Shown: positions 1 to 49,710 of the stretch, in pieces
Numbering within the stretch: position 1 is the first letter of the stretch
Layout of the letters: every line of letters begins with the position of its first letter
Assembly (NCBI RefSeq): GCF_001936595.1
Contig: NZ_MLBG01000019.1
Location: 1-49,710, forward strand
Length of the DNA: 49,710 bases
Reading direction: 5' to 3'
DNA from: Desulfovibrio sp. DV
Lineage (GTDB): Bacteria > Desulfobacterota > Desulfovibrionia > Desulfovibrionales > Desulfovibrionaceae
The notes under the pieces: model-generated
Told to the model about the DNA's origin: nothing
The model's input: only the letters and a program-made list of their open reading frames with translations
Database searches by the model: none
Program-made: the position numbers and the translations under genes

Positions 1-129
1 ATGCCGCATATCGGCGTGGGCCGCAGCCATGCCACAAGCCAGCACATCACTCCAGAGCCGAAGGGAAGCACTCTCACCCCCACGGCCAACTTCACGAGCC
101 TTCCTCACGGAATCCCTGCCGGAAGGGCG

Positions 130-370
130 ATCCATCCGGCGTTCCTCGCCGACCGACCCTTGCCTCGAAGGAAATCTTTACCCTTTTCGATATGCTTTTC
201 CAACGGCGTATCGTGATCTGCTGGGCCATGCTGAAATCCGCATCAGCTTGCAGACTGGATATGTCCGGGAGGCTCGGCATAGAGCTTCTGGCTTATATGC
301 CATGTTGCTAAAGCTCATTGGGGGTGGAGTGTTGGACTATCAAGAACTTCGGGCGCAGCTTGCACAATGA
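130..370 (+). pseudogene. Remnant of a phage-type tyrosine integrase N-terminus
   Basis: About 60 codons ending at a stop at 368-370 read like the N-terminal domain that precedes the SAM-like and catalytic domains in many phage integrases: an aromatic/Arg stretch (LYPFRYAFP), then RDLLGHAEIRISLQTG and VREARHRA, matching the usual pattern of 'YYFRRRIP.dLr.llG..EIR.SL.TG..reAr.rA'. Nothing like the catalytic Arg/His/Tyr domain follows; the frame stops and the next gene is on the other strand. No credible start codon with a ribosome binding site precedes it. Read as the decayed edge of a former integrated element. The family assignment is by eye and rests on a short segment. Confidence 0.5.
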
Positions 371-482
371 CGGCAATGTCGCCCGCCATGGTTGCCGGCG
401 ACAAGAGCATCGCGGGTTTTCGCAGCAAAGCGATTGAAGCTGCCCTGAATAACCCCAGCATTCTCTTTCGGCTTTGCGTCGT

Positions 483-2627
483 TTACCGAAATTTCGTGGA
501 CATCACCCGCACAATAACATCCTTGAGAGCCTGTATTTCAATTGGCTTGGAAACATAATCGTTCATTCCTGCCACCAGAAAATGTTCCCGATCGCCTGAC
601 ATGGCATGGGCAGTCATGGCTACGATCGGGATGTTGGCTTTTGCCTTTAGCTCTAAAGAATTCCGAATCGACTTGGTAGCAATTATGCCGTCCATAACGG
701 GCATCTGTATGTCCATAAAAACCAAGTCATAATTGTTGGCTTCAATCATTTTTAAAGCTACGCTACCATTATTTGCAGTCTCTACGTCATGGCCTAATTT
801 CTGCAATAACATTTTTGCAACCATTCGGTTCAAATCTTCGTCTTCAACAACCAAAATTTTAAACGCACCAAGATCATCTGGCAAGCTGTCCGGGAAAGAT
901 TCGGCGATTGCTTTCTTGTCCAATATTTCTTTTTGAAAGCTCATAACCACGAAAAACGTTGTCCCAACACCAAACTCACTTGAGACACAAAGGCTCCCTC
1001 CCATCAGGCCAACCAACCTGCTGACTATAGCAAGCCCGAGTCCTGCGCCTTGTCTTGAACGAGCATACGAACCGTCAACTTGAGTAAATGGTTTGAACAT
1101 TTCATCCAGCCACTCATCTTTTATGCCGACTCCTGTGTCTGTTACGGAAAATAGAACTCGACATTGTTGATCGTTCTGGTTCGAAACCATAGACGCATCA
1201 ACAACGACACTACCTTTCTCTGTAAACTTAATTCCATTCCCAACAAGATTAAAAAGAACTTGCCGCAATCGAGCTTCATCCCCAACCAATCCCTGGGGTA
1301 TGCGGTTGTCGCACAAAAAAACTAATTCAATGTTTTTATTCTTACAAACGATCTCAAAAGATTCCCGAACAGATTCTACCAGCTCGTTGACGCCAAACAC
1401 GTCCTCTCGGACATCAATTTTATTTGATTCGACGCGCGCCAAATCGAGAATATCTGACAACAAACCAGATAACCGACCAGAAGACCTTATAGCTTCAAGG
1501 ATATACTTCTTTTGTTCAAGATCTTGGGCAGTCAACTGGAGAATCTGAAGAATCCCAAGGATACCATTGAGAGGCGTACGTATCTCATGGCTCATATTTG
1601 CCAAAAATTCGCTCTTTGCCCGACTTGCCCGGTCAGCCGCGTCTTTAGCCCGCAGCAAATCATCCTCCATCTGTTTTCTGGCTGTAATATCGGTCAAGTT
1701 CAAAACCCACCCAAGGTGCTCTGCTGTCTCAGTTTGCATAGGACGTCCGCTTAACAGCAGGTATGACTCACACTTTGATTCATGCTTTAAGCATACTTCG
1801 AGAGATCGTATGACATGTTTATCCATCATGCAGATTAAGCTGAAGCGAGGCCAGCCTGAATCATTCTTTTCCGGGAGTTGATGAGCGTTTGTTGAGGATC
1901 GACTAATGACCTCCAATGGGAAAACGTCCTCGAAGTTGCTCCCAATGGGATTCTCCTGGCCGCAAAGTCGTCGAGCCTGCGAACTGGCGCGAATGATGGC
2001 TCCCTCGGGGTCGCATACCACAATCGCCTCAGCAGCCTGCTCTAAAATAATGCTGGCTAGCTGCCCTGAAGAAAGTATCTTCTCGATCCTTTTCTGCTCG
2101 CGCAGATCCGTAAGCAGTATGGCGACAATGGGATTATCGTCCAGTTGCAAGAGACTCAAAGAAACGAGCACCGGTAATTCACTGCCATTGGCTGCCTTCA
2201 GTTTGACCTCACCCTTGGACTTATCAAGTATGACTTGTTGCAGGAGAGATCGAAACAGTTCCCGGTCGGGGGGCGAAATGAAGGCCAGGAGAGACTTTCC
2301 AAGGATCTGTTCAGCCCCAAGATCTAAAAGGGTAAAAAAATTCGAATTGGCAAAAAGAATTTGGCCGTCCAAATCTACAGTCACCGCAGACTCGCTCATT
2401 TGCTCAAACATCACCCGGTAGACGTGGTCTGCTCCGCTCAGTGTGAAGACTTGGTCTCCCTGAACTCCAGACGAGATAACAGCGTCAATTTCTCCGTTCC
2501 TGATAGCCCGCAGAGTGTCCTCGGCCTCCTCGAGACGAATTCGCAGCTCCTCATTTTCCTGGGCTAACACTTCCAGTGGCTTGGTCCTATTCATGTCCAC
2601 AAGCGATGCGCTCCTTTGGCTGGACAT
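483..2627 (-). CDS. Hybrid sensor histidine kinase (PAS-PAS-HisKA-HATPase-REC) of the kai operon
   Basis: 714 aa, no signal peptide or membrane span, so cytoplasmic. An N-terminal coiled coil (about 15-45) leads to the 'LRAIRNGEIDAV' linker common in PAS kinases, then PAS folds at about 65-180 and 190-315. HisKA has the H-box SHEIRTPLNG with phospho-acceptor His347; HATPase_c shows the N box (about 460-468), DTGVGI and GAGLGLAI; a C-terminal receiver (about 590-710) has acidic EDED, phospho-acceptor Asp639 (MDIQMP) and Lys694. It would autophosphorylate and pass phosphate to its own receiver; an external partner is not visible. Start chosen at the ATG at 2627 because AAAGGA lies just upstream; the gene then overlaps the second kaiB by 41 nt. 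A downstream ATG at 2594 is possible. Last gene of the kaiC-kaiB-kaiB-kinase operon, so it is the likely output or input kinase of KaiC. Its AT-rich codons differ from most of the window. Confidence 0.9.
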   Translation of the reverse strand: MSSQRSASLVDMNRTKPLEVLAQENEELRIRLEEAEDTLRAIRNGEIDAVISSGVQGDQVFTLSGADHVYRVMFEQMSESAVTVDLDGQILFANSNFFTLLDLGAEQILGKSLLAFISPPDRELFRSLLQQVILDKSKGEVKLKAANGSELPVLVSLSLLQLDDNPIVAILLTDLREQKRIEKILSSGQLASIILEQAAEAIVVCDPEGAIIRASSQARRLCGQENPIGSNFEDVFPLEVISRSSTNAHQLPEKNDSGWPRFSLICMMDKHVIRSLEVCLKHESKCESYLLLSGRPMQTETAEHLGWVLNLTDITARKQMEDDLLRAKDAADRASRAKSEFLANMSHEIRTPLNGILGILQILQLTAQDLEQKKYILEAIRSSGRLSGLLSDILDLARVESNKIDVREDVFGVNELVESVRESFEIVCKNKNIELVFLCDNRIPQGLVGDEARLRQVLFNLVGNGIKFTEKGSVVVDASMVSNQNDQQCRVLFSVTDTGVGIKDEWLDEMFKPFTQVDGSYARSRQGAGLGLAIVSRLVGLMGGSLCVSSEFGVGTTFFVVMSFQKEILDKKAIAESFPDSLPDDLGAFKILVVEDEDLNRMVAKMLLQKLGHDVETANNGSVALKMIEANNYDLVFMDIQMPVMDGIIATKSIRNSLELKAKANIPIVAMTAHAMSGDREHFLVAGMNDYVSKPIEIQALKDVIVRVMSTKFR

Positions 2628-2943
2628 CAAGTCCTTTAAGGATACGGCCTTCGTCGGACAAGCTGCCGATAAACTTGCGCAGTGGGAGTGGAAGTTCCTT
2701 GATCAGAGTTGGAGCGGCGATAACTTGCTGTGCGCTGGCCAGCTCCGGGTGTTGGTAGATATCGAGAATCTCGATTTCGTAACGCCCTTGCAGGTGTTCC
2801 TCACAGAGTTTCTTGATAGAGGTGATCGCCTCCCTCGACCTCGGTGTCATACCTGCCACATAGAGGCGTAGAACATACTTTTGCTGGGCACGATCCTGGA
2901 GCGCCTTTTCAAAATCAGCAGCTCTATTTTTTGGTTTATCCAC
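2587..2943 (-). CDS. kaiB: KaiB-like protein, second copy
   Basis: 118 aa. The KaiB thioredoxin-like/fold-switching core is clear: [18 protein letters not shown], a basic helix, an acidic [13 protein letters not shown] strand-turn, and the hallmark [18 protein letters not shown] followed by a GLDV end. KaiB binds the CI ring of KaiC and in cyanobacteria recruits or releases output kinases. It starts with GTG (CGGAG 7 nt upstream) and overlaps the stop of the first kaiB by 8 nt (GTGGATAA), and the kinase start lies inside its 3' end, so the three genes are translationally coupled. It differs substantially from the first copy, so the pair is not a recent duplication. Whether both bind KaiC cannot be told from sequence. 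Confidence 0.92.
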
Positions 2944-3298
2944 GGCGTACTCCGGAGTCTTGCATCATTTTACCGGAACTCGCCTGGATATTGAGGCCGA
3001 CCAGGACACGTTCGGTGTCGACCAGGGTGCCGATGATCTTTTTGATCGGTTGCGGCAGCTTACGAATCAGTGTTGGGATGGCGACGATTTGGTATTCCCT
3101 GGCGAGATGCGGATTTTCCAGAAGATCGACAACCTCAATCTCGCATCGGCCCTGTAAGTACTCTTCGCAAATCTTTTTCAAGTTGGCGAAGGCCTCCAAT
3201 GATTTGGGCGTCTGCCCGGCTACGTAAAGACGCAGACTCCAGAATGTACCGACCATCGCACCACTCTGCTCCGGAGATATCTCTTCATTTTCCATCAT
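2936..3298 (-). CDS. kaiB: KaiB-like protein, first copy
   Basis: 120 aa with the full KaiB core: [38 protein letters not shown] and [19 protein letters not shown], then VLVGLNI. N-terminal tail of about 18 residues is acidic. GAGGA sits just before tandem ATG codons. It lies 18 nt after the kaiC stop and overlaps the next kaiB, so it is co-transcribed with kaiC. Expected role: reversible binding to the KaiC CI ring. Its C-terminal extension after GLNI (about 15 residues) lacks obvious motif. Two divergent kaiB genes beside a single kaiC is the notable point. Confidence 0.92.
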
Positions 3299-3316
3299 GT
3301 CGTCCTCTTCAGTGGT

Positions 3317-5023
3317 TCAGTCGGCCTTGCGGATCCGCGCCATGTCATCCCGGCCCTTGGCCAGCGCGTCGTCCTGCGCCATGGCCTCGACCTTAAACAT
3401 CTCCACCTCTTCATCCAGGCAAATGACCTCCTGCTTAAGCGAAGCCATCTGTGCCTCAAGCATAGCCCGTCTCGTTTCCAGGCCGCGCGTCCTGCCTTTG
3501 AGTTCCTGACTGCGCCGCATCGATTCCGCCTGCGCGCGCACTTCCTGGGCTACTCTGGCCGAGCCCATAAGCACCCCCTCAGGGCCAAGGTAAGCGTCAG
3601 TCAATTCCAATCCTTGGCTGGAGAGGACAAATTCTCGGACTTGGTTTGAGTGGTCTGTGCCCCGAGCCTTGAGAACAAACAACGCCCGGTTGCGCTCTCC
3701 ATTCGTCTCAATGTTTCGCAGCAAAATCCACGTGTCCATGAGGGAAGAAATGGCGGCTTCGGTATACTCGCCAGCGGTCTTCCCTGAAGTAAGGTCAGTG
3801 AATAAAGTAGTAATGCCTCGTCCCTTAAGGTAGTCCACAAACCTCGTCAGGACAGACTTGACCTCTTCCTCGTTCCCGACTGAAGACAAGTTCGAGATTG
3901 GGTCGATGATGACAGCACTAGGATTAAACTCCTTGACCATGTTATACATCGTCAAAAGGTGCATTTCCATGCCGAAGGTGGTTGGCCTTGAGGCGTGGAA
4001 CTTGAGCAAGCCGGCATCGACCCATTGCCCCAGATTAATGCCGATGGAGCTCATATTGCGTAGAATCTGGCTGACCGCTTCCTCGAATGCGAAATAGAGG
4101 CACTTTCCGCCCGTAGCGCAGATTGACTGGGCAAAGGCGGAAGCCAAACTCGATTTGCCCGTTCCGGCTGTACCTGTGATCAGGACGCTGGAACCTTTGT
4201 AATATCCACTGCCGCCGAGCATTGTGTCCAGGCGCTCGACCCCCGACGGGACTCGCTCCATTAATGTGGCATAGTCCAGATTAATGGAGGTGATGGGCAT
4301 AACCGAAAAACCGGTCGCACCAATGAGGAAGGGGTACTCGTTGGTGCCGTGGCGGGATCCACGATATTTGACGATCCGCAGCCTGCGTGTGGCGATGTCG
4401 CTTTTAACCCTGACATTCAGATCGATCACGCAGTCGGATACATACTCCTCAAGTCCGTGCCGGGTGAGGTTCCTGTCGCCCCGTTCCCCCGTGATCATCG
4501 CCGTCAGCCCTTTGTCCTTGAGCCACCGAAAGAGCCGCCGCAACTCCGAGCGCAGGATCAGTTCGTTGGGCAAGGCTGCGAACAGCGATTCCACCGTGTC
4601 CAGGACGATCCGCTTGGCACCGATGGCGTCTACAGCACTGGCGAGGCGAATAAAAAGTCCCTCCAAGTCGTACTCGCCCGTTTCTTCAATATCACTCCGT
4701 TCGACCTGGACATACTCGACCAGAAGTTTGCCATTGGTTTCTAAATCTTGGAGGTTCCAGCCCAACGAAATGACGTTCTGAGCCAGTTCTTCTGGTCTCT
4801 CCTCGAAGGAAACGAAGACGCCGGGTTCGTCGAATTCCGTCGCGCCGCGAACCAAAAACTCCATGCCAAAAAGTGTCTTGCCGCAGCCCGGCCCACCGCA
4901 GACCAGGGAGGGACGCCCCTTGGGCAGCCCCCCAGCAGTAATCTCGTCAAACCCTTGTATCCCGGTTGGACATTTCGCAAGGACATCTTGGCGTATGTTA
5001 ACCAACGATCTATCTGAAACCAT
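3317..5023 (-). CDS. kaiC: KaiC-like double RecA-fold ATPase/kinase
   Basis: 568 aa. Two KaiC domains are visible. CI has Walker A GGPGCGKT (43-50) and the catalytic Glu pair FEERPEE (74-75); CII has TGTAGTGKSS (283-291) and FEE (314-315). At the place of the cyanobacterial Ser431/Thr432 autophosphorylation pair (ISTITDT) this protein reads AAISSLMDT, i.e. Ser426-Ser427, a two-serine version of the kind described for KaiC2-type proteins. After the CII domain a 70-residue charged, heptad-like coiled coil (about 488-560) replaces the short cyanobacterial tail that binds KaiA; no kaiA is in the window. Start ATG with GAGGAG 8 nt upstream. First gene of the operon with two kaiB genes and a hybrid kinase. 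In such non-cyanobacterial systems the likely outcome is an hourglass timer or stress signalling; that is inference. Confidence 0.93.
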   Translation of the reverse strand: MVSDRSLVNIRQDVLAKCPTGIQGFDEITAGGLPKGRPSLVCGGPGCGKTLFGMEFLVRGATEFDEPGVFVSFEERPEELAQNVISLGWNLQDLETNGKLLVEYVQVERSDIEETGEYDLEGLFIRLASAVDAIGAKRIVLDTVESLFAALPNELILRSELRRLFRWLKDKGLTAMITGERGDRNLTRHGLEEYVSDCVIDLNVRVKSDIATRRLRIVKYRGSRHGTNEYPFLIGATGFSVMPITSINLDYATLMERVPSGVERLDTMLGGSGYYKGSSVLITGTAGTGKSSLASAFAQSICATGGKCLYFAFEEAVSQILRNMSSIGINLGQWVDAGLLKFHASRPTTFGMEMHLLTMYNMVKEFNPSAVIIDPISNLSSVGNEEEVKSVLTRFVDYLKGRGITTLFTDLTSGKTAGEYTEAAISSLMDTWILLRNIETNGERNRALFVLKARGTDHSNQVREFVLSSQGLELTDAYLGPEGVLMGSARVAQEVRAQAESMRRSQELKGRTRGLETRRAMLEAQMASLKQEVICLDEEVEMFKVEAMAQDDALAKGRDDMARIRKAD

Positions 5024-5112
5024 TATGGAAACTCCTCTGCTCGGATTCGGCGAAACCCTATTAATAACTATTACACGAATACCCCTCCCTGACCAGTAGT
5101 TGCGGATGCTCT

Positions 5113-5179
5113 GGAAAAGATTGTAGCCAAAGTGGCTTTGACGCGGCCTGCGCAGCCTGCAAGATCAACAATCTTTTCC
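5113..5179. other. Structured inverted-repeat element upstream of kaiC
   Basis: Perfect 12-bp arms, GGAAAAGATTGT (5113-5124) and its complement ACAATCTTTTCC (5168-5179), enclose 43 nt with an internal hairpin AGCC-AAAGT-GGCT (5125-5137) and a GC-rich dyad (GGCCTGCGCAGCC). Read on the minus strand it is about 90 nt before the kaiC start, so it could be a leader RNA fold, a relic of a small mobile element, or a binding site. I do not recognise a known riboswitch class. Confidence 0.5.
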
Positions 5180-5205
5180 CGAACTGACCGCTCAGCTTTC
5201 TAAAC

Positions 5206-5259
5206 GAAAAAGCGACAGGCCGACGTCCAGCAGATGGCGTCGGTCCTGTCGCTTTTCTT
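5206..5259 (-). terminator. Rho-independent terminator after the Liv operon
   Basis: Long stem: AAAAGCGACAGG-CCGACG (5208-5225) pairs with CGTCGGTCCTGTCGCTTTT (5238-5256), one bulged base, 12-nt loop. On the minus strand the stem is followed by TTTTTCG, giving a strong terminator for transcripts arriving from the PaaK-like gene and insulating kaiC. The plus strand also has CTTTTCTT after the stem, so it may act in both directions. Confidence 0.8.
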
Positions 5260-5542
5260 GGCTTGAACACTTCTGAAGCGGTTAATCCTCCCCTTTTCAG
5301 GCAGTCTGCAAAGGAGGGGCATGCTGCTGCGAATCAGGAATGGATGATCGCTTCGACAACGCCCGTGGAGACGCGGCAATGGAAGATAAAGATACGTAAA
5401 ATGGCTTCCGGTAGCTGATCCGCAAGCGCTACGGTGTGGAGCACCATGCCGAAAAGCAAAAACTTGCACCGGGGCAGATGGTCGCCCTGCGAACCGAAAA
5501 ATCCAGCCGGCCCTGGGCTGATGCGCCCGCTGGCCTGGGAGA

Positions 5543-6811
5543 CTACTCGAATCGGCGTTCGTCCAGGAGTTTGGGCGAGCCTGAGACTATGTTTTCGCCA
5601 GAGGGCAGCACCGTCACCTGCGGGCGCAGCTTGAGCCTTTCCTGGAAACGGGCTGCGAAAGCCGCCGTGTCCAGGGGTTCGCGGCAGCACAGCCGGACCT
5701 CGATGGTGTCCTTGCCACCGGGATTCTGGATCACGATCTGCCAGTCGACAATGGCCGGGAAGGCGGCGACGACTTCGGCGGCCTGGGCCGGATAAATGAA
5801 CTGTCCTTTGACCTTGGCCGTATCGTCGGCCCGGCCGAGGATGCCGGCCAGACGCGGGGAGGTGCGGCCGCAGGGGCAGGGCGTGTCGTCAAGCCTGGAG
5901 AGATCGCCCGTGGCCAGGCGGATGAGCGGATAGGCGTCGGCAAAGGGTGTGAAGACCACTTCGCCCACCTCTCCTGGCGGCAGGGGGCGGCCGGTGCCCG
6001 GTTCGCAGATTTCCACAATACCCCGGGAACTGACGTGCATGCCGGTGAGGGCGGCGCATTCGTAGGCGATGCAGCCGACATCGGCCGTGCCGTAGCCTTG
6101 GCGGATGGTCATGGCGAAGGCGTTCTGCACTTTCTGGCGCAGGCTCTCGGGCAGGCGCTCGGCCGCCACAAAGGCCGTGCGCAGCCGGAAATCCCGATGC
6201 AGGTCGAGGCCCCGCTCCCGGGCCTTGTCGGCGATGACGGCGAGGTAGCTGGCCATGCCGACGAAGCCGGTGACAGGCAGCCGGGTCATGAGGTCGATCT
6301 GGACGTCGGTGTTGCCCGGTCCGGCCGGGATGACGGTACAACCGAGTTCCAGCAGCGGTTCCTCCAGCATGAGACCGGCCGGGGTCAGGTGATAGCTGAA
6401 CGTCATCTGGACCAGATCGCCCCGGGCAAAGCCGGCGGCATAAAAGGCCTCGGCCCAGCCCCAATAGTCCGGCCCCGGTCCTTCGGGATCATAGAGCGGT
6501 CCCGGCGACTGGTAGATGCGCCGCAGTCCGGCAACGCCGCCGGTGAGCAGGCGGGCCAGTCCGGCCCCGCCGTCCTGCAAGGCCAGCAACTGTTTCTTGC
6601 CCAGAGGCGGGATGCGGGCGAAGTCGTCCCAGGAGGCGACGTCGTCCGGCGTCAGGCCGGCCCCGTCCAGACGGGCCTTGAATTCCTCGCTGCGCTTGTA
6701 GGCGTGGCTGATCAGCCGGCGCAACCGGTCGAACTTGCGGGCTGCCGCGGCCTCGCGGTCCATGCTCTCCAGCGGGTTGTAGAAACCGGACTCGGGCTTT
6801 GCTGCGTCCAT
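5543..6811 (-). CDS. PaaK-like (phenylacetate-CoA ligase family) protein with altered phosphate loop
   Basis: 422 aa, the length and layout of PaaK-type adenylate-forming enzymes: N-terminal helical LRRLISHAYKRSEEFKARLD, later YGTADVG (in place of the usual YG.SE.G), RLATGDLSRL, a CPCGRTSPR motif and the hinge GRADDTAKVKGQFIYP. The family would make aryl-CoA thioesters from ATP, CoA and an aromatic acid. Odd point: the expected Ser/Thr/Gly-rich loop (SSGTTGKPT in PaaK) reads RIYQSPGPLYDPEGPGPDY here, so ordinary ATP binding is doubtful; it may bind another nucleotide or act without adenylation. Start ATG has AGGGG 7 nt upstream. Last gene of the Liv operon, 179 nt behind livF with a palindromic repeat between them. 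Its steady association with a Liv importer suggests a role in handling the imported acid. Confidence 0.8.
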   Translation of the reverse strand: MDAAKPESGFYNPLESMDREAAAARKFDRLRRLISHAYKRSEEFKARLDGAGLTPDDVASWDDFARIPPLGKKQLLALQDGGAGLARLLTGGVAGLRRIYQSPGPLYDPEGPGPDYWGWAEAFYAAGFARGDLVQMTFSYHLTPAGLMLEEPLLELGCTVIPAGPGNTDVQIDLMTRLPVTGFVGMASYLAVIADKARERGLDLHRDFRLRTAFVAAERLPESLRQKVQNAFAMTIRQGYGTADVGCIAYECAALTGMHVSSRGIVEICEPGTGRPLPPGEVGEVVFTPFADAYPLIRLATGDLSRLDDTPCPCGRTSPRLAGILGRADDTAKVKGQFIYPAQAAEVVAAFPAIVDWQIVIQNPGGKDTIEVRLCCREPLDTAAFAARFQERLKLRPQVTVLPSGENIVSGSPKLLDERRFE

Positions 6812-6890
6812 GATATGCCCCTTTCTCTCTGGTTGGGCCGTCCTGCCGGCAGCCGACCAACTCTTCGCCTGCGGCAGGTATCCCTTGATC

Positions 6891-6965
6891 CCTTTCCCCC
6901 TTGCGGGGGTCCGGGGGCCTCAGGCCCCCGGCGGAGAGGTCCAGGAGAGGCAGCGCCTCTCCTGG
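6891..6965. repeat. GC-rich palindromic repeat (REP-like) between livF and the PaaK-like gene
   Basis: Three adjacent dyads: CCCCC-TTGC-GGGGG (6896-6909); CCGGGGGCCT-C-AGGCCCCCGG (6911-6931, perfect 10-bp arms around one base); and CCAGGAGAGGC-AGC-GCCTCTCCTGG (6941-6965, 11-bp arms, 3-nt loop). Such clusters are typical of dispersed extragenic palindromes in Desulfovibrio genomes. Sitting inside an operon, the hairpins could cause partial termination or protect the upstream mRNA, lowering expression of the last gene. No U-run follows. Confidence 0.75.
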
Positions 6966-6990
6966 CCGCCGGAGGCATCATTCCTCTCGG

Positions 6991-7793
<803 letters not shown>

Positions 7794-7809
<16 letters not shown>

Positions 7810-8969
7810 TCGGGCTTGCGTTCCAGGGTTTCCGTGACCACTTCGACCATCTTGCCGCCGTCGACCTTGTAGATGATGACCGACATATTGGGCCGGTGGT
7901 CGTTTTGGAAGTAGCTGATGGGCGGGGTCAGGCCCATGGGATTGTAATCGCGCAGTGTCTCCAAGGCGTCCTTGATGGCCGGTCCGGTAAGCGGTCCTTT
8001 GGCGGCGGCGATCTTAAGGCCCTCGGCCATGACCAGCATGGAGGCAAAGCCCCGGATGTAATGGGTCATTTTCGGCGCGCCGTTCGTCAGTTTTTCGATG
8101 ACGGCCATGCCGGGCACCTTCTGGCCGTAGACCACGGCGGTCTGGAGCGAATAGGTGCCGTTGGCGGCGTCGCCGGCGAGCTTGAACAGGCTTTCGTCCA
8201 CGCCCCAGATGTTGCAGAAAAACGTGGTTTTAAAGCCCAGTTTTTGGGCGTCCTTCATGATGACGGCGGCCGAGGGCGTGGTGCCGCCGATCCAGACGTA
8301 GTCCGGGGCCAGCTTTTGCAGGCGCAGCATCTGGGCCATGGCATCCATGGCCCCCAGAGCCACGGTCTCATCGCCCACGATTTCAAAGCCCAGTTCCTTG
8401 GCATAGTCCTTGGCCGCTGGAATGGGCACCAATCCGTAGGGGTGGTCGGGATAGACAAAGGCCACCTTGGGGGCGCGGGCTTCTTTCCAGTTGGCTTTGA
8501 AATATTTGAGTGCCCCACGGATCTGGGTGGAATAGTCGGCAGCCACGAAGAAGTTGTACGGGGCCTTGGCCGGATCGGTCAGGTGGGCGGAATAGGAAGC
8601 CGACAGGGTGGGAATTTCATCTTTGCCCACGAACTTGGTCAGGGCTTCGGTGTCCTGGGTGCCCCAGCCCTGCAGGGCCACGATCTTGTCCTGGGAGGTG
8701 AACCGCTTGTAGGCGGACAGGGCCTGCTGGGCGTTGTAGGCGTAGTCCACCTCGATGAGCTTGATGGGTTTGCCGGCGATGCCGCCGTTTTCATTTAAGT
8801 ATTTGGCCGCGTCCTTGATGCCTTCGGAGTAGGGCACGCCCACGGCCGAGGTCGGGCCGGACAGGTCGGAGAGCAGGCCGATGTTGACGGACTCCTCGGC
8901 CAGGGCCGGGCCGGCCAGGGTGAGTGTCCAGGCCAGGGCCAGGGTCAGCAGTGTTGCCAGTCGTTTCAT
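7794..8969 (-). CDS. livK: ABC transporter periplasmic substrate-binding protein (LivK/urtA type)
   Basis: 391 aa. Clear Sec signal peptide at 1-23 (MKRLATLLTLALAWTLTLAG then ALA-E). Mature part begins VNIGLLSDLSGPTSAVG and follows the type I periplasmic-binding fold (ANF/Peripla_BP_6), with the NENGGIAGKPIKLI signature. Start set to the ATG at 8969 because it opens the signal peptide and has GGGGGGA just upstream; the frame is open further up but without a ribosome site. It captures the ligand for the LivHMGF pump. Ligand is not predictable; the two acyl-adenylate-type neighbours point to an organic acid or aromatic/branched amino acid rather than urea. Confidence 0.92.
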
Positions 8970-9083
8970 TTTTCCCCCCACGGTTGCGTGTTGCGTCCCG
9001 GCTTCGCCCGCCGGGATGTCCGGAAATCCCTGGCCTGACGGCTTGCGCCGCCCCCTGAAAGTCCGCCGCATTGTGGCGCAGGG

Positions 9084-10130
9084 CTAATGGGCAAAGGGAT
9101 AGAGCTTCCAATAGGATTTGACGAGCCGCCAGCGGTTGGCCAGCCCTTCGGGTTCAAAGATCAGGAACAGGACCAGGACGAGGCCAAAGACGCCTTCCTT
9201 CATGGCCAGGAGCGCGCCGCTTAAATCCGTGAAGGCCGCGCCGGCATGTTGGGCGATGAAATTGAGCAGTTCCGGCAGGATGGTGATGAACACAGCGCCG
9301 AAGACGCCACCTATGACGCTGCCCAGGCCCCCGATGATGATCATGGCCAGATAGCTGACCGAAAGCCCGATGCCGAACTGCTCCGGGGTGATGTACATGG
9401 TGTAGCTGCCCCAGAGCGCCCCGCCGACGCCGGCCAGAAAGGAGCTTAAGCCAAAGGCCCGCAGCTTGTAGGCGAAAAGGTCCACGCCGACGATCTCGGC
9501 CGAGAGGTGGTAGTCGCGGATGGCCACAAAGGCCCGGCCAAGGCGGGTACGCATGACGTTTCGCACACTGAGCACGCACAAGACGGCCACAGCCAGGGTC
9601 AGGTAGAACATCTTGAGGTCGGAATCGAAGGCGAAACCGAAAATGGACGGCGGATCCAAGGCCATGCCGCCGGAGCCGCCGGTGACGGCGTCCCAGTGGA
9701 GAAAGACGTATTCGAGGATGAGCTGGGCAGCCAGGGTGGCGATGGCCAGATAGATGCCCTTAAGGCGCAGCGAGGGCAGGCCGAAGACCATGCCGGTCAG
9801 CGCCGTGATGGCCCCGGCCCCGGGCAGAACCAGCAGGAAGGGCAGGCCCAGGTTGGCCAGATAGGCTGCGCTGTAGGCCCCGACCCCGAAAAAGGCCCCG
9901 TGGCCAAGGGAGATCTGGCCGCAGGAACCGGTGAGCAGGTTTAAGGATACCGCGCCGATGACGGAAATATTGATCAGGCACAGGATGGAGACGAGGTACT
10001 TGTTCATGGCCCAGGGAGCCAGGCACAGGGCCGCGAAAAAAAGGAGCATGGAAATTTTCAGGAACCGGCCGGGGAAAAGCTGGGCCTCGCCGGCATAGGT
10101 TCGGAAAAACAGTCCACATTGTCCGTGCAT
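9084..10130 (-). CDS. livM: ABC transporter permease LivM
   Basis: 348 aa, eight to ten hydrophobic segments starting about residue 27 (ISMLLFFAALCLAPWA). Contains the LivM landmarks LNLLTGSCGQISLGHGAFFGVGAY, LRLKGIYLAIATLA and the cytoplasmic-loop motif VRNVMRTRLGRAFVAIRD for contact with the ATPases. Start ATG is 3 nt after the livH stop, with only a weak ribosome site, so coupling to livH is likely. Forms the inner-membrane channel together with LivH. Confidence 0.94.
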   Translation of the reverse strand: MHGQCGLFFRTYAGEAQLFPGRFLKISMLLFFAALCLAPWAMNKYLVSILCLINISVIGAVSLNLLTGSCGQISLGHGAFFGVGAYSAAYLANLGLPFLLVLPGAGAITALTGMVFGLPSLRLKGIYLAIATLAAQLILEYVFLHWDAVTGGSGGMALDPPSIFGFAFDSDLKMFYLTLAVAVLCVLSVRNVMRTRLGRAFVAIRDYHLSAEIVGVDLFAYKLRAFGLSSFLAGVGGALWGSYTMYITPEQFGIGLSVSYLAMIIIGGLGSVIGGVFGAVFITILPELLNFIAQHAGAAFTDLSGALLAMKEGVFGLVLVLFLIFEPEGLANRWRLVKSYWKLYPFAH

Positions 10131-10133
10131 GGG

Positions 10134-11021
10134 CTACACCCGCTCGATTTCCCGGGCGCCGAAGAGCCCGTAAGGTTTGATCATGAGGATGACGACGAGG
10201 AAGAGAAACGCGGCCACGTCCTTGAAGCCGCCAAGGCCGAGGAATTCCTTGGCCGCACCGTCGCAGACGTTTTCCAGGACACCGATGATAAGGCCGCCAA
10301 GGGCCGCGCCTAGCAGGCTGTCCAGGCCGCCGAGAATCACGGCCGGGAAGACCTTGAGGCCCAGATGCCCGAGTTGGGCGTTTATACCGTTGATGTTGCC
10401 GAGGATGACCCCGCCGATGGAGGAGACCATGGCGGCGATGCACCAGGACAGGGCGAAGATGTTTTTAATCCCGATGCCCATGCTGGCGGCGGCCTGCTGG
10501 TCAAAGGCCGTGGCCCGCATGGCGATGCCCAGGCGCGAGTATTTGAAAAAGGCCGAGAAGATGAGGAAGAGGATGATGGAGAGGGCAAAGGCAGCCAGAT
10601 AGACCGGGGCCACGGGCAGCCCGGCGATCATGACCGGCTCCTGGGGCAGCACCGGCGGAAAGACCTGGATCTGCGTGCCCCAGAACAGTTGGACCAGGGA
10701 TTTGAGCACCGAGGACAGGCCGATGGTGACCATGATGACGCTTATGATGGGTTCGCCGATCATGGGCCGCAGGATGAGCCGTTCGATGGCGATGCCGAGG
10801 ATAAACGAGAAGCCAAGGGTCAGGAAGAAGGCCGCCAGAAAGGGCAGCTTGGCCTGGACGGTGAGCGAAAAACAGATGTAGGCCCCGACCATGACCAGTT
10901 CGCCCTGGGCGAAGTTGACCACCTTGGTGGCCTTGTAGATGATGACAAAACCCAGAGCCACGAGGCTGTAGATGCTGCCGATGACCAGGCCCGAAACAAG
11001 CAGTTGCAGATAATAGTCCAC
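10134..11021 (-). CDS. livH: ABC transporter permease LivH
   Basis: 295 aa, about eight membrane segments. Typical LivH features: LVIGSIYSLVALGFVIIYKATKVVNF, AQGELVMVGAY, and the ATPase-contact loop YSRLGIAMRATAFDQQAAASMGI near the middle, plus GGLDSLLGAALGGLIIGVLE at the C-terminal part. The start codon is GTG (the sequence gives GTG GAC TAT), with GAGGAG 6 nt upstream. Co-transcribed with livM. Confidence 0.94.
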   Translation of the reverse strand: MDYYLQLLVSGLVIGSIYSLVALGFVIIYKATKVVNFAQGELVMVGAYICFSLTVQAKLPFLAAFFLTLGFSFILGIAIERLILRPMIGEPIISVIMVTIGLSSVLKSLVQLFWGTQIQVFPPVLPQEPVMIAGLPVAPVYLAAFALSIILFLIFSAFFKYSRLGIAMRATAFDQQAAASMGIGIKNIFALSWCIAAMVSSIGGVILGNINGINAQLGHLGLKVFPAVILGGLDSLLGAALGGLIIGVLENVCDGAAKEFLGLGGFKDVAAFLFLVVILMIKPYGLFGAREIERV

Positions 11022-11079
11022 GCTCTCTCCTCATGCCCTGGCCGCATGCGACGGCCAAATCCTTTGCAACAACGGCGAA

Positions 11080-12999
11080 TCAGCCGGGACCGGCCGTCTC
11101 GGCCACGTTTTCCAGACGCAGTTCGCCGCACATCTCCCGGACGCTGGCGTCCTGGTAGGTGATCTCGGCCCGCAGATTGAGGCTGCAGGCGTCGGAGTAG
11201 AGCGCCTCGATGAGTCCGGCATAGCGCTCGCCGACCACCTTGCGGCGCACCTTGCGGGTGCGGGTCAGTTCGCCGTCGTCGGCGTCGAGTTCCTTGAAAA
11301 GCAGGGCGAAGCGGCGCACTCGCATCTGGGGAGCCAGCCCGGCGTTTATGCCGGCGATCTCGCCCTGCACCAGCCCGTAGACCTCGGCCTTGGCGGCCAG
11401 ATCCTGGTAGGTGGTATAGGTGAGTCCCTTGGACTCGGCCCAGCGGCCGACGATCTCGGCGTCGATGCACACGATGGCGGCCAGATGGTCGCGGGTATGG
11501 CCGAGGACCACGGCCTCTTTGACGTAGGGCGAAAACTTGAGCTTGTTTTCCATGAACTGGGGCGAGAACTTGAAGCCGTCGGCCAGGGTCATGACGTCTT
11601 TGACCCGGTCGATGACCACCAGCCGGCCGGCGTCGTCGAAATAGCCGGCATCGCCCGAGCGCAGCCGGCCGTCGTCGGTGAGCGTTTCGGCCGTGGCCTC
11701 GGGGTTTTTGTAATAGCCGAGAAACACTGACGGACTCCGGGACAGAATCTCGCCGTCGGCGGCAATGGTCAGCTCGGTGTCCGGGATGGGCTGGCCCACC
11801 GAAGTGAAATCCACGGCCCTGTCGCGGTGGATGCATGAGATGCCGGCGATTTCGGTCTGGCCGTAGATCTGCTTGAGATTGACGCCCATGGCGTGAAAAA
11901 AGCGGAAGGCGTCGGGACCAAGGGCCGCGCCGCCGGTGCTGGCCGAGCGGACGTTGGAAAAGCCGAGCCGGTCTTTGAGCGCCCGGAACAGGCAGGCCCA
12001 GGCGAGAAAATAGGCCAGACGCAGAGGCAGGCCCGGCTTGCGGCCGGCAAAGCGGGCATCGGCGTAGCGGATGCCGACGGGCAGGAGCGTTTCATAGAGC
12101 AAGCGTTTGAGCGGCGTGGTCTCCATGATCTTGACCCGGACCCGGGCGGCCAGATTCTCCCAGACGCGCGGGGGCGAGAAGATGACGTGGGGACCGATCT
12201 CCCGGATGTTTTCCTGCACCGTGTCCGGGTCTTCGGGGAAATTGACGGTGAAGCCGAAAAGGAGCGCCGAGGCGGCAGCCATCATCTGCTCGCCCATCCA
12301 GGCCAGCGGCAGAAAGGAGACGAACTCGTCGGTGTCGCGCTTGGCATCCACCAGCCCCAGGTTGTGGGCCATGGCCAGGAGGTTTTTATGCGAGAGCAGG
12401 GCCAGCTTGGGCCGGCCGGTGGTGCCGGAGGTGGTGGCAATGAGGCAGGGATCCTCCGGGGACAGCACCTGGGTCCAGGCTTCAAATCCCCCGGCCAGTT
12501 CGCGGCCAAGGTCGCGCACGGCCTCAAAGCTGACCAGTCCGGGTTCGTCCAGGCCGGCCAGGCCCTTGGCATCGTGGTAGACGATATGGGCCAGATGCGG
12601 CAGTTCGGGGCGAAGGCCCAGGATCTTGTCCACCTGCTCCTGGTCTTCAGCGACGACCAGCCTTGCTTCGGACAGCTTGAAGATGTGGGCGATCTCCTCG
12701 GCCGGGGCGTCCTGGTACAGGCCCAGGGCAATGCCGCCAAGGGCCTGGATGGCCAACTCGGCAAAAAGCCACTCGGGCCGGTTGTCGCCAATGAGGATGA
12801 CGATGTCGCCCCGGCCCAGGCCGTACTTTTTGAGGCCGCCGGCGAATTCGGCCGCAGCGGCGAGGTAGTCGCTCCAGGAAAAGCGCTGCCACACGCCCCA
12901 TTGCTTTTCGCGCAGGGCGGTCTTTGGGCCATGGGCGCGGGCGCGCCGCAGCAGCAGGCCGGGCAGGGTGTCGTCGTAGATTTTTCGGGCGTCGCCCAT
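11080..12999 (-). CDS. Long-chain-type acyl-CoA synthetase (AMP-binding)
   Basis: 639 aa with all core motifs of the ANL superfamily: phosphate loop TSGTTGRPK (190-198), YGQTE (379-383), RSGDAGYFDDAGRLV and the hinge/C-domain motif VIDRVKDVMTLADG. Overall order and length match the FACS/FadD-like group that carries a YLGYYKNPEATAE-like segment. Reaction: acid + ATP + CoA to acyl-CoA + AMP + PPi, in the cytoplasm. Placed between livG and livH, so it likely activates the acid brought in by the transporter or made from the imported amino acid. Start taken as ATG 12999 (GCGGA 7 nt upstream); a GTG two codons earlier is possible. A palindromic repeat separates it from livG. Confidence 0.88.
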   Translation of the reverse strand: MGDARKIYDDTLPGLLLRRARAHGPKTALREKQWGVWQRFSWSDYLAAAAEFAGGLKKYGLGRGDIVILIGDNRPEWLFAELAIQALGGIALGLYQDAPAEEIAHIFKLSEARLVVAEDQEQVDKILGLRPELPHLAHIVYHDAKGLAGLDEPGLVSFEAVRDLGRELAGGFEAWTQVLSPEDPCLIATTSGTTGRPKLALLSHKNLLAMAHNLGLVDAKRDTDEFVSFLPLAWMGEQMMAAASALLFGFTVNFPEDPDTVQENIREIGPHVIFSPPRVWENLAARVRVKIMETTPLKRLLYETLLPVGIRYADARFAGRKPGLPLRLAYFLAWACLFRALKDRLGFSNVRSASTGGAALGPDAFRFFHAMGVNLKQIYGQTEIAGISCIHRDRAVDFTSVGQPIPDTELTIAADGEILSRSPSVFLGYYKNPEATAETLTDDGRLRSGDAGYFDDAGRLVVIDRVKDVMTLADGFKFSPQFMENKLKFSPYVKEAVVLGHTRDHLAAIVCIDAEIVGRWAESKGLTYTTYQDLAAKAEVYGLVQGEIAGINAGLAPQMRVRRFALLFKELDADDGELTRTRKVRRKVVGERYAGLIEALYSDACSLNLRAEITYQDASVREMCGELRLENVAETAGPG

Positions 13000-13030
13000 C
13001 GTCACATCCGCGTATCGGTTATCGGTTGCC

Positions 13031-13147
13031 GGACGCCTCGTGTCGCGTCCCTTAAAAAATACGATAGTTTTTTAAGAAAATGCATTGTTTTAGTATGTTG
13101 CCGACGAAACATGCTGTGCTCTGTTCGAGGACGCGACACTAGCGTCC
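13031..13147. repeat. Paired inverted palindromes (BIME/MITE-like) between livG and the acyl-CoA synthetase
   Basis: A palindrome at 13031-13050 (GGACGC-CTCGTGTC-GCGTCC) recurs in inverted orientation at 13129-13147 (GGACGC-GACACTA-GCGTCC); the copies differ by about two positions. The inner part is AT-rich and unlike the flanks, with TTAAAAAA (13052-13059) facing TTTTTTAA (13068-13075), and GCATTGTTT facing AAACATGC. The right copy overlaps the livG stop codon. A 7-bp tandem ATCGGTT repeat is at 13014-13027. The layout is that of a pair of REP units or a tiny non-autonomous element. Confidence 0.65.
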
Positions 13148-13921
13148 CAGAAACACCGCGTCTTCGCCGCCGAGGTAGGCGGCCACCACGGCCGGGTCGG
13201 CCATGACCGCTTCGGGCGGGCCTTCGGCCAGCACCCGGCCGAAATCCAGGACCACCACCTTGCTGGAGATGTCCATGACCACGCCCATGTCGTGCTCGAC
13301 GAGCAGCACGGTCATGCCCCATTCCTCATTGATGTCGAGGATATAGCGGGCCATGTCCTCGGTTTCCTCAAGGTTCATGCCGGCCATGGGTTCATCGAGC
13401 AAAATCAGGTCGGATTCGGCAGCCATGGCCCGGCCGAGTTCCACCCGTTTTTGCACGCCGTAGGGCAGTTTGCCGGCCGGATGGTGGCGGTAGGGCGAAA
13501 GGCGCAGGAAATCGATGACATCCTCCACCCGGCGGCGGTGGGCGTCCTCGGCCCGACGGGCCGGCCCGAAGTAGAGGATGGAGGCCAGCAGACCGTAGTC
13601 CATGCGGGCGTGACGGCCGACCATGAGGTTATCGAGCACCGAGAGGCCCTTAAACAGCGCGATATTTTGGAAGGTGCGCGACAGGCCAAGGCTGGTGCGG
13701 GCGTGGGCCGGCACGGCCAGCAGGTCGCGTCCGCCCAGGCTGATGCTTCCGGAGTCCGGGGTGTAGCGGCCGCTTATGCAGTTGAGCATGCTGGTCTTGC
13801 CGGCCCCGTTGGGGCCAATGAGCGAGACGATGCCGCCTTTGTCCACGGTGAAGCTCACACCGGTCAGGGCCGCGATGCCCCGGAAGGTCAGGGTGACGTT
13901 GTCGATTTCCAGAAAGGCCAT
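13139..13921 (-). CDS. livG: Branched-chain-type amino-acid ABC transporter ATPase LivG
   Basis: 260 aa. Walker A GPNGAGKTS, ABC signature LPYGVQKRVELGRAM, Walker B LILLDEPMAGMN, and the LivG-type inserted region between Walker A and signature that mentions SRTFQNIALFKGLSVLDNLMVG. Ends with the C-terminal KVVVLDFGRVLAEGPPEAVM and a short tail of the LivG family. Start set at ATG 13921, whose A overlaps the TGA of the upstream CBS-ACT gene (TGATG) with GAGGAG 11 nt before; an in-frame GTG at 13933 has no room for a ribosome site. Works with LivF. Confidence 0.93.
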   Translation of the reverse strand: MAFLEIDNVTLTFRGIAALTGVSFTVDKGGIVSLIGPNGAGKTSMLNCISGRYTPDSGSISLGGRDLLAVPAHARTSLGLSRTFQNIALFKGLSVLDNLMVGRHARMDYGLLASILYFGPARRAEDAHRRRVEDVIDFLRLSPYRHHPAGKLPYGVQKRVELGRAMAAESDLILLDEPMAGMNLEETEDMARYILDINEEWGMTVLLVEHDMGVVMDISSKVVVLDFGRVLAEGPPEAVMADPAVVAAYLGGEDAVFLGR

Positions 13922-14580
13922 CAGCTCGCCCACTCCTCTTCAAAATCGGCGGCAGACACGAGCTTGTACCCCTTGCGCTCGATGGCCCCGGCCACCAGAC
14001 ACGGGTCGTCGACCGCCAGCCGGATGACCACCATGCGCCGGTCGTTGTGGTAAAAGGTGCCGGTGGCGATGATGCTGACGCCCAATTCGTTGATGATGCC
14101 GGAGACTTCATGGAGGACGCCGGTGCGGTCTTCCACCTCGAAGACAATGCGCGAACCGCCCTGCTTGAGGCCCATTTCCTCGACCAGTACATCAAGCATG
14201 ACCGAGCGGTTGATGTAGCCGACGAGCTTTTGCTGGTCCCCAACAACAGCCAGTCCGGCCAGATTCTTCTGGTGCATGATTTCGGCAGCCTGCTCGATCT
14301 CCATTTCCGGATGCACGGCAATGATGTCCTTGCGCATGATCTTTTGCACGGTAAGCTTTGACAGGAGATAGAGGGCCTCGTGCTTTTCCAGGGTGGTCAT
14401 GATGGAGGGCAGGGCCAGGGCGATGTCCTCCTTGCGCACGTAGCCGAGCAGCTTGCTGTTGTCGTCCACCACAAGGAGCATCCAGAAATCGCTGCCAGTA
14501 AGCAGTTTATCCGCATCAAGAACCGGCGTTTGCGGTGTGACTTTCTTGAAGTCCTTGAGCATTTTGAGACCGACGTACAT
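13921..14580 (-). CDS. CBS-pair / ACT-domain protein heading the Liv operon
   Basis: 219 aa, soluble. Two CBS motifs span about 1-135 (VLDADKLLTGSDFWMLLVVD and KIMRKDIIAVHPEMEIEQAA, AGLAVVGDQQKLVGYINR), followed by an ACT domain (about 140-205: VEDRTGVLHEVSGIINELGV). CBS pairs bind adenylates, ACT domains bind amino acids, so it is a candidate sensor that ties transporter or ligase activity to energy state and amino-acid supply. Start ATG 14580 chosen for the upstream GGAGGG; the frame is open for 18 more codons without a ribosome site. First gene of the operon, overlapping livG by one base. Confidence 0.85.
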   Translation of the reverse strand: MYVGLKMLKDFKKVTPQTPVLDADKLLTGSDFWMLLVVDDNSKLLGYVRKEDIALALPSIMTTLEKHEALYLLSKLTVQKIMRKDIIAVHPEMEIEQAAEIMHQKNLAGLAVVGDQQKLVGYINRSVMLDVLVEEMGLKQGGSRIVFEVEDRTGVLHEVSGIINELGVSIIATGTFYHNDRRMVVIRLAVDDPCLVAGAIERKGYKLVSAADFEEEWAS

Positions 14581-14977
14581 GGTGCGCCCTCCGTGAAAGA
14601 ATGCGATGCATGGTCGCAGATCGCTGCTGTGCAATGATCGCAGGAAACTACGGGCTGTAAGGGTGCTGTTGCTGCGATAGTCCCGAATAAAGTTTCATCG
14701 TTAACATCTTTTTGACAGTTACAAACACTAATTTTTTTGTGTGTATCGGTCAAGGATGCGGCGTGTCGTTGCCGTATATACGATTACTATGTGCATGAAT
14801 GCTGGGTCGTGCCAGGTGTGCGGCCGGGACGAGAGGTTGGGACTGGGGGTAGCCACGGAAATTTGGACAGGCGGTTGACGCTTTTGACGGTCGTTGGCCT
14901 ATGGATGTATACTGGGAGGACAAAACGGAGCAGAATGCGGCATGACCGATAACCGTTATGTTAAGGAGGAATGTGTA
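14581..14977. other. Divergent promoter region of the Liv operon and the small acidic gene
   Basis: About 400 nt without a gene. On the minus strand the Liv operon leader contains two GCGATC repeats near 14617-14640 and an AT-rich stretch at 14685-14740; a weak TTGACC-17-TAGTGT pair (14753 to 14725, minus) is the best promoter guess for the operon. The plus-strand promoter of the small gene is listed separately. Confidence 0.4.
14884..14913 (+). promoter_or_regulatory. Sigma70-type promoter of the small acidic gene
   Basis: TTGACG (14884-14889), 18-nt spacer, TATACT (14908-14913): five of six and five of six matches to the consensus. Expected transcript start near 14920, leaving a leader of about 58 nt with a strong AAGGAGGA site at 14963-14970. 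Confidence 0.75.
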
Positions 14978-15190
14978 ATGAACGCATCAACCAAGAAAAA
15001 GATTTCTAAAGCATCAACAATACTTCAAGAGGTTGCTGACTATTTAGAAGACAAGTCAGCCGAAGAATTTGAATTGTATGGCCAACGCCTCTTTGATTTG
15101 GCTGACGAAATTGAAACGCTTTTAAATGAAATTGAGGACAACGAGGCTAATGCTGAAGATGAAGATGACCCGCAAGAAGATGATGTCTAA
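14978..15190 (+). CDS. Small acidic helical protein of unknown function
   Basis: 70 aa (MNASTKKKISKASTILQEV...). A basic N-terminus (KKKISK) leads into a predicted amphipathic helix pair (about 12-52) and an extremely acidic tail (about 50-70, with runs such as EDEDDPQEDD). No Cys, no membrane segment. The ATG at 14978 has a near-perfect AAGGAGGA site 7 nt upstream and a strong promoter, so expression is probably high. Codons are AT-rich compared with the flanking operons, which hints at foreign origin. The acidic tail could mimic nucleic acid or neutralise a basic partner, but no family is recognised and no partner gene is adjacent. Confidence 0.75.
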   Translation: MNASTKKKISKASTILQEVADYLEDKSAEEFELYGQRLFDLADEIETLLNEIEDNEANAEDEDDPQEDDV

Positions 15191-15834
15191 TCTTTTACGC
15201 GTATTGTCCTGAAGAGTTTGTCTTGCAGCAAACAAACGAATTGCCGATGCACAGATGATTTACAAGCTTTAAAGGCCCGAGGCGAAGTTGCCAGAGGTCT
15301 CCATCCTGGTGAATCCGCGCTTTTCAGTGGAGCTTGAAAGGCAGGAGTATGGTCCCTCAGAAAAATATGCCGCAACGGTACCAGTTGAAGGGCTGACGCG
15401 CCAATAATCTCATCGGTGTGACCGATCCTGCAAAATTCGGTGCCTGCACCTGTGGGAAAAATTGAGCCAGTCAAAAAATAGCAGTCCCAGTAAGGTCTAT
15501 TGACGGCATTTACCCTGGGTAACAGGTGGGCAAATTCCCTTGAGGACGTTACGCAACTTCCAGGGCTTACAGCAAAACAGCTGTAAGCCCTTTTTTGTTC
15601 CCAACGCTATTCCCAACATTCATCATCATAATTGTGCGTAAAGCGCTTTCCTCTGGTGGCCTGCGGTGAGGGGCCCTCGGGCGGTCTTTTCGGTAAGGCT
15701 TCATGACTGACCAAAGCGCGCACTGCCGTCTGTGGACGGTGCTGCCGCTGGGCCTGCTCTGGGTTCCCTGGAAAGGTTCGTGATCGGGGACTCATCAACC
15801 CGTCCCAGTGGCTATCGAGCAGGCACCACATCGT
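15191..15834. other. Intergenic stretch between the small acidic gene and the subtilase
   Basis: About 640 nt with only short weak open frames on both strands. Visible items: a short dyad TTACCC-T-GGGTAA (15510-15522), the terminator at 15563-15596, and directly after it two copies of TTCCCAAC, 12 nt apart (15598-15605, 15610-15617), an arrangement also seen near integrase attachment arms. I see no gene here. Confidence 0.5.
15563..15596 (+). terminator. Rho-independent terminator
   Basis: GGGCTTACAG (15563-15572) pairs perfectly with CTGTAAGCCC (15581-15590), 8-nt loop, then TTTTTT. Oriented to stop plus-strand transcripts, e.g. from the small acidic gene 373 nt upstream. On the minus strand, which would need it after the subtilase gene, there is no U-run, so it serves the plus strand. 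Confidence 0.85.
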
Positions 15835-18309
15835 CTACCGGCCCGAGCCTGCCTCGTCGCCTAAGGGAGCGGCCACTGTTCCTGCCGTCGCGGCAGTCTG
15901 GGCCGCCGAGACAGCGCCGCCAGGGATAGGCATGAGCGTAACCCGCTTGACGTCCAGAGTCCCGCCGGTCCCGGTGTACATGGCCACGCCGGCCTGACCG
16001 GCGCCGAGCGATGTATCCGTGGTTGCCAAGACCTGCGTTCCGTTGATGGAGAAGGTGAGGCTCGATCCCACGGCCTTGATGGCCAGGGTGTTCCAGTCGT
16101 TGGCTATGATGGCGTCGCTTGCGGTCCAGTTTTGCAGCATGGTCAGATACCAGTCGCGCAGGACGAATACGGCGAATGAGCCGCTGTTGGTGTAGCCAAA
16201 GACATAGCCGTAAAACCAGCTGCTATTCCCGGCGGTATTGAGGGGCTGGGGCGTGCCGCGCACAATCAGCGCATTGGTGCTGTTTGCCGCGTTGCTGCGC
16301 CGCAGGGTCGCCGAGCAAGTGAAATCACCGTAGATCCCGCCATTGGACGAGAGGCTGTACCAGGTCGCGGTCTGGGAGCCGTCAGCCGTAACGCTGGCCA
16401 TGCCGTCCGCAACGCTCCAACTGCCCTGCTGCTGGGTCCAGTTGTCCAGTGTCCCGGCGAAGTTCTCGTTTATACCATGGGTGTTGGCTGGTACAGCGGC
16501 AGGAATGTCCAGCGGCAGGAAGTTTGTTCCGGAAAGGCCGTAGCCCGTCGAGAGGCTGGTGGTCTGGTTGGCGGCCACGACGACGGTCCGGCTGACCGGC
16601 GTGGTCCAACCGGCCACGGGCTTGAAGTCCACGGAATGGGATCCGGCCGTCAGTCCTCCGGCAACGTTCTGGCTGGCCCGCCAGGTGCCACCGTCCACCC
16701 GCCAGACCCCCGCCCCGCCGGTCGGCGCGGGGGTGGCGATGGTAACCTGCAAATAGCCCGTGGATGGGACCGGGGTGGTGGCTGCCACGGCCGCCTGGAG
16801 GTCGATGCGCGGCTTTGACAGGTTGGACTTCGGGTCCAGGACGGTGGTCCCGGTGGTCGAAAGTTTGGAAAAAACCTGATCCGGGGTGAGCCAGCTGCCG
16901 GTTCGGGCCTTGGCTGCGGCCTGGAGCACGGCCCCGGCCCCGGCGGCATAGGGGCAGGCGGCGGAGGTGCCGCCGAAGTTGGGGTTCCAGGTGTTGGACC
17001 CGATACCAAGGGTGAAGGCCATGTTGGCCGAGGCCAGCAGACCGACCAGGGGCGAGGCGTTGGAATAGGAGGGGACCTTGTCGACCTGGGTGACGTCGGT
17101 GGCGTAGTAGCCGGTGTCGCAGGAACTGGAGGCGGTCTTTTCCACGCAAGAGTCCGCGCTCACGCAGGGCAGATACGTCCCCACGGCCGCGTCATAGACC
17201 GAGCCCACGGCAATGACTGAGGATATGCAAGCCGGGCTTGGCAGGGCATTGCAATAGCCGCTGTTGCCGGCAGAATTAAACAACGTGATGCCAGCCGCCT
17301 TGGCCGCCGCCGCCGCGTTGGCGATGGCCGTCTTGGCGCTGTCGCACACGCCGTCGTATTTGCCGCCGCTAAAGCTCGTGCTGATGATCTTGATGGGCGC
17401 GCTGGCATTGTCGTTCTGGTGGGTCACGCACCAGTCCCAGGCTGCCACGTAGGCGTCCTCGTTGCAGTATTTGCCTGTGGCGTCGTAGGTGATCTTGAGC
17501 GCATAGAGCTTGGCCCCGGGGGCCACGCCGCCAACGTAGTCGACGCTGTTGCCGACGTCCCCGGCGGCGATGCCGGCGCAGGCCGTGCCGTGACCGTTGC
17601 CGTCCATGGGGTCGGCCTTTTGTTCCCCCACGTCGTAGCCGCCGATGACCTTGGCGTTGGGAAAGGCCGCGCCGCCGAGATAGGGATTGAGGTAATTGAT
17701 GCCCGTGTCGCACACGGCGATGGAAAGGCCGGTACCGTCGTACTGGGAGCGCGGGAGGGTGGCGCCAATGAGGGGCAAGCCCTGGCGCATGTCGGCTTGC
17801 ATGACGCCGACAGGCTCCACTGCGTCCACCTCGGGATTGGCCAGGATGACGGCCAGTTGCTCGGGCGTGACGGCCACGGACAGGTAGAAGAGGTTGTCAT
17901 AGCGGTAGCGGATCACGCTTTCAGGCAGGTCGGGCATGGCCGCCAGGGCCTTGTCGCGGCTTTCCCGCACCACATCCCTCCGGGCGAGTTTCTGGGCCTC
18001 GTCGGCAAGGGGAGCCGAGGCGGCGAGGCGCTTGCCCGAGGCGAAGCCAACGAAGAACCGGCCCACCCCGTCACCTCGGGCAAAGGCCGCCAGAGCCTGT
18101 TCCTGGTCCGTAATTTTGGCACTGGCCGTGACGGAACGAGCGGTGTTCGCCCAGTCCGCCGCAGCGGCGCGCACTGACGTGGCCCAGGCGAGGCCGGTGG
18201 TCAGGGCCAGCCAGACCGCCGCAAGGAGGGCAAGGCGTTGCCGGGCGAGGCGGGACGGACGCCACAGGGGAGGGACGGACTCGCGGGAAGGTCGGTGCGA
18301 CGAGGGCAT
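15835..18309 (-). CDS. Secreted subtilisin-like serine protease (S8) with C-terminal beta domains
   Basis: 824 aa. N-terminal signal/transmembrane segment about 24-46 (RLALLAAVWLALTTGLAWA). An inhibitor-like prodomain spans about 60-175. The S8 triad is intact: Asp201 (VCDTGIN), His240 (GNGHGTACAG), Ser449 (FGGTSAACPYAAG), with oxyanion Asn349 (SAGNSG). Catalytic domain carries many cysteines (e.g. 324, 353, 362, 382, 388, 398), probably disulfides. After it come a PEGA/Ig-like segment (about 530-620, GYLQVTIATPAPTGGAG) and a concanavalin-like beta-sandwich (about 640-795). No PEP-CTERM or Gly-rich RTX tail. Start ATG 18309 has AGGAGG upstream; an earlier in-frame start at 18378 lacks one. 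Likely an extracellular protein-degrading enzyme. Confidence 0.9.
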   Translation of the reverse strand: MPSSHRPSRESVPPLWRPSRLARQRLALLAAVWLALTTGLAWATSVRAAAADWANTARSVTASAKITDQEQALAAFARGDGVGRFFVGFASGKRLAASAPLADEAQKLARRDVVRESRDKALAAMPDLPESVIRYRYDNLFYLSVAVTPEQLAVILANPEVDAVEPVGVMQADMRQGLPLIGATLPRSQYDGTGLSIAVCDTGINYLNPYLGGAAFPNAKVIGGYDVGEQKADPMDGNGHGTACAGIAAGDVGNSVDYVGGVAPGAKLYALKITYDATGKYCNEDAYVAAWDWCVTHQNDNASAPIKIISTSFSGGKYDGVCDSAKTAIANAAAAAKAAGITLFNSAGNSGYCNALPSPACISSVIAVGSVYDAAVGTYLPCVSADSCVEKTASSSCDTGYYATDVTQVDKVPSYSNASPLVGLLASANMAFTLGIGSNTWNPNFGGTSAACPYAAGAGAVLQAAAKARTGSWLTPDQVFSKLSTTGTTVLDPKSNLSKPRIDLQAAVAATTPVPSTGYLQVTIATPAPTGGAGVWRVDGGTWRASQNVAGGLTAGSHSVDFKPVAGWTTPVSRTVVVAANQTTSLSTGYGLSGTNFLPLDIPAAVPANTHGINENFAGTLDNWTQQQGSWSVADGMASVTADGSQTATWYSLSSNGGIYGDFTCSATLRRSNAANSTNALIVRGTPQPLNTAGNSSWFYGYVFGYTNSGSFAVFVLRDWYLTMLQNWTASDAIIANDWNTLAIKAVGSSLTFSINGTQVLATTDTSLGAGQAGVAMYTGTGGTLDVKRVTLMPIPGGAVSAAQTAATAGTVAAPLGDEAGSGR

Positions 18310-18608
18310 CGAAAGCCTCCTGGAGAGGTCAAGAGGGCGTGCGGGAGTCTTGATATTTCCCGGCAGCTTTCCCCACATTATCGCGTCAAGTCAAGAAGCG
18401 CCCGCCTCAGTGACCAGGACCGACTCCCGGCCCTCCCTGGGGAGAACGGTTGGCGGGCGGGTTGTGACGCATCGCTGGCCGGCTTGCCCCGGATGGGCCG
18501 TCTTGCGGCTTTTTTCAGGGGTGTGCCGTTGCCCGCAATTGCCGGGGAGGAGAGCCTGGGGGGCGGCGGGGGCGACGACAGTCGTCGCGTTGGGGATGAC
18601 CGTTTGGA
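18310..18608. other. Intergenic spacer with a perfect palindrome
   Basis: About 300 nt between two protease genes on the same strand. It contains GCGACGAC-A-GTCGTCGC (18572-18588), which can form a 6-bp stem with 5-nt loop 21 nt behind the metalloprotease stop; no U-run follows on the minus strand. No gene seen. Confidence 0.5.
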
Positions 18609-19358
18609 TCAGGCCACGGCCAGCATACCCCCGGGTGGCGGCGCGGTTGTGCCGGGCCAGGAGAGCACGGGGGTGAGGCCGAAGTCCCGGATCGTGCCGG
18701 AATCGGCGTAGAGCGTATGGAGGGCGGCCATATCCAAGACCGAAAAATTGGCCTTGTAGGTGTCGGTCTCGTTGTACGACATGACCGTGAAGTCGGTGTT
18801 GTCGAGCAGGTGCGGCAGCGTTTGGGTATAGGCCGTGTCGTCAAGCCCCAGGGTGTGCCCGGCCTCGTGGAGAATCGTTTCATAGCCAAGGCTTCCGGGC
18901 ACGGGATTGGCCATCACGTCGCCGAATTCGACGTTGTCGAAGTAGACGTAGTCCTTGATGTCCAGGCTGGCGATGGAGCCGTCGGCCTTGTAGCTGAGGG
19001 AATAGTCGAAAAAGGTCAGGGCCATTGTGGCAGAATCGGGGATGTCTGCGTTGCCAAAAACGATGTCCGCGCCAAGCGTGTCGGCGGTTTCGAGGAACGT
19101 CAGGCCGGTCAGGGACTGCGACGTGCCGTAGATGAGCCGCACGGCTGACTGTTGCGTGGCATTGAGGGGCGCAAAATTATCGAAGGTGACTTCGGCGTCG
19201 CCGGGCAAAAGCGGCGTCGTCAGGAAGGCATAGGTCACGGTGAGCGGCGTTGAGATGGTCTGGCTGGTCCACAGCGGCAGTCCGACATAGGTCACCGAGT
19301 CAGTCAGGACGTTGCCGGTTTCCTGGGCAAAGGCATCAGAGACGGTGCTGCTGGCCAT
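18609..19358 (-). CDS. Small HExxH zinc metalloprotease
   Basis: 249 aa. Zinc site HEAGHTLGLDD at 164-174 (His164, Glu165, His168, with Asp in the third-ligand place, as in HExxHxxGxxD proteins) and a Met-turn at VMSYNE (Met193). The N-terminal half (about 20-110) resembles the serralysin prefold (PLTVTYAFL..., a typical beta strand before the helices). There is no Sec signal peptide, and no RTX repeats or type I secretion tail, so how and whether it leaves the cell is open. Ribosome site is weak (GAGG). Lies between the subtilase and the cyclase; same strand, but gaps of 300 and 105 nt suggest separate transcription. Family: M10/serralysin-like by eye. Confidence 0.75.
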   Translation of the reverse strand: MASSTVSDAFAQETGNVLTDSVTYVGLPLWTSQTISTPLTVTYAFLTTPLLPGDAEVTFDNFAPLNATQQSAVRLIYGTSQSLTGLTFLETADTLGADIVFGNADIPDSATMALTFFDYSLSYKADGSIASLDIKDYVYFDNVEFGDVMANPVPGSLGYETILHEAGHTLGLDDTAYTQTLPHLLDNTDFTVMSYNETDTYKANFSVLDMAALHTLYADSGTIRDFGLTPVLSWPGTTAPPPGGMLAVA

Positions 19359-19463
19359 GGCGTGCCTCGCTGCGCGTAGTGCTTTTTATTGGGCCATACC
19401 CTCAAATTTCGGTCCGGGCAAGGGGGTGTTGCCCGATTTGGCTGTGTCGGCGGGCCGCATCCC

Positions 19464-21464
19464 CTATTTTCCTTCCGGCGCAAAGACCCCGTCCCAGTCG
19501 GGCGGCGGCGGGGTCTTGATCCAGACCCGGCAGCGTTCGGCCATCACCCGGGAGGGGGGATCATTGCCCCTGGCTGCATCCGCGACCAGAAACCCCTCCA
19601 ATGCCCGGCTAAATTCCTGTCGGCGGTAAAGCTCCCTGGCGCTGGCGTAGGCAGTGGCGAAATCCGGGAGGCGATCCCCGGCTCGGCCCAGGGGCTCATA
19701 GACGGTTACCGCTGCGGCCCGGCCCTTGACCCGTACCGTGTCCACGGCCCGGCAGGGAAAGCCCTCGCCGGCCGCGGTCCTGGCCGGTTCGCTCAGCAAG
19801 ATGTCCGTGCCGTAGTATTTGTTAAGCGATTCCAAGCGTGAAGCCAGATTCACCGTGTCGCCGAGGATGGTGTAGTCAAAGCGCTCCCTGGAGCCGACGT
19901 TGCCGACCACGGCCGCGCCGGTGGCCAGACCCATGCGGGCGGCCAGATGCGGCAGCCCCCGGGCGGCAAAATCGCGCGACAGGGCGTTGACTGCCTCCCG
20001 CATGGCCAGGGCGGCACCCAGGGCCCGGGCGGCGTGGTCAGATGCCGGCAGGGGCGCGCCCCAGAAAGCCATGACCGCGTCGCCGATGAACTTGTCAAGG
20101 GTGCCGCCGCTGGCCAGGACTATGGCCGTGGCCGGGGTGAAGCAGGCGTTTAAGATGGCGATGAGTTCTTTGGGGGACAGTTTTTCGGAAAAAGTCGTAA
20201 AACCGGCCAGATCGGAGAAAAGGACCGTGACTTCCGCCTCTTCGCCACCCAGTTCCAGGCGTTCGGGGTGGGCCACGACGGCACGCACCACCTCGGGCGA
20301 GACGTAGCGGGCAAAGGCCCGGGTCAGAAATCGCCGCTGTTTTGATTCGACGACGGCCCGGTAGAGCGCTCCGGCCGCTCCCACACCCAAAAGGCCCAGG
20401 CTGTCCAACGCCGGCGGCAGCCAGACAAAGCGCCAGAGAAAAAGGGCGGCCGCAGCCCCGAAAAAGGTTAACGCCGCTCCGACAGCCACCCCTGCCGCCG
20501 CCAGCGGCCGCAGGCCGAAACACAGCGCCCCAACCAGCGGCAGAAGCAGCCCGGCCAGGGCCAGGCTGACGCCGCGCGGGACTTCATGGCCGGCCGAACC
20601 AGCCAGCAGCGTGCCCAAGATGGCGGCATGGATCTCCGGGCCGGCCATGGCCAAGCCCGTGGTGCGCGTTCGCGGCGTGGAGAAGCTGTCGGCCTGGCCC
20701 AAGGGCGCGCCTGAGGCGGCCATGGACCGGCCGACGAGAACGATGCGGTCCCGGATGCGCGCGGCCGGCAGCGGATGGTCCGGGTCGATGACCTGGGCAT
20801 AGGAGACCGTGTCGATGGTGCGGGCCGGACCGGGGAAATCGATCAGCCCGGCCGAGTCCGGCGGCAGGGCGCGGCCGGTGAGGGTCCGGGCGGCCACGGC
20901 GGCCAGGGTGGGCAGACCGCCATATTCGGCGGCAAAGCGGCGCACCGTGCCGTCGGGGTCCGGGGTGAGGACGGCCAGCCCCACGCCGGCGGCATGGGCC
21001 GCAAAAAGGGGCAGGGGATCGATGCGGATGCGCCGGACAAAGGCCGCGTCGTCCACGGTTTCCACGGCCTGGGCCAGGATGGTGGGCGGACCGTGGGCCA
21101 GAGCCTGGGCCAGGGCGTCATCCTGCTCCGGGGTGCTTGGTTCGGCAAAGACGATGTCGCAGACCACAAGCCTGGCCCCGGCCTTGGCCAGAGCATTCAG
21201 GAGTCGGGCGTGCAGCGCCCTGGGCCAGGGCCAGGGCAGGCCGATTTCCTGAAAAGACGCCTCGTCCACGGCCACCACGAGCATGGCCGGCGGATTCGTC
21301 CAGGTGTCGCGATACGGCTGCAAGGCGTCCTGGGCCATGGTTTCCAGACCCCGACCCAGGGATGTGGCCCCGGCCAGGGCCATGAGGCACCAGAGGCCGG
21401 CCCCGGCGGCCAGACCAAGCAAGGCGCTGCGGCGTCGAGACTCTCGGGGCGCGTCCTGCTCCAT
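19464..21464 (-). CDS. CHASE2-domain membrane adenylate/guanylate cyclase
   Basis: 666 aa. TM at about 13-33, a periplasmic CHASE2 sensor at about 35-290 (MLVVAVDEASFQEIG, WPWPRALHARLL, VCDIVFAEPS, RDRIVLVG), two or three TMs at about 298-365, then a class III cyclase domain (about 405-590). Both metal Asp residues are present (FSDLAGF, Asp418; GDAVMAFWG, Asp462), as are Lys458 for purine choice and Asn539/Arg543 (GDTVNLASRLE), so it should be active; Lys458 favours ATP. It makes cAMP in response to a periplasmic signal. It begins 6 nt after the FecR-TPR-barrel gene, with hardly any ribosome site of its own, so the two are coupled. CHASE2 cyclases with a FecR-type neighbour are a known pairing. 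Confidence 0.9.
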   Translation of the reverse strand: MEQDAPRESRRRSALLGLAAGAGLWCLMALAGATSLGRGLETMAQDALQPYRDTWTNPPAMLVVAVDEASFQEIGLPWPWPRALHARLLNALAKAGARLVVCDIVFAEPSTPEQDDALAQALAHGPPTILAQAVETVDDAAFVRRIRIDPLPLFAAHAAGVGLAVLTPDPDGTVRRFAAEYGGLPTLAAVAARTLTGRALPPDSAGLIDFPGPARTIDTVSYAQVIDPDHPLPAARIRDRIVLVGRSMAASGAPLGQADSFSTPRTRTTGLAMAGPEIHAAILGTLLAGSAGHEVPRGVSLALAGLLLPLVGALCFGLRPLAAAGVAVGAALTFFGAAAALFLWRFVWLPPALDSLGLLGVGAAGALYRAVVESKQRRFLTRAFARYVSPEVVRAVVAHPERLELGGEEAEVTVLFSDLAGFTTFSEKLSPKELIAILNACFTPATAIVLASGGTLDKFIGDAVMAFWGAPLPASDHAARALGAALAMREAVNALSRDFAARGLPHLAARMGLATGAAVVGNVGSRERFDYTILGDTVNLASRLESLNKYYGTDILLSEPARTAAGEGFPCRAVDTVRVKGRAAAVTVYEPLGRAGDRLPDFATAYASARELYRRQEFSRALEGFLVADAARGNDPPSRVMAERCRVWIKTPPPPDWDGVFAPEGK

Positions 21465-21470
21465 GGCGGC

Positions 21471-24400
21471 CTAGAAGTACCAGCCCAGTTTGAAGACAAT
21501 CTGCCGGTCGGGATAAAAGGCGTCCAGGGCCACGGCTTCGCGTTGGTAGGTGAAGCGGGTGTTGGTCAGGTTTTTGCCCTCCACGGCGGCAAAGCCGCGT
21601 TTGCCGGGGAATTCGTAGGACACCCGGGCGTCGAGCAGGCCGAAAAGCGTTTCGGTACGCCGCTCGCCGAATACGTTTTGGTAGCGGTTGTCGTAATAGT
21701 ACTGGTGCACCAGCGTGCCGCCGATGCCGGCCCCCAGTCCCGAGGAATGCAGAAAATTAAGGGCCAGCGCGCCGTCGGCCTCGAAGAAGTCGTCTTCCGG
21801 ATAGCGCCGGGCCGTGGCTTCGTGGGGAAGGAGCCGCTTGGCCACGCCAAAGAGCGACAAGCCGAGATACGGGGTCAGGATGCGGTTGAGCCCCACGGTT
21901 GCCATGTACCGGGCCACATTGACGTCAAAAACCCGGTCGTAGCTCGCATAGGGATCGTACTGGGGATTTAGGACCTGATCCCAGGTGAGGCGGGCCACGG
22001 TGAAGGTGGCGTCGTCCCACTGGGCCTCCCAGCCGGCCCCCAGTTCGCTGATGGTGGAGCCGTCGTCGGCGTTTAAGCGGCCCGGGAAGCCGGCCACTTC
22101 CGAAGGCGCGATGACGGATTGGAAGAGCGTGTGCGTATTGAGGTAGCGCTGGAAGGCGAGGCGCAGGGTGTGGTCCTCGCTTACTTGCCAGTTGAGTCCG
22201 ACGCGGGGACTGACGAGCTGGCGCTCGATGGGATCGGGCCAGCCGAAGCGCGAGGAGGCCACGGCGTCGTAGCCCAGGCCCAGTTCGGCAATCAGCCCCG
22301 GAGCCAGCTTCCAGTAGTCCATGGCGTAGACGCTGCCGGCCCGGTCGGCCGGATTGTAGTGCCAGCGGGTGGCGTTGTCCTCGGCTAACCGGCCATAATA
22401 GATGTAAAAGTCCCGACTCTTGCGCATGTAGTCGAGTTCGCCGCCGAAGTAGTCGCCGCCGACCATGAGGGTATGCTCGCCAAGAATGAGCTGCTGCTGG
22501 GCCTGTAAACTGATAAACCGGCGCTCGGTGCGGCGGTATTGCAGATAGGATTCCTGGGCCGGGGCGGTGTTGTCGCCAAGGCTTATAGCGTTGTAGCTGC
22601 GATCCTTCCAGTTCCAGACATTGTCGGCCACGGCGGCGTAGGTGACAAGCGTGGCCTTGGGGCCGAAACGGTGGACGTAGCCGGCCTCGGCGATGCGGTT
22701 GGCAAAGGCCTGCTTCTGGTCGGGCGAGTTTTGATAGAGCCAGTCGCTGGCGCTGGCATTGTCGCCGGTCTGGGTGTCGTTGCTGGTCAGGGCGGCCAGA
22801 ACCGCATCACGCACGGTGGGTTCCCACTTGAGCTGGCCGAAACCGTACAGCGACCGTGTGTCGCTGTTTTGCTCCCGCATGCCGGCGTCATCGTTCCAGG
22901 CACCGTAGAGGTCGCCGGCCAGCCCCGGCAGGCCGCCGTAGACCTCGGTCGAGGCGGAATAGGCCCCGTGTCCGTTGCTCCAGACCCCGGCCGTGCCGAT
23001 GGTCTGCAACCGCAGGTAGGGGCTTTCGAACATGGGGGTGTAGTCGTTGGACTGGGTAAAGGTGTTCTGGTTGGCCGGGGACAGGAGCCGGAACAGGAGC
23101 AGTTCCGTGCCCGAAGCCCCGACCCGCTGCCGGGTGGACCGGTAGGCGCTGCTCATAAACAGATGGGCCGAAGGATTGAGCGGGTCGTTTTTAACAGCCG
23201 TGACCGCCTTGGCGTAGGCCCAGTCGCCAAGGCCGAGGAGGGTGAACGGCCTTGCCAGGTCGGCGTTTCGCACGGCCAGGTCGCGGTCCAGCGTCAGGCG
23301 CGAGCGGAAAATGGCCTGATTGTCGTTCTTGGCGATGGAGGCGTTTATTTCCCGAATGGCCTCGCCCGGACGGTTGAGGTCGGTCAGCGCGATGCCCTTG
23401 TAGAGATGGGGCGTGGGGTCGCGGGGATCAAGGGACACGGCATAGTCGTAGGTGGCCAGCGCCTTGTCGAAATCGCGGTTTTGGTACAGCGCCTTGCCCA
23501 GGGCCGACTGGATGAGCGACAGGCGCGGGGAGAGCAGGGTGGCGACCAGCATTTCCTCCAGCCCCCGGGCTTTTTTGCCCTTGGAAAAGGCCACGTAGCC
23601 AAGGCCCAGATGGGCCTCGCCAAGGCCGGGATCAAGGCTGGCGGCCCGAGTGAAAAAGTCCTCGGCTGCTTTGAAATCGCGAAATCCCAGACGCACGAAG
23701 CCGGCCCCGGCCTGGACGACCGCCTCGTCCGGGGCGGCGGCCAAGGCCTTGGCGATGGTGGCCCAGGCGGCTTCCAGTTCATCGGAACCAAGCTCGATGC
23801 GGGCCAGGTAGACGGCGGCGGCGGTAAAGCCCGGGTCCAGGGCCAAGGCTTGGCGATAGCAAGCCTTGGCCCTGGGCAGATCAAAGTTCGAGGCGGCAAC
23901 CAGTCCGGCCGTGACCTGGGCCAGGGCCGAATCCGGGGCGCGGGCCAGGACGTCGCGGGACAGTGTGGCAGCCTCGGCCAGCCGGTTCTCAAAAAGGGCC
24001 ATCTGGGCGGCCAGACAGGCGGCGGCCACGGACTGCGGTTCCCGGCTGCGGGCGGCGGCGATCCAGCGTCCGGCGGCCTCGGGTTCGCCGGCCATGAGCG
24101 CAACATAGGCCCCGGCCGTCAGGAGCCCCGCATCCGGCGCGCCTTTGTCCAGCAATTGGGCCATGGCCGCATAGGCCCGGCCGACCTCGCCGTTGCCGGC
24201 TGCGGTCAGGGCCTGCCGGGCGGCAGTAGCGGCCGGCCCGGCCCCTTCCCCGACCAGCAGCGAGGTGTCGGCCACGGCCGGATAGTAGAGGGTCCATTGG
24301 ACGGCCTGGGCGGGATTGACCAGCACCTGCTTGGTGGGCGCTTGGCCCGGTCTGGCGGAACCGAACTCTCCGGCAGCCAGGGACAGTTCGCCCTGGGCAT

Positions 24401-24932
24401 TGAAAAGGGTCAGCGCCCCGCGCAAAAGGGCTACCGTGGACAACCCGTCCGGGGCCACGCGCACCACGAATTCCGTGCCGCGTATGGCGGCGGTCATGGC
24501 CGGGGTGGATAGTTCAAAACGGAAGCGTTCAGCCTCGTTTTTCAGCCACACCTCGCCCTTGGGCACGTCGTAGAGGCTGGCCGGGGCGGCCTTGGAGGCA
24601 ACCGGGACCAGACCGCCTCCGGAGAGTCGTGCCGACGGCGCAGCGGCTTTGAGGACCAGCACCGTATTTTCATTGAGCTTGATCTGGGATTCATCGACGC
24701 ACAAGATGGCAGCCTTGGAGGCCGGGCCGGTGGACAGGGCGTCGCCGGGGAAAAGCGACTGTCCGGCCGGGGCGGCCCGCCAGTCGCTGGCTCCGGCCGG
24801 CCGCAGGCTGACGGAACCCTGGACGGCCACGAGCCGACCCACCGGGTCGGCGGCGGCCAGGGCGGTGGCGGCGGCCAACAGCAGACAGGCCATGACCAGC
24901 CACGGCAAACGCGCAATGCGGGCGTACTGCAT
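21471..24932 (-). CDS. FecR - TPR - outer-membrane beta-barrel fusion protein
   Basis: 1153 aa. Sec signal peptide at 1-27 (LPWLVMACLLLAAATALAA). FecR domain about 30-200 (VGRLVAVQGSVSLRPAG, TPAMTAAIRGTEFVVRV, LLRGALTLFN). About 235-600: tandem TPR units (e.g. KACYRQALALDPGF, AEDFFTRAASLDPGL, LATYDYAVSLDPRD). From about 620 to the end: alternating aromatic beta strands of an outer-membrane barrel (ERRFISLQAQQQLILGEH..., TLMVGGDYF) closing with the barrel signal QIVFKLGWYF. No TonB box or plug is seen, so it resembles PgaA/BcsC-style TPR-barrel porins more than TonB-dependent receptors. Start ATG 24932 has AGGAGG 6 nt upstream; the frame is open further but without signal. Together with the downstream CHASE2 cyclase it looks like an envelope sensing unit. 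Confidence 0.85.
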   Translation of the reverse strand: MQYARIARLPWLVMACLLLAAATALAAADPVGRLVAVQGSVSLRPAGASDWRAAPAGQSLFPGDALSTGPASKAAILCVDESQIKLNENTVLVLKAAAPSARLSGGGLVPVASKAAPASLYDVPKGEVWLKNEAERFRFELSTPAMTAAIRGTEFVVRVAPDGLSTVALLRGALTLFNAQGELSLAAGEFGSARPGQAPTKQVLVNPAQAVQWTLYYPAVADTSLLVGEGAGPAATAARQALTAAGNGEVGRAYAAMAQLLDKGAPDAGLLTAGAYVALMAGEPEAAGRWIAAARSREPQSVAAACLAAQMALFENRLAEAATLSRDVLARAPDSALAQVTAGLVAASNFDLPRAKACYRQALALDPGFTAAAVYLARIELGSDELEAAWATIAKALAAAPDEAVVQAGAGFVRLGFRDFKAAEDFFTRAASLDPGLGEAHLGLGYVAFSKGKKARGLEEMLVATLLSPRLSLIQSALGKALYQNRDFDKALATYDYAVSLDPRDPTPHLYKGIALTDLNRPGEAIREINASIAKNDNQAIFRSRLTLDRDLAVRNADLARPFTLLGLGDWAYAKAVTAVKNDPLNPSAHLFMSSAYRSTRQRVGASGTELLLFRLLSPANQNTFTQSNDYTPMFESPYLRLQTIGTAGVWSNGHGAYSASTEVYGGLPGLAGDLYGAWNDDAGMREQNSDTRSLYGFGQLKWEPTVRDAVLAALTSNDTQTGDNASASDWLYQNSPDQKQAFANRIAEAGYVHRFGPKATLVTYAAVADNVWNWKDRSYNAISLGDNTAPAQESYLQYRRTERRFISLQAQQQLILGEHTLMVGGDYFGGELDYMRKSRDFYIYYGRLAEDNATRWHYNPADRAGSVYAMDYWKLAPGLIAELGLGYDAVASSRFGWPDPIERQLVSPRVGLNWQVSEDHTLRLAFQRYLNTHTLFQSVIAPSEVAGFPGRLNADDGSTISELGAGWEAQWDDATFTVARLTWDQVLNPQYDPYASYDRVFDVNVARYMATVGLNRILTPYLGLSLFGVAKRLLPHEATARRYPEDDFFEADGALALNFLHSSGLGAGIGGTLVHQYYYDNRYQNVFGERRTETLFGLLDARVSYEFPGKRGFAAVEGKNLTNTRFTYQREAVALDAFYPDRQIVFKLGWYF

Positions 24933-25293
24933 GGCATTCCTCCTGTGCGGATGGGGTGCTGCAACATGGGGATGATTTGCTGTAGCGTGAATCAGGGAGT
25001 AAAGCCATGGTTTCGCTGGGCCGCAGCCGAGGACCGTGCAACAACGTGTTGTCGCATCGGGACGACTGCGGATTCGTCGATGGGAATTTGAGGCTGGTGC
25101 GGTAGGGGGGGCGCGCGACGAACCACTCCGTCTCCGGCATCGTCGCGGCAATGCCGAAGCCAGGCGCACCCGTCGATGCTCGGCTGCAGCTCTTGACATC
25201 CGCAACGGCCCATCCTCATGACCGCAACCGCACGTTGGTTTTTGGTCAGGGCTTCATGGAAAGCAATCTCGTCGTTGCCGCTCAATCATTGGC
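24933..25293. other. Leader and upstream region of the FecR-TPR-barrel gene
   Basis: About 360 nt without a credible gene. One dyad, CAACA-ACG-TGTTG (25039-25051), lies about 110 nt before the start codon and could be an operator. The radical SAM gene ends at 25294 with no obvious terminator. Confidence 0.4.
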
Positions 25294-27090
25294 CTACGTG
25301 TCGCTGCTTTCCGTGAAACGCCAAAATCTATTTGGTTTGGCAAAGGAACGGTTTATTGATGCGATGGGAAAATCACGACCAAATACGTGGCGATGATACG
25401 CGCTTGCATCGGCTTCGATATCGAAATGAAACCGATCAGGGTGTACCATGTTGGCTAAATAGCGCAGGCCAAGCACCCACTTTGGAGCGCCAAAATCGCT
25501 GGATGGGACCGGGGCTGTATGTACGCGGCCGCTGCGTACTGCGGAAACATCGAGCCCGGATTCGTGGCATTCCAGGCAAAATGATTCTGGATCGTTTGAG
25601 ATAAAGGAAGAAATAAAAATAACTTCCGGGTCCAGTCGGTGCAAGGCGGCCGCATCAATGGTTCTACCCGGCCTGCCCTCCAACTCAAGCAACGTGTTGA
25701 CGCTGTACCCGCCGGCAACGCCGACCAGATGATTTTCGAACCGGTCACCCTTGATGGCAAAGAGCGGCTTACCCATGGCATAGTAGGTTCGCGGTCGTTT
25801 CATCCCACTGGCGACCCCTTCGATGACGGGCGCGATCATTTCAGACAAGTAGTCCTGGAGCTTTTGGGCCTCGACGTTTCGGCCGAGTACCGCACCGAAA
25901 GAGTTGATAAGGCTGAAATAGCCGCTGATCGTCTGTATGTCCCGGTGCAATTCCGGCAACATGCCCTGAGCCAGCAGATGCTCCCAAGCGCCAACTACCT
26001 CGGCTTGGGTCGTCGCTCCCATGGCCAGACACAGGGACTCCACGATTTCAAGCCCGCGGGTGAAGGGATAGCCCCCCTGAAAGGCTCCCTCGCGGAGGAC
26101 CGGCGGCGAGAAATGTCCGGTTATGACTGGATCGCCGCCGCATCGCCCACAAGCCGCAGTCGTGTCCGGAACACCGGGGGAAAATGAGAGCAGCCGGGCA
26201 CCCATGGGGCCGTAAAAATCCCGAACGACAACCCGCTCCCCACAGTCAGGGCACAGTGTGTCCAGTCCCCGAGTGCCCGGGGTGTTGAACACGTAGGTAA
26301 AGGGCAAGGTGCGTTGAAGCTCCCTGGCAAAGGCCTCGGTGTCTGCAATGGGTGGTTCCAGGGCCGGGTCGGCTGTCTCGATGGGGACGAAACGCATCAG
26401 TTGCAGGACAATGTTGGGCGATATCGCGGCCAGGGCGTCTGCCAGTCGCCGGGTGTCCTCCCGATTGTCGATGCGATCCATGCAGGCGACTTCCACATGT
26501 ACCCCGCTTTCATACAGCAAGCGGATGTTTCGCAGAACCACGCCCGGGTCGCCGCCGCCACAGGCCTGTACGGCCTTGGCCGTCATGCCCTTGACTCCAA
26601 CATTTATGCAATCAAGCAATCCCAACAGCGGCCGCAAAGAAGTTTCAGTAAAATAGGCGTTGGAGGCGCAGCCGACTAAAAGCCCCTTGTCTGCGGCTGC
26701 CTGGGCAACATTGAGAAATGTATGGTAGGAAGCCAAGGGATCGTTCATCAAAAAGGCTATCCCTTGGCAGTTCTGTTTGATGGTCATCTCGACCACGGCT
26801 TCCGGGGGCAAGTGGCGCAGGGCTGGGCTGTCTGGTCGCATTTCCCGGGCTGTTGCCGTGGCAATGCAGCCTGGACAGTCGAAGTTGCAGCCTACGGTGC
26901 TCACTTGCAAAAATGGCGCTCCAGGATGAAAATGGAGCAACGGGATGGTTTCGACCGAGATCGGACTTGCGACCAGATAGCGATTTGGGAAGCGCTCGGC
27001 CATGGCTCCATTCGTATTTGTATACCGTTCGCAGGCCCCGATTTTACCTGATGGAACATGACAGCCTCGTTCGCAGATCATACACCGCAT
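25294..27090 (-). CDS. Radical SAM enzyme fused to a periplasmic-binding-protein C-lobe
   Basis: 598 aa, no signal peptide. N-terminal third is a radical SAM enzyme of the PflA/AmmeMemoRadiSam kind: Cys cluster C3-C6-C10-C20 at the very start (CMICERGC...GAC), the SAM motif CNFDCPGC (C68, C72, C75), and VAVD-type strands. Two CxxC pairs (C280/C283 and C314/C317) form a probable zinc ribbon. Residues about 400-570 read as the C-terminal lobe of a class III (BtuF/FepB/FhuD) binding protein: GRNVEAQKLQDYLSEMI, VAGGYSVNTLLELEGRPG, LDPEVIFISS, WVLGLRYLANMVHPDRF. Start ATG 27090 follows the stop of the preceding small gene by 9 nt with AAGGA between. Substrate unknown; the fusion partner suggests binding of a metal chelate or corrinoid. 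Function is not known to me. Confidence 0.75.
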   Translation of the reverse strand: MRCMICERGCHVPSGKIGACERYTNTNGAMAERFPNRYLVASPISVETIPLLHFHPGAPFLQVSTVGCNFDCPGCIATATAREMRPDSPALRHLPPEAVVEMTIKQNCQGIAFLMNDPLASYHTFLNVAQAAADKGLLVGCASNAYFTETSLRPLLGLLDCINVGVKGMTAKAVQACGGGDPGVVLRNIRLLYESGVHVEVACMDRIDNREDTRRLADALAAISPNIVLQLMRFVPIETADPALEPPIADTEAFARELQRTLPFTYVFNTPGTRGLDTLCPDCGERVVVRDFYGPMGARLLSFSPGVPDTTAACGRCGGDPVITGHFSPPVLREGAFQGGYPFTRGLEIVESLCLAMGATTQAEVVGAWEHLLAQGMLPELHRDIQTISGYFSLINSFGAVLGRNVEAQKLQDYLSEMIAPVIEGVASGMKRPRTYYAMGKPLFAIKGDRFENHLVGVAGGYSVNTLLELEGRPGRTIDAAALHRLDPEVIFISSFISNDPESFCLECHESGLDVSAVRSGRVHTAPVPSSDFGAPKWVLGLRYLANMVHPDRFHFDIEADASAYHRHVFGRDFPIASINRSFAKPNRFWRFTESSDT

Positions 27091-27099
27091 TGTGGGTCC

Positions 27100-27303
27100 T
27101 TATGGGCGGCGTACGGCGTCGCAGTCGGTAGGTGTATTAGGGGACAGGGCATAGACGCGCTTGGGCGCATCGGGCACGACGACGGTTTTCCCGGACATGT
27201 CTGTGACGGTTGCAGCCGGTATGCTGCCAGGCGCGCGGCAACAGGCCGCAGCCAGGGTCACGGCCAGGACGAAACGAATGGACGGCGCGGCGAACCACTG
27301 CAT
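27100..27303 (-). pseudogene. Exported N-terminal fragment of an iron/B12-type binding protein
   Basis: 67 aa from ATG 27303 (AAGGA 9 nt upstream). Signal peptide about 1-30 (FVLAVTLAAACC...), then TVTDMSGKTVVVPDAPKRVYALSP, which is the exact opening of class III substrate-binding proteins ('VTD..G..V.vP..PKRVv.lsP'). The frame then deviates and stops after 12 more residues. The remaining N-lobe is absent; the next gene, 9 nt away, holds the C-lobe fused behind a radical SAM domain. Either the two genes are halves of one protein interrupted by the radical SAM unit, or this is a mere decay product. It keeps a good ribosome site and signal peptide, so it may still be translated and exported. 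Confidence 0.6.
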
Positions 27304-27991
27304 GGCGGGTAATCCTTTCGCGTCAGACGCGGTGCCAGGGGGGACCAACTGGAGGCGGAAAGCCTCGGTCTGGTTCTCCTGATTTGCAAAAACACGTTCC
27401 GGCCGGATTCAATGCCTGCACAGTATAGCCTTGCCGTAAAACCGGAGGCAACTTGACAGTGTTTTTGGTTGTACTGCTATTTTAGTGAGATGTGCGATGC
27501 GCCATGACTATCTGCTCACACGCATATATTTGGAATGAGGTCACTGGGAAATATATTTCAAGTATTGACGTGAAGATGTTCACTGTCATGACCGGAAGCA
27601 TATGGTATCGATCGGTGCTGACACCGTATTTCCTGAGGGAAGCGCTAGGAAATAAGTGAATCCAACGCAGTGAATCAGAGATTAAACCGCAATACGGTTA
27701 AAGATGTGGAAATTCTGACTCGAATCACGAAAAGTTATTGGATCGTAATTCAATGGTGTAACATAATATAGTAAATAAGTATTGAATTGCCTTGTTTAGA
27801 GTGATCGTGCTTGTGTTGCTGTGGACTGGCCTGGGTTTTTTGGACACCAACCTGGCGGCAGGGAACTGTCGTCCAGGAGGTATCGTATTGCTATGGCACA
27901 AAGCGGGATGCCAGGGACTCAGCCGGTCATGATAAATCACTTCTTTTCGTGGAGAGCGGCAGGTCTCCAGGCCGTGGTCGAAAGCGTCGCT
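27304..27991. other. AT-rich intergenic stretch upstream of the binding-protein fragment
   Basis: About 690 nt, low GC from about 27450 to 27830, with no intact gene. On the plus strand TTGACA (27453-27458) is followed by TATTTT at 27478-27483 (19-nt spacer), a weak promoter with nothing evident behind it. Towards 27820-27900 the sequence resembles an IS3-family end (listed separately). On the minus strand the leader of the binding-protein fragment has a GAGGC-TTTCC-GCCTC hairpin (27348-27362); no riboswitch class was recognised. Confidence 0.4.
27822..27848. mobile_element. Possible solitary IS3-family end
   Basis: TGGACTGGCCTGGG followed at once by TTTTTTGGACACC matches the layout of terminal repeats and upstream leader of IS3-family elements (TG start, then T-rich and GGACACC). 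A purine-rich AGGAGG site follows at about 27874-27879 with a short open frame, as at the start of an orfA, but the frame soon loses any resemblance to a transposase. Read as a scar of an old insertion; low certainty. Confidence 0.3.
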
Positions 27992-29785
27992 TCAGCCAGC
28001 GCGCCCGGGAAAATCCAGACACGTTACGAAGAGGCGGTCAAAGCCGTCCAGGGTGCTCAGTTCCAGATAGCGCACGTTTCTGGCCAGGATTTCCATTTCC
28101 CCGCGCGCCGCTTGTGACAGCAGGGCCAGGCTGGCCCCGCTTTTCGAGGTGTTGCCCAGATAGGCGACCTTATCGCCCAGGGCGCGGGGGATGATGCCGC
28201 AGCCGGTCAGGCTGGCCACCGGCAGATGCGCGCCGAACTGGCCGGCAATGAGCACCCGGTCGATGGCGGGAAGGGTCAGGCCGGCCTGCTCAAGCAGGGC
28301 ATGGACGCCCGAGAGCAGCGCCCCCTTGGCCAGTTGCACCTGCCGGATATCTTTTTGAGTGACAAAAACGGGCGAGTCCCCGTCAACCAGCCGCAGGGCC
28401 GGCTTGCCATCGCGCAGGCACAGGTAGGCGCGGCGCGGATCATCAACGGCCAGGGCTTGCTCCTTGACCAGATTGCCGCGCGGCAAGATGAGTCCGATCT
28501 TGAGAAAAGCGCTGATGGCGGCCAGGATGCCGCTGCCGCACAAGCCTGTCGGCGGGGCGTTCCCGATGGTCGTCAGGATCAGGCCGGCCGGGGTGACGGC
28601 TACATCCTCGATGGCCCCTGACGAGGCGCGCATCCCGCAGGAAATGTTCATGCCCTCCAGGGCCGGGCCGGCGGCGCAGGAACAGGCGAGCAGGCGTCCG
28701 CCGCTGGCCAGGACCATCTCCCCGTTGGTGCCGATATCGATAAAAAGCGTTGTGTCCGGGGCCTGGGCCAACCCGGCAACCTGCATCCCGGCCACGATGT
28801 CTGCGCCGATGTAGGCGGAAACCGAGGGCAGGCAGTAAAGTCTGGCCCCGGGTGCGGCCATGAGGCCGATTTCGGCTGCAGGCAGGTTTTGGGCGTTGGT
28901 AAAGACCGGGGTAAACGGCGCCCGGCCCAGGGAAGACGGATCGATGCCCAGGAGAATATGCAGCATGGTCGTGTTTGCAGCCACGGCCAGGGTGTCGATG
29001 GACCCGGGCGGCAGGCCCGTCGCGGCGGCCAGTTCCCCGGCAAGGGTGTTGACGCAGGCAACCACGGACTGCTGCAAGGTGCGGACCCGCTCGTCGGGCT
29101 GCTCCATGACAAAGCCCAAGCGGCTGAGCACATCAAAGCCCTGGCTCGTTTGCGGATTGATGGCCGAGCGCACGGCCAACTCCCGGCCGGTGCGCAGATC
29201 AAGAAGGGCTGCGACCACGGTGGTCGTGCCGATATCGACAGCCAGGCCGTAGCGCTGGTCGGCACTGTCCTCGGCTTGCAAGGCGACCAGTCTGCCGTCG
29301 TCGAAGGTCGCGGTCAGACAGTCGTTATCCCAGTCCAGCCCGCGCAGCAGCCGGCCGGGAATCTTTTTTTCCCCCAAGGCGGCCGCCAGGCGCGCAGCAC
29401 GGGAGTCGGCCGGCTGCGGCTCCAGCCTGACGACCTTTTTGACCAGGGCCGGGTCCAACCGAAAGGGCGGCAGATACCCGTCGGACAGGATGGCGCTTTC
29501 CGCGGCCTCCTGCGGCAGGGCCACGTCCAGATCGGCTTCGGGAAAAAGCGTGCAGGCCAGACGGCGGCCCTGGGCCAGTTCCTTTGCGGCAAAAAGCGAG
29601 AGCTCCTGTTCGGTGGGAGGGGGCAGGCTGTCCCCGGCCACGGTCACGGCGCATTTGCCGCACAGGCCGGCCGCGCCGCAGGGGCTTGGGAGCATAAGGC
29701 CGGCGGCGGCCAGGGTATGAAGCAGCGACCGGCCGGGCCGGCCGTCAAGGACACGGCCGCGCTCAGGAATCCGAATGGCGGGCAT
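27992..29785 (-). CDS. RamA-like reductive activator of corrinoid proteins ([2Fe-2S] + ASKHA)
   Basis: 597 aa. N-terminal plant-type ferredoxin domain with Cys36, Cys42, Cys45 (CGAAGLCGKC) and Cys78. From about 175 the ASKHA ATPase-like core of the DUF4445/RamA family: VDIGTTTVVAALLDL, VAANTTMLHILLGI, FIDIGTNGEMVL, GLCGSGILAAI, and VLIAGQFGAHL near the end. Such proteins use ATP and a low-potential electron to reduce inactive cob(II)alamin to cob(I)alamin. Start overlaps the methyltransferase gene upstream by 23 nt. It is the last gene of the nine-gene operon and would keep the single corrinoid protein active; it could also serve as electron donor to the dehydratase-type protein, which lacks its own activator here (inference). 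Confidence 0.9.
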   Translation of the reverse strand: MPAIRIPERGRVLDGRPGRSLLHTLAAAGLMLPSPCGAAGLCGKCAVTVAGDSLPPPTEQELSLFAAKELAQGRRLACTLFPEADLDVALPQEAAESAILSDGYLPPFRLDPALVKKVVRLEPQPADSRAARLAAALGEKKIPGRLLRGLDWDNDCLTATFDDGRLVALQAEDSADQRYGLAVDIGTTTVVAALLDLRTGRELAVRSAINPQTSQGFDVLSRLGFVMEQPDERVRTLQQSVVACVNTLAGELAAATGLPPGSIDTLAVAANTTMLHILLGIDPSSLGRAPFTPVFTNAQNLPAAEIGLMAAPGARLYCLPSVSAYIGADIVAGMQVAGLAQAPDTTLFIDIGTNGEMVLASGGRLLACSCAAGPALEGMNISCGMRASSGAIEDVAVTPAGLILTTIGNAPPTGLCGSGILAAISAFLKIGLILPRGNLVKEQALAVDDPRRAYLCLRDGKPALRLVDGDSPVFVTQKDIRQVQLAKGALLSGVHALLEQAGLTLPAIDRVLIAGQFGAHLPVASLTGCGIIPRALGDKVAYLGNTSKSGASLALLSQAARGEMEILARNVRYLELSTLDGFDRLFVTCLDFPGRAG

Positions 29786-30818
29786 GGTTTTTCCCAGGGG
29801 TGTGGCCGGCCACGGTCGTGAGCATGGCCTGCATGTTGGCCAGCGGCGAGGCGTTGCCCATGCCGCAGGCCGGGGAAACGATATCCACGCCGCATTCCAG
29901 GCAGTGCCGGGTCAGCGCGGCCACCTTGTCCGGGCTGCCGGATTCCAGGGCAAAGGTGCTGACATTGCCCATGAGAGCCGTCTGCGGGAGGTGCTCCCGG
30001 GCCTTTTTGAGGCTGACCACGGCGTCAAAGCTCAGGGCGTCGCAGCCAAGGCCGGCCAGCAGGGGAAAGACCTTGTGCATCTTGCCGCAGATATGGACGA
30101 TAATTCCGGCTTGGGGAAAGGCTTGGCGCAGGCCCGTAATGATCCTGGCCAGGGCCGGGAGTTCGTAGGCGGCAAACAGGGCCGGCCCGAGAATCTCGCC
30201 GGTGCCGCTGGGATCAGACAGGGCGATGACGTCCGCGCCTGCTTCCAGTTGCCCCAGGCCAAAAGCCAGGATGTGGTCGGTCAGGTGGTCCAGAAACGCA
30301 TGGGCCTGTCCGGGGTTTCGGCGCAGTTCCCTGTACAGGGTGACCGGTTCGAGCAGGCTGCCGGCCAGACTCATGGGACCGGTCAGGTTGCCGATGATCG
30401 GCACGCTGCCGCCCTGGGCCGCCAGGAGCGCGATGGCGTCAAGCACCACACCCGGCCGGCCGGTACCGGCGTCAAACGGCGGCAGGCGCTCCCACTGGGC
30501 GACGGAGTCGATGGCATAGCCCACCACCCGCGGCTCATAGGTCGCCGTGCCCAGGTCGACCGTGGCACCCAGGGCTTCGGCTTCGACAGTCATGCAAAAG
30601 GGCAGGCCGTAATTTTCAAAGCACCGGGCGTTTGAGGCTGCTGTGGCCAGCCGGGCCATGCGGACCGGGTCGGTATGGGCCTCGGGCAAAAACAGGCCGG
30701 AGGCTTCCATCAGTTCGCGGGTCACCATGTTCATCATGCCGCCGGGGCAGATGCATGGAGGCCGATCTACCGGCTCGCGGGCCAGGGCCTTTTGAAGCCG
30801 CGTCTTTTCGTCAAGCAT
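29763..30818 (-). CDS. UroD-family corrinoid methyltransferase (MtaA/MtbA-like), copy 1
   Basis: 351 aa from ATG 30818, which lies inside the end of the corrinoid-protein gene (8-nt overlap ATGCTTGA). Uroporphyrinogen-decarboxylase fold as in MtaA/MtbA/CmuA. Zinc motif HICGKM (His242, Cys244) and C-terminal SPACGMGNASPL (Cys318) supply the expected His-Cys-Cys ligands. Moves a methyl group between a corrinoid protein and a thiol or pterin acceptor. An in-frame upstream start at 30857 would add 13 residues. Desulfovibrio lacks coenzyme M, so the acceptor is probably something else. Closest in sequence to copy 2 (shared TVEAEALGA and DPTGT/DPSGTG segments). Confidence 0.88.
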   Translation of the reverse strand: MLDEKTRLQKALAREPVDRPPCICPGGMMNMVTRELMEASGLFLPEAHTDPVRMARLATAASNARCFENYGLPFCMTVEAEALGATVDLGTATYEPRVVGYAIDSVAQWERLPPFDAGTGRPGVVLDAIALLAAQGGSVPIIGNLTGPMSLAGSLLEPVTLYRELRRNPGQAHAFLDHLTDHILAFGLGQLEAGADVIALSDPSGTGEILGPALFAAYELPALARIITGLRQAFPQAGIIVHICGKMHKVFPLLAGLGCDALSFDAVVSLKKAREHLPQTALMGNVSTFALESGSPDKVAALTRHCLECGVDIVSPACGMGNASPLANMQAMLTTVAGHTPGKNHARHSDS

Positions 30819-31497
30819 CCCGGCTGTCCCGGGCCATTTGGCCGAGTTCGGCGGCAAGAAGCTGTCGGGCCACGCTGACCGCGCTTACGGCATTGTCCGC
30901 GTAGGCGTCGGCCCCGATCTTTTTGGCAAAGGCCGGGGACACCGGCGCGCCGCCGATGATGACCTTCACTGCGTCGCGCATGTTTTCCTTCTCCAGCAAG
31001 GCCACGATGCGGCCCATGTTGGTCATGGTGGTGGTCATGAGCGTGGACAGGCAGACAAGGGACGCGCCCACCTCCTTGGCCTTGGCGACAAAGGCCTCGA
31101 CCGGGACGTCGCGGCCAAGATCGTACATCTCAAAGCCGGCCGTCTCCAACATGATCTTCACCAGATTCTTGCCGATGTCGTGGGTGTCGCCCTCGACCAC
31201 CCCGATTACGACCCGGATCTTGCGGGCACGCTTTTCCGATTCAGGCAGATGCGGCTTGAGTTCGGCCAGACCGGCGTACATGGCGTCGGAGCACAGCAGC
31301 AGGTCGGAGACGAAATACTCCTCTTCGTCATACAGCGCCCCGGCCCGGTTCATGCCGTCCACAAGGCCCTCCAGAATGCCTTCCAGGGCAGGATGCCCGG
31401 CGTCGACATAGGCCCGGGAGACGTCGACCACGCGCTCGTCTTCCATATTGACCACGCAGTCCGACAGGTGTTGCAAAAGTCCGTGCTTGTCGTTCAT
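30811..31497 (-). CDS. Corrinoid (B12-binding) methyl carrier protein
   Basis: 228 aa, typical MtaC/MtbC/MttC layout: helical N-terminal cap about 1-90 (ALEGILEGLVDGMNRAG), then a B12-binding Rossmann domain with DTHDIGKN (Asp104, His106, Gly109; His106 is the lower cobalt ligand), CLSTLMTTTMTNM and VIIGGAPVSPAFAKKIGADAY. Accepts a methyl group on Co(I) and hands it to a methyltransferase. GAGGAG is 9 nt upstream of the ATG. The only corrinoid protein among three methyltransferases, so it must be shared. Its stop overlaps the next gene. Confidence 0.94.
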   Translation of the reverse strand: MNDKHGLLQHLSDCVVNMEDERVVDVSRAYVDAGHPALEGILEGLVDGMNRAGALYDEEEYFVSDLLLCSDAMYAGLAELKPHLPESEKRARKIRVVIGVVEGDTHDIGKNLVKIMLETAGFEMYDLGRDVPVEAFVAKAKEVGASLVCLSTLMTTTMTNMGRIVALLEKENMRDAVKVIIGGAPVSPAFAKKIGADAYADNAVSAVSVARQLLAAELGQMARDSRDA

Positions 31498-31548
31498 GCC
31501 GTTCTCCTCGGGAGAGGTTCTCGCCGTCTCATGTTTCGTCGTGGGGCA

Positions 31549-32409
31549 TCAGGCCGGAACAAGCTGTTTGATGACGCCGTTTTTCAAGAAATAGCCGGTG
31601 TTTTTGAGGCAGGCTTCGCCAAGGGGCAGGCCGTTTTTACCGGCAGCCAGGCATCCTTGGCCGTAGGCCATCGGACGGGCAAGGGGCAGGTCCTGCCAGC
31701 TCGCCCGGTCTTCGCTGACCAGGGCGTGGGCCAGCTTGGGGCAGACGTGCACGGCGGCCTTGCCCCCAACGTCGGCTTGGAGCCGGCCCAACAGGGGCAG
31801 GACGAACCGGTCCGCCACAAAGCCGAAGCGTTGGGGACCCAGGATGGACAATGTGCCGGTGGGATCGGCATAGCCAAGGACCAAAACGCCCGCATCGGCC
31901 GCAGCCAGGGCGTAGCCGGCAAGCTCGTCGTGCAGCCGGGCGAGGACCTCGCCCATGAGTGCGGCGTCCCTGCGCCACTCCCTGAGGACCACAGCCAGAT
32001 CCATGAGCCAGTTGAGGATGGTCATGGGGCCGCTTATTTCCAGGGCCACGGGTTCGCCGGCCGTTGCCAGCAGGGAGCAGGCCCGAAGCACCTGCCCCAG
32101 GCGTCCGGCGGCAGTCTCCATAGGGGGGAGGCGCAGGACCTCGCGCAGGGAGGAACACACGAACGTTCCCGCCCTGGGACCGATGGCCGCGTCTCCCAGC
32201 CGGATGGACGCCCCAAGGGCTTCGGCTTCCACGGTGCAGCAAAAGGGCAGGGTGCAAAGGACAGCGCCGTTGCTCTCCTTGATCCCTCGGGCCAGGCGGG
32301 CCATGGCCGCGCCGTCGGTGTGGATGCCGGGAAAGGACAGGCCGAGCCCGGCCAGGAGCCCGGCCTCGGTTCCTGTCGCGTCAAGGTGGCCGCAGGCTGG
32401 TTCGGGCAT
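31549..32409 (-). CDS. UroD-family methyltransferase, copy 2 (short)
   Basis: 286 aa, about 55-65 residues shorter than its relatives, with the usual N-terminal helix and PPCICPGG-type strand missing. Core elements are intact: TVEAEALGASIRLGD, ISGPMTILNWLMD, GYADPTGTLSILGP and the zinc pair HVCPKLA (His221, Cys223) with Cys253 or Cys267 as third ligand. It begins 5 nt after the ATPase gene with a weak ribosome site, so it depends on coupling. The loss of the N-terminus may alter substrate access or dimer contacts. Confidence 0.8.
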   Translation of the reverse strand: MPEPACGHLDATGTEAGLLAGLGLSFPGIHTDGAAMARLARGIKESNGAVLCTLPFCCTVEAEALGASIRLGDAAIGPRAGTFVCSSLREVLRLPPMETAAGRLGQVLRACSLLATAGEPVALEISGPMTILNWLMDLAVVLREWRRDAALMGEVLARLHDELAGYALAAADAGVLVLGYADPTGTLSILGPQRFGFVADRFVLPLLGRLQADVGGKAAVHVCPKLAHALVSEDRASWQDLPLARPMAYGQGCLAAGKNGLPLGEACLKNTGYFLKNGVIKQLVPA

Positions 32410-32414
32410 GCCGG

Positions 32415-33215
32415 TCAGGCTCCCTGTCCGTTGGCGGCCTTGAGCTGGATGATTTCCTCGTTGATGATCCGGATCAGGTCGTTTCTAAGTTCCACGATCT
32501 GCGGGTCCTTGTACATGGTGCTGCGGGTGAGTTGCTTGTCCCGGCCAAAGGCGTGGCGGTAGATGATCTTGCTTGGCGACTGGCCGAGGATGGCAATGTC
32601 CGTGGCCAGATAAAGGGCCTCGTCCACATCGTGGGTGACGAAGAAAATGGTTTTGCGCCGGGCGGTCTCTTTTTGCCAAAGATCGAGCACCAGCTCCTGG
32701 AGCCTGGCCCGGGTCACGGCGTCCAGGGCGGCAAAGGGCTCGTCCATAAGGAGAATCGGCGGATCAATTCCAAAGGCCCGGGCAATGGCGCAGCGCTGGC
32801 GCATCCCGCCGGAAAGCTCTCTGGGGAACTTATCAAAGCTGGTCGCGTCCAGTTCCACCTCGGCCAGCCGGCGCAGGGCCTTTTCCCGGCGCTCGGCTGC
32901 GGACAGGGACGGAAACTTCTGCTTGAGCGCAATGGTGATGTTGTCCCCGGCACTCATCCAGGGGAACAGGCCGTAGTCCTGAAACACCACCCCGCGCTCC
33001 AGCCCCGGCCCGGTGACCGGCTCCCCATCGACCAGAATCTGCCCGGTCCTGGGTTTCTCCAGCCCGGCCAGCAGGCGCAGCAGGGTGCTCTTGCCGCAGC
33101 CCGACTGGCCAAGCAGGCAGACGAAGGCCCCGGCCTCCACCTCCAGATCGATGCCGCCCAGGATCTGGGCCGTGTCGTAGGCGAAACACAGCTTCTCAAT
33201 AGTCACATTCAACAA
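32415..33215 (-). CDS. ABC transporter ATPase, TauB/SsuB type
   Basis: 266 aa. Walker A GQSGCGKST, Q-loop VVFQDYGLFPW, signature LSGGMRQRCAIARAF, Walker B ILLMDEPFAALD and FVTHDVDEALYLA: the taurine/nitrate/sulfonate subgroup. Starts with TTG (33215), GGGAGG about 8 nt upstream; an in-frame GTG at 33206 is the alternative. Placed between methyltransferase copies 3 and 2, apart from its permease, which shows that the importer and enzymes evolved as one unit. Confidence 0.92.
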   Translation of the reverse strand: MLNVTIEKLCFAYDTAQILGGIDLEVEAGAFVCLLGQSGCGKSTLLRLLAGLEKPRTGQILVDGEPVTGPGLERGVVFQDYGLFPWMSAGDNITIALKQKFPSLSAAERREKALRRLAEVELDATSFDKFPRELSGGMRQRCAIARAFGIDPPILLMDEPFAALDAVTRARLQELVLDLWQKETARRKTIFFVTHDVDEALYLATDIAILGQSPSKIIYRHAFGRDKQLTRSTMYKDPQIVELRNDLIRIINEEIIQLKAANGQGA

Positions 33216-33260
33216 AACGCACTGCCTCCCGCATCCGGTTTCACTCGTCGTTGGCGCTGG

Positions 33261-34352
33261 TCAGGCGTCTGCCCCGTCACTGGGCAGCCGGTCCAGCAGG
33301 TCCCGAACCGTGTCGGGCCTGACCGGGTAGCCCACTTCCCGCACGACCTGCAGCATGGCCTCGATGTTTGTCAGCGGTGTTTCCACCGGCAGGCTGCATC
33401 CGGACATGACGACATAGCCCTTGGGACTGTCGTAGGCGTCTAAAATGCACTCCAAGGTCTTGCGGCGCACGTCGGCCACCGTGCCGCCGTACATGACGCT
33501 GGCCGGGTCGACATGGCCGAGAATTTTTGTCTTGTGCCCGATTGTGAGGCAGCAGTCCTTGAGGTTGACCACATTGTCCACGCTAAACCCGCCGACGCCG
33601 AGATCGGCGATGTCGTGCCAGATGCGTTTGGTTGCGCCGCAGATATGGATGACCGGCGACCTGCCGTGGCTTTTGATAAAATCGACCAATTCTTTCAGAT
33701 ACGGCAGGGAAAACTCTCGGAAGGCGGCCGGGCTGACCACGGTGCACGACGACATGGGCTCGGAGATGGTCGGCGACAGCCCTTTGTCGATGGCAGCCTC
33801 GGCGTAAGCCAGGCAGGTTTCCAGGGACACCCGGCACAACTTGTGAAAGGCTTGGGGGTTTTTACGCATAAGCCGGAAGGATGCATCGACCCCGTAGAGG
33901 AAAAAGGCGTTGGTGAACGGGCCGACGATACCGGCCGAGCAGCCCACCTCGTTGCCGATGGCCTCAAGGAGGATGTCCATGGCTTCGAGGTAGACGGGCA
34001 GCCGGCCGTCCTTGCGGGGATCGGCAGGCCGCAGGCCGTCTATGGCCGCGACGCTTTCGACGGCCGGGGCGGCCAGATCGACGGTATGGTCCTCGGGGCA
34101 GGTCACTTTGGCGCCCATGGCCTCGGCCCAGGCGAAAAGGTCGGTAAAAATCCGCACGCTGTCATAGCCAAAGCGCCGGTAGGAGGCGATCTGGGCCTTG
34201 GCCAGCACCTCGGGATCGGTGTTGAACTGGGAAATCCTGCAGCCGTAGATTCTGGCCGCGCCGTTGGCCACATTGGGGTTGCATGGCAGCCGGTCCGCTT
34301 CCCTACCCTGGGCAATGGCAGCCGCCCGCTCAACCGGAGTCATTTCGCGCAT
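33261..34352 (-). CDS. UroD-family methyltransferase, copy 3
   Basis: 363 aa from ATG 34352 (AGGAAG upstream). A more distant UroD-family member: MREMTPVERAAAIAQGREADRLPC, GIVGPFTNAFFLYG, ISEPMSSCTVVSP, zinc motif HICGATKRI (His236, Cys238) and MSGCSLPVETPLTNI (Cys319). The third ligand and overall layout match corrinoid methyltransferases rather than true uroporphyrinogen decarboxylase. Flanked by the permease and ATPase genes of the importer. It differs enough from copies 1 and 2 to suggest a different step, for example demethylation of the imported compound. Confidence 0.85.
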   Translation of the reverse strand: MREMTPVERAAAIAQGREADRLPCNPNVANGAARIYGCRISQFNTDPEVLAKAQIASYRRFGYDSVRIFTDLFAWAEAMGAKVTCPEDHTVDLAAPAVESVAAIDGLRPADPRKDGRLPVYLEAMDILLEAIGNEVGCSAGIVGPFTNAFFLYGVDASFRLMRKNPQAFHKLCRVSLETCLAYAEAAIDKGLSPTISEPMSSCTVVSPAAFREFSLPYLKELVDFIKSHGRSPVIHICGATKRIWHDIADLGVGGFSVDNVVNLKDCCLTIGHKTKILGHVDPASVMYGGTVADVRRKTLECILDAYDSPKGYVVMSGCSLPVETPLTNIEAMLQVVREVGYPVRPDTVRDLLDRLPSDGADA

Positions 34353-34408
34353 GGGTTCTTCTTCCTGGTGCCTGCGTCTGCGGGGCGCTGGCGATTTCAT
34401 GAGCTGAT

Positions 34409-35167
34409 TTAGCTGTTAAGCGTCCAGGCCAAGGCCCGCCTTTTGATCAGGTCAAACAGGATCATGATGCCGACCAGAATAAGGGCCATGAAGATGAAGC
34501 CGACAATGACCATGTCAAAGCGGGCAAAGTCCGAATAGTATTGGACAAAATAGCCCATGCCCGACGTGGCCCCGAACATTTCGGCCACGGTGAGCAAAAT
34601 GAAGGAGAATTTGAGCGCAATGGAACACCCGGCAAAGATGGTGGGAGCGGCGGCGGGCAGGACCACGCGAAACATTTTTTCCAGGCCCCGGATTTCCAGG
34701 GTGGCGGCGTTGTCCAGATAGCGTTTGTCGATGGTGACCACCCCGGCGATGGTGGTCCCCAGGATGGGCCAGAACGCCCCCAGGAAAATGACGAACACCG
34801 AGGCGGTGTAAAAGGTGGAAAAGACGTGAATGGCAAAGGGCGTGATCAGGGTCACCGGCACGGCGCTTAAGGCGGTGATGTAGGGGGTGATGTTGCGGCG
34901 AAGCGGCACGACAAGGCCAATGACCACGCCGAGGCTCACGCCGAGGACCACGGCCAGGGCATAGGCGGGGACCAGGAGCTTGAGCGAACTGAGCAGGCCT
35001 TCAAACAGCTTGCCGGCAGATTTTGCGAACGCCGGCAGCACCTTGCTCGGTCCGACAAAAAGAAATGGGTCCAGCACGCGAAACGCGTCGGTTGCGAGCC
35101 AGTAGCCGAGGATGAGGCCGATTCCGATACAGCCAATGCCCCAATTCTGCTTGAAAGCCTTTTTCAC
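34409..35167 (-). CDS. ABC transporter permease, TauC/SsuC type
   Basis: 252 aa, six predicted membrane segments, with the BPD_transp_1 loop motif ATLEIRGLEKMFRVVLPAAAPTI (ATPase contact) and LRLAWLVAVAEM-like end region FILLTVAEMFGATSGMGYFV. Starts with GTG (GGAGG 5 nt upstream). Completes the SBP-permease-ATPase importer in this operon. Confidence 0.92.
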   Translation of the reverse strand: MKKAFKQNWGIGCIGIGLILGYWLATDAFRVLDPFLFVGPSKVLPAFAKSAGKLFEGLLSSLKLLVPAYALAVVLGVSLGVVIGLVVPLRRNITPYITALSAVPVTLITPFAIHVFSTFYTASVFVIFLGAFWPILGTTIAGVVTIDKRYLDNAATLEIRGLEKMFRVVLPAAAPTIFAGCSIALKFSFILLTVAEMFGATSGMGYFVQYYSDFARFDMVIVGFIFMALILVGIMILFDLIKRRALAWTLNS

Positions 35168-35249
35168 CCGATCCTCCAGGGAAACGGCGGCTGCGGCATT
35201 GTCCGCCGCAGCCGCCGCGCGTACTCGCGCAAGCGCTGTCGCTTGGCTG

Positions 35250-36305
35250 TTACAGATTGTACTGGTTGTACATTTCGAGCTTTTTCTTGAAGAACGGATC
35301 GTCCGGGTACTGGGCCAGCAGCGAATCCAGGGCGGATTTGTAGATGACGGTATTCAAGTGGTCGTCGATGTTGACGGTCTGGTCCTTGATGTAGCCAAAC
35401 GACTGCATTTTCTTCCACATGGTGACGACGTTGTTCTTGTAGGGGTCGGTCTCGTAGATGAGGTGCGGGCTTTGTACAAAGCTGCGCACGAGCCCTTCGG
35501 GCATGTCGAGCTCTTTCATCGTGAGCTTGACCACTGTGTCCATGCCGCCCGGCGACTGCATGTCGCGTTCGGCGCGCAGATAGGCGCGCAAAAGCTTTTT
35601 GAGGAGTTCGGGGTTGGTGCCCATCCATTCGGTCTGGGACAACATCCGGCAGCAGGAGTGGTTGGGCCACAATTCATCCGGCCATAGGACAATGCGCATC
35701 CCGGATTCGTTGATCTGCGGCTCAAAGCCGGTGGACACCGCACCGAAATCGCACTGGCCGCTGCGCACCGCTTCCATGACGTCCTGGTTCCGCTTGATCT
35801 CGACGAAGGTGACGTCCTTGTTGAGGTCAAACCCGGCGTCATGGAGGATGCCTTTGAGGACGATGTCCGGCGTTCCGCCGCGCATGATGGCGATTTTTTT
35901 GCCCCGAAACGACTCGATGCCCTTGTATTCCGTACCCGGCAGGGCGAACACCGGCGTTGCGCCGATGATCATGTAGCCGCCGAAGATGGAAAATTTCTGT
36001 CCGTTGGCGATCTGAATAAGCGGTCCGCCCGTGCCGTAGGTGGAGATGACGTCCACCTTGCCGGAACTGAGCGCTGAAAAGGCATCGGTGCCGTTATTGA
36101 TGTAGACCATCTCGACGTCGATGCCTTCGTCGTCCAGGTAACCCTTTTCCTTGGCCAGGAATTGGAAGACCTGGCCGGAAGTGGCTTGGGCCGCCACCTT
36201 GATCTTGGGCTTGTCGCCGGCCGCATGGGCCGTTCCGGTAAACCAGACGGCGCTGATACACAGGCCAAGGGCCAGGGCGGCAAGCGATCGTGCAGTCTTC
36301 GTCAT
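35250..36305 (-). CDS. ABC transporter substrate-binding protein (NMT1/TauA/SsuA type)
   Basis: 351 aa, Sec signal peptide 1-28 (AALALGLCISAVWFTGTAHA). Mature protein has the NMT1-like fold: VFQFLAKEKGYLDDEGIDVEMV, INNGTDAFSALSSGKVDVIS, FRGKKIAIMRGGTPDIVLKG. AAAGGAG precedes the ATG. Family ligands include sulfonates, nitrate, thiamine precursors and phthalate-like acids; here the corrinoid methyltransferase genes suggest a methylated organic compound. A CC pair (NHSCCRML) lies at the C-terminal lobe. Confidence 0.9.
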   Translation of the reverse strand: MTKTARSLAALALGLCISAVWFTGTAHAAGDKPKIKVAAQATSGQVFQFLAKEKGYLDDEGIDVEMVYINNGTDAFSALSSGKVDVISTYGTGGPLIQIANGQKFSIFGGYMIIGATPVFALPGTEYKGIESFRGKKIAIMRGGTPDIVLKGILHDAGFDLNKDVTFVEIKRNQDVMEAVRSGQCDFGAVSTGFEPQINESGMRIVLWPDELWPNHSCCRMLSQTEWMGTNPELLKKLLRAYLRAERDMQSPGGMDTVVKLTMKELDMPEGLVRSFVQSPHLIYETDPYKNNVVTMWKKMQSFGYIKDQTVNIDDHLNTVIYKSALDSLLAQYPDDPFFKKKLEMYNQYNL

Positions 36306-36433
36306 GAAACGCTCCTTTGTCGGGATAGGGTGTTGCTTCCGCTCGGCAGCAGAAAAAGTCTTCCGGACGCCAGGTCCGGCGGGCTGTCGTCAAAATCCGG
36401 GCGTCCGCGACGCCTGGCCTCTCCCATGTCCGC

Positions 36434-37573
36434 TCAGAGCAGTTCCAGGAAGGCTTCGATGCGGGTTCGCAGTTGTTCCGTGTCGGACTCGGAATAGTCC
36501 GTCTCGATGTGCAGCGTGGGCAGGCCGTGCGTTTCCAGCATGTGCGCCGTAACCAGCGGCGACTCCACGTTGTAGGTGTGGCAGCACTGCCAGGTGAGAT
36601 CGATGACGCCATGGGGGCGAAATTCCCTGGTCAGCCGGTCGAGCAGGGCAAAGCGCCCGGTATTGGGGGTCATCACCGAGCAGGGAATGCGCAGGTAGCG
36701 CCGGGCAATGGCGGTCAGCGGGTCGCCTGTCTCGTCGACGAGCAGGTCGAAACTTTTGACTCCCGAACAGTTCTCGGCCGCCACGACCACACCCCCGCTT
36801 TCCTCGACCAGCCGGACGACTTTTTCCGATCCGCGTCCAACCGGGCAGCCGGTCAGGAGGATGCGCCGGGCCTCGCAGGGCACACAGGACTCACCGGCGG
36901 CAACGAAGGCGTCCAGTTCGGCCAGCAGTTCGCGCAGCGTGGCGGCATAGGCATAGGGATCGGCGCTAAAGCTCTTGGCTTCACTGACCAGCATCATGTC
37001 CAGGCCGCTTATGGGCAGGCAGGTGCCGGCGGCTGTGGCCAGCAGCCGGGCGAGAAGGCGGCGCACCTCGTTTTGGATGCGGATTTCTTCGCCCAGAGCT
37101 TCCGGTGTGATGGCGTTGCCGGTGGCGGCTTCCAGGAACCCTTGAAAGCGCCGCACTTCGTCGCGCCAGTAGGCATCCTGGGCCGGGCCGATGGCGGCCG
37201 GCAGGTGCATCAGATGCAGCGGCTTGATCCTGGACAGGTGCTCGTACATCTTTTTTTTCCCGTCGCAGGTGGTCTCGCCCACGAGCAGGTCCGAGGCGGC
37301 AAAGTACGGGCAGGTGCCGGTGACGGCGTAGCCGTAACTCGACTTGATCAGCGGACAGAGGTTGGCGGGCAGCGTCTTCTCGGCAGCCGGGATTGGAGCC
37401 TGTTTCTTGCCGCAAAGGCCAACGGGAATGGCTCCGGCGGCGCGGACCAGTTCGACCGGGGCAAAGGTGCAGTAGATGCCGACGACCAGCGCGCCGGCTT
37501 CCTTCATGGGTTCGATGTCCGCCAGAAACCGGTCTGCCAGTCCATCGAACCGTTCCAAGAGAGCTGCTCGCAT
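36434..37573 (-). CDS. 2-hydroxyacyl-CoA dehydratase / double-cubane protein family (HgdB/FldC-like)
   Basis: 379 aa from ATG 37573 (GGAGG 6 nt upstream). Family landmarks: GIYCTFAPVELVRAAGAIPVG, ANLCPLIKSSYGY, ETTCDGKKKMYEHL and a late CCHTYN. Conserved Cys at about 35, 73, 88, 103, 330 can hold a [4Fe-4S] or double-cubane [8Fe-9S] cluster. Family members dehydrate 2-hydroxyacyl-CoA or reduce small unsaturated molecules, after one-electron activation by an ATP-driven ASKHA protein. Only one subunit is here, which fits the single-gene double-cubane group better than the two-subunit dehydratases. First enzyme gene of the operon, directly before the importer. The frame is open upstream to ATG 37750 (see remnant). 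Confidence 0.83.
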   Translation of the reverse strand: MRAALLERFDGLADRFLADIEPMKEAGALVVGIYCTFAPVELVRAAGAIPVGLCGKKQAPIPAAEKTLPANLCPLIKSSYGYAVTGTCPYFAASDLLVGETTCDGKKKMYEHLSRIKPLHLMHLPAAIGPAQDAYWRDEVRRFQGFLEAATGNAITPEALGEEIRIQNEVRRLLARLLATAAGTCLPISGLDMMLVSEAKSFSADPYAYAATLRELLAELDAFVAAGESCVPCEARRILLTGCPVGRGSEKVVRLVEESGGVVVAAENCSGVKSFDLLVDETGDPLTAIARRYLRIPCSVMTPNTGRFALLDRLTREFRPHGVIDLTWQCCHTYNVESPLVTAHMLETHGLPTLHIETDYSESDTEQLRTRIEAFLELL

Positions 37574-37750
37574 CGTGCCTCCAGGGCTTGTCAGCGTTTG
37601 CAAAAAAGGAGCACCGTCCCTCATCCAGGTCCAGGAGTGTGTGGTGGCTTCGGTTCCGGCAAAAAACATGCACAGGGAACTGAAAAGCGCGACAAGCGCT
37701 CTCGTGCGCGAGCCGATGTCGATGCCAAGGGCGCGGTCGTCTGGCATCAT
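37574..37750 (-). pseudogene. In-frame remnant resembling the N-terminus of a dehydratase activator
   Basis: 59 codons upstream of, and in frame with, the dehydratase-type gene start with ATG 37750 (AAGGGG 10 nt upstream) and read ALGIDIGSRTRALVALF then ATTHSW. LGIDIGS.T is the phosphate-1 loop at the start of HgdC/BadF activators, and '..TTH.' follows at the usual distance. After about 35 codons the similarity ends. It may be a relic of an activator gene truncated into the next gene, or an N-terminal extension of the dehydratase. A short chance match cannot be excluded. Confidence 0.4.
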
Positions 37751-38363
37751 GCGCAAGTCGCCCCTTGGCCTGTTCGCCCAGGAATAAGAGTCGACCCGCG
37801 TAGCAGTGTATTTTCATTCAGTCTAAGGCGAGAAACAGTGCCTGTAAAATTGATAGTTTTGATCGGTTTGTGTCGCATCAATCAGGAAATGGCTCATCCA
37901 CCTGACCAGTGGTCAGGGCAGGCCGGCCCGGGTGGCGAGGGGCTTGGTCTGATCCAGGTCGGCAGCCGTGTATCCGGGGAGTGGCGCGAAAGCCCCATCC
38001 GTCGGTGATGGTTAGGGTCGGGGAACGGAGCGGCCCTCGCATTCGAACCCAGCCAATGGCCCGAAGCCATTATTCAGGGGAGATCGACGAACCGCCTCCA
38101 CCAGCATCCCAAACCAGTGTGAGACCCGGATGCAATCTAGTTTGTGTGTAAAGTTTTCCGACACGGGTGGCAGGAGACAGCGCACTTGGGTAACTCAAAT
38201 AGTGGTTAGGGTGTGAAGACCGAACACCTTGCCCGATCCAGATGGCGGCCGCGCTTCTCCCCATCGATGCGTGCGGGCAAGATGTTTGATATTAAGCGTT
38301 CCCAGTAATAACTTCTGCTTCTTGCTTCCGGTCTGTGGGAGCGAACATTTCAGGATAACGTAA
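37751..38363. other. Divergent region between the methyltransferase operon and the polysaccharide operon
   Basis: About 610 nt without a gene. It must hold the promoters of both flanking operons. Visible: the palindrome at 37901-37917, an AT-rich patch with repeated TTGAT near 37850-37885, and a small hairpin GGTGT/ACACC at 38210-38228. The ribosome site AGGA for the first polysaccharide gene is at about 38353. No open frame in it looks genuine. Confidence 0.45.
37901..37917. promoter_or_regulatory. Palindromic operator-like site
   Basis: CCTGACCA-G-TGGTCAGG, perfect 8-bp arms around one base, 151 nt upstream of ATG 37750. Size and symmetry are those of a dimeric repressor site (GntR/FCD or TetR class). 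No regulator gene is within the window to pair it with. Confidence 0.45.
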
Positions 38364-39614
38364 ATGCCCCAAGCCTCTGACATGCTGCTGAAGAATCCTG
38401 CAGGGAACGAGGGCAGGGCAGGAAATGAGATCCTCATCCTCTGTCAGCGGCTCCCATATCCCCCGAATAAGGGGGACAGAATCCGCACATTTCATATCAT
38501 TGATCACCTTGTCGGGCAGGGTTGGCGAATTCATCTGGCGACGTTGCTTGATAAGCCGGAAGAGGCGGTCCATGTGGACGCACTGCGTCCCTACTGCGCC
38601 AGTCTGTATGCCGTGCATCTGCCCCGATGGAGACGACTTCCCTTCCTGTGGCGGGGGGTTCTGGGATCTTCGCTGTCAGTGGAATATTTCCGTAGCCGAC
38701 GTCTGCAAAAGCATGTCGATACGCTTCTGGCTACTCGAACAATTGCTGCAACGCTGGCGATCAGCGCACCCATGGCAGAGTATCTGCGGCGGACCCCGGG
38801 GCCGCTTCCGCGTCGCATGGTTCTGGACCTGGTCGACGTGGACTCCGAAAAATGGCGTGCCTATGCCGCCAAGGGGCGCTTCCCCCTGGGCTGTGTCCAT
38901 GCTCTGGAAAGCCGTTTGTTGGCCCGGTACGAGGAAAAGGCCGGTACGCACTTCGGTTCGGTGATCCTGGTCTCCGACCCCGAGGCGGCCCTGCTGCGAC
39001 CGAGGGCCGTTGGCAGATTCTCGGTTGAAGGTGTGCCAAACGGTGTCGATGCCGACTATTTTGCTCCAGCATTACATGAATCAGAACCCGCACGGAACAC
39101 CATGATCTTTTGCGGAGCCATGGATTATCCCCCCAATATCGATGCCGTTGAGTGGTTTGCCCGTGAAGTCCTGCCCCGGATCCGCCAACGCCTGCCGGAT
39201 GTGCGGTTTTGTATTGCAGGCTCCAATCCGGCCGCCAGGGTGCGCGCCCTGGATGCGCTGCCCGGTGTCCAGGTGACGGGGACTGTGCCGGACATCCGGC
39301 CGCTGGTGCAGGCGGCGACGGTTTCCGTGGCTCCCATGCGTCTGGCCAGAGGGGTGCAAAACAAGGTGCTCGAGGCCATGGCCATGGGCAAGGCGGTGCT
39401 AGCCACTCCCCAGGCGCTGGAAGGCCTTGACGTGGTCCCCGGCGAAGCGGCCGCCATGGCCCCGGATGAGCCGCAGGCATTTGCGCAGGCCGCCCTGGGG
39501 CTTTTGTTGGATGGCGAGCGTCGTCGGGCCATGGGCCGACGGGCCAGGGCGCTGGTGGTCGAGCGCCATGCCTGGGACGCCTGTCTCAAACCCCTTGAAC
39601 GGTTGCTGGCCTGA
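38364..39614 (+). CDS. Glycosyltransferase of the PEP-CTERM/XrtA-associated type
   Basis: 416 aa. GT-B fold of family GT4: ILILCQRLPYPPNKGDRIRTFHIIDHL at the N-terminus, LDLVDVDSEKWRAYAAKGRFPLG in the middle, VPNGVDADYFAP, FCGAMDYPPNIDAVEWFAREVLP, SVAPMRLARGVQNKVLEAMAMGKAVLAT and a helical end. The DLVDVDS.KW..YA and PYPPNKGDRIR motifs mark the subgroup found with exosortase/PEP-CTERM exopolysaccharide clusters. It adds a sugar to a lipid-linked glycan on the cytoplasmic side. Start ATG 38364 with AGGA 7 nt upstream. First gene of the operon; the next begins 8 nt later. Confidence 0.88.
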   Translation: MPQASDMLLKNPAGNEGRAGNEILILCQRLPYPPNKGDRIRTFHIIDHLVGQGWRIHLATLLDKPEEAVHVDALRPYCASLYAVHLPRWRRLPFLWRGVLGSSLSVEYFRSRRLQKHVDTLLATRTIAATLAISAPMAEYLRRTPGPLPRRMVLDLVDVDSEKWRAYAAKGRFPLGCVHALESRLLARYEEKAGTHFGSVILVSDPEAALLRPRAVGRFSVEGVPNGVDADYFAPALHESEPARNTMIFCGAMDYPPNIDAVEWFAREVLPRIRQRLPDVRFCIAGSNPAARVRALDALPGVQVTGTVPDIRPLVQAATVSVAPMRLARGVQNKVLEAMAMGKAVLATPQALEGLDVVPGEAAAMAPDEPQAFAQAALGLLLDGERRRAMGRRARALVVERHAWDACLKPLERLLA

Positions 39615-39622
39615 GGCCCTCT

Positions 39623-40654
39623 ATGCGGATTGTCATTGCCGCCCGGACGGACAAGAGGGCCTGGGACGCTTACGTCGACAGTTCGCCCATGGCCGGCCCA
39701 TACCACCGGTATGCCTGGCTTGAGGCCGTTTCCGACGCGTATGGGTTCGCCGCCATTCCCCTGGCGGCCGAATGCGACGGCCAGGTCGTCGGCATTCTCC
39801 CGCTGGTGCGCATGTGCACACCCGGCCGGACCGGCCGATGGGTGTCTCTGCCGTATTGCGATTACGGCGGCCCCCTGGCCGAGGACGAAGCGACCTGCAC
39901 CCGGCTCGTGGAGTACGCCCTGGATCTGGCCGGACAACAGGGCGACAGTCTGGTGACGGTACGGCGGTGTGGAGTCAGCGAATCGGGGTGCGGCAAGGTC
40001 CTTATGCGTCTGGCCCTGCCCGAGGCAGGCGAGGCGCTTTTGCAAGCCTTTCCGGCCAAGCTGCGCAGCCAGGTCCTCAAGCCCGTGCGCGAAGGATTGA
40101 CCGCCATTTCCGGGGGAGCGGAACTGCTCGACGCATTCTATGCGGTCCTTGCCCGCAATATGCGCGACCTCGGTTCGCCGACCCACTCCCTGGCTTGGTT
40201 TCGGGCCGTGGCCCGGGCTTTCGGTCCCCTTTGCCGGGTCTGGCTCGTGCGCCTGCCCGATGGCCAACTTGCGGCCGCCGGGCTGACCCTCTCCCAGGGT
40301 CGCCTCACCAGCCTGCCCTGGGCGTCGTCGCTGCGGGAACACAACCGGACAAACGCCAACATGCTTCTGTACTGGTCCATGCTGGCCCAGGCGGCCGATG
40401 ATGGGCAAACAACCTTTGATTTCGGGCGCAGTTCTCCCGGCGGGGGAACGTACCGGTTCAAGCGCCAGTGGGGAGCCGGGGCGTCGGGGTTGCAATGGGC
40501 GACATATGACGTGTCGACAGGCGGACTGCGGCCTGAGGAGCCTGCCACAGGGCCCAATGGGCTGCGGCGGTTGGCGGAATTCTGCTGGCGACGCCTGCCC
40601 CTGCCCGTGGCCAACCGAGTCGGGCCTTGCCTGCGCCGGCACATATCGTTGTAA
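39623..40654 (+). CDS. FemAB-like GNAT acyltransferase (XrtA-associated)
   Basis: 343 aa. N-acyltransferase fold of the FemAB family: SSPMAGPYHRYAWLEAVSDAYG, GQVVGILPLVR, YCDYGGPLAED, FPAKLRSQVLKPVREG, LARNMRDLGSPTHSLAWFRAV, and the C-terminal DFGRSSPGGGTYRFKRQWGA. This last motif is typical of the group beside exosortase-type polysaccharide genes. Presumed to transfer an aminoacyl or acyl group onto a glycan or lipid carrier. GAGG 7 nt upstream of the ATG; overlapped with the transporter leader at its end. Confidence 0.85.
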   Translation: MRIVIAARTDKRAWDAYVDSSPMAGPYHRYAWLEAVSDAYGFAAIPLAAECDGQVVGILPLVRMCTPGRTGRWVSLPYCDYGGPLAEDEATCTRLVEYALDLAGQQGDSLVTVRRCGVSESGCGKVLMRLALPEAGEALLQAFPAKLRSQVLKPVREGLTAISGGAELLDAFYAVLARNMRDLGSPTHSLAWFRAVARAFGPLCRVWLVRLPDGQLAAAGLTLSQGRLTSLPWASSLREHNRTNANMLLYWSMLAQAADDGQTTFDFGRSSPGGGTYRFKRQWGAGASGLQWATYDVSTGGLRPEEPATGPNGLRRLAEFCWRRLPLPVANRVGPCLRRHISL

Positions 40655-40668
40655 ATGGGGAGAGAGCA

Positions 40669-41493
40669 ATGTCGCTTGTCAGATCAGTGCTGGAAATCTG
40701 GAAATTTCGCGAACTTGTCTGGACTCTCGCCTGGAAGGACATCGTGGTTCGCTACAAGCAGGCCTACATGGGCGCGGCCTGGACCATACTCAAGCCCGTG
40801 ATGCTCATGCTGGTGTTCACGCTCATGCGCAGTTTTATCGGCATCGACTCCGGCGGCATTCCCTATCCGGTACTGACCTTCACGGCGCTCATCCCCTGGG
40901 TGTTTTTCCAGGAAGGGGTGGCCTTGGGTGTGACAAGCGTCGTCTTAAACGCCGTATTGGTGAAGAAGATCTACTTTCCCAGAGAGGTGTTCCCCCTCAC
41001 CGCGGTCCTGACCAAGGTGGTGGAATTTTGCGTGGATTTGTTCGTCCTGGCGGCGCTTATGGCCTGGTACGGCATGTTGCCGTCGCTGCAGGTCCTCTGG
41101 TTGCCGGCGCTGTTGGCCTACCTGATCCTGACGACCCTGGCGGTGAATCTGGCCGGGGCCGCGCTTAACGTCTACTACCGGGATGTGTCGCAACTGCTGC
41201 CGGTGGCCATTTCCCTGGTCATGTATGCTTCACCCATCATTTATCCCCTGAGCCTGGTCCAACAGACGCTGCTCGTGCGCATGGCCGCCGGAACAGCCTC
41301 CAAGGCCCTGTTCTTTCTCTACACGATGAATCCGCTGGTGGGCATCATCAATGCGTTTCAGAACATTTTACTGCGTGACCAGCCACCGGATTTCGCCATC
41401 ATGTGGCCCGGTGCTCTGCTTGTCTTTGCCGTTCTGCCGTTGAGTTACGCCCTGTTTAAGCGCATGGAAACATCTTTTGCCGATGTCATATGA
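40669..41493 (+). CDS. wzm: Polysaccharide ABC exporter permease Wzm
   Basis: 274 aa, six membrane segments, ABC-2 type. N-terminal WKFRELVWTLAWKDIVVRYKQAYMGAAW is the signature of polysaccharide/teichoic acid exporter permeases; ends PLSYALFKRMETSFADVI. ATG 40669 with GGGAGAG upstream is preferred to the earlier in-frame start at 40627, which overlaps the FemAB gene. Pairs with Wzt to push a finished lipid-linked glycan across the inner membrane. Confidence 0.92.
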   Translation: MSLVRSVLEIWKFRELVWTLAWKDIVVRYKQAYMGAAWTILKPVMLMLVFTLMRSFIGIDSGGIPYPVLTFTALIPWVFFQEGVALGVTSVVLNAVLVKKIYFPREVFPLTAVLTKVVEFCVDLFVLAALMAWYGMLPSLQVLWLPALLAYLILTTLAVNLAGAALNVYYRDVSQLLPVAISLVMYASPIIYPLSLVQQTLLVRMAAGTASKALFFLYTMNPLVGIINAFQNILLRDQPPDFAIMWPGALLVFAVLPLSYALFKRMETSFADVI

Positions 41494-41580
41494 ACATGGC
41501 CCGGTGGAGCAGTGTTCGAGCGACAGGATCGATCATGCATCAAGCGATAGACGCCTGATTTACGGGTAACAGGAAAGCGA

Positions 41581-42804
41581 ATGCCAATTATTGAGGTTAC
41601 AAACGTCAGCAAGCAATTCAGGCTTGGTCAGCTGCATACAGTCAAGCATACGGTGCAGGAAGCGCTTGGCTGGTTCACCGGAAAAAAAGTTGCTGGTCCC
41701 CGGGTTTTCAAGGCCCTCGACGAGGTGTCTTTTTCCATCGAGCCCGGCGAAGTCGTGGGGTTTATCGGCTCAAACGGCGCCGGCAAGTCCACGCTGCTCA
41801 AGATCCTGTCGGGTATCACCAGCCCCAGCCGGGGGAACGTTGAGGTCCGCGGTCGGGTCGCCCCCCTCATCGAGGTCGGGGCCGGGTTGCACCCCGAACT
41901 CACGGGCCGGGAAAACATATTCCTCAACGCCTCCATCCTGGGGGTGCCGCGCAAGCACATTGAGGCCTTGGTGGACCCGATCCTGGATTTTGCCGAGATC
42001 GTCCCCTTTGCCGACACGCCGACCAAGAAATACAGTTCAGGCATGAAGGTCCGGCTGGGCTTTGCCATCGCCACGAGCATCGACGCCGACATCCTCATCG
42101 TGGACGAAGTCTTGGCTGTCGGAGACATCGCTTTCCAGCGAAAGTGTTTCGACAAGATGGAAGACCTCATCCACAAACAGAAAAAAACCGTGCTCCTGGT
42201 GAGTCACAACATCAGGCAGGTGCAGCGCATCTGCCAGCGCGGCATCCTTTTCGAGCATGGCAAGGTGGTTGCCGACGGCCCGGCGGAGACGATCTGCAAA
42301 GCCTTTTTTGAAAAAAGCGATCAGGCCATCTATAATCAAGGAAACAACGGCAAAGCCAACCTCAAATCCATTGATGGCTTTGAATTGCTCTCCTTCACCC
42401 TGTCCGATCCCGAGGGAAACCCGACCAACAGGATTCGGGTCAATGATCCGCTCGACATCCGCATCCGCTACCACAACCACCATCCCCTTGTCCGGCCGAA
42501 GTTCGGCATCGGCGTACACACTTCCGATTTCCTCTATCTCACCACCTACGACAGCCGCAATGAAATCGAGTTGGACGAACTGCAACCCGGAGAACACGAG
42601 GCTATCTGCCGCATCGAGCGCCTGCCGTTCACTCCGGGTGTCTATTCCCTGCGCCTGGGCGTCAGCGCCGGCCGCGTGGAGAATACCATCTTTTATGGGG
42701 AGAATCTGCTCAACTTCCATGTCGAGGGCGAGGAGCGGTTCAGGAATGTTGCCGGATCGGAAGGCTTTATTCTGCTCGACGCCACCTGGAGGCAACTGTG
42801 CTGA
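41581..42804 (+). CDS. wzt: Polysaccharide ABC exporter ATPase Wzt with C-terminal glycan-binding domain
   Basis: 407 aa. ATPase part: Walker A GSNGAGKST (63-71), signature YSSGMK (151-156), Walker B ADILIVDEV (169-177) and the Wzt-type N-terminal extension (KVAGPRVFKALDEVSFSI). A second domain (about 265-400, LLSFTLSDPEGNPTNRIRVND, HNHHPLVRPKFGIGV, FHVEGEERF) is the Wzt-C beta sandwich that reads the chain-end modification of the polymer in O9a-type systems. So a non-reducing-end cap is probably made by another enzyme of the cluster. 87 nt follow Wzm; the stop overlaps the next gene. Confidence 0.93.
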   Translation: MPIIEVTNVSKQFRLGQLHTVKHTVQEALGWFTGKKVAGPRVFKALDEVSFSIEPGEVVGFIGSNGAGKSTLLKILSGITSPSRGNVEVRGRVAPLIEVGAGLHPELTGRENIFLNASILGVPRKHIEALVDPILDFAEIVPFADTPTKKYSSGMKVRLGFAIATSIDADILIVDEVLAVGDIAFQRKCFDKMEDLIHKQKKTVLLVSHNIRQVQRICQRGILFEHGKVVADGPAETICKAFFEKSDQAIYNQGNNGKANLKSIDGFELLSFTLSDPEGNPTNRIRVNDPLDIRIRYHNHHPLVRPKFGIGVHTSDFLYLTTYDSRNEIELDELQPGEHEAICRIERLPFTPGVYSLRLGVSAGRVENTIFYGENLLNFHVEGEERFRNVAGSEGFILLDATWRQLC

Positions 42805-44078
42805 AGGCTGGCGACACGGCCCAGGCCCGGCCGAGCCGGTCAGCCGGACCTCTTTGTGCCGGTCAGCCCGGGACTCGGTTGGGCTATTTCCTGCGGACCT
42901 TTCCGGTCCTCTCCGAGACCTTCGTGTCTGCCGAAATCCGGGCTATCGCCGCCGTTACCAGCCAGCCTCCGGTGGTGGCGGCCATGTTTCGGCCGGGTCC
43001 GGGGCAGGCGGGCTCCCTCAAAGCCGTCGGCCGGGGCCGATTGCTCTACTGGCGCGATATAGACAAGAAGCAGATCCCCTGCCTCGCGTATGCCCTGGCC
43101 GGGCTGCTTGCCCGTCGTCCCGGGGCGGCGTCGGACGCCCTCTGGCGCTCCCGGCCAGGTCTGGCTCTGCAGGATCGTCTGCGCGCCGTAGGGCTGGCGC
43201 ATTTTTTTCGCGCCCACGGCGTCACCCACCTGCACAGCCATTTCGGCTGGGAGCAGGCCGACGTGCTGGCCCACCTGCGTCGGCTGGCGGGGCTTCCCTA
43301 CAGCCTCACCCTCCATGCCGCCGACATCTTCGTCGATCCGGCGCATCTTGCCCGCCGGCTGGCCGATGCCGCTTTCGTGGCCACCATAAGCGCCTTTAAC
43401 AAGCACCTGCTCGTCGAGCGGTTCGGCATTGCCCCAGGGCGGATCCATGTAGTGCATTGCGGCGTGGACGTCGCAACAATCGACCCCGCCCCGGCGGCGA
43501 GGCCGCCTGTGCCCCGGATATTTGCCCTGGGGCGCATGGTCCCCAAAAAAGGATTCGACGTGCTGCTCCAGGCCCTTGCCCGTCTGCGTTCACAAGGGCA
43601 GGCGGTCACGGCCGAACTGGCCGGCGACGGGCCGCTGCGGCCGCAGCTCATGCGGCTGGCTGGCGAGCTGGGACTTGCCCAGAGCGTTTTTTTTCCCGGA
43701 GCCCTGCCCCATGAAGAGGCCATGAGGCGCATGCGCGACGCCTCGGCCGTCGTCCTGGCCTGCCAGATCGCCCCGGATGGCGACATGGACGGTATCCCGG
43801 TGGTCCTCATGGAGGCCATGGCTCTGGGGCGTCCAGTGGTTTCCACCCGCTTAAGCGGCATCCCGGAACTGGTGGCCGAAGGTTGCGGCCTTCTGGCCGA
43901 TCCCGGGGACAGCGCCTCCCTGGCCGAGGCGCTCAGGCAAGTCCTGGGAAACCCCTCCCTGGCCGCCTCCCTGGCCGCCGCTGCCCGCTGCCAGGTTGAG
44001 CGCCGTTTCACCTTGGAGGGCCAGGCCCGGCGCATCCTCCAACTGGCCCTGGGCCACCCGGAGGGCAAGGCGGCATGA
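42798..44078 (+). CDS. Family GT4 glycosyltransferase
   Basis: 426 aa, GTG start with GGAGG 6 nt upstream, overlapping Wzt by 7 nt. GT-B fold: LGYFLRTFPVLSETFVSAEIRAI at the N-terminus (colanic-acid WcaL-like), HLHSHFGWEQADVLAHL, YSLTLHAADIFVD, VVHCGVDVATIDP, LGRMVPKKGFDVLLQALARL, the retaining-GT4 E-x7-E region (IPVVLMEAMALGRPVVST) and LADPGDSASLAEALRQVL. A nucleotide-sugar:glycan transferase in the cytoplasm. Overlaps the following gene by 4 nt (ATGA). Confidence 0.9.
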   Translation: MLKAGDTAQARPSRSAGPLCAGQPGTRLGYFLRTFPVLSETFVSAEIRAIAAVTSQPPVVAAMFRPGPGQAGSLKAVGRGRLLYWRDIDKKQIPCLAYALAGLLARRPGAASDALWRSRPGLALQDRLRAVGLAHFFRAHGVTHLHSHFGWEQADVLAHLRRLAGLPYSLTLHAADIFVDPAHLARRLADAAFVATISAFNKHLLVERFGIAPGRIHVVHCGVDVATIDPAPAARPPVPRIFALGRMVPKKGFDVLLQALARLRSQGQAVTAELAGDGPLRPQLMRLAGELGLAQSVFFPGALPHEEAMRRMRDASAVVLACQIAPDGDMDGIPVVLMEAMALGRPVVSTRLSGIPELVAEGCGLLADPGDSASLAEALRQVLGNPSLAASLAAAARCQVERRFTLEGQARRILQLALGHPEGKAA

Positions 44079-45472
44079 GGATTCTGCTGTGCTGCGCCGA
44101 CTGGGGTGTTCCCCTTGGCGGTTGCGCCGGGTCCTCGGTCCATGTGCGGGCCATGGCCCGGGCCCTGTCCGGCCTGGGGCATGAGGTGCGGCTGGTGGTC
44201 AGCAACGCCGACGGCCCCAACCTGCCGCCGCTGCCCGTCACGGTCGTGCCGGGCCGGGCGTGGTGGCCGGCAGTCCGGGACGGCGTTGAACGCTGCCGGG
44301 GGCGGGTTGCCCGCGACGTGTCCCCTGCGGCTACGCGGGTGGAGGCCGGGTCGGCAGCGCCGGGCGGGGCTTGGCAGGATTTTTGTCCGGGCAGCGAAAA
44401 GGCGGACGTCCCGTCCTTGAAAACGCGGCTTTATTACGAACACCTCCCCATGTGGTTCGACAGGGTTGAGGAATTGGCCTGGCACCGGCGGCGTTTCGAG
44501 CGGGTCGTTGGCAAGGCCCTGGACGAGTTTCGTCCCCACGCCGTCTATGAGCGTTATGCCCTTGGCCAGACAGGAGCGGCCCGGGCTCTGGAGCGCTTCG
44601 GTCCCGGCGCACCGCCATTTTTGCTTGAGGTCAACGCCTCGCTGGCCGACGAGCGGGCTTCTCGCGGGGACCTGCCCGGACTGTTCGGCCGGCTGGCCCG
44701 GTGGCAGGAAGTCCGGCAGTGGCGTCGGGCGGACACGGTGTTTTGCGTGTCCCGGACCCTTGGGGAAAGGCTCGAGCGCAGCGGGGTCGATCCCGGCCGC
44801 ATCGAGGTCACCCCCAACGGCGTGGACGTTGATCGCTTTTCCCCCGACCGCCCCAGGGGGACGCTTCGCAGCCGGCTCCAAGCCGAGGCCGACGATGTCC
44901 TGGTCGGATTTGTCGGATCGCTTTCCCCTGGTCGTGGCGCTGTGGAGTTCCTTGAGATCATGGCCAAAACCCTGCCTATGGCCCCCCGAGCCCTGGGCGT
45001 TGTCGTGGGAGGCGGCCCTCTGGCCGACGCGCTGCGACGTCGGGCGGGTGAACTTGGCCTTCACCGGCGGGTCGTGTTTCTCGGCCCGGTTGCCCATGAG
45101 GCCGTGCCGGACCTGCTGGTGGACCTGGACATCGCACTGGCTTGCTACCCGGCCCAGGAGGCGTTTTACTTTTCACCGATGAAGGTACTTGAATACATGG
45201 CCGCCGGCCTGGCGGTTGTTTGCGGCCGGGTCGGCCAGATGCGGGAATTGGTGGCGGACGGCGTAAGCGGCCTGCTCGTCGAACCCGGAAATCCGGAAGT
45301 CTGGGCCGCGGTTGTGGCCGGTTTGTGCCGGGATTCCCGGCGCCGCGCCGCCTTGGGGGCCCAGGCCCGGAGCAGCGCTTTGGCTGGTCCGACCTGGGGA
45401 AAAAATGCGGCGCGCGTGGTCGCGGCCATCGAAGGGGTGACCGCCCGGCGGGGCGGCAGGTACAGGCCATGA
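44075..45472 (+). CDS. Family GT4 glycosyltransferase
   Basis: 465 aa. N-terminal MRILLCCADWGVPLGGCAGSSVHV and GLGHEVRLVVSN, C-terminal VEVTPNGVDVDRFSP, VGFVGSLSPGRGAVEFLEIM, FYFSPMKVLEYMAAGLAVVC: a GT4 enzyme. A linker of about 45 residues (around 90-135), less conserved and rich in charged residues, separates the first lobe's halves. ATG overlaps the previous stop (ATGA) and its own stop overlaps the next start, so translation is chained through the cluster. Confidence 0.88.
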   Translation: MRILLCCADWGVPLGGCAGSSVHVRAMARALSGLGHEVRLVVSNADGPNLPPLPVTVVPGRAWWPAVRDGVERCRGRVARDVSPAATRVEAGSAAPGGAWQDFCPGSEKADVPSLKTRLYYEHLPMWFDRVEELAWHRRRFERVVGKALDEFRPHAVYERYALGQTGAARALERFGPGAPPFLLEVNASLADERASRGDLPGLFGRLARWQEVRQWRRADTVFCVSRTLGERLERSGVDPGRIEVTPNGVDVDRFSPDRPRGTLRSRLQAEADDVLVGFVGSLSPGRGAVEFLEIMAKTLPMAPRALGVVVGGGPLADALRRRAGELGLHRRVVFLGPVAHEAVPDLLVDLDIALACYPAQEAFYFSPMKVLEYMAAGLAVVCGRVGQMRELVADGVSGLLVEPGNPEVWAAVVAGLCRDSRRRAALGAQARSSALAGPTWGKNAARVVAAIEGVTARRGGRYRP

Positions 45473-47076
45473 CCGGGGGGTGGGAAACGGTCGTGTTGGC
45501 CCTCGCCGAGGGCGAGGGCCAGCCTTTGCCAGGACCGACGCTGGGTGCGCGGGTTCGGGCGCTTGGGGGCGGACGACGGCTTTTTTTCCCGGCGCTTCGG
45601 GCGGAGCCGTCGCGTCTGTCCGGCGTGTTGCTCAAAAGCGCGGGCCGGCCCGGCCAGGTGGTGGTCAATGGACGCGAGGCCAGGGTGCTTGGCACGACGC
45701 CCCTGGGGCCGGTGCTCGATCCCGAGCCGTTTTGCCGCTGGGAAAACGTGGTTTCGGTCCGCGCCGACGTGGCCGGTCTCGATCTGGGACTGGTCCTGCC
45801 GGACAGGGATGCGGTGCGCTCCCTCGACCTGCCGGAGGGCGTCCGCTGGAGCTTGTACGACGGCCGTGGGAGGGATCTTGGAGCTTTTGAGACGCCGCTC
45901 CAGCCCCGGCCCACCTTTGATTCAACCCTTTCCGGACTGGCCTCGGGTCTTGCGGCCATGGTCACGCCCCGGGGAGACGTCTGGTCATTTTACGACCTGC
46001 CAGGGGCGGCATTCCGTCTGGCCGGCTGGCGTTGGGATACGGGCATCGTTCTTGAGGCGCTGGCTGCCGCCGCTGCCGCGCGCCAGGACGATGGGTTGCT
46101 CCGGATCGCCCGCACGGTTGGCGACCGGCTTCTGGAAACGCGCCTGCATGCCCCCGGCTGCCCAGGCGGCTTTCCGGAATGGGTCGATCTTCGCTACAGC
46201 GAGTCGGCCAGGCAAATCAGCCAATGGGTTGTGCCGTTTAACACGGCTTTTGTCGCCGCCGGGCTGGCGCGCCTGTCGGCGGTCTGCGGCGAGGCGGCGT
46301 ATGCCCGGGGAGCGGGCGAGAGCCTGTTCGCCGCCGCGAGCTGGGGCATGACCGGGTCCGGCGGAGTTGCCGGATATTATTTCGAGGGCGCGCGCCACCT
46401 GCGCTACCTCGGCCAGATCAACGATTCCGGCATATTCCCCAGGGGACTGGCCTTTTTCCCCAACGCGCCCCAGGCGGCGGCAATAGCCGGGCGCTGGGCC
46501 GGCTACGTGCTGGATAAGGCAGCCTGCCCGGACGGGCACATCGGCCGGGCCTGGTGGGACCCCGCCGGCGCGGCCCGGCCCGGCCCGCCCCTTTTCCCCG
46601 AGTGGCGTCGCCATCCCGGTCGCGTCGTGCCCAAGGTGTTCCTGCGGGGCCAGGCCTGGGTGCTCTTCGGTCTGACCGGTGCTTTGGCCCTGGGCGCGGG
46701 GGGGCGGATCGGGGAGGCTGCCCGGCGGCTTCAGGACTATGTCCGCTCGGTCCAGCAGGCCGACGGCTCCTGGCTTTACAGCCAGCTCCAACCCGCCCTT
46801 GGGGCCTGCGCCAAGACGACGGCCGCCCTGGCCCTGGCCCTGGCCGAATGGTCGGCGGCCACGGGCGATGCCTCCCCGTTGCCGGCAGTGCGCTGCGCCC
46901 TCGATTATCTTGCCGCCTGCCGCCGGCCGCACGCAACGCCCCGGGAACTGTCCGGCCTGCCCGTGGACGCGTCGGAGGAAGGCTGCATCATCTATTTCCG
47001 CAATCGGCCGGTGGTGTGCGCGTATGCCGGCGCTCTGGAGCTTCTGGCCCGGCTGGCCGTGGGGGAGCGCGCGTGA
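45469..47076 (+). CDS. Helical-toroid (six-hairpin glycosidase-like) protein of the polysaccharide cluster
   Basis: 535 aa, no signal peptide. From about residue 150 on, repeated helix pairs with WRWDTGIVLEALAAAAAARQ, WVVPFNTAFVAAGLARLS, FLRGQAWVLFGLTGALALG, VQQADGSWLYSQLQPALG and KTTAALALALAEWSAATG read as an (alpha/alpha)6 toroid, the fold of many polysaccharide-degrading or epimerising enzymes (GH88/105/127 and terpene-cyclase-like). The N-terminal 130 residues are beta-rich. I cannot name a family or catalytic residues. Start ATG 45469 (overlap ATGA with the previous gene); the open frame runs upstream but in the wrong context. Position between glycosyltransferases suggests a trimming or modifying role on the lipid-linked glycan. 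Confidence 0.65.
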   Translation: MTGGWETVVLALAEGEGQPLPGPTLGARVRALGGGRRLFFPALRAEPSRLSGVLLKSAGRPGQVVVNGREARVLGTTPLGPVLDPEPFCRWENVVSVRADVAGLDLGLVLPDRDAVRSLDLPEGVRWSLYDGRGRDLGAFETPLQPRPTFDSTLSGLASGLAAMVTPRGDVWSFYDLPGAAFRLAGWRWDTGIVLEALAAAAAARQDDGLLRIARTVGDRLLETRLHAPGCPGGFPEWVDLRYSESARQISQWVVPFNTAFVAAGLARLSAVCGEAAYARGAGESLFAAASWGMTGSGGVAGYYFEGARHLRYLGQINDSGIFPRGLAFFPNAPQAAAIAGRWAGYVLDKAACPDGHIGRAWWDPAGAARPGPPLFPEWRRHPGRVVPKVFLRGQAWVLFGLTGALALGAGGRIGEAARRLQDYVRSVQQADGSWLYSQLQPALGACAKTTAALALALAEWSAATGDASPLPAVRCALDYLAACRRPHATPRELSGLPVDASEEGCIIYFRNRPVVCAYAGALELLARLAVGERA

Positions 47077-49529
47077 AAATCCTCCATGTCTGCAAGTATT
47101 TCTATCCCAGGATTACGGGGGTGACGGCCCATGTCGGCAATCTGGCCAAGCAGCAACAGGCGGCCGGACATGCGGTGGCTGTGGCGAGTTGGGCCCAGGA
47201 CACAGGCGTTCGCGAGGATCAGGCCGTGGCGGTCCTTCGGGCCTGCCCGGGTGACGGCCGGTCCCTTGTCGGGCTCATGCGGGAGTTCCGGCCCGACCTC
47301 ATTCATGCCCACTCCATCTGGGAAACCACTCGGCACGCCGTGGCCGCAGCCCGGCAAATCGGCTGCCCCTATGTGATAACCACCCACGGCACATGGCATT
47401 TTTTAGGCTACACCGGAGCCTTGGACCGGTGGCGGGATTGGTTGCGTCAGGAAATCTGGCAGCGTCGCATTCTCTGGCCCCGGGTCTTGCGTGGGGCCGG
47501 AGCGGTCATTGCCCTCAACGCCCTGGAGGAGGTCGAGGGCTTGCAGGCCGGTGTGCGGCCGCAGCGGTTGCGACGCATTCCAAACGCCGTGGACCCGGAC
47601 CAGTTTCGCCCGGGCGATCGCCAAAGCGCCCGGCAGGGACTTGGTTGGCCGGATGCGTTCACCGTGCTGTTCGTCGGGGCCATGCAGGCGCAAAAAGGAA
47701 TTTTTACGCTGATCGAGGCTGTGGCCGCCCTGGAGTCTGACAGGCGTCCAAGGCTGGTTTTTTGCGGCGAAGGGCCGGATCTCGAGTCGGCCGAAGCTAT
47801 CGTCGCAAAAACGGGGATTGCCGCAACCACACAATTTCTCGGCCGTATGTCCAGGGAGCGCATGCCTGCACTGTACCAGGCCGCCGATGTGGTGGCCCTG
47901 CCCTCCAGGCAGGAGCCCTTTGCCACGGTGCTGCTGGAGGCCATGGCCTGCGCCAGGCCCTGTGTTGGCACCAACGACGGCGGTACTCCCGAGATCATAG
48001 ACGATGGCCGAACCGGGTGCCTTGTCGCCCCCGGGGACAGCCGGGTGCTGTCCGAGATGTTGGCCGGCCTCGGCCGCGCTCCCGATGCCGCTCGGGCTAT
48101 GGGCCGGGCAGGGCGGCAAAAGGTTGAGGAACGTTTTTCCTGGCCGCTGGTCGCCGTGCAGGTCGAGGCCGCCTACCGGCAGGCCTTGTTGGCGTTGTGC
48201 CTGTTGGCGCTGCTTCTGGCTTCCTGTCCTGCCCTGGCCGCCAGCCCCGTTCCCCAGGCCCTCATGGCCCTGGAGCCGTCTGGGCAAAGCCAGACGTTAA
48301 ATCCGGTCTGGGACGGCCGGGCCATCAGCCTGGCCCTGGCCCGGGGCGAGACATCGGGGTTTCAGTTGCTGCTGACCCCCGAGGAAGGGGAGTGCCTGGA
48401 CGACGCCTCCCTGGTCCTTGAAGCCTCCGAGGGCCTGACCATCCGGCTCTATCGGGTCTGGGACATCTGGGGCGTGCCCGAGGTTGCGGTTCCCATGGAG
48501 CAGGGGCAGCCGAGACACTTTCCGGTCCTTGGCGGGACGGCCGGGCAAACGGACGGTCGGCCGTGGCGGGCCGTGGTCGAGGTGGCCGCTTCGCGCCAAG
48601 CGCCCCCCCGCGTCCGCAGCGGCTCGGTTGTCCTGCGTTGGCCCGGTGGCGAGCGCAATTTCCCGCTAAAACTCGTCGTGTATCCATTTGCCTTGCCCCG
48701 GCGTCCGTCTCTGCTGGTGGAGATGAATTCCTACGGCGACTGCCTCCGGCTCCTGCCTGCAACTTCGGACACACTGCTCAATGTCCACCGGCTCTTTCGC
48801 CATTTCCGCACGACCTTCACCCTGGTTCCCTACCGCCAGGACGGCACGCTTCTCCTGGATTGTCTGGCCCCGTCGGCACGCGGCGCAAAGTGGGACTTCA
48901 CGGCCTTCGACGCGGCCTGGGCCGGGCTCTTCGATGGGTCCGCCTTTGCCGATGGCCAGCCGGTGAGCCATTGGATCCTGCCGTTGCACACGGATTGGCC
49001 CTGCTCCTTCGCAGCGCCCGGGGCCCGGGAGTGCAACATCGCCGGGCGAGAGCTCCTGGCTGCCCACATTCTGGAGAAAGGCTGGCAGGCCACCCGGTTC
49101 CAGGAGTTTCATAACGAAAATCCCGAGCACGGCTCGGTTGCTCCCTGGCGGCTGGACGAACCGGCCAGCGAACGTGACCTGGAAGGCCATACCCTTTTTC
49201 TCGACTATCGCCGGGCCGCCTGCCGGGAGTGGGGTGATGCCTGTCCCCTGGCCTACCGCCTGGACATCTCGCGCTGGCAACCGCTGGCCGCCGGGATCAA
49301 GCGCCTCGGAACCGGGGTGACGGACTGGTCCGTGTCGGCAGACCCGGCTTTTCTCGACGCGGGGGCGGTGCGTTTTTTTCGTGGCCTTGGGGCAAAAGTA
49401 TTGCTGGCCTATGGAGAACTGCCAGGGTTTATGACCGATGGGCAGGCCACGCCGTGGACCGATTTTTCCCGCCCGGCTGGCCGCGTTTTCCCTGCTTGGG
49501 GTCGACGGCTTCGCCCAGTGGCAGGCTGA
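47073..49529 (+). CDS. Glycosyltransferase (GT4) fused to an extracytoplasmic glycosidase-like domain; frameshifted
   Basis: 818 aa as read, GTG start (GTGA overlap, GGGGGAG upstream). Residues 1-370: complete GT4 enzyme (VKILHVCKYFYPRITGVTAHV, HAHSIWETTRHAVAAAR, VITTHGTWHFLGY, IPNAVDPDQF, VGAMQAQKGIFTLIEAV, EPFATVLLEAMACARP). Residues 371-391 (ALLALCLLALLLASCPALAAS) are a signal peptide or membrane anchor with lipobox-like LASC (Cys385) and no stop before it. Residues 392-797 resemble the DUF4091/GH123-type non-catalytic and TIM-barrel modules: LEPSGQSQTLNPVWDG, FPLKLVVYPFALP, WILPLHTDWPC, LAYGELPGFM. At the T5 run 49463-49467 the frame breaks: in-frame reading ends at 49529 after aberrant residues, while the next frame (one base on) continues FPARLAAFSLLGVDGF... 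to the window end. One extra T restores it. Either a mutation, a sequencing slip or two fused genes. Confidence 0.7.
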   Translation: MKILHVCKYFYPRITGVTAHVGNLAKQQQAAGHAVAVASWAQDTGVREDQAVAVLRACPGDGRSLVGLMREFRPDLIHAHSIWETTRHAVAAARQIGCPYVITTHGTWHFLGYTGALDRWRDWLRQEIWQRRILWPRVLRGAGAVIALNALEEVEGLQAGVRPQRLRRIPNAVDPDQFRPGDRQSARQGLGWPDAFTVLFVGAMQAQKGIFTLIEAVAALESDRRPRLVFCGEGPDLESAEAIVAKTGIAATTQFLGRMSRERMPALYQAADVVALPSRQEPFATVLLEAMACARPCVGTNDGGTPEIIDDGRTGCLVAPGDSRVLSEMLAGLGRAPDAARAMGRAGRQKVEERFSWPLVAVQVEAAYRQALLALCLLALLLASCPALAASPVPQALMALEPSGQSQTLNPVWDGRAISLALARGETSGFQLLLTPEEGECLDDASLVLEASEGLTIRLYRVWDIWGVPEVAVPMEQGQPRHFPVLGGTAGQTDGRPWRAVVEVAASRQAPPRVRSGSVVLRWPGGERNFPLKLVVYPFALPRRPSLLVEMNSYGDCLRLLPATSDTLLNVHRLFRHFRTTFTLVPYRQDGTLLLDCLAPSARGAKWDFTAFDAAWAGLFDGSAFADGQPVSHWILPLHTDWPCSFAAPGARECNIAGRELLAAHILEKGWQATRFQEFHNENPEHGSVAPWRLDEPASERDLEGHTLFLDYRRAACREWGDACPLAYRLDISRWQPLAAGIKRLGTGVTDWSVSADPAFLDAGAVRFFRGLGAKVLLAYGELPGFMTDGQATPWTDFSRPAGRVFPAWGRRLRPVAG

Positions 49530-49710
49530 CCGCTGGCAGGCCAAATCCATGGTCGGCGTGCCCGAAGCGGCCGTCCCCCTGGTCTATTCCAACGCCTCCG
49601 GAGCCAGGGATTTCATCTGGCCGGGAGAGGCCTTCGGGCTGGCCGGGGCCGTTCCCTCCATGCGGCTTTTTGCCCTGCGCGAAGGCCTCAACACGCTCGA
49701 TTATCTCGCT
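49465..49710 (+). pseudogene. Continuation of the glycosidase-like domain in the shifted frame
   Basis: From 49465 the frame that is one base further on from that used by the fusion gene stays open to the window end (82 codons): FPARLAAFSLLGVDGFAQWQ..., VYSNASGARDFIWPGEAFG, SMRLFALREGLNTLDYLA. The RLxALREGLxxxxYL ending is exactly how GH123/DUF4091 proteins close their barrel, so it is the missing C-terminal portion of the upstream gene, not a separate one. It runs off the window. Confidence 0.75.

Follow-up and report, generated by a model that had tools for sequence, protein, structure and literature searches.

A family of radical SAM proteins fused to the C-lobe of a binding protein and usually encoded next to an uptake system whose cargo is probably a metal-containing compound

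Introduction

Two neighbouring reading frames of Desulfovibrio sp. DV raise the question of how parts of a substrate-binding protein came to lie on either side of a radical SAM domain. The shorter frame (67 aa) resembles the beginning of such a protein, and the longer one (598 aa), 9 nt downstream (27091-27099), joins a radical SAM part to what resembles its C-terminal lobe. The earlier note on this DNA took the two for opposite ends of one protein, the gene of which, BtuF/FepB-like, had been split by an inserted radical SAM unit. The stretch analysed, called the window, is contig NZ_MLBG01000019.1, positions 1 to 49,710 (49,710 nt). Both frames are real pieces and are adjacent, and the features discussed below are as follows.

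25294..27090 (stop included), minus strand: radical SAM / binding-protein C-lobe fusion gene, 598 aa (ORF and full-length relatives)
26479..26901, minus strand: radical SAM domain core, residues 64-204 (Pfam Radical_SAM PF04055, 47 bits, over the cut-off of 29.5)
26866..26889, minus strand: CxxxCxxC cluster motif, C68, C72, C75 (invariant in 41/41 fusions)
26137..26253, minus strand: probable metal-binding cysteine knuckle, C280, C283, C314, C317 (from column conservation)
25366..25965, minus strand: Peripla_BP_2-class C-lobe, about residues 376-575 (NCBIfam, PDB match, profile, Foldseek, alignment)
27100..27303, minus strand: 67-aa ORF, apparently the truncated start of a separate binding-protein gene, a scar (blastn, protein match)
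27091..27139, minus strand: junction of 49 nt, from the end of binding-protein homology to the fusion start (blastn coordinates)

The two parts of the fusion

Judged from its sequence, the fusion is of the AmmeMemo-like radical SAM type. Model TIGR04337 (AmmeMemoRadiSam system radical SAM enzyme, amrS; NCBIfam) covers residues 1-294 of the fusion at 98.8 bits, a score that does not reach the curated value of 220. Most of the model is matched, and the CxxxCxxC and N-terminal cysteines are common to both; however, the known model stops near residue 349, without a binding-protein lobe. We take the CxxxCxxC at C68, C72 and C75 to be the radical SAM cluster motif. The protein begins with the cysteine-rich MRCMICERGC, and a signal sequence is absent by eye. 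In an alignment of 41 fusions, C280, C283 and C317 are kept in all rows and C314 in 40; L002 and G986 are not among these rows, and L071 was dropped, as its fusion gene (9640-12030) is in two frames, by mutation or sequencing error. The latter gene lies directly before B12 synthesis genes.

The identity of the C-terminal part is less plain from standard family searches. The earlier note had named a Pfam match to Peripla_BP_2 (PF01497) as its own test, and the outcome went against it: neither the 598-aa nor the 67-aa protein matches this family at E<=1. More sensitive comparisons do find the fold. NCBIfam peripla_PGF_1 matches residues 396-559 (E 1.4e-4; 21.1 bits, far under the cut-off of 325), and the best sequence match of solved structure is the binding protein 4pag of Sulfurospirillum deleyianum (residues 373-574, E 4.9e-4). 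An AlphaFold2 model built on 14 sequences (pLDDT 74.8, pTM 0.77), when compared with the PDB by Foldseek, retrieves 4ovk (E 8.9e-11), 4hn9, 4pag, CeuE, IsdE, and a BtuF, while the other part of the model retrieves the PFL-activating enzyme (3c8f, E 6.9e-7), NifB, and viperin. This profile and fold evidence identifies residues ~376-575 as a binding-protein C-lobe of the Peripla_BP_2 class. The claim that a C-lobe is fused to a radical SAM enzyme is thereby supported. So is the claim that the N-lobe is missing: in 42 fusion rows the match to the lobe profile starts at profile position 1 or 2, directly after the radical SAM part, which leaves no room for an N-lobe, and none was found in these rows by profile position.

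The fusion shares the sequence and fold of its C-lobe with the Peripla_BP_2 / FecB-BtuF class, whose nearest solved member is 4pag, but it differs in having no N-lobe, no apparent export signal and other loop motifs. Aligned blocks of the fusion and of the binding proteins from the same gene clusters are YYAMGKP / YYAEGxDG, AGGxSVN / AGGxNVH and SDFGAPKWVLGLRYLA / NWFDRPPSFMRLLGLKWLA, whereas the loop motifs are unlike (SDFGAPKW in the fusion versus NWFDRPPSFMR in the clusters' binding proteins). The loop residues P442, E452, P536, and W538 are identical in 41/41 fusions, and K441, R450, F451, N453, and S531-G534 in all 14 sequences of a narrower alignment (A1). The positions P442, E452, P536, and W538 would face the cleft, to judge from the alignment.

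Spread and origin of the fusion

Full-length fusions are present in at least 14 of 199 genomes of Desulfovibrionaceae, the window's genome counted. In other classes, fusions at E<=1e-40 were found in at least 2/85 genomes (class of G442), 1/22 (class of G468), 3/63 (class of G365), 2/55 (class of G484), and 19/291 (class of G483); seven of these 27 non-family genomes had already matched in the phylum-wide search with the lobe profile A2 (residues 340-598 from 14 Desulfovibrionaceae relatives). The sum is at least 41 genomes, with a patchy spread in which absences are soft, since only some candidates were scored per genome: 6 in the family and phylum searches, in genomes with more than that, and 9 in the class of G483. 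The profile searches cover the window's own phylum (Desulfobacterota). A2 matches at least 105 of its 395 genomes at E<=1e-8, and near-whole matches at E<=1e-70 occur in eight (G000, G442, G483, G365, G484, G213, G468, and G517). After those eight the next matches reach E 3.6e-26, and most of the weaker ones listed, not each inspected, are in frames of ~300-400 aa, the length of binding proteins. A peptide-pattern scan of the genome collection, which reaches close relatives only, gave one relative, L002. Among 72,556 plasmid records, six have matches, all partial, and two of these are annotated amrS.

In a tree of the lobes (91 rows passed the filter and 89 remained after removal of two duplicates), a branch supported at 100/99 separates 42 fusion rows from 47 binding-protein rows. 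The binding proteins of the fusion clusters themselves fall on the binding-protein side. By these comparisons the fusion family is old, and one origin would fit the tree. The best non-fusion A2 matches are binding proteins of family f33, which are not sisters of the fusion lobes in the 89-row tree.

In one locus (L103, from G989) two divergent fusion genes, at 3510-5342 and 14361-16175, lie about 9 kb apart.

Cluster order in relatives and the 67-aa reading frame

In relatives an intact binding-protein gene comes first, followed by those for FecCD permease, ATPase, class I methyltransferase, and fusion. The full order is seen in seven Desulfovibrionaceae loci, L002 (Solidesulfovibrio aerotolerans DSM 16695), L033, L039, L040, L041, L043, and L044; L037 has no methyltransferase at that position. 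The gene pair of the window, sought in relatives, was thus found there as separate intact genes of one cluster, and the pieces belong to two proteins rather than to the ends of a single one.

Comparison with these relatives shows where the window departs from the common order. The scar is 82% identical in DNA to L002 5426-5503 over 78 bp and 76% identical to L033 over 80 bp (blastn). The homology of the 67-aa piece ends just after PKRVYALSP, and DNA homology jumps from about codon 55 of the binding-protein gene to the fusion start (L033 8839, L002 8979). The two homologous parts are ~3.46 kb apart in L002 and L033 and 49 nt apart in the window, where the junction resembles neither flank clearly. 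At the protein level, homology within the 67-aa ORF spans 27136-27294 (minus strand), with 57% identity to the L033 binding protein over residues 5-55 (E 7.8e-10). With such a match to a relative's binding protein, a random 67-aa ORF was rejected. The ORF looks like the deletion scar of a separate binding-protein gene, and ~3.4 kb, comprising permease, ATPase, methyltransferase, and most of the binding-protein gene, appear to have been deleted from the window. The reading of the window is corrected accordingly from an insertion-split gene to a scar. Splitting of one gene by an inserted radical SAM unit, both ends being left as two genes, would account for two adjacent pieces in the right order but is hardly credible, given seven relatives that have an intact binding protein and a fusion with three genes between them, the 100/99 branch that parts fusion lobes from binding proteins, and the jump in DNA homology from codon ~55 to the fusion start.

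The junction at 27091-27139 could alternatively be an assembly misjoin, but no orthologs of the binding protein and the methyltransferase are present elsewhere in the genome either. Searches with the L033 proteins were made in 14 genomes. In the window's genome the binding-protein query finds only the scar (57%), the fusion lobe (24%), and a protein on contig C158 (29%), and the best match of the methyltransferase query is a paralog of 37%. With only distant matches in a genome rated 99.8% complete, both orthologs are missing. In G109 the binding-protein query matches only the fusion's own lobe, and a methyltransferase of 66% is kept elsewhere. G007 has no close ortholog of either, the best match being one of 33% for the former and a generic one for the latter. 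G058 and G121 keep both at another genome site (63% and 69%; 65% and 70%). These cases indicate that the fusion is sometimes separated from its cluster neighbours or outlives them, and G007 and the window's genome, that it can exist without close orthologs of the binding protein and the methyltransferase.

The fusion gene of the window is still under selection. Compared with L033, its dN/dS is 0.131 over residues 1-339 and 0.119 over the lobe; compared with L002, the two parts give 0.127 and 0.084. All of these ratios are rough, as the dS values lie between 1.1 and 2.4. The end branch of the window in the lobe tree measures 0.15, and that of its sister L033 measures 0.22. Decay of the window gene was considered and is unsupported, with dN/dS at about 0.12 and an end branch shorter than that of L033.

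Gene neighbourhood and the ligand

Neighbours were counted in 42 loci (the window, L002, and 40 others) as BLAST matches to reference proteins over bit thresholds. Each locus contributed one fusion; the second fusion of L103 and a partial one in G986 were uncounted. Within 10 kb of the fusion, an ATPase is present in 33 loci (a count that may include other ABC ATPases), a permease in 32, a methyltransferase in 32, and a separate binding protein in 30, the fusion's own lobe being excluded. A recognised TonB receptor is present in 16, which is an undercount, as the L101 receptor is outside the 16. Permease, ATPase, methyltransferase, and separate binding protein occur together in 29 of the 42 loci, and the methyltransferase is on the same strand within 400 nt of the fusion in 30. 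Permease and separate binding protein are both missing from the 10-kb surroundings of the fusion in ten loci, the window among them, some of these loci being contig-cut; contig ends cut several loci, including L036, L067, L069, and L071. In L068 and L070 the methyltransferase is followed by fusion, TonB receptor, binding protein, and permease. TonB-like genes were recognised in five of the 42 loci, and an ExbB-type gene was confirmed in L102.

Of known uptake systems, BtuB-BtuFCD invites comparison. The binding protein and permease of L068 score best with BtuF and BtuC among NCBIfam equivalogs (55 and 203 bits), but all the cluster scores are under cut-off (234; 461 and 334), and the receptor fits a siderophore model (111.5) better than the B12 model (68.9). 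No riboswitch, the cobalamin riboswitch included, was found at the gathering threshold in 19 sources (17 fusion loci plus L073 and L074), the one match being a tRNA. Among solved structures the L068 binding protein is closest to 4pag (E 1.2e-82), then 4ovk and HI_1472 (3psa, E 2.9e-17), the last described as a molybdate binding protein.

The metal-related neighbours vary with the locus. In L071 the fusion is directly followed by anaerobic B12 genes, namely by a CbiK-like gene (195.6 bits, cut-off 400) and CbiL (192.4, cut-off 163), by CbiC-like and CobA-like genes below cut-off, and by CbiD, CbiET, and part of a siroheme synthase as read by eye. CbiK-like genes are also present in L102, L104, and L105, about 7.7 kb from the fusion. 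L066 has a CobW-type (CobW/HypB-like) GTPase (37.9 bits, cut-off 20.7), with two BLAST relatives in L109, and a regulator with a molybdopterin-protein-like domain, with relatives in L103 and L109; beside the L066 regulator are molybdate transporter genes (read by eye). A DUF364 gene is beside the fusion in L101 (147.6 bits) and L109 (75% identity), with a weak match in L103. As outlined in one study of this family, DUF364 has a proposed role in the synthesis of flavin, pterin or siderophore-like chelators, and functions in the transport of iron, tungstate, vanadium, and molybdate belong to its genome context (PMC2954201). These hints disagree on the metal, and each such neighbour is confined to between 1 and 4 of the 42 loci. 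There are contextual hints to corrinoid/cobalt and to molybdenum/tungsten as the ligand, and a metal chelate or corrinoid, as the earlier note had suggested, is plausible from such neighbours.

RACo and URO-D-type genes are near the fusion in the window and in L038. In the window, on the minus strand, RACo is at 27992-29785 and URO-D-type genes are at 29763-30857, 31549-32409, and 33261-34400 (the last by BLAST). The ORF at 30811-31497 (minus strand) is presumably corrinoid-protein-like, by motif. The stretch 27992-34400 is likely a corrinoid methyl-transfer cluster, and L038 has matching neighbours. Inside this cluster, at 32415-36305 (minus strand), another ABC transporter is encoded, its genes being named by eye as ATPase, permease, and binding protein.

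Proposed function and alternatives

Genes of the conserved fusion family usually adjoin an uptake system whose cargo is probably a metal-containing compound. This points to a conserved enzyme family of unusual design in sulfate-reducing bacteria, tied to their outer-to-inner membrane uptake system. Sulfide makes trace metals scarce for these organisms. The best explanation as a whole, whose chances we consider even, is that of an old fusion serving as the cytoplasmic partner of the uptake system, with the lobe holding a metal chelate for the barrel. The family would have formed by fusion of an AmmeMemo-type radical SAM enzyme with the C-lobe of a FecB/BtuF-class binding protein. The TonB receptor, the binding protein, and the FecCD-ABC transporter would import a metal chelate; we infer a cytoplasmic place for the fusion from its cysteine-rich start and from the signal sequence being absent by eye. 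The lobe would keep its recognition surface and hold the imported compound against the radical SAM barrel, which takes the place of the N-lobe in the chain and may open, strip or methylate what is held. The adjoining class I methyltransferase would work with the fusion, and the outcome would be a metal or cofactor made usable without oxygen. In the window the cluster would have lost transporter and methyltransferase by deletion, leaving the 67-aa ORF as a scar and the fusion still selected. Against this explanation, half a cleft alone may not bind a ligand. A more specific form of it is offered tentatively, as somewhat improbable: that the C-lobe has been reused in the cytoplasm, with the cargo of its own transporter clamped against a radical SAM barrel that replaces the N-lobe, and that shared recognition would thereby match uptake to the oxygen-free breaking of a metal chelate.

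The lobe might instead have lost ligand binding and serve a structural role or the docking of another protein, such as the methyltransferase or the transporter. The loop motifs, unlike those of the clusters' binding proteins, agree with such a role, as does the methyltransferase that adjoins the fusion in 30/42 loci. However, the putative cleft-facing residues P442, E452, P536, and W538 are unchanged in 41/41 fusions, and lobe and radical SAM half are equally constrained (dN/dS), so we regard a docking role as unlikely. Somewhat less probable again is that the enzyme makes rather than breaks, the fusion and the methyltransferase building or tailoring a chelator or cofactor that the transporter returns in loaded form. 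DUF364 beside the fusion in L101 and L109 and the full B12 synthesis gene set that follows it in L071 would suit such a pathway, but exporter or chelator-synthesis genes are unrecognised in most loci, where neighbours are partly annotated. Loss of the transporter with the fusion kept is compatible with chelate breaking and with synthesis alike. For the preferred reading, in which the lobe holds an imported chelate for the barrel, the question of the ligand is directly testable through the intact binding protein of the cluster.

Elements of the proposal have counterparts in known enzymes. ChuW/HutW, as outlined in one account, is a heme-degrading radical SAM methyltransferase that processes an imported metal tetrapyrrole without oxygen (PMC10035031), and the likeness to the proposal is an anaerobic radical SAM attack on an imported compound. 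Unlike ChuW/HutW, the fusion has no HemN-type family among its Pfam or NCBIfam matches at E<=1. To our knowledge, ChuW/HutW have no binding-protein lobe. In chelatases and HmuS, a fold related to periplasmic binding proteins handles a metal tetrapyrrole within an enzyme, according to one summary (PMC12583661), but these are not radical SAM enzymes, and the fusion matches no chelatase family in Pfam or NCBIfam. A search of titles and abstract starts in the open-licence PMC literature gave no description of a radical SAM enzyme with a binding-protein lobe.

Related clusters with enzymes lacking the lobe

Radical SAM genes related to the fusion also occur without the lobe. In L073 and L074, f33-type binding proteins flank such a gene, beside an ATPase and TonB, and L073 has in addition a TonB receptor nearby. 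In these loci (L073 7804-17321, L074 5243-11697) the radical SAM protein has a different C-terminal domain, which is unmatched, and its gene sits between two binding-protein genes. G133 has a lobe-less related gene next to a TonB receptor and CbiQ/CbiO-type genes, a set that recurs on contig C64 of the window's genome. There are thus hints that radical SAM enzymes of this kind follow TonB-linked uptake with or without the lobe.

In the first 10 kb of L111-L116 the fusion is preceded by another set of transporter genes, together with a radical SAM gene that lacks the lobe (336-348 aa) and one for an unmatched ~390-aa protein, so both enzyme forms are present in one cluster. In L121 (6232-11968) and L120 (4633-12686), a lobe-less radical SAM relative is accompanied by a methyltransferase, CbiQ/CbiO-type genes, a 192-aa protein of unknown type, and a TonB receptor. 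The window's own genome has kept this sister uptake module on C64.
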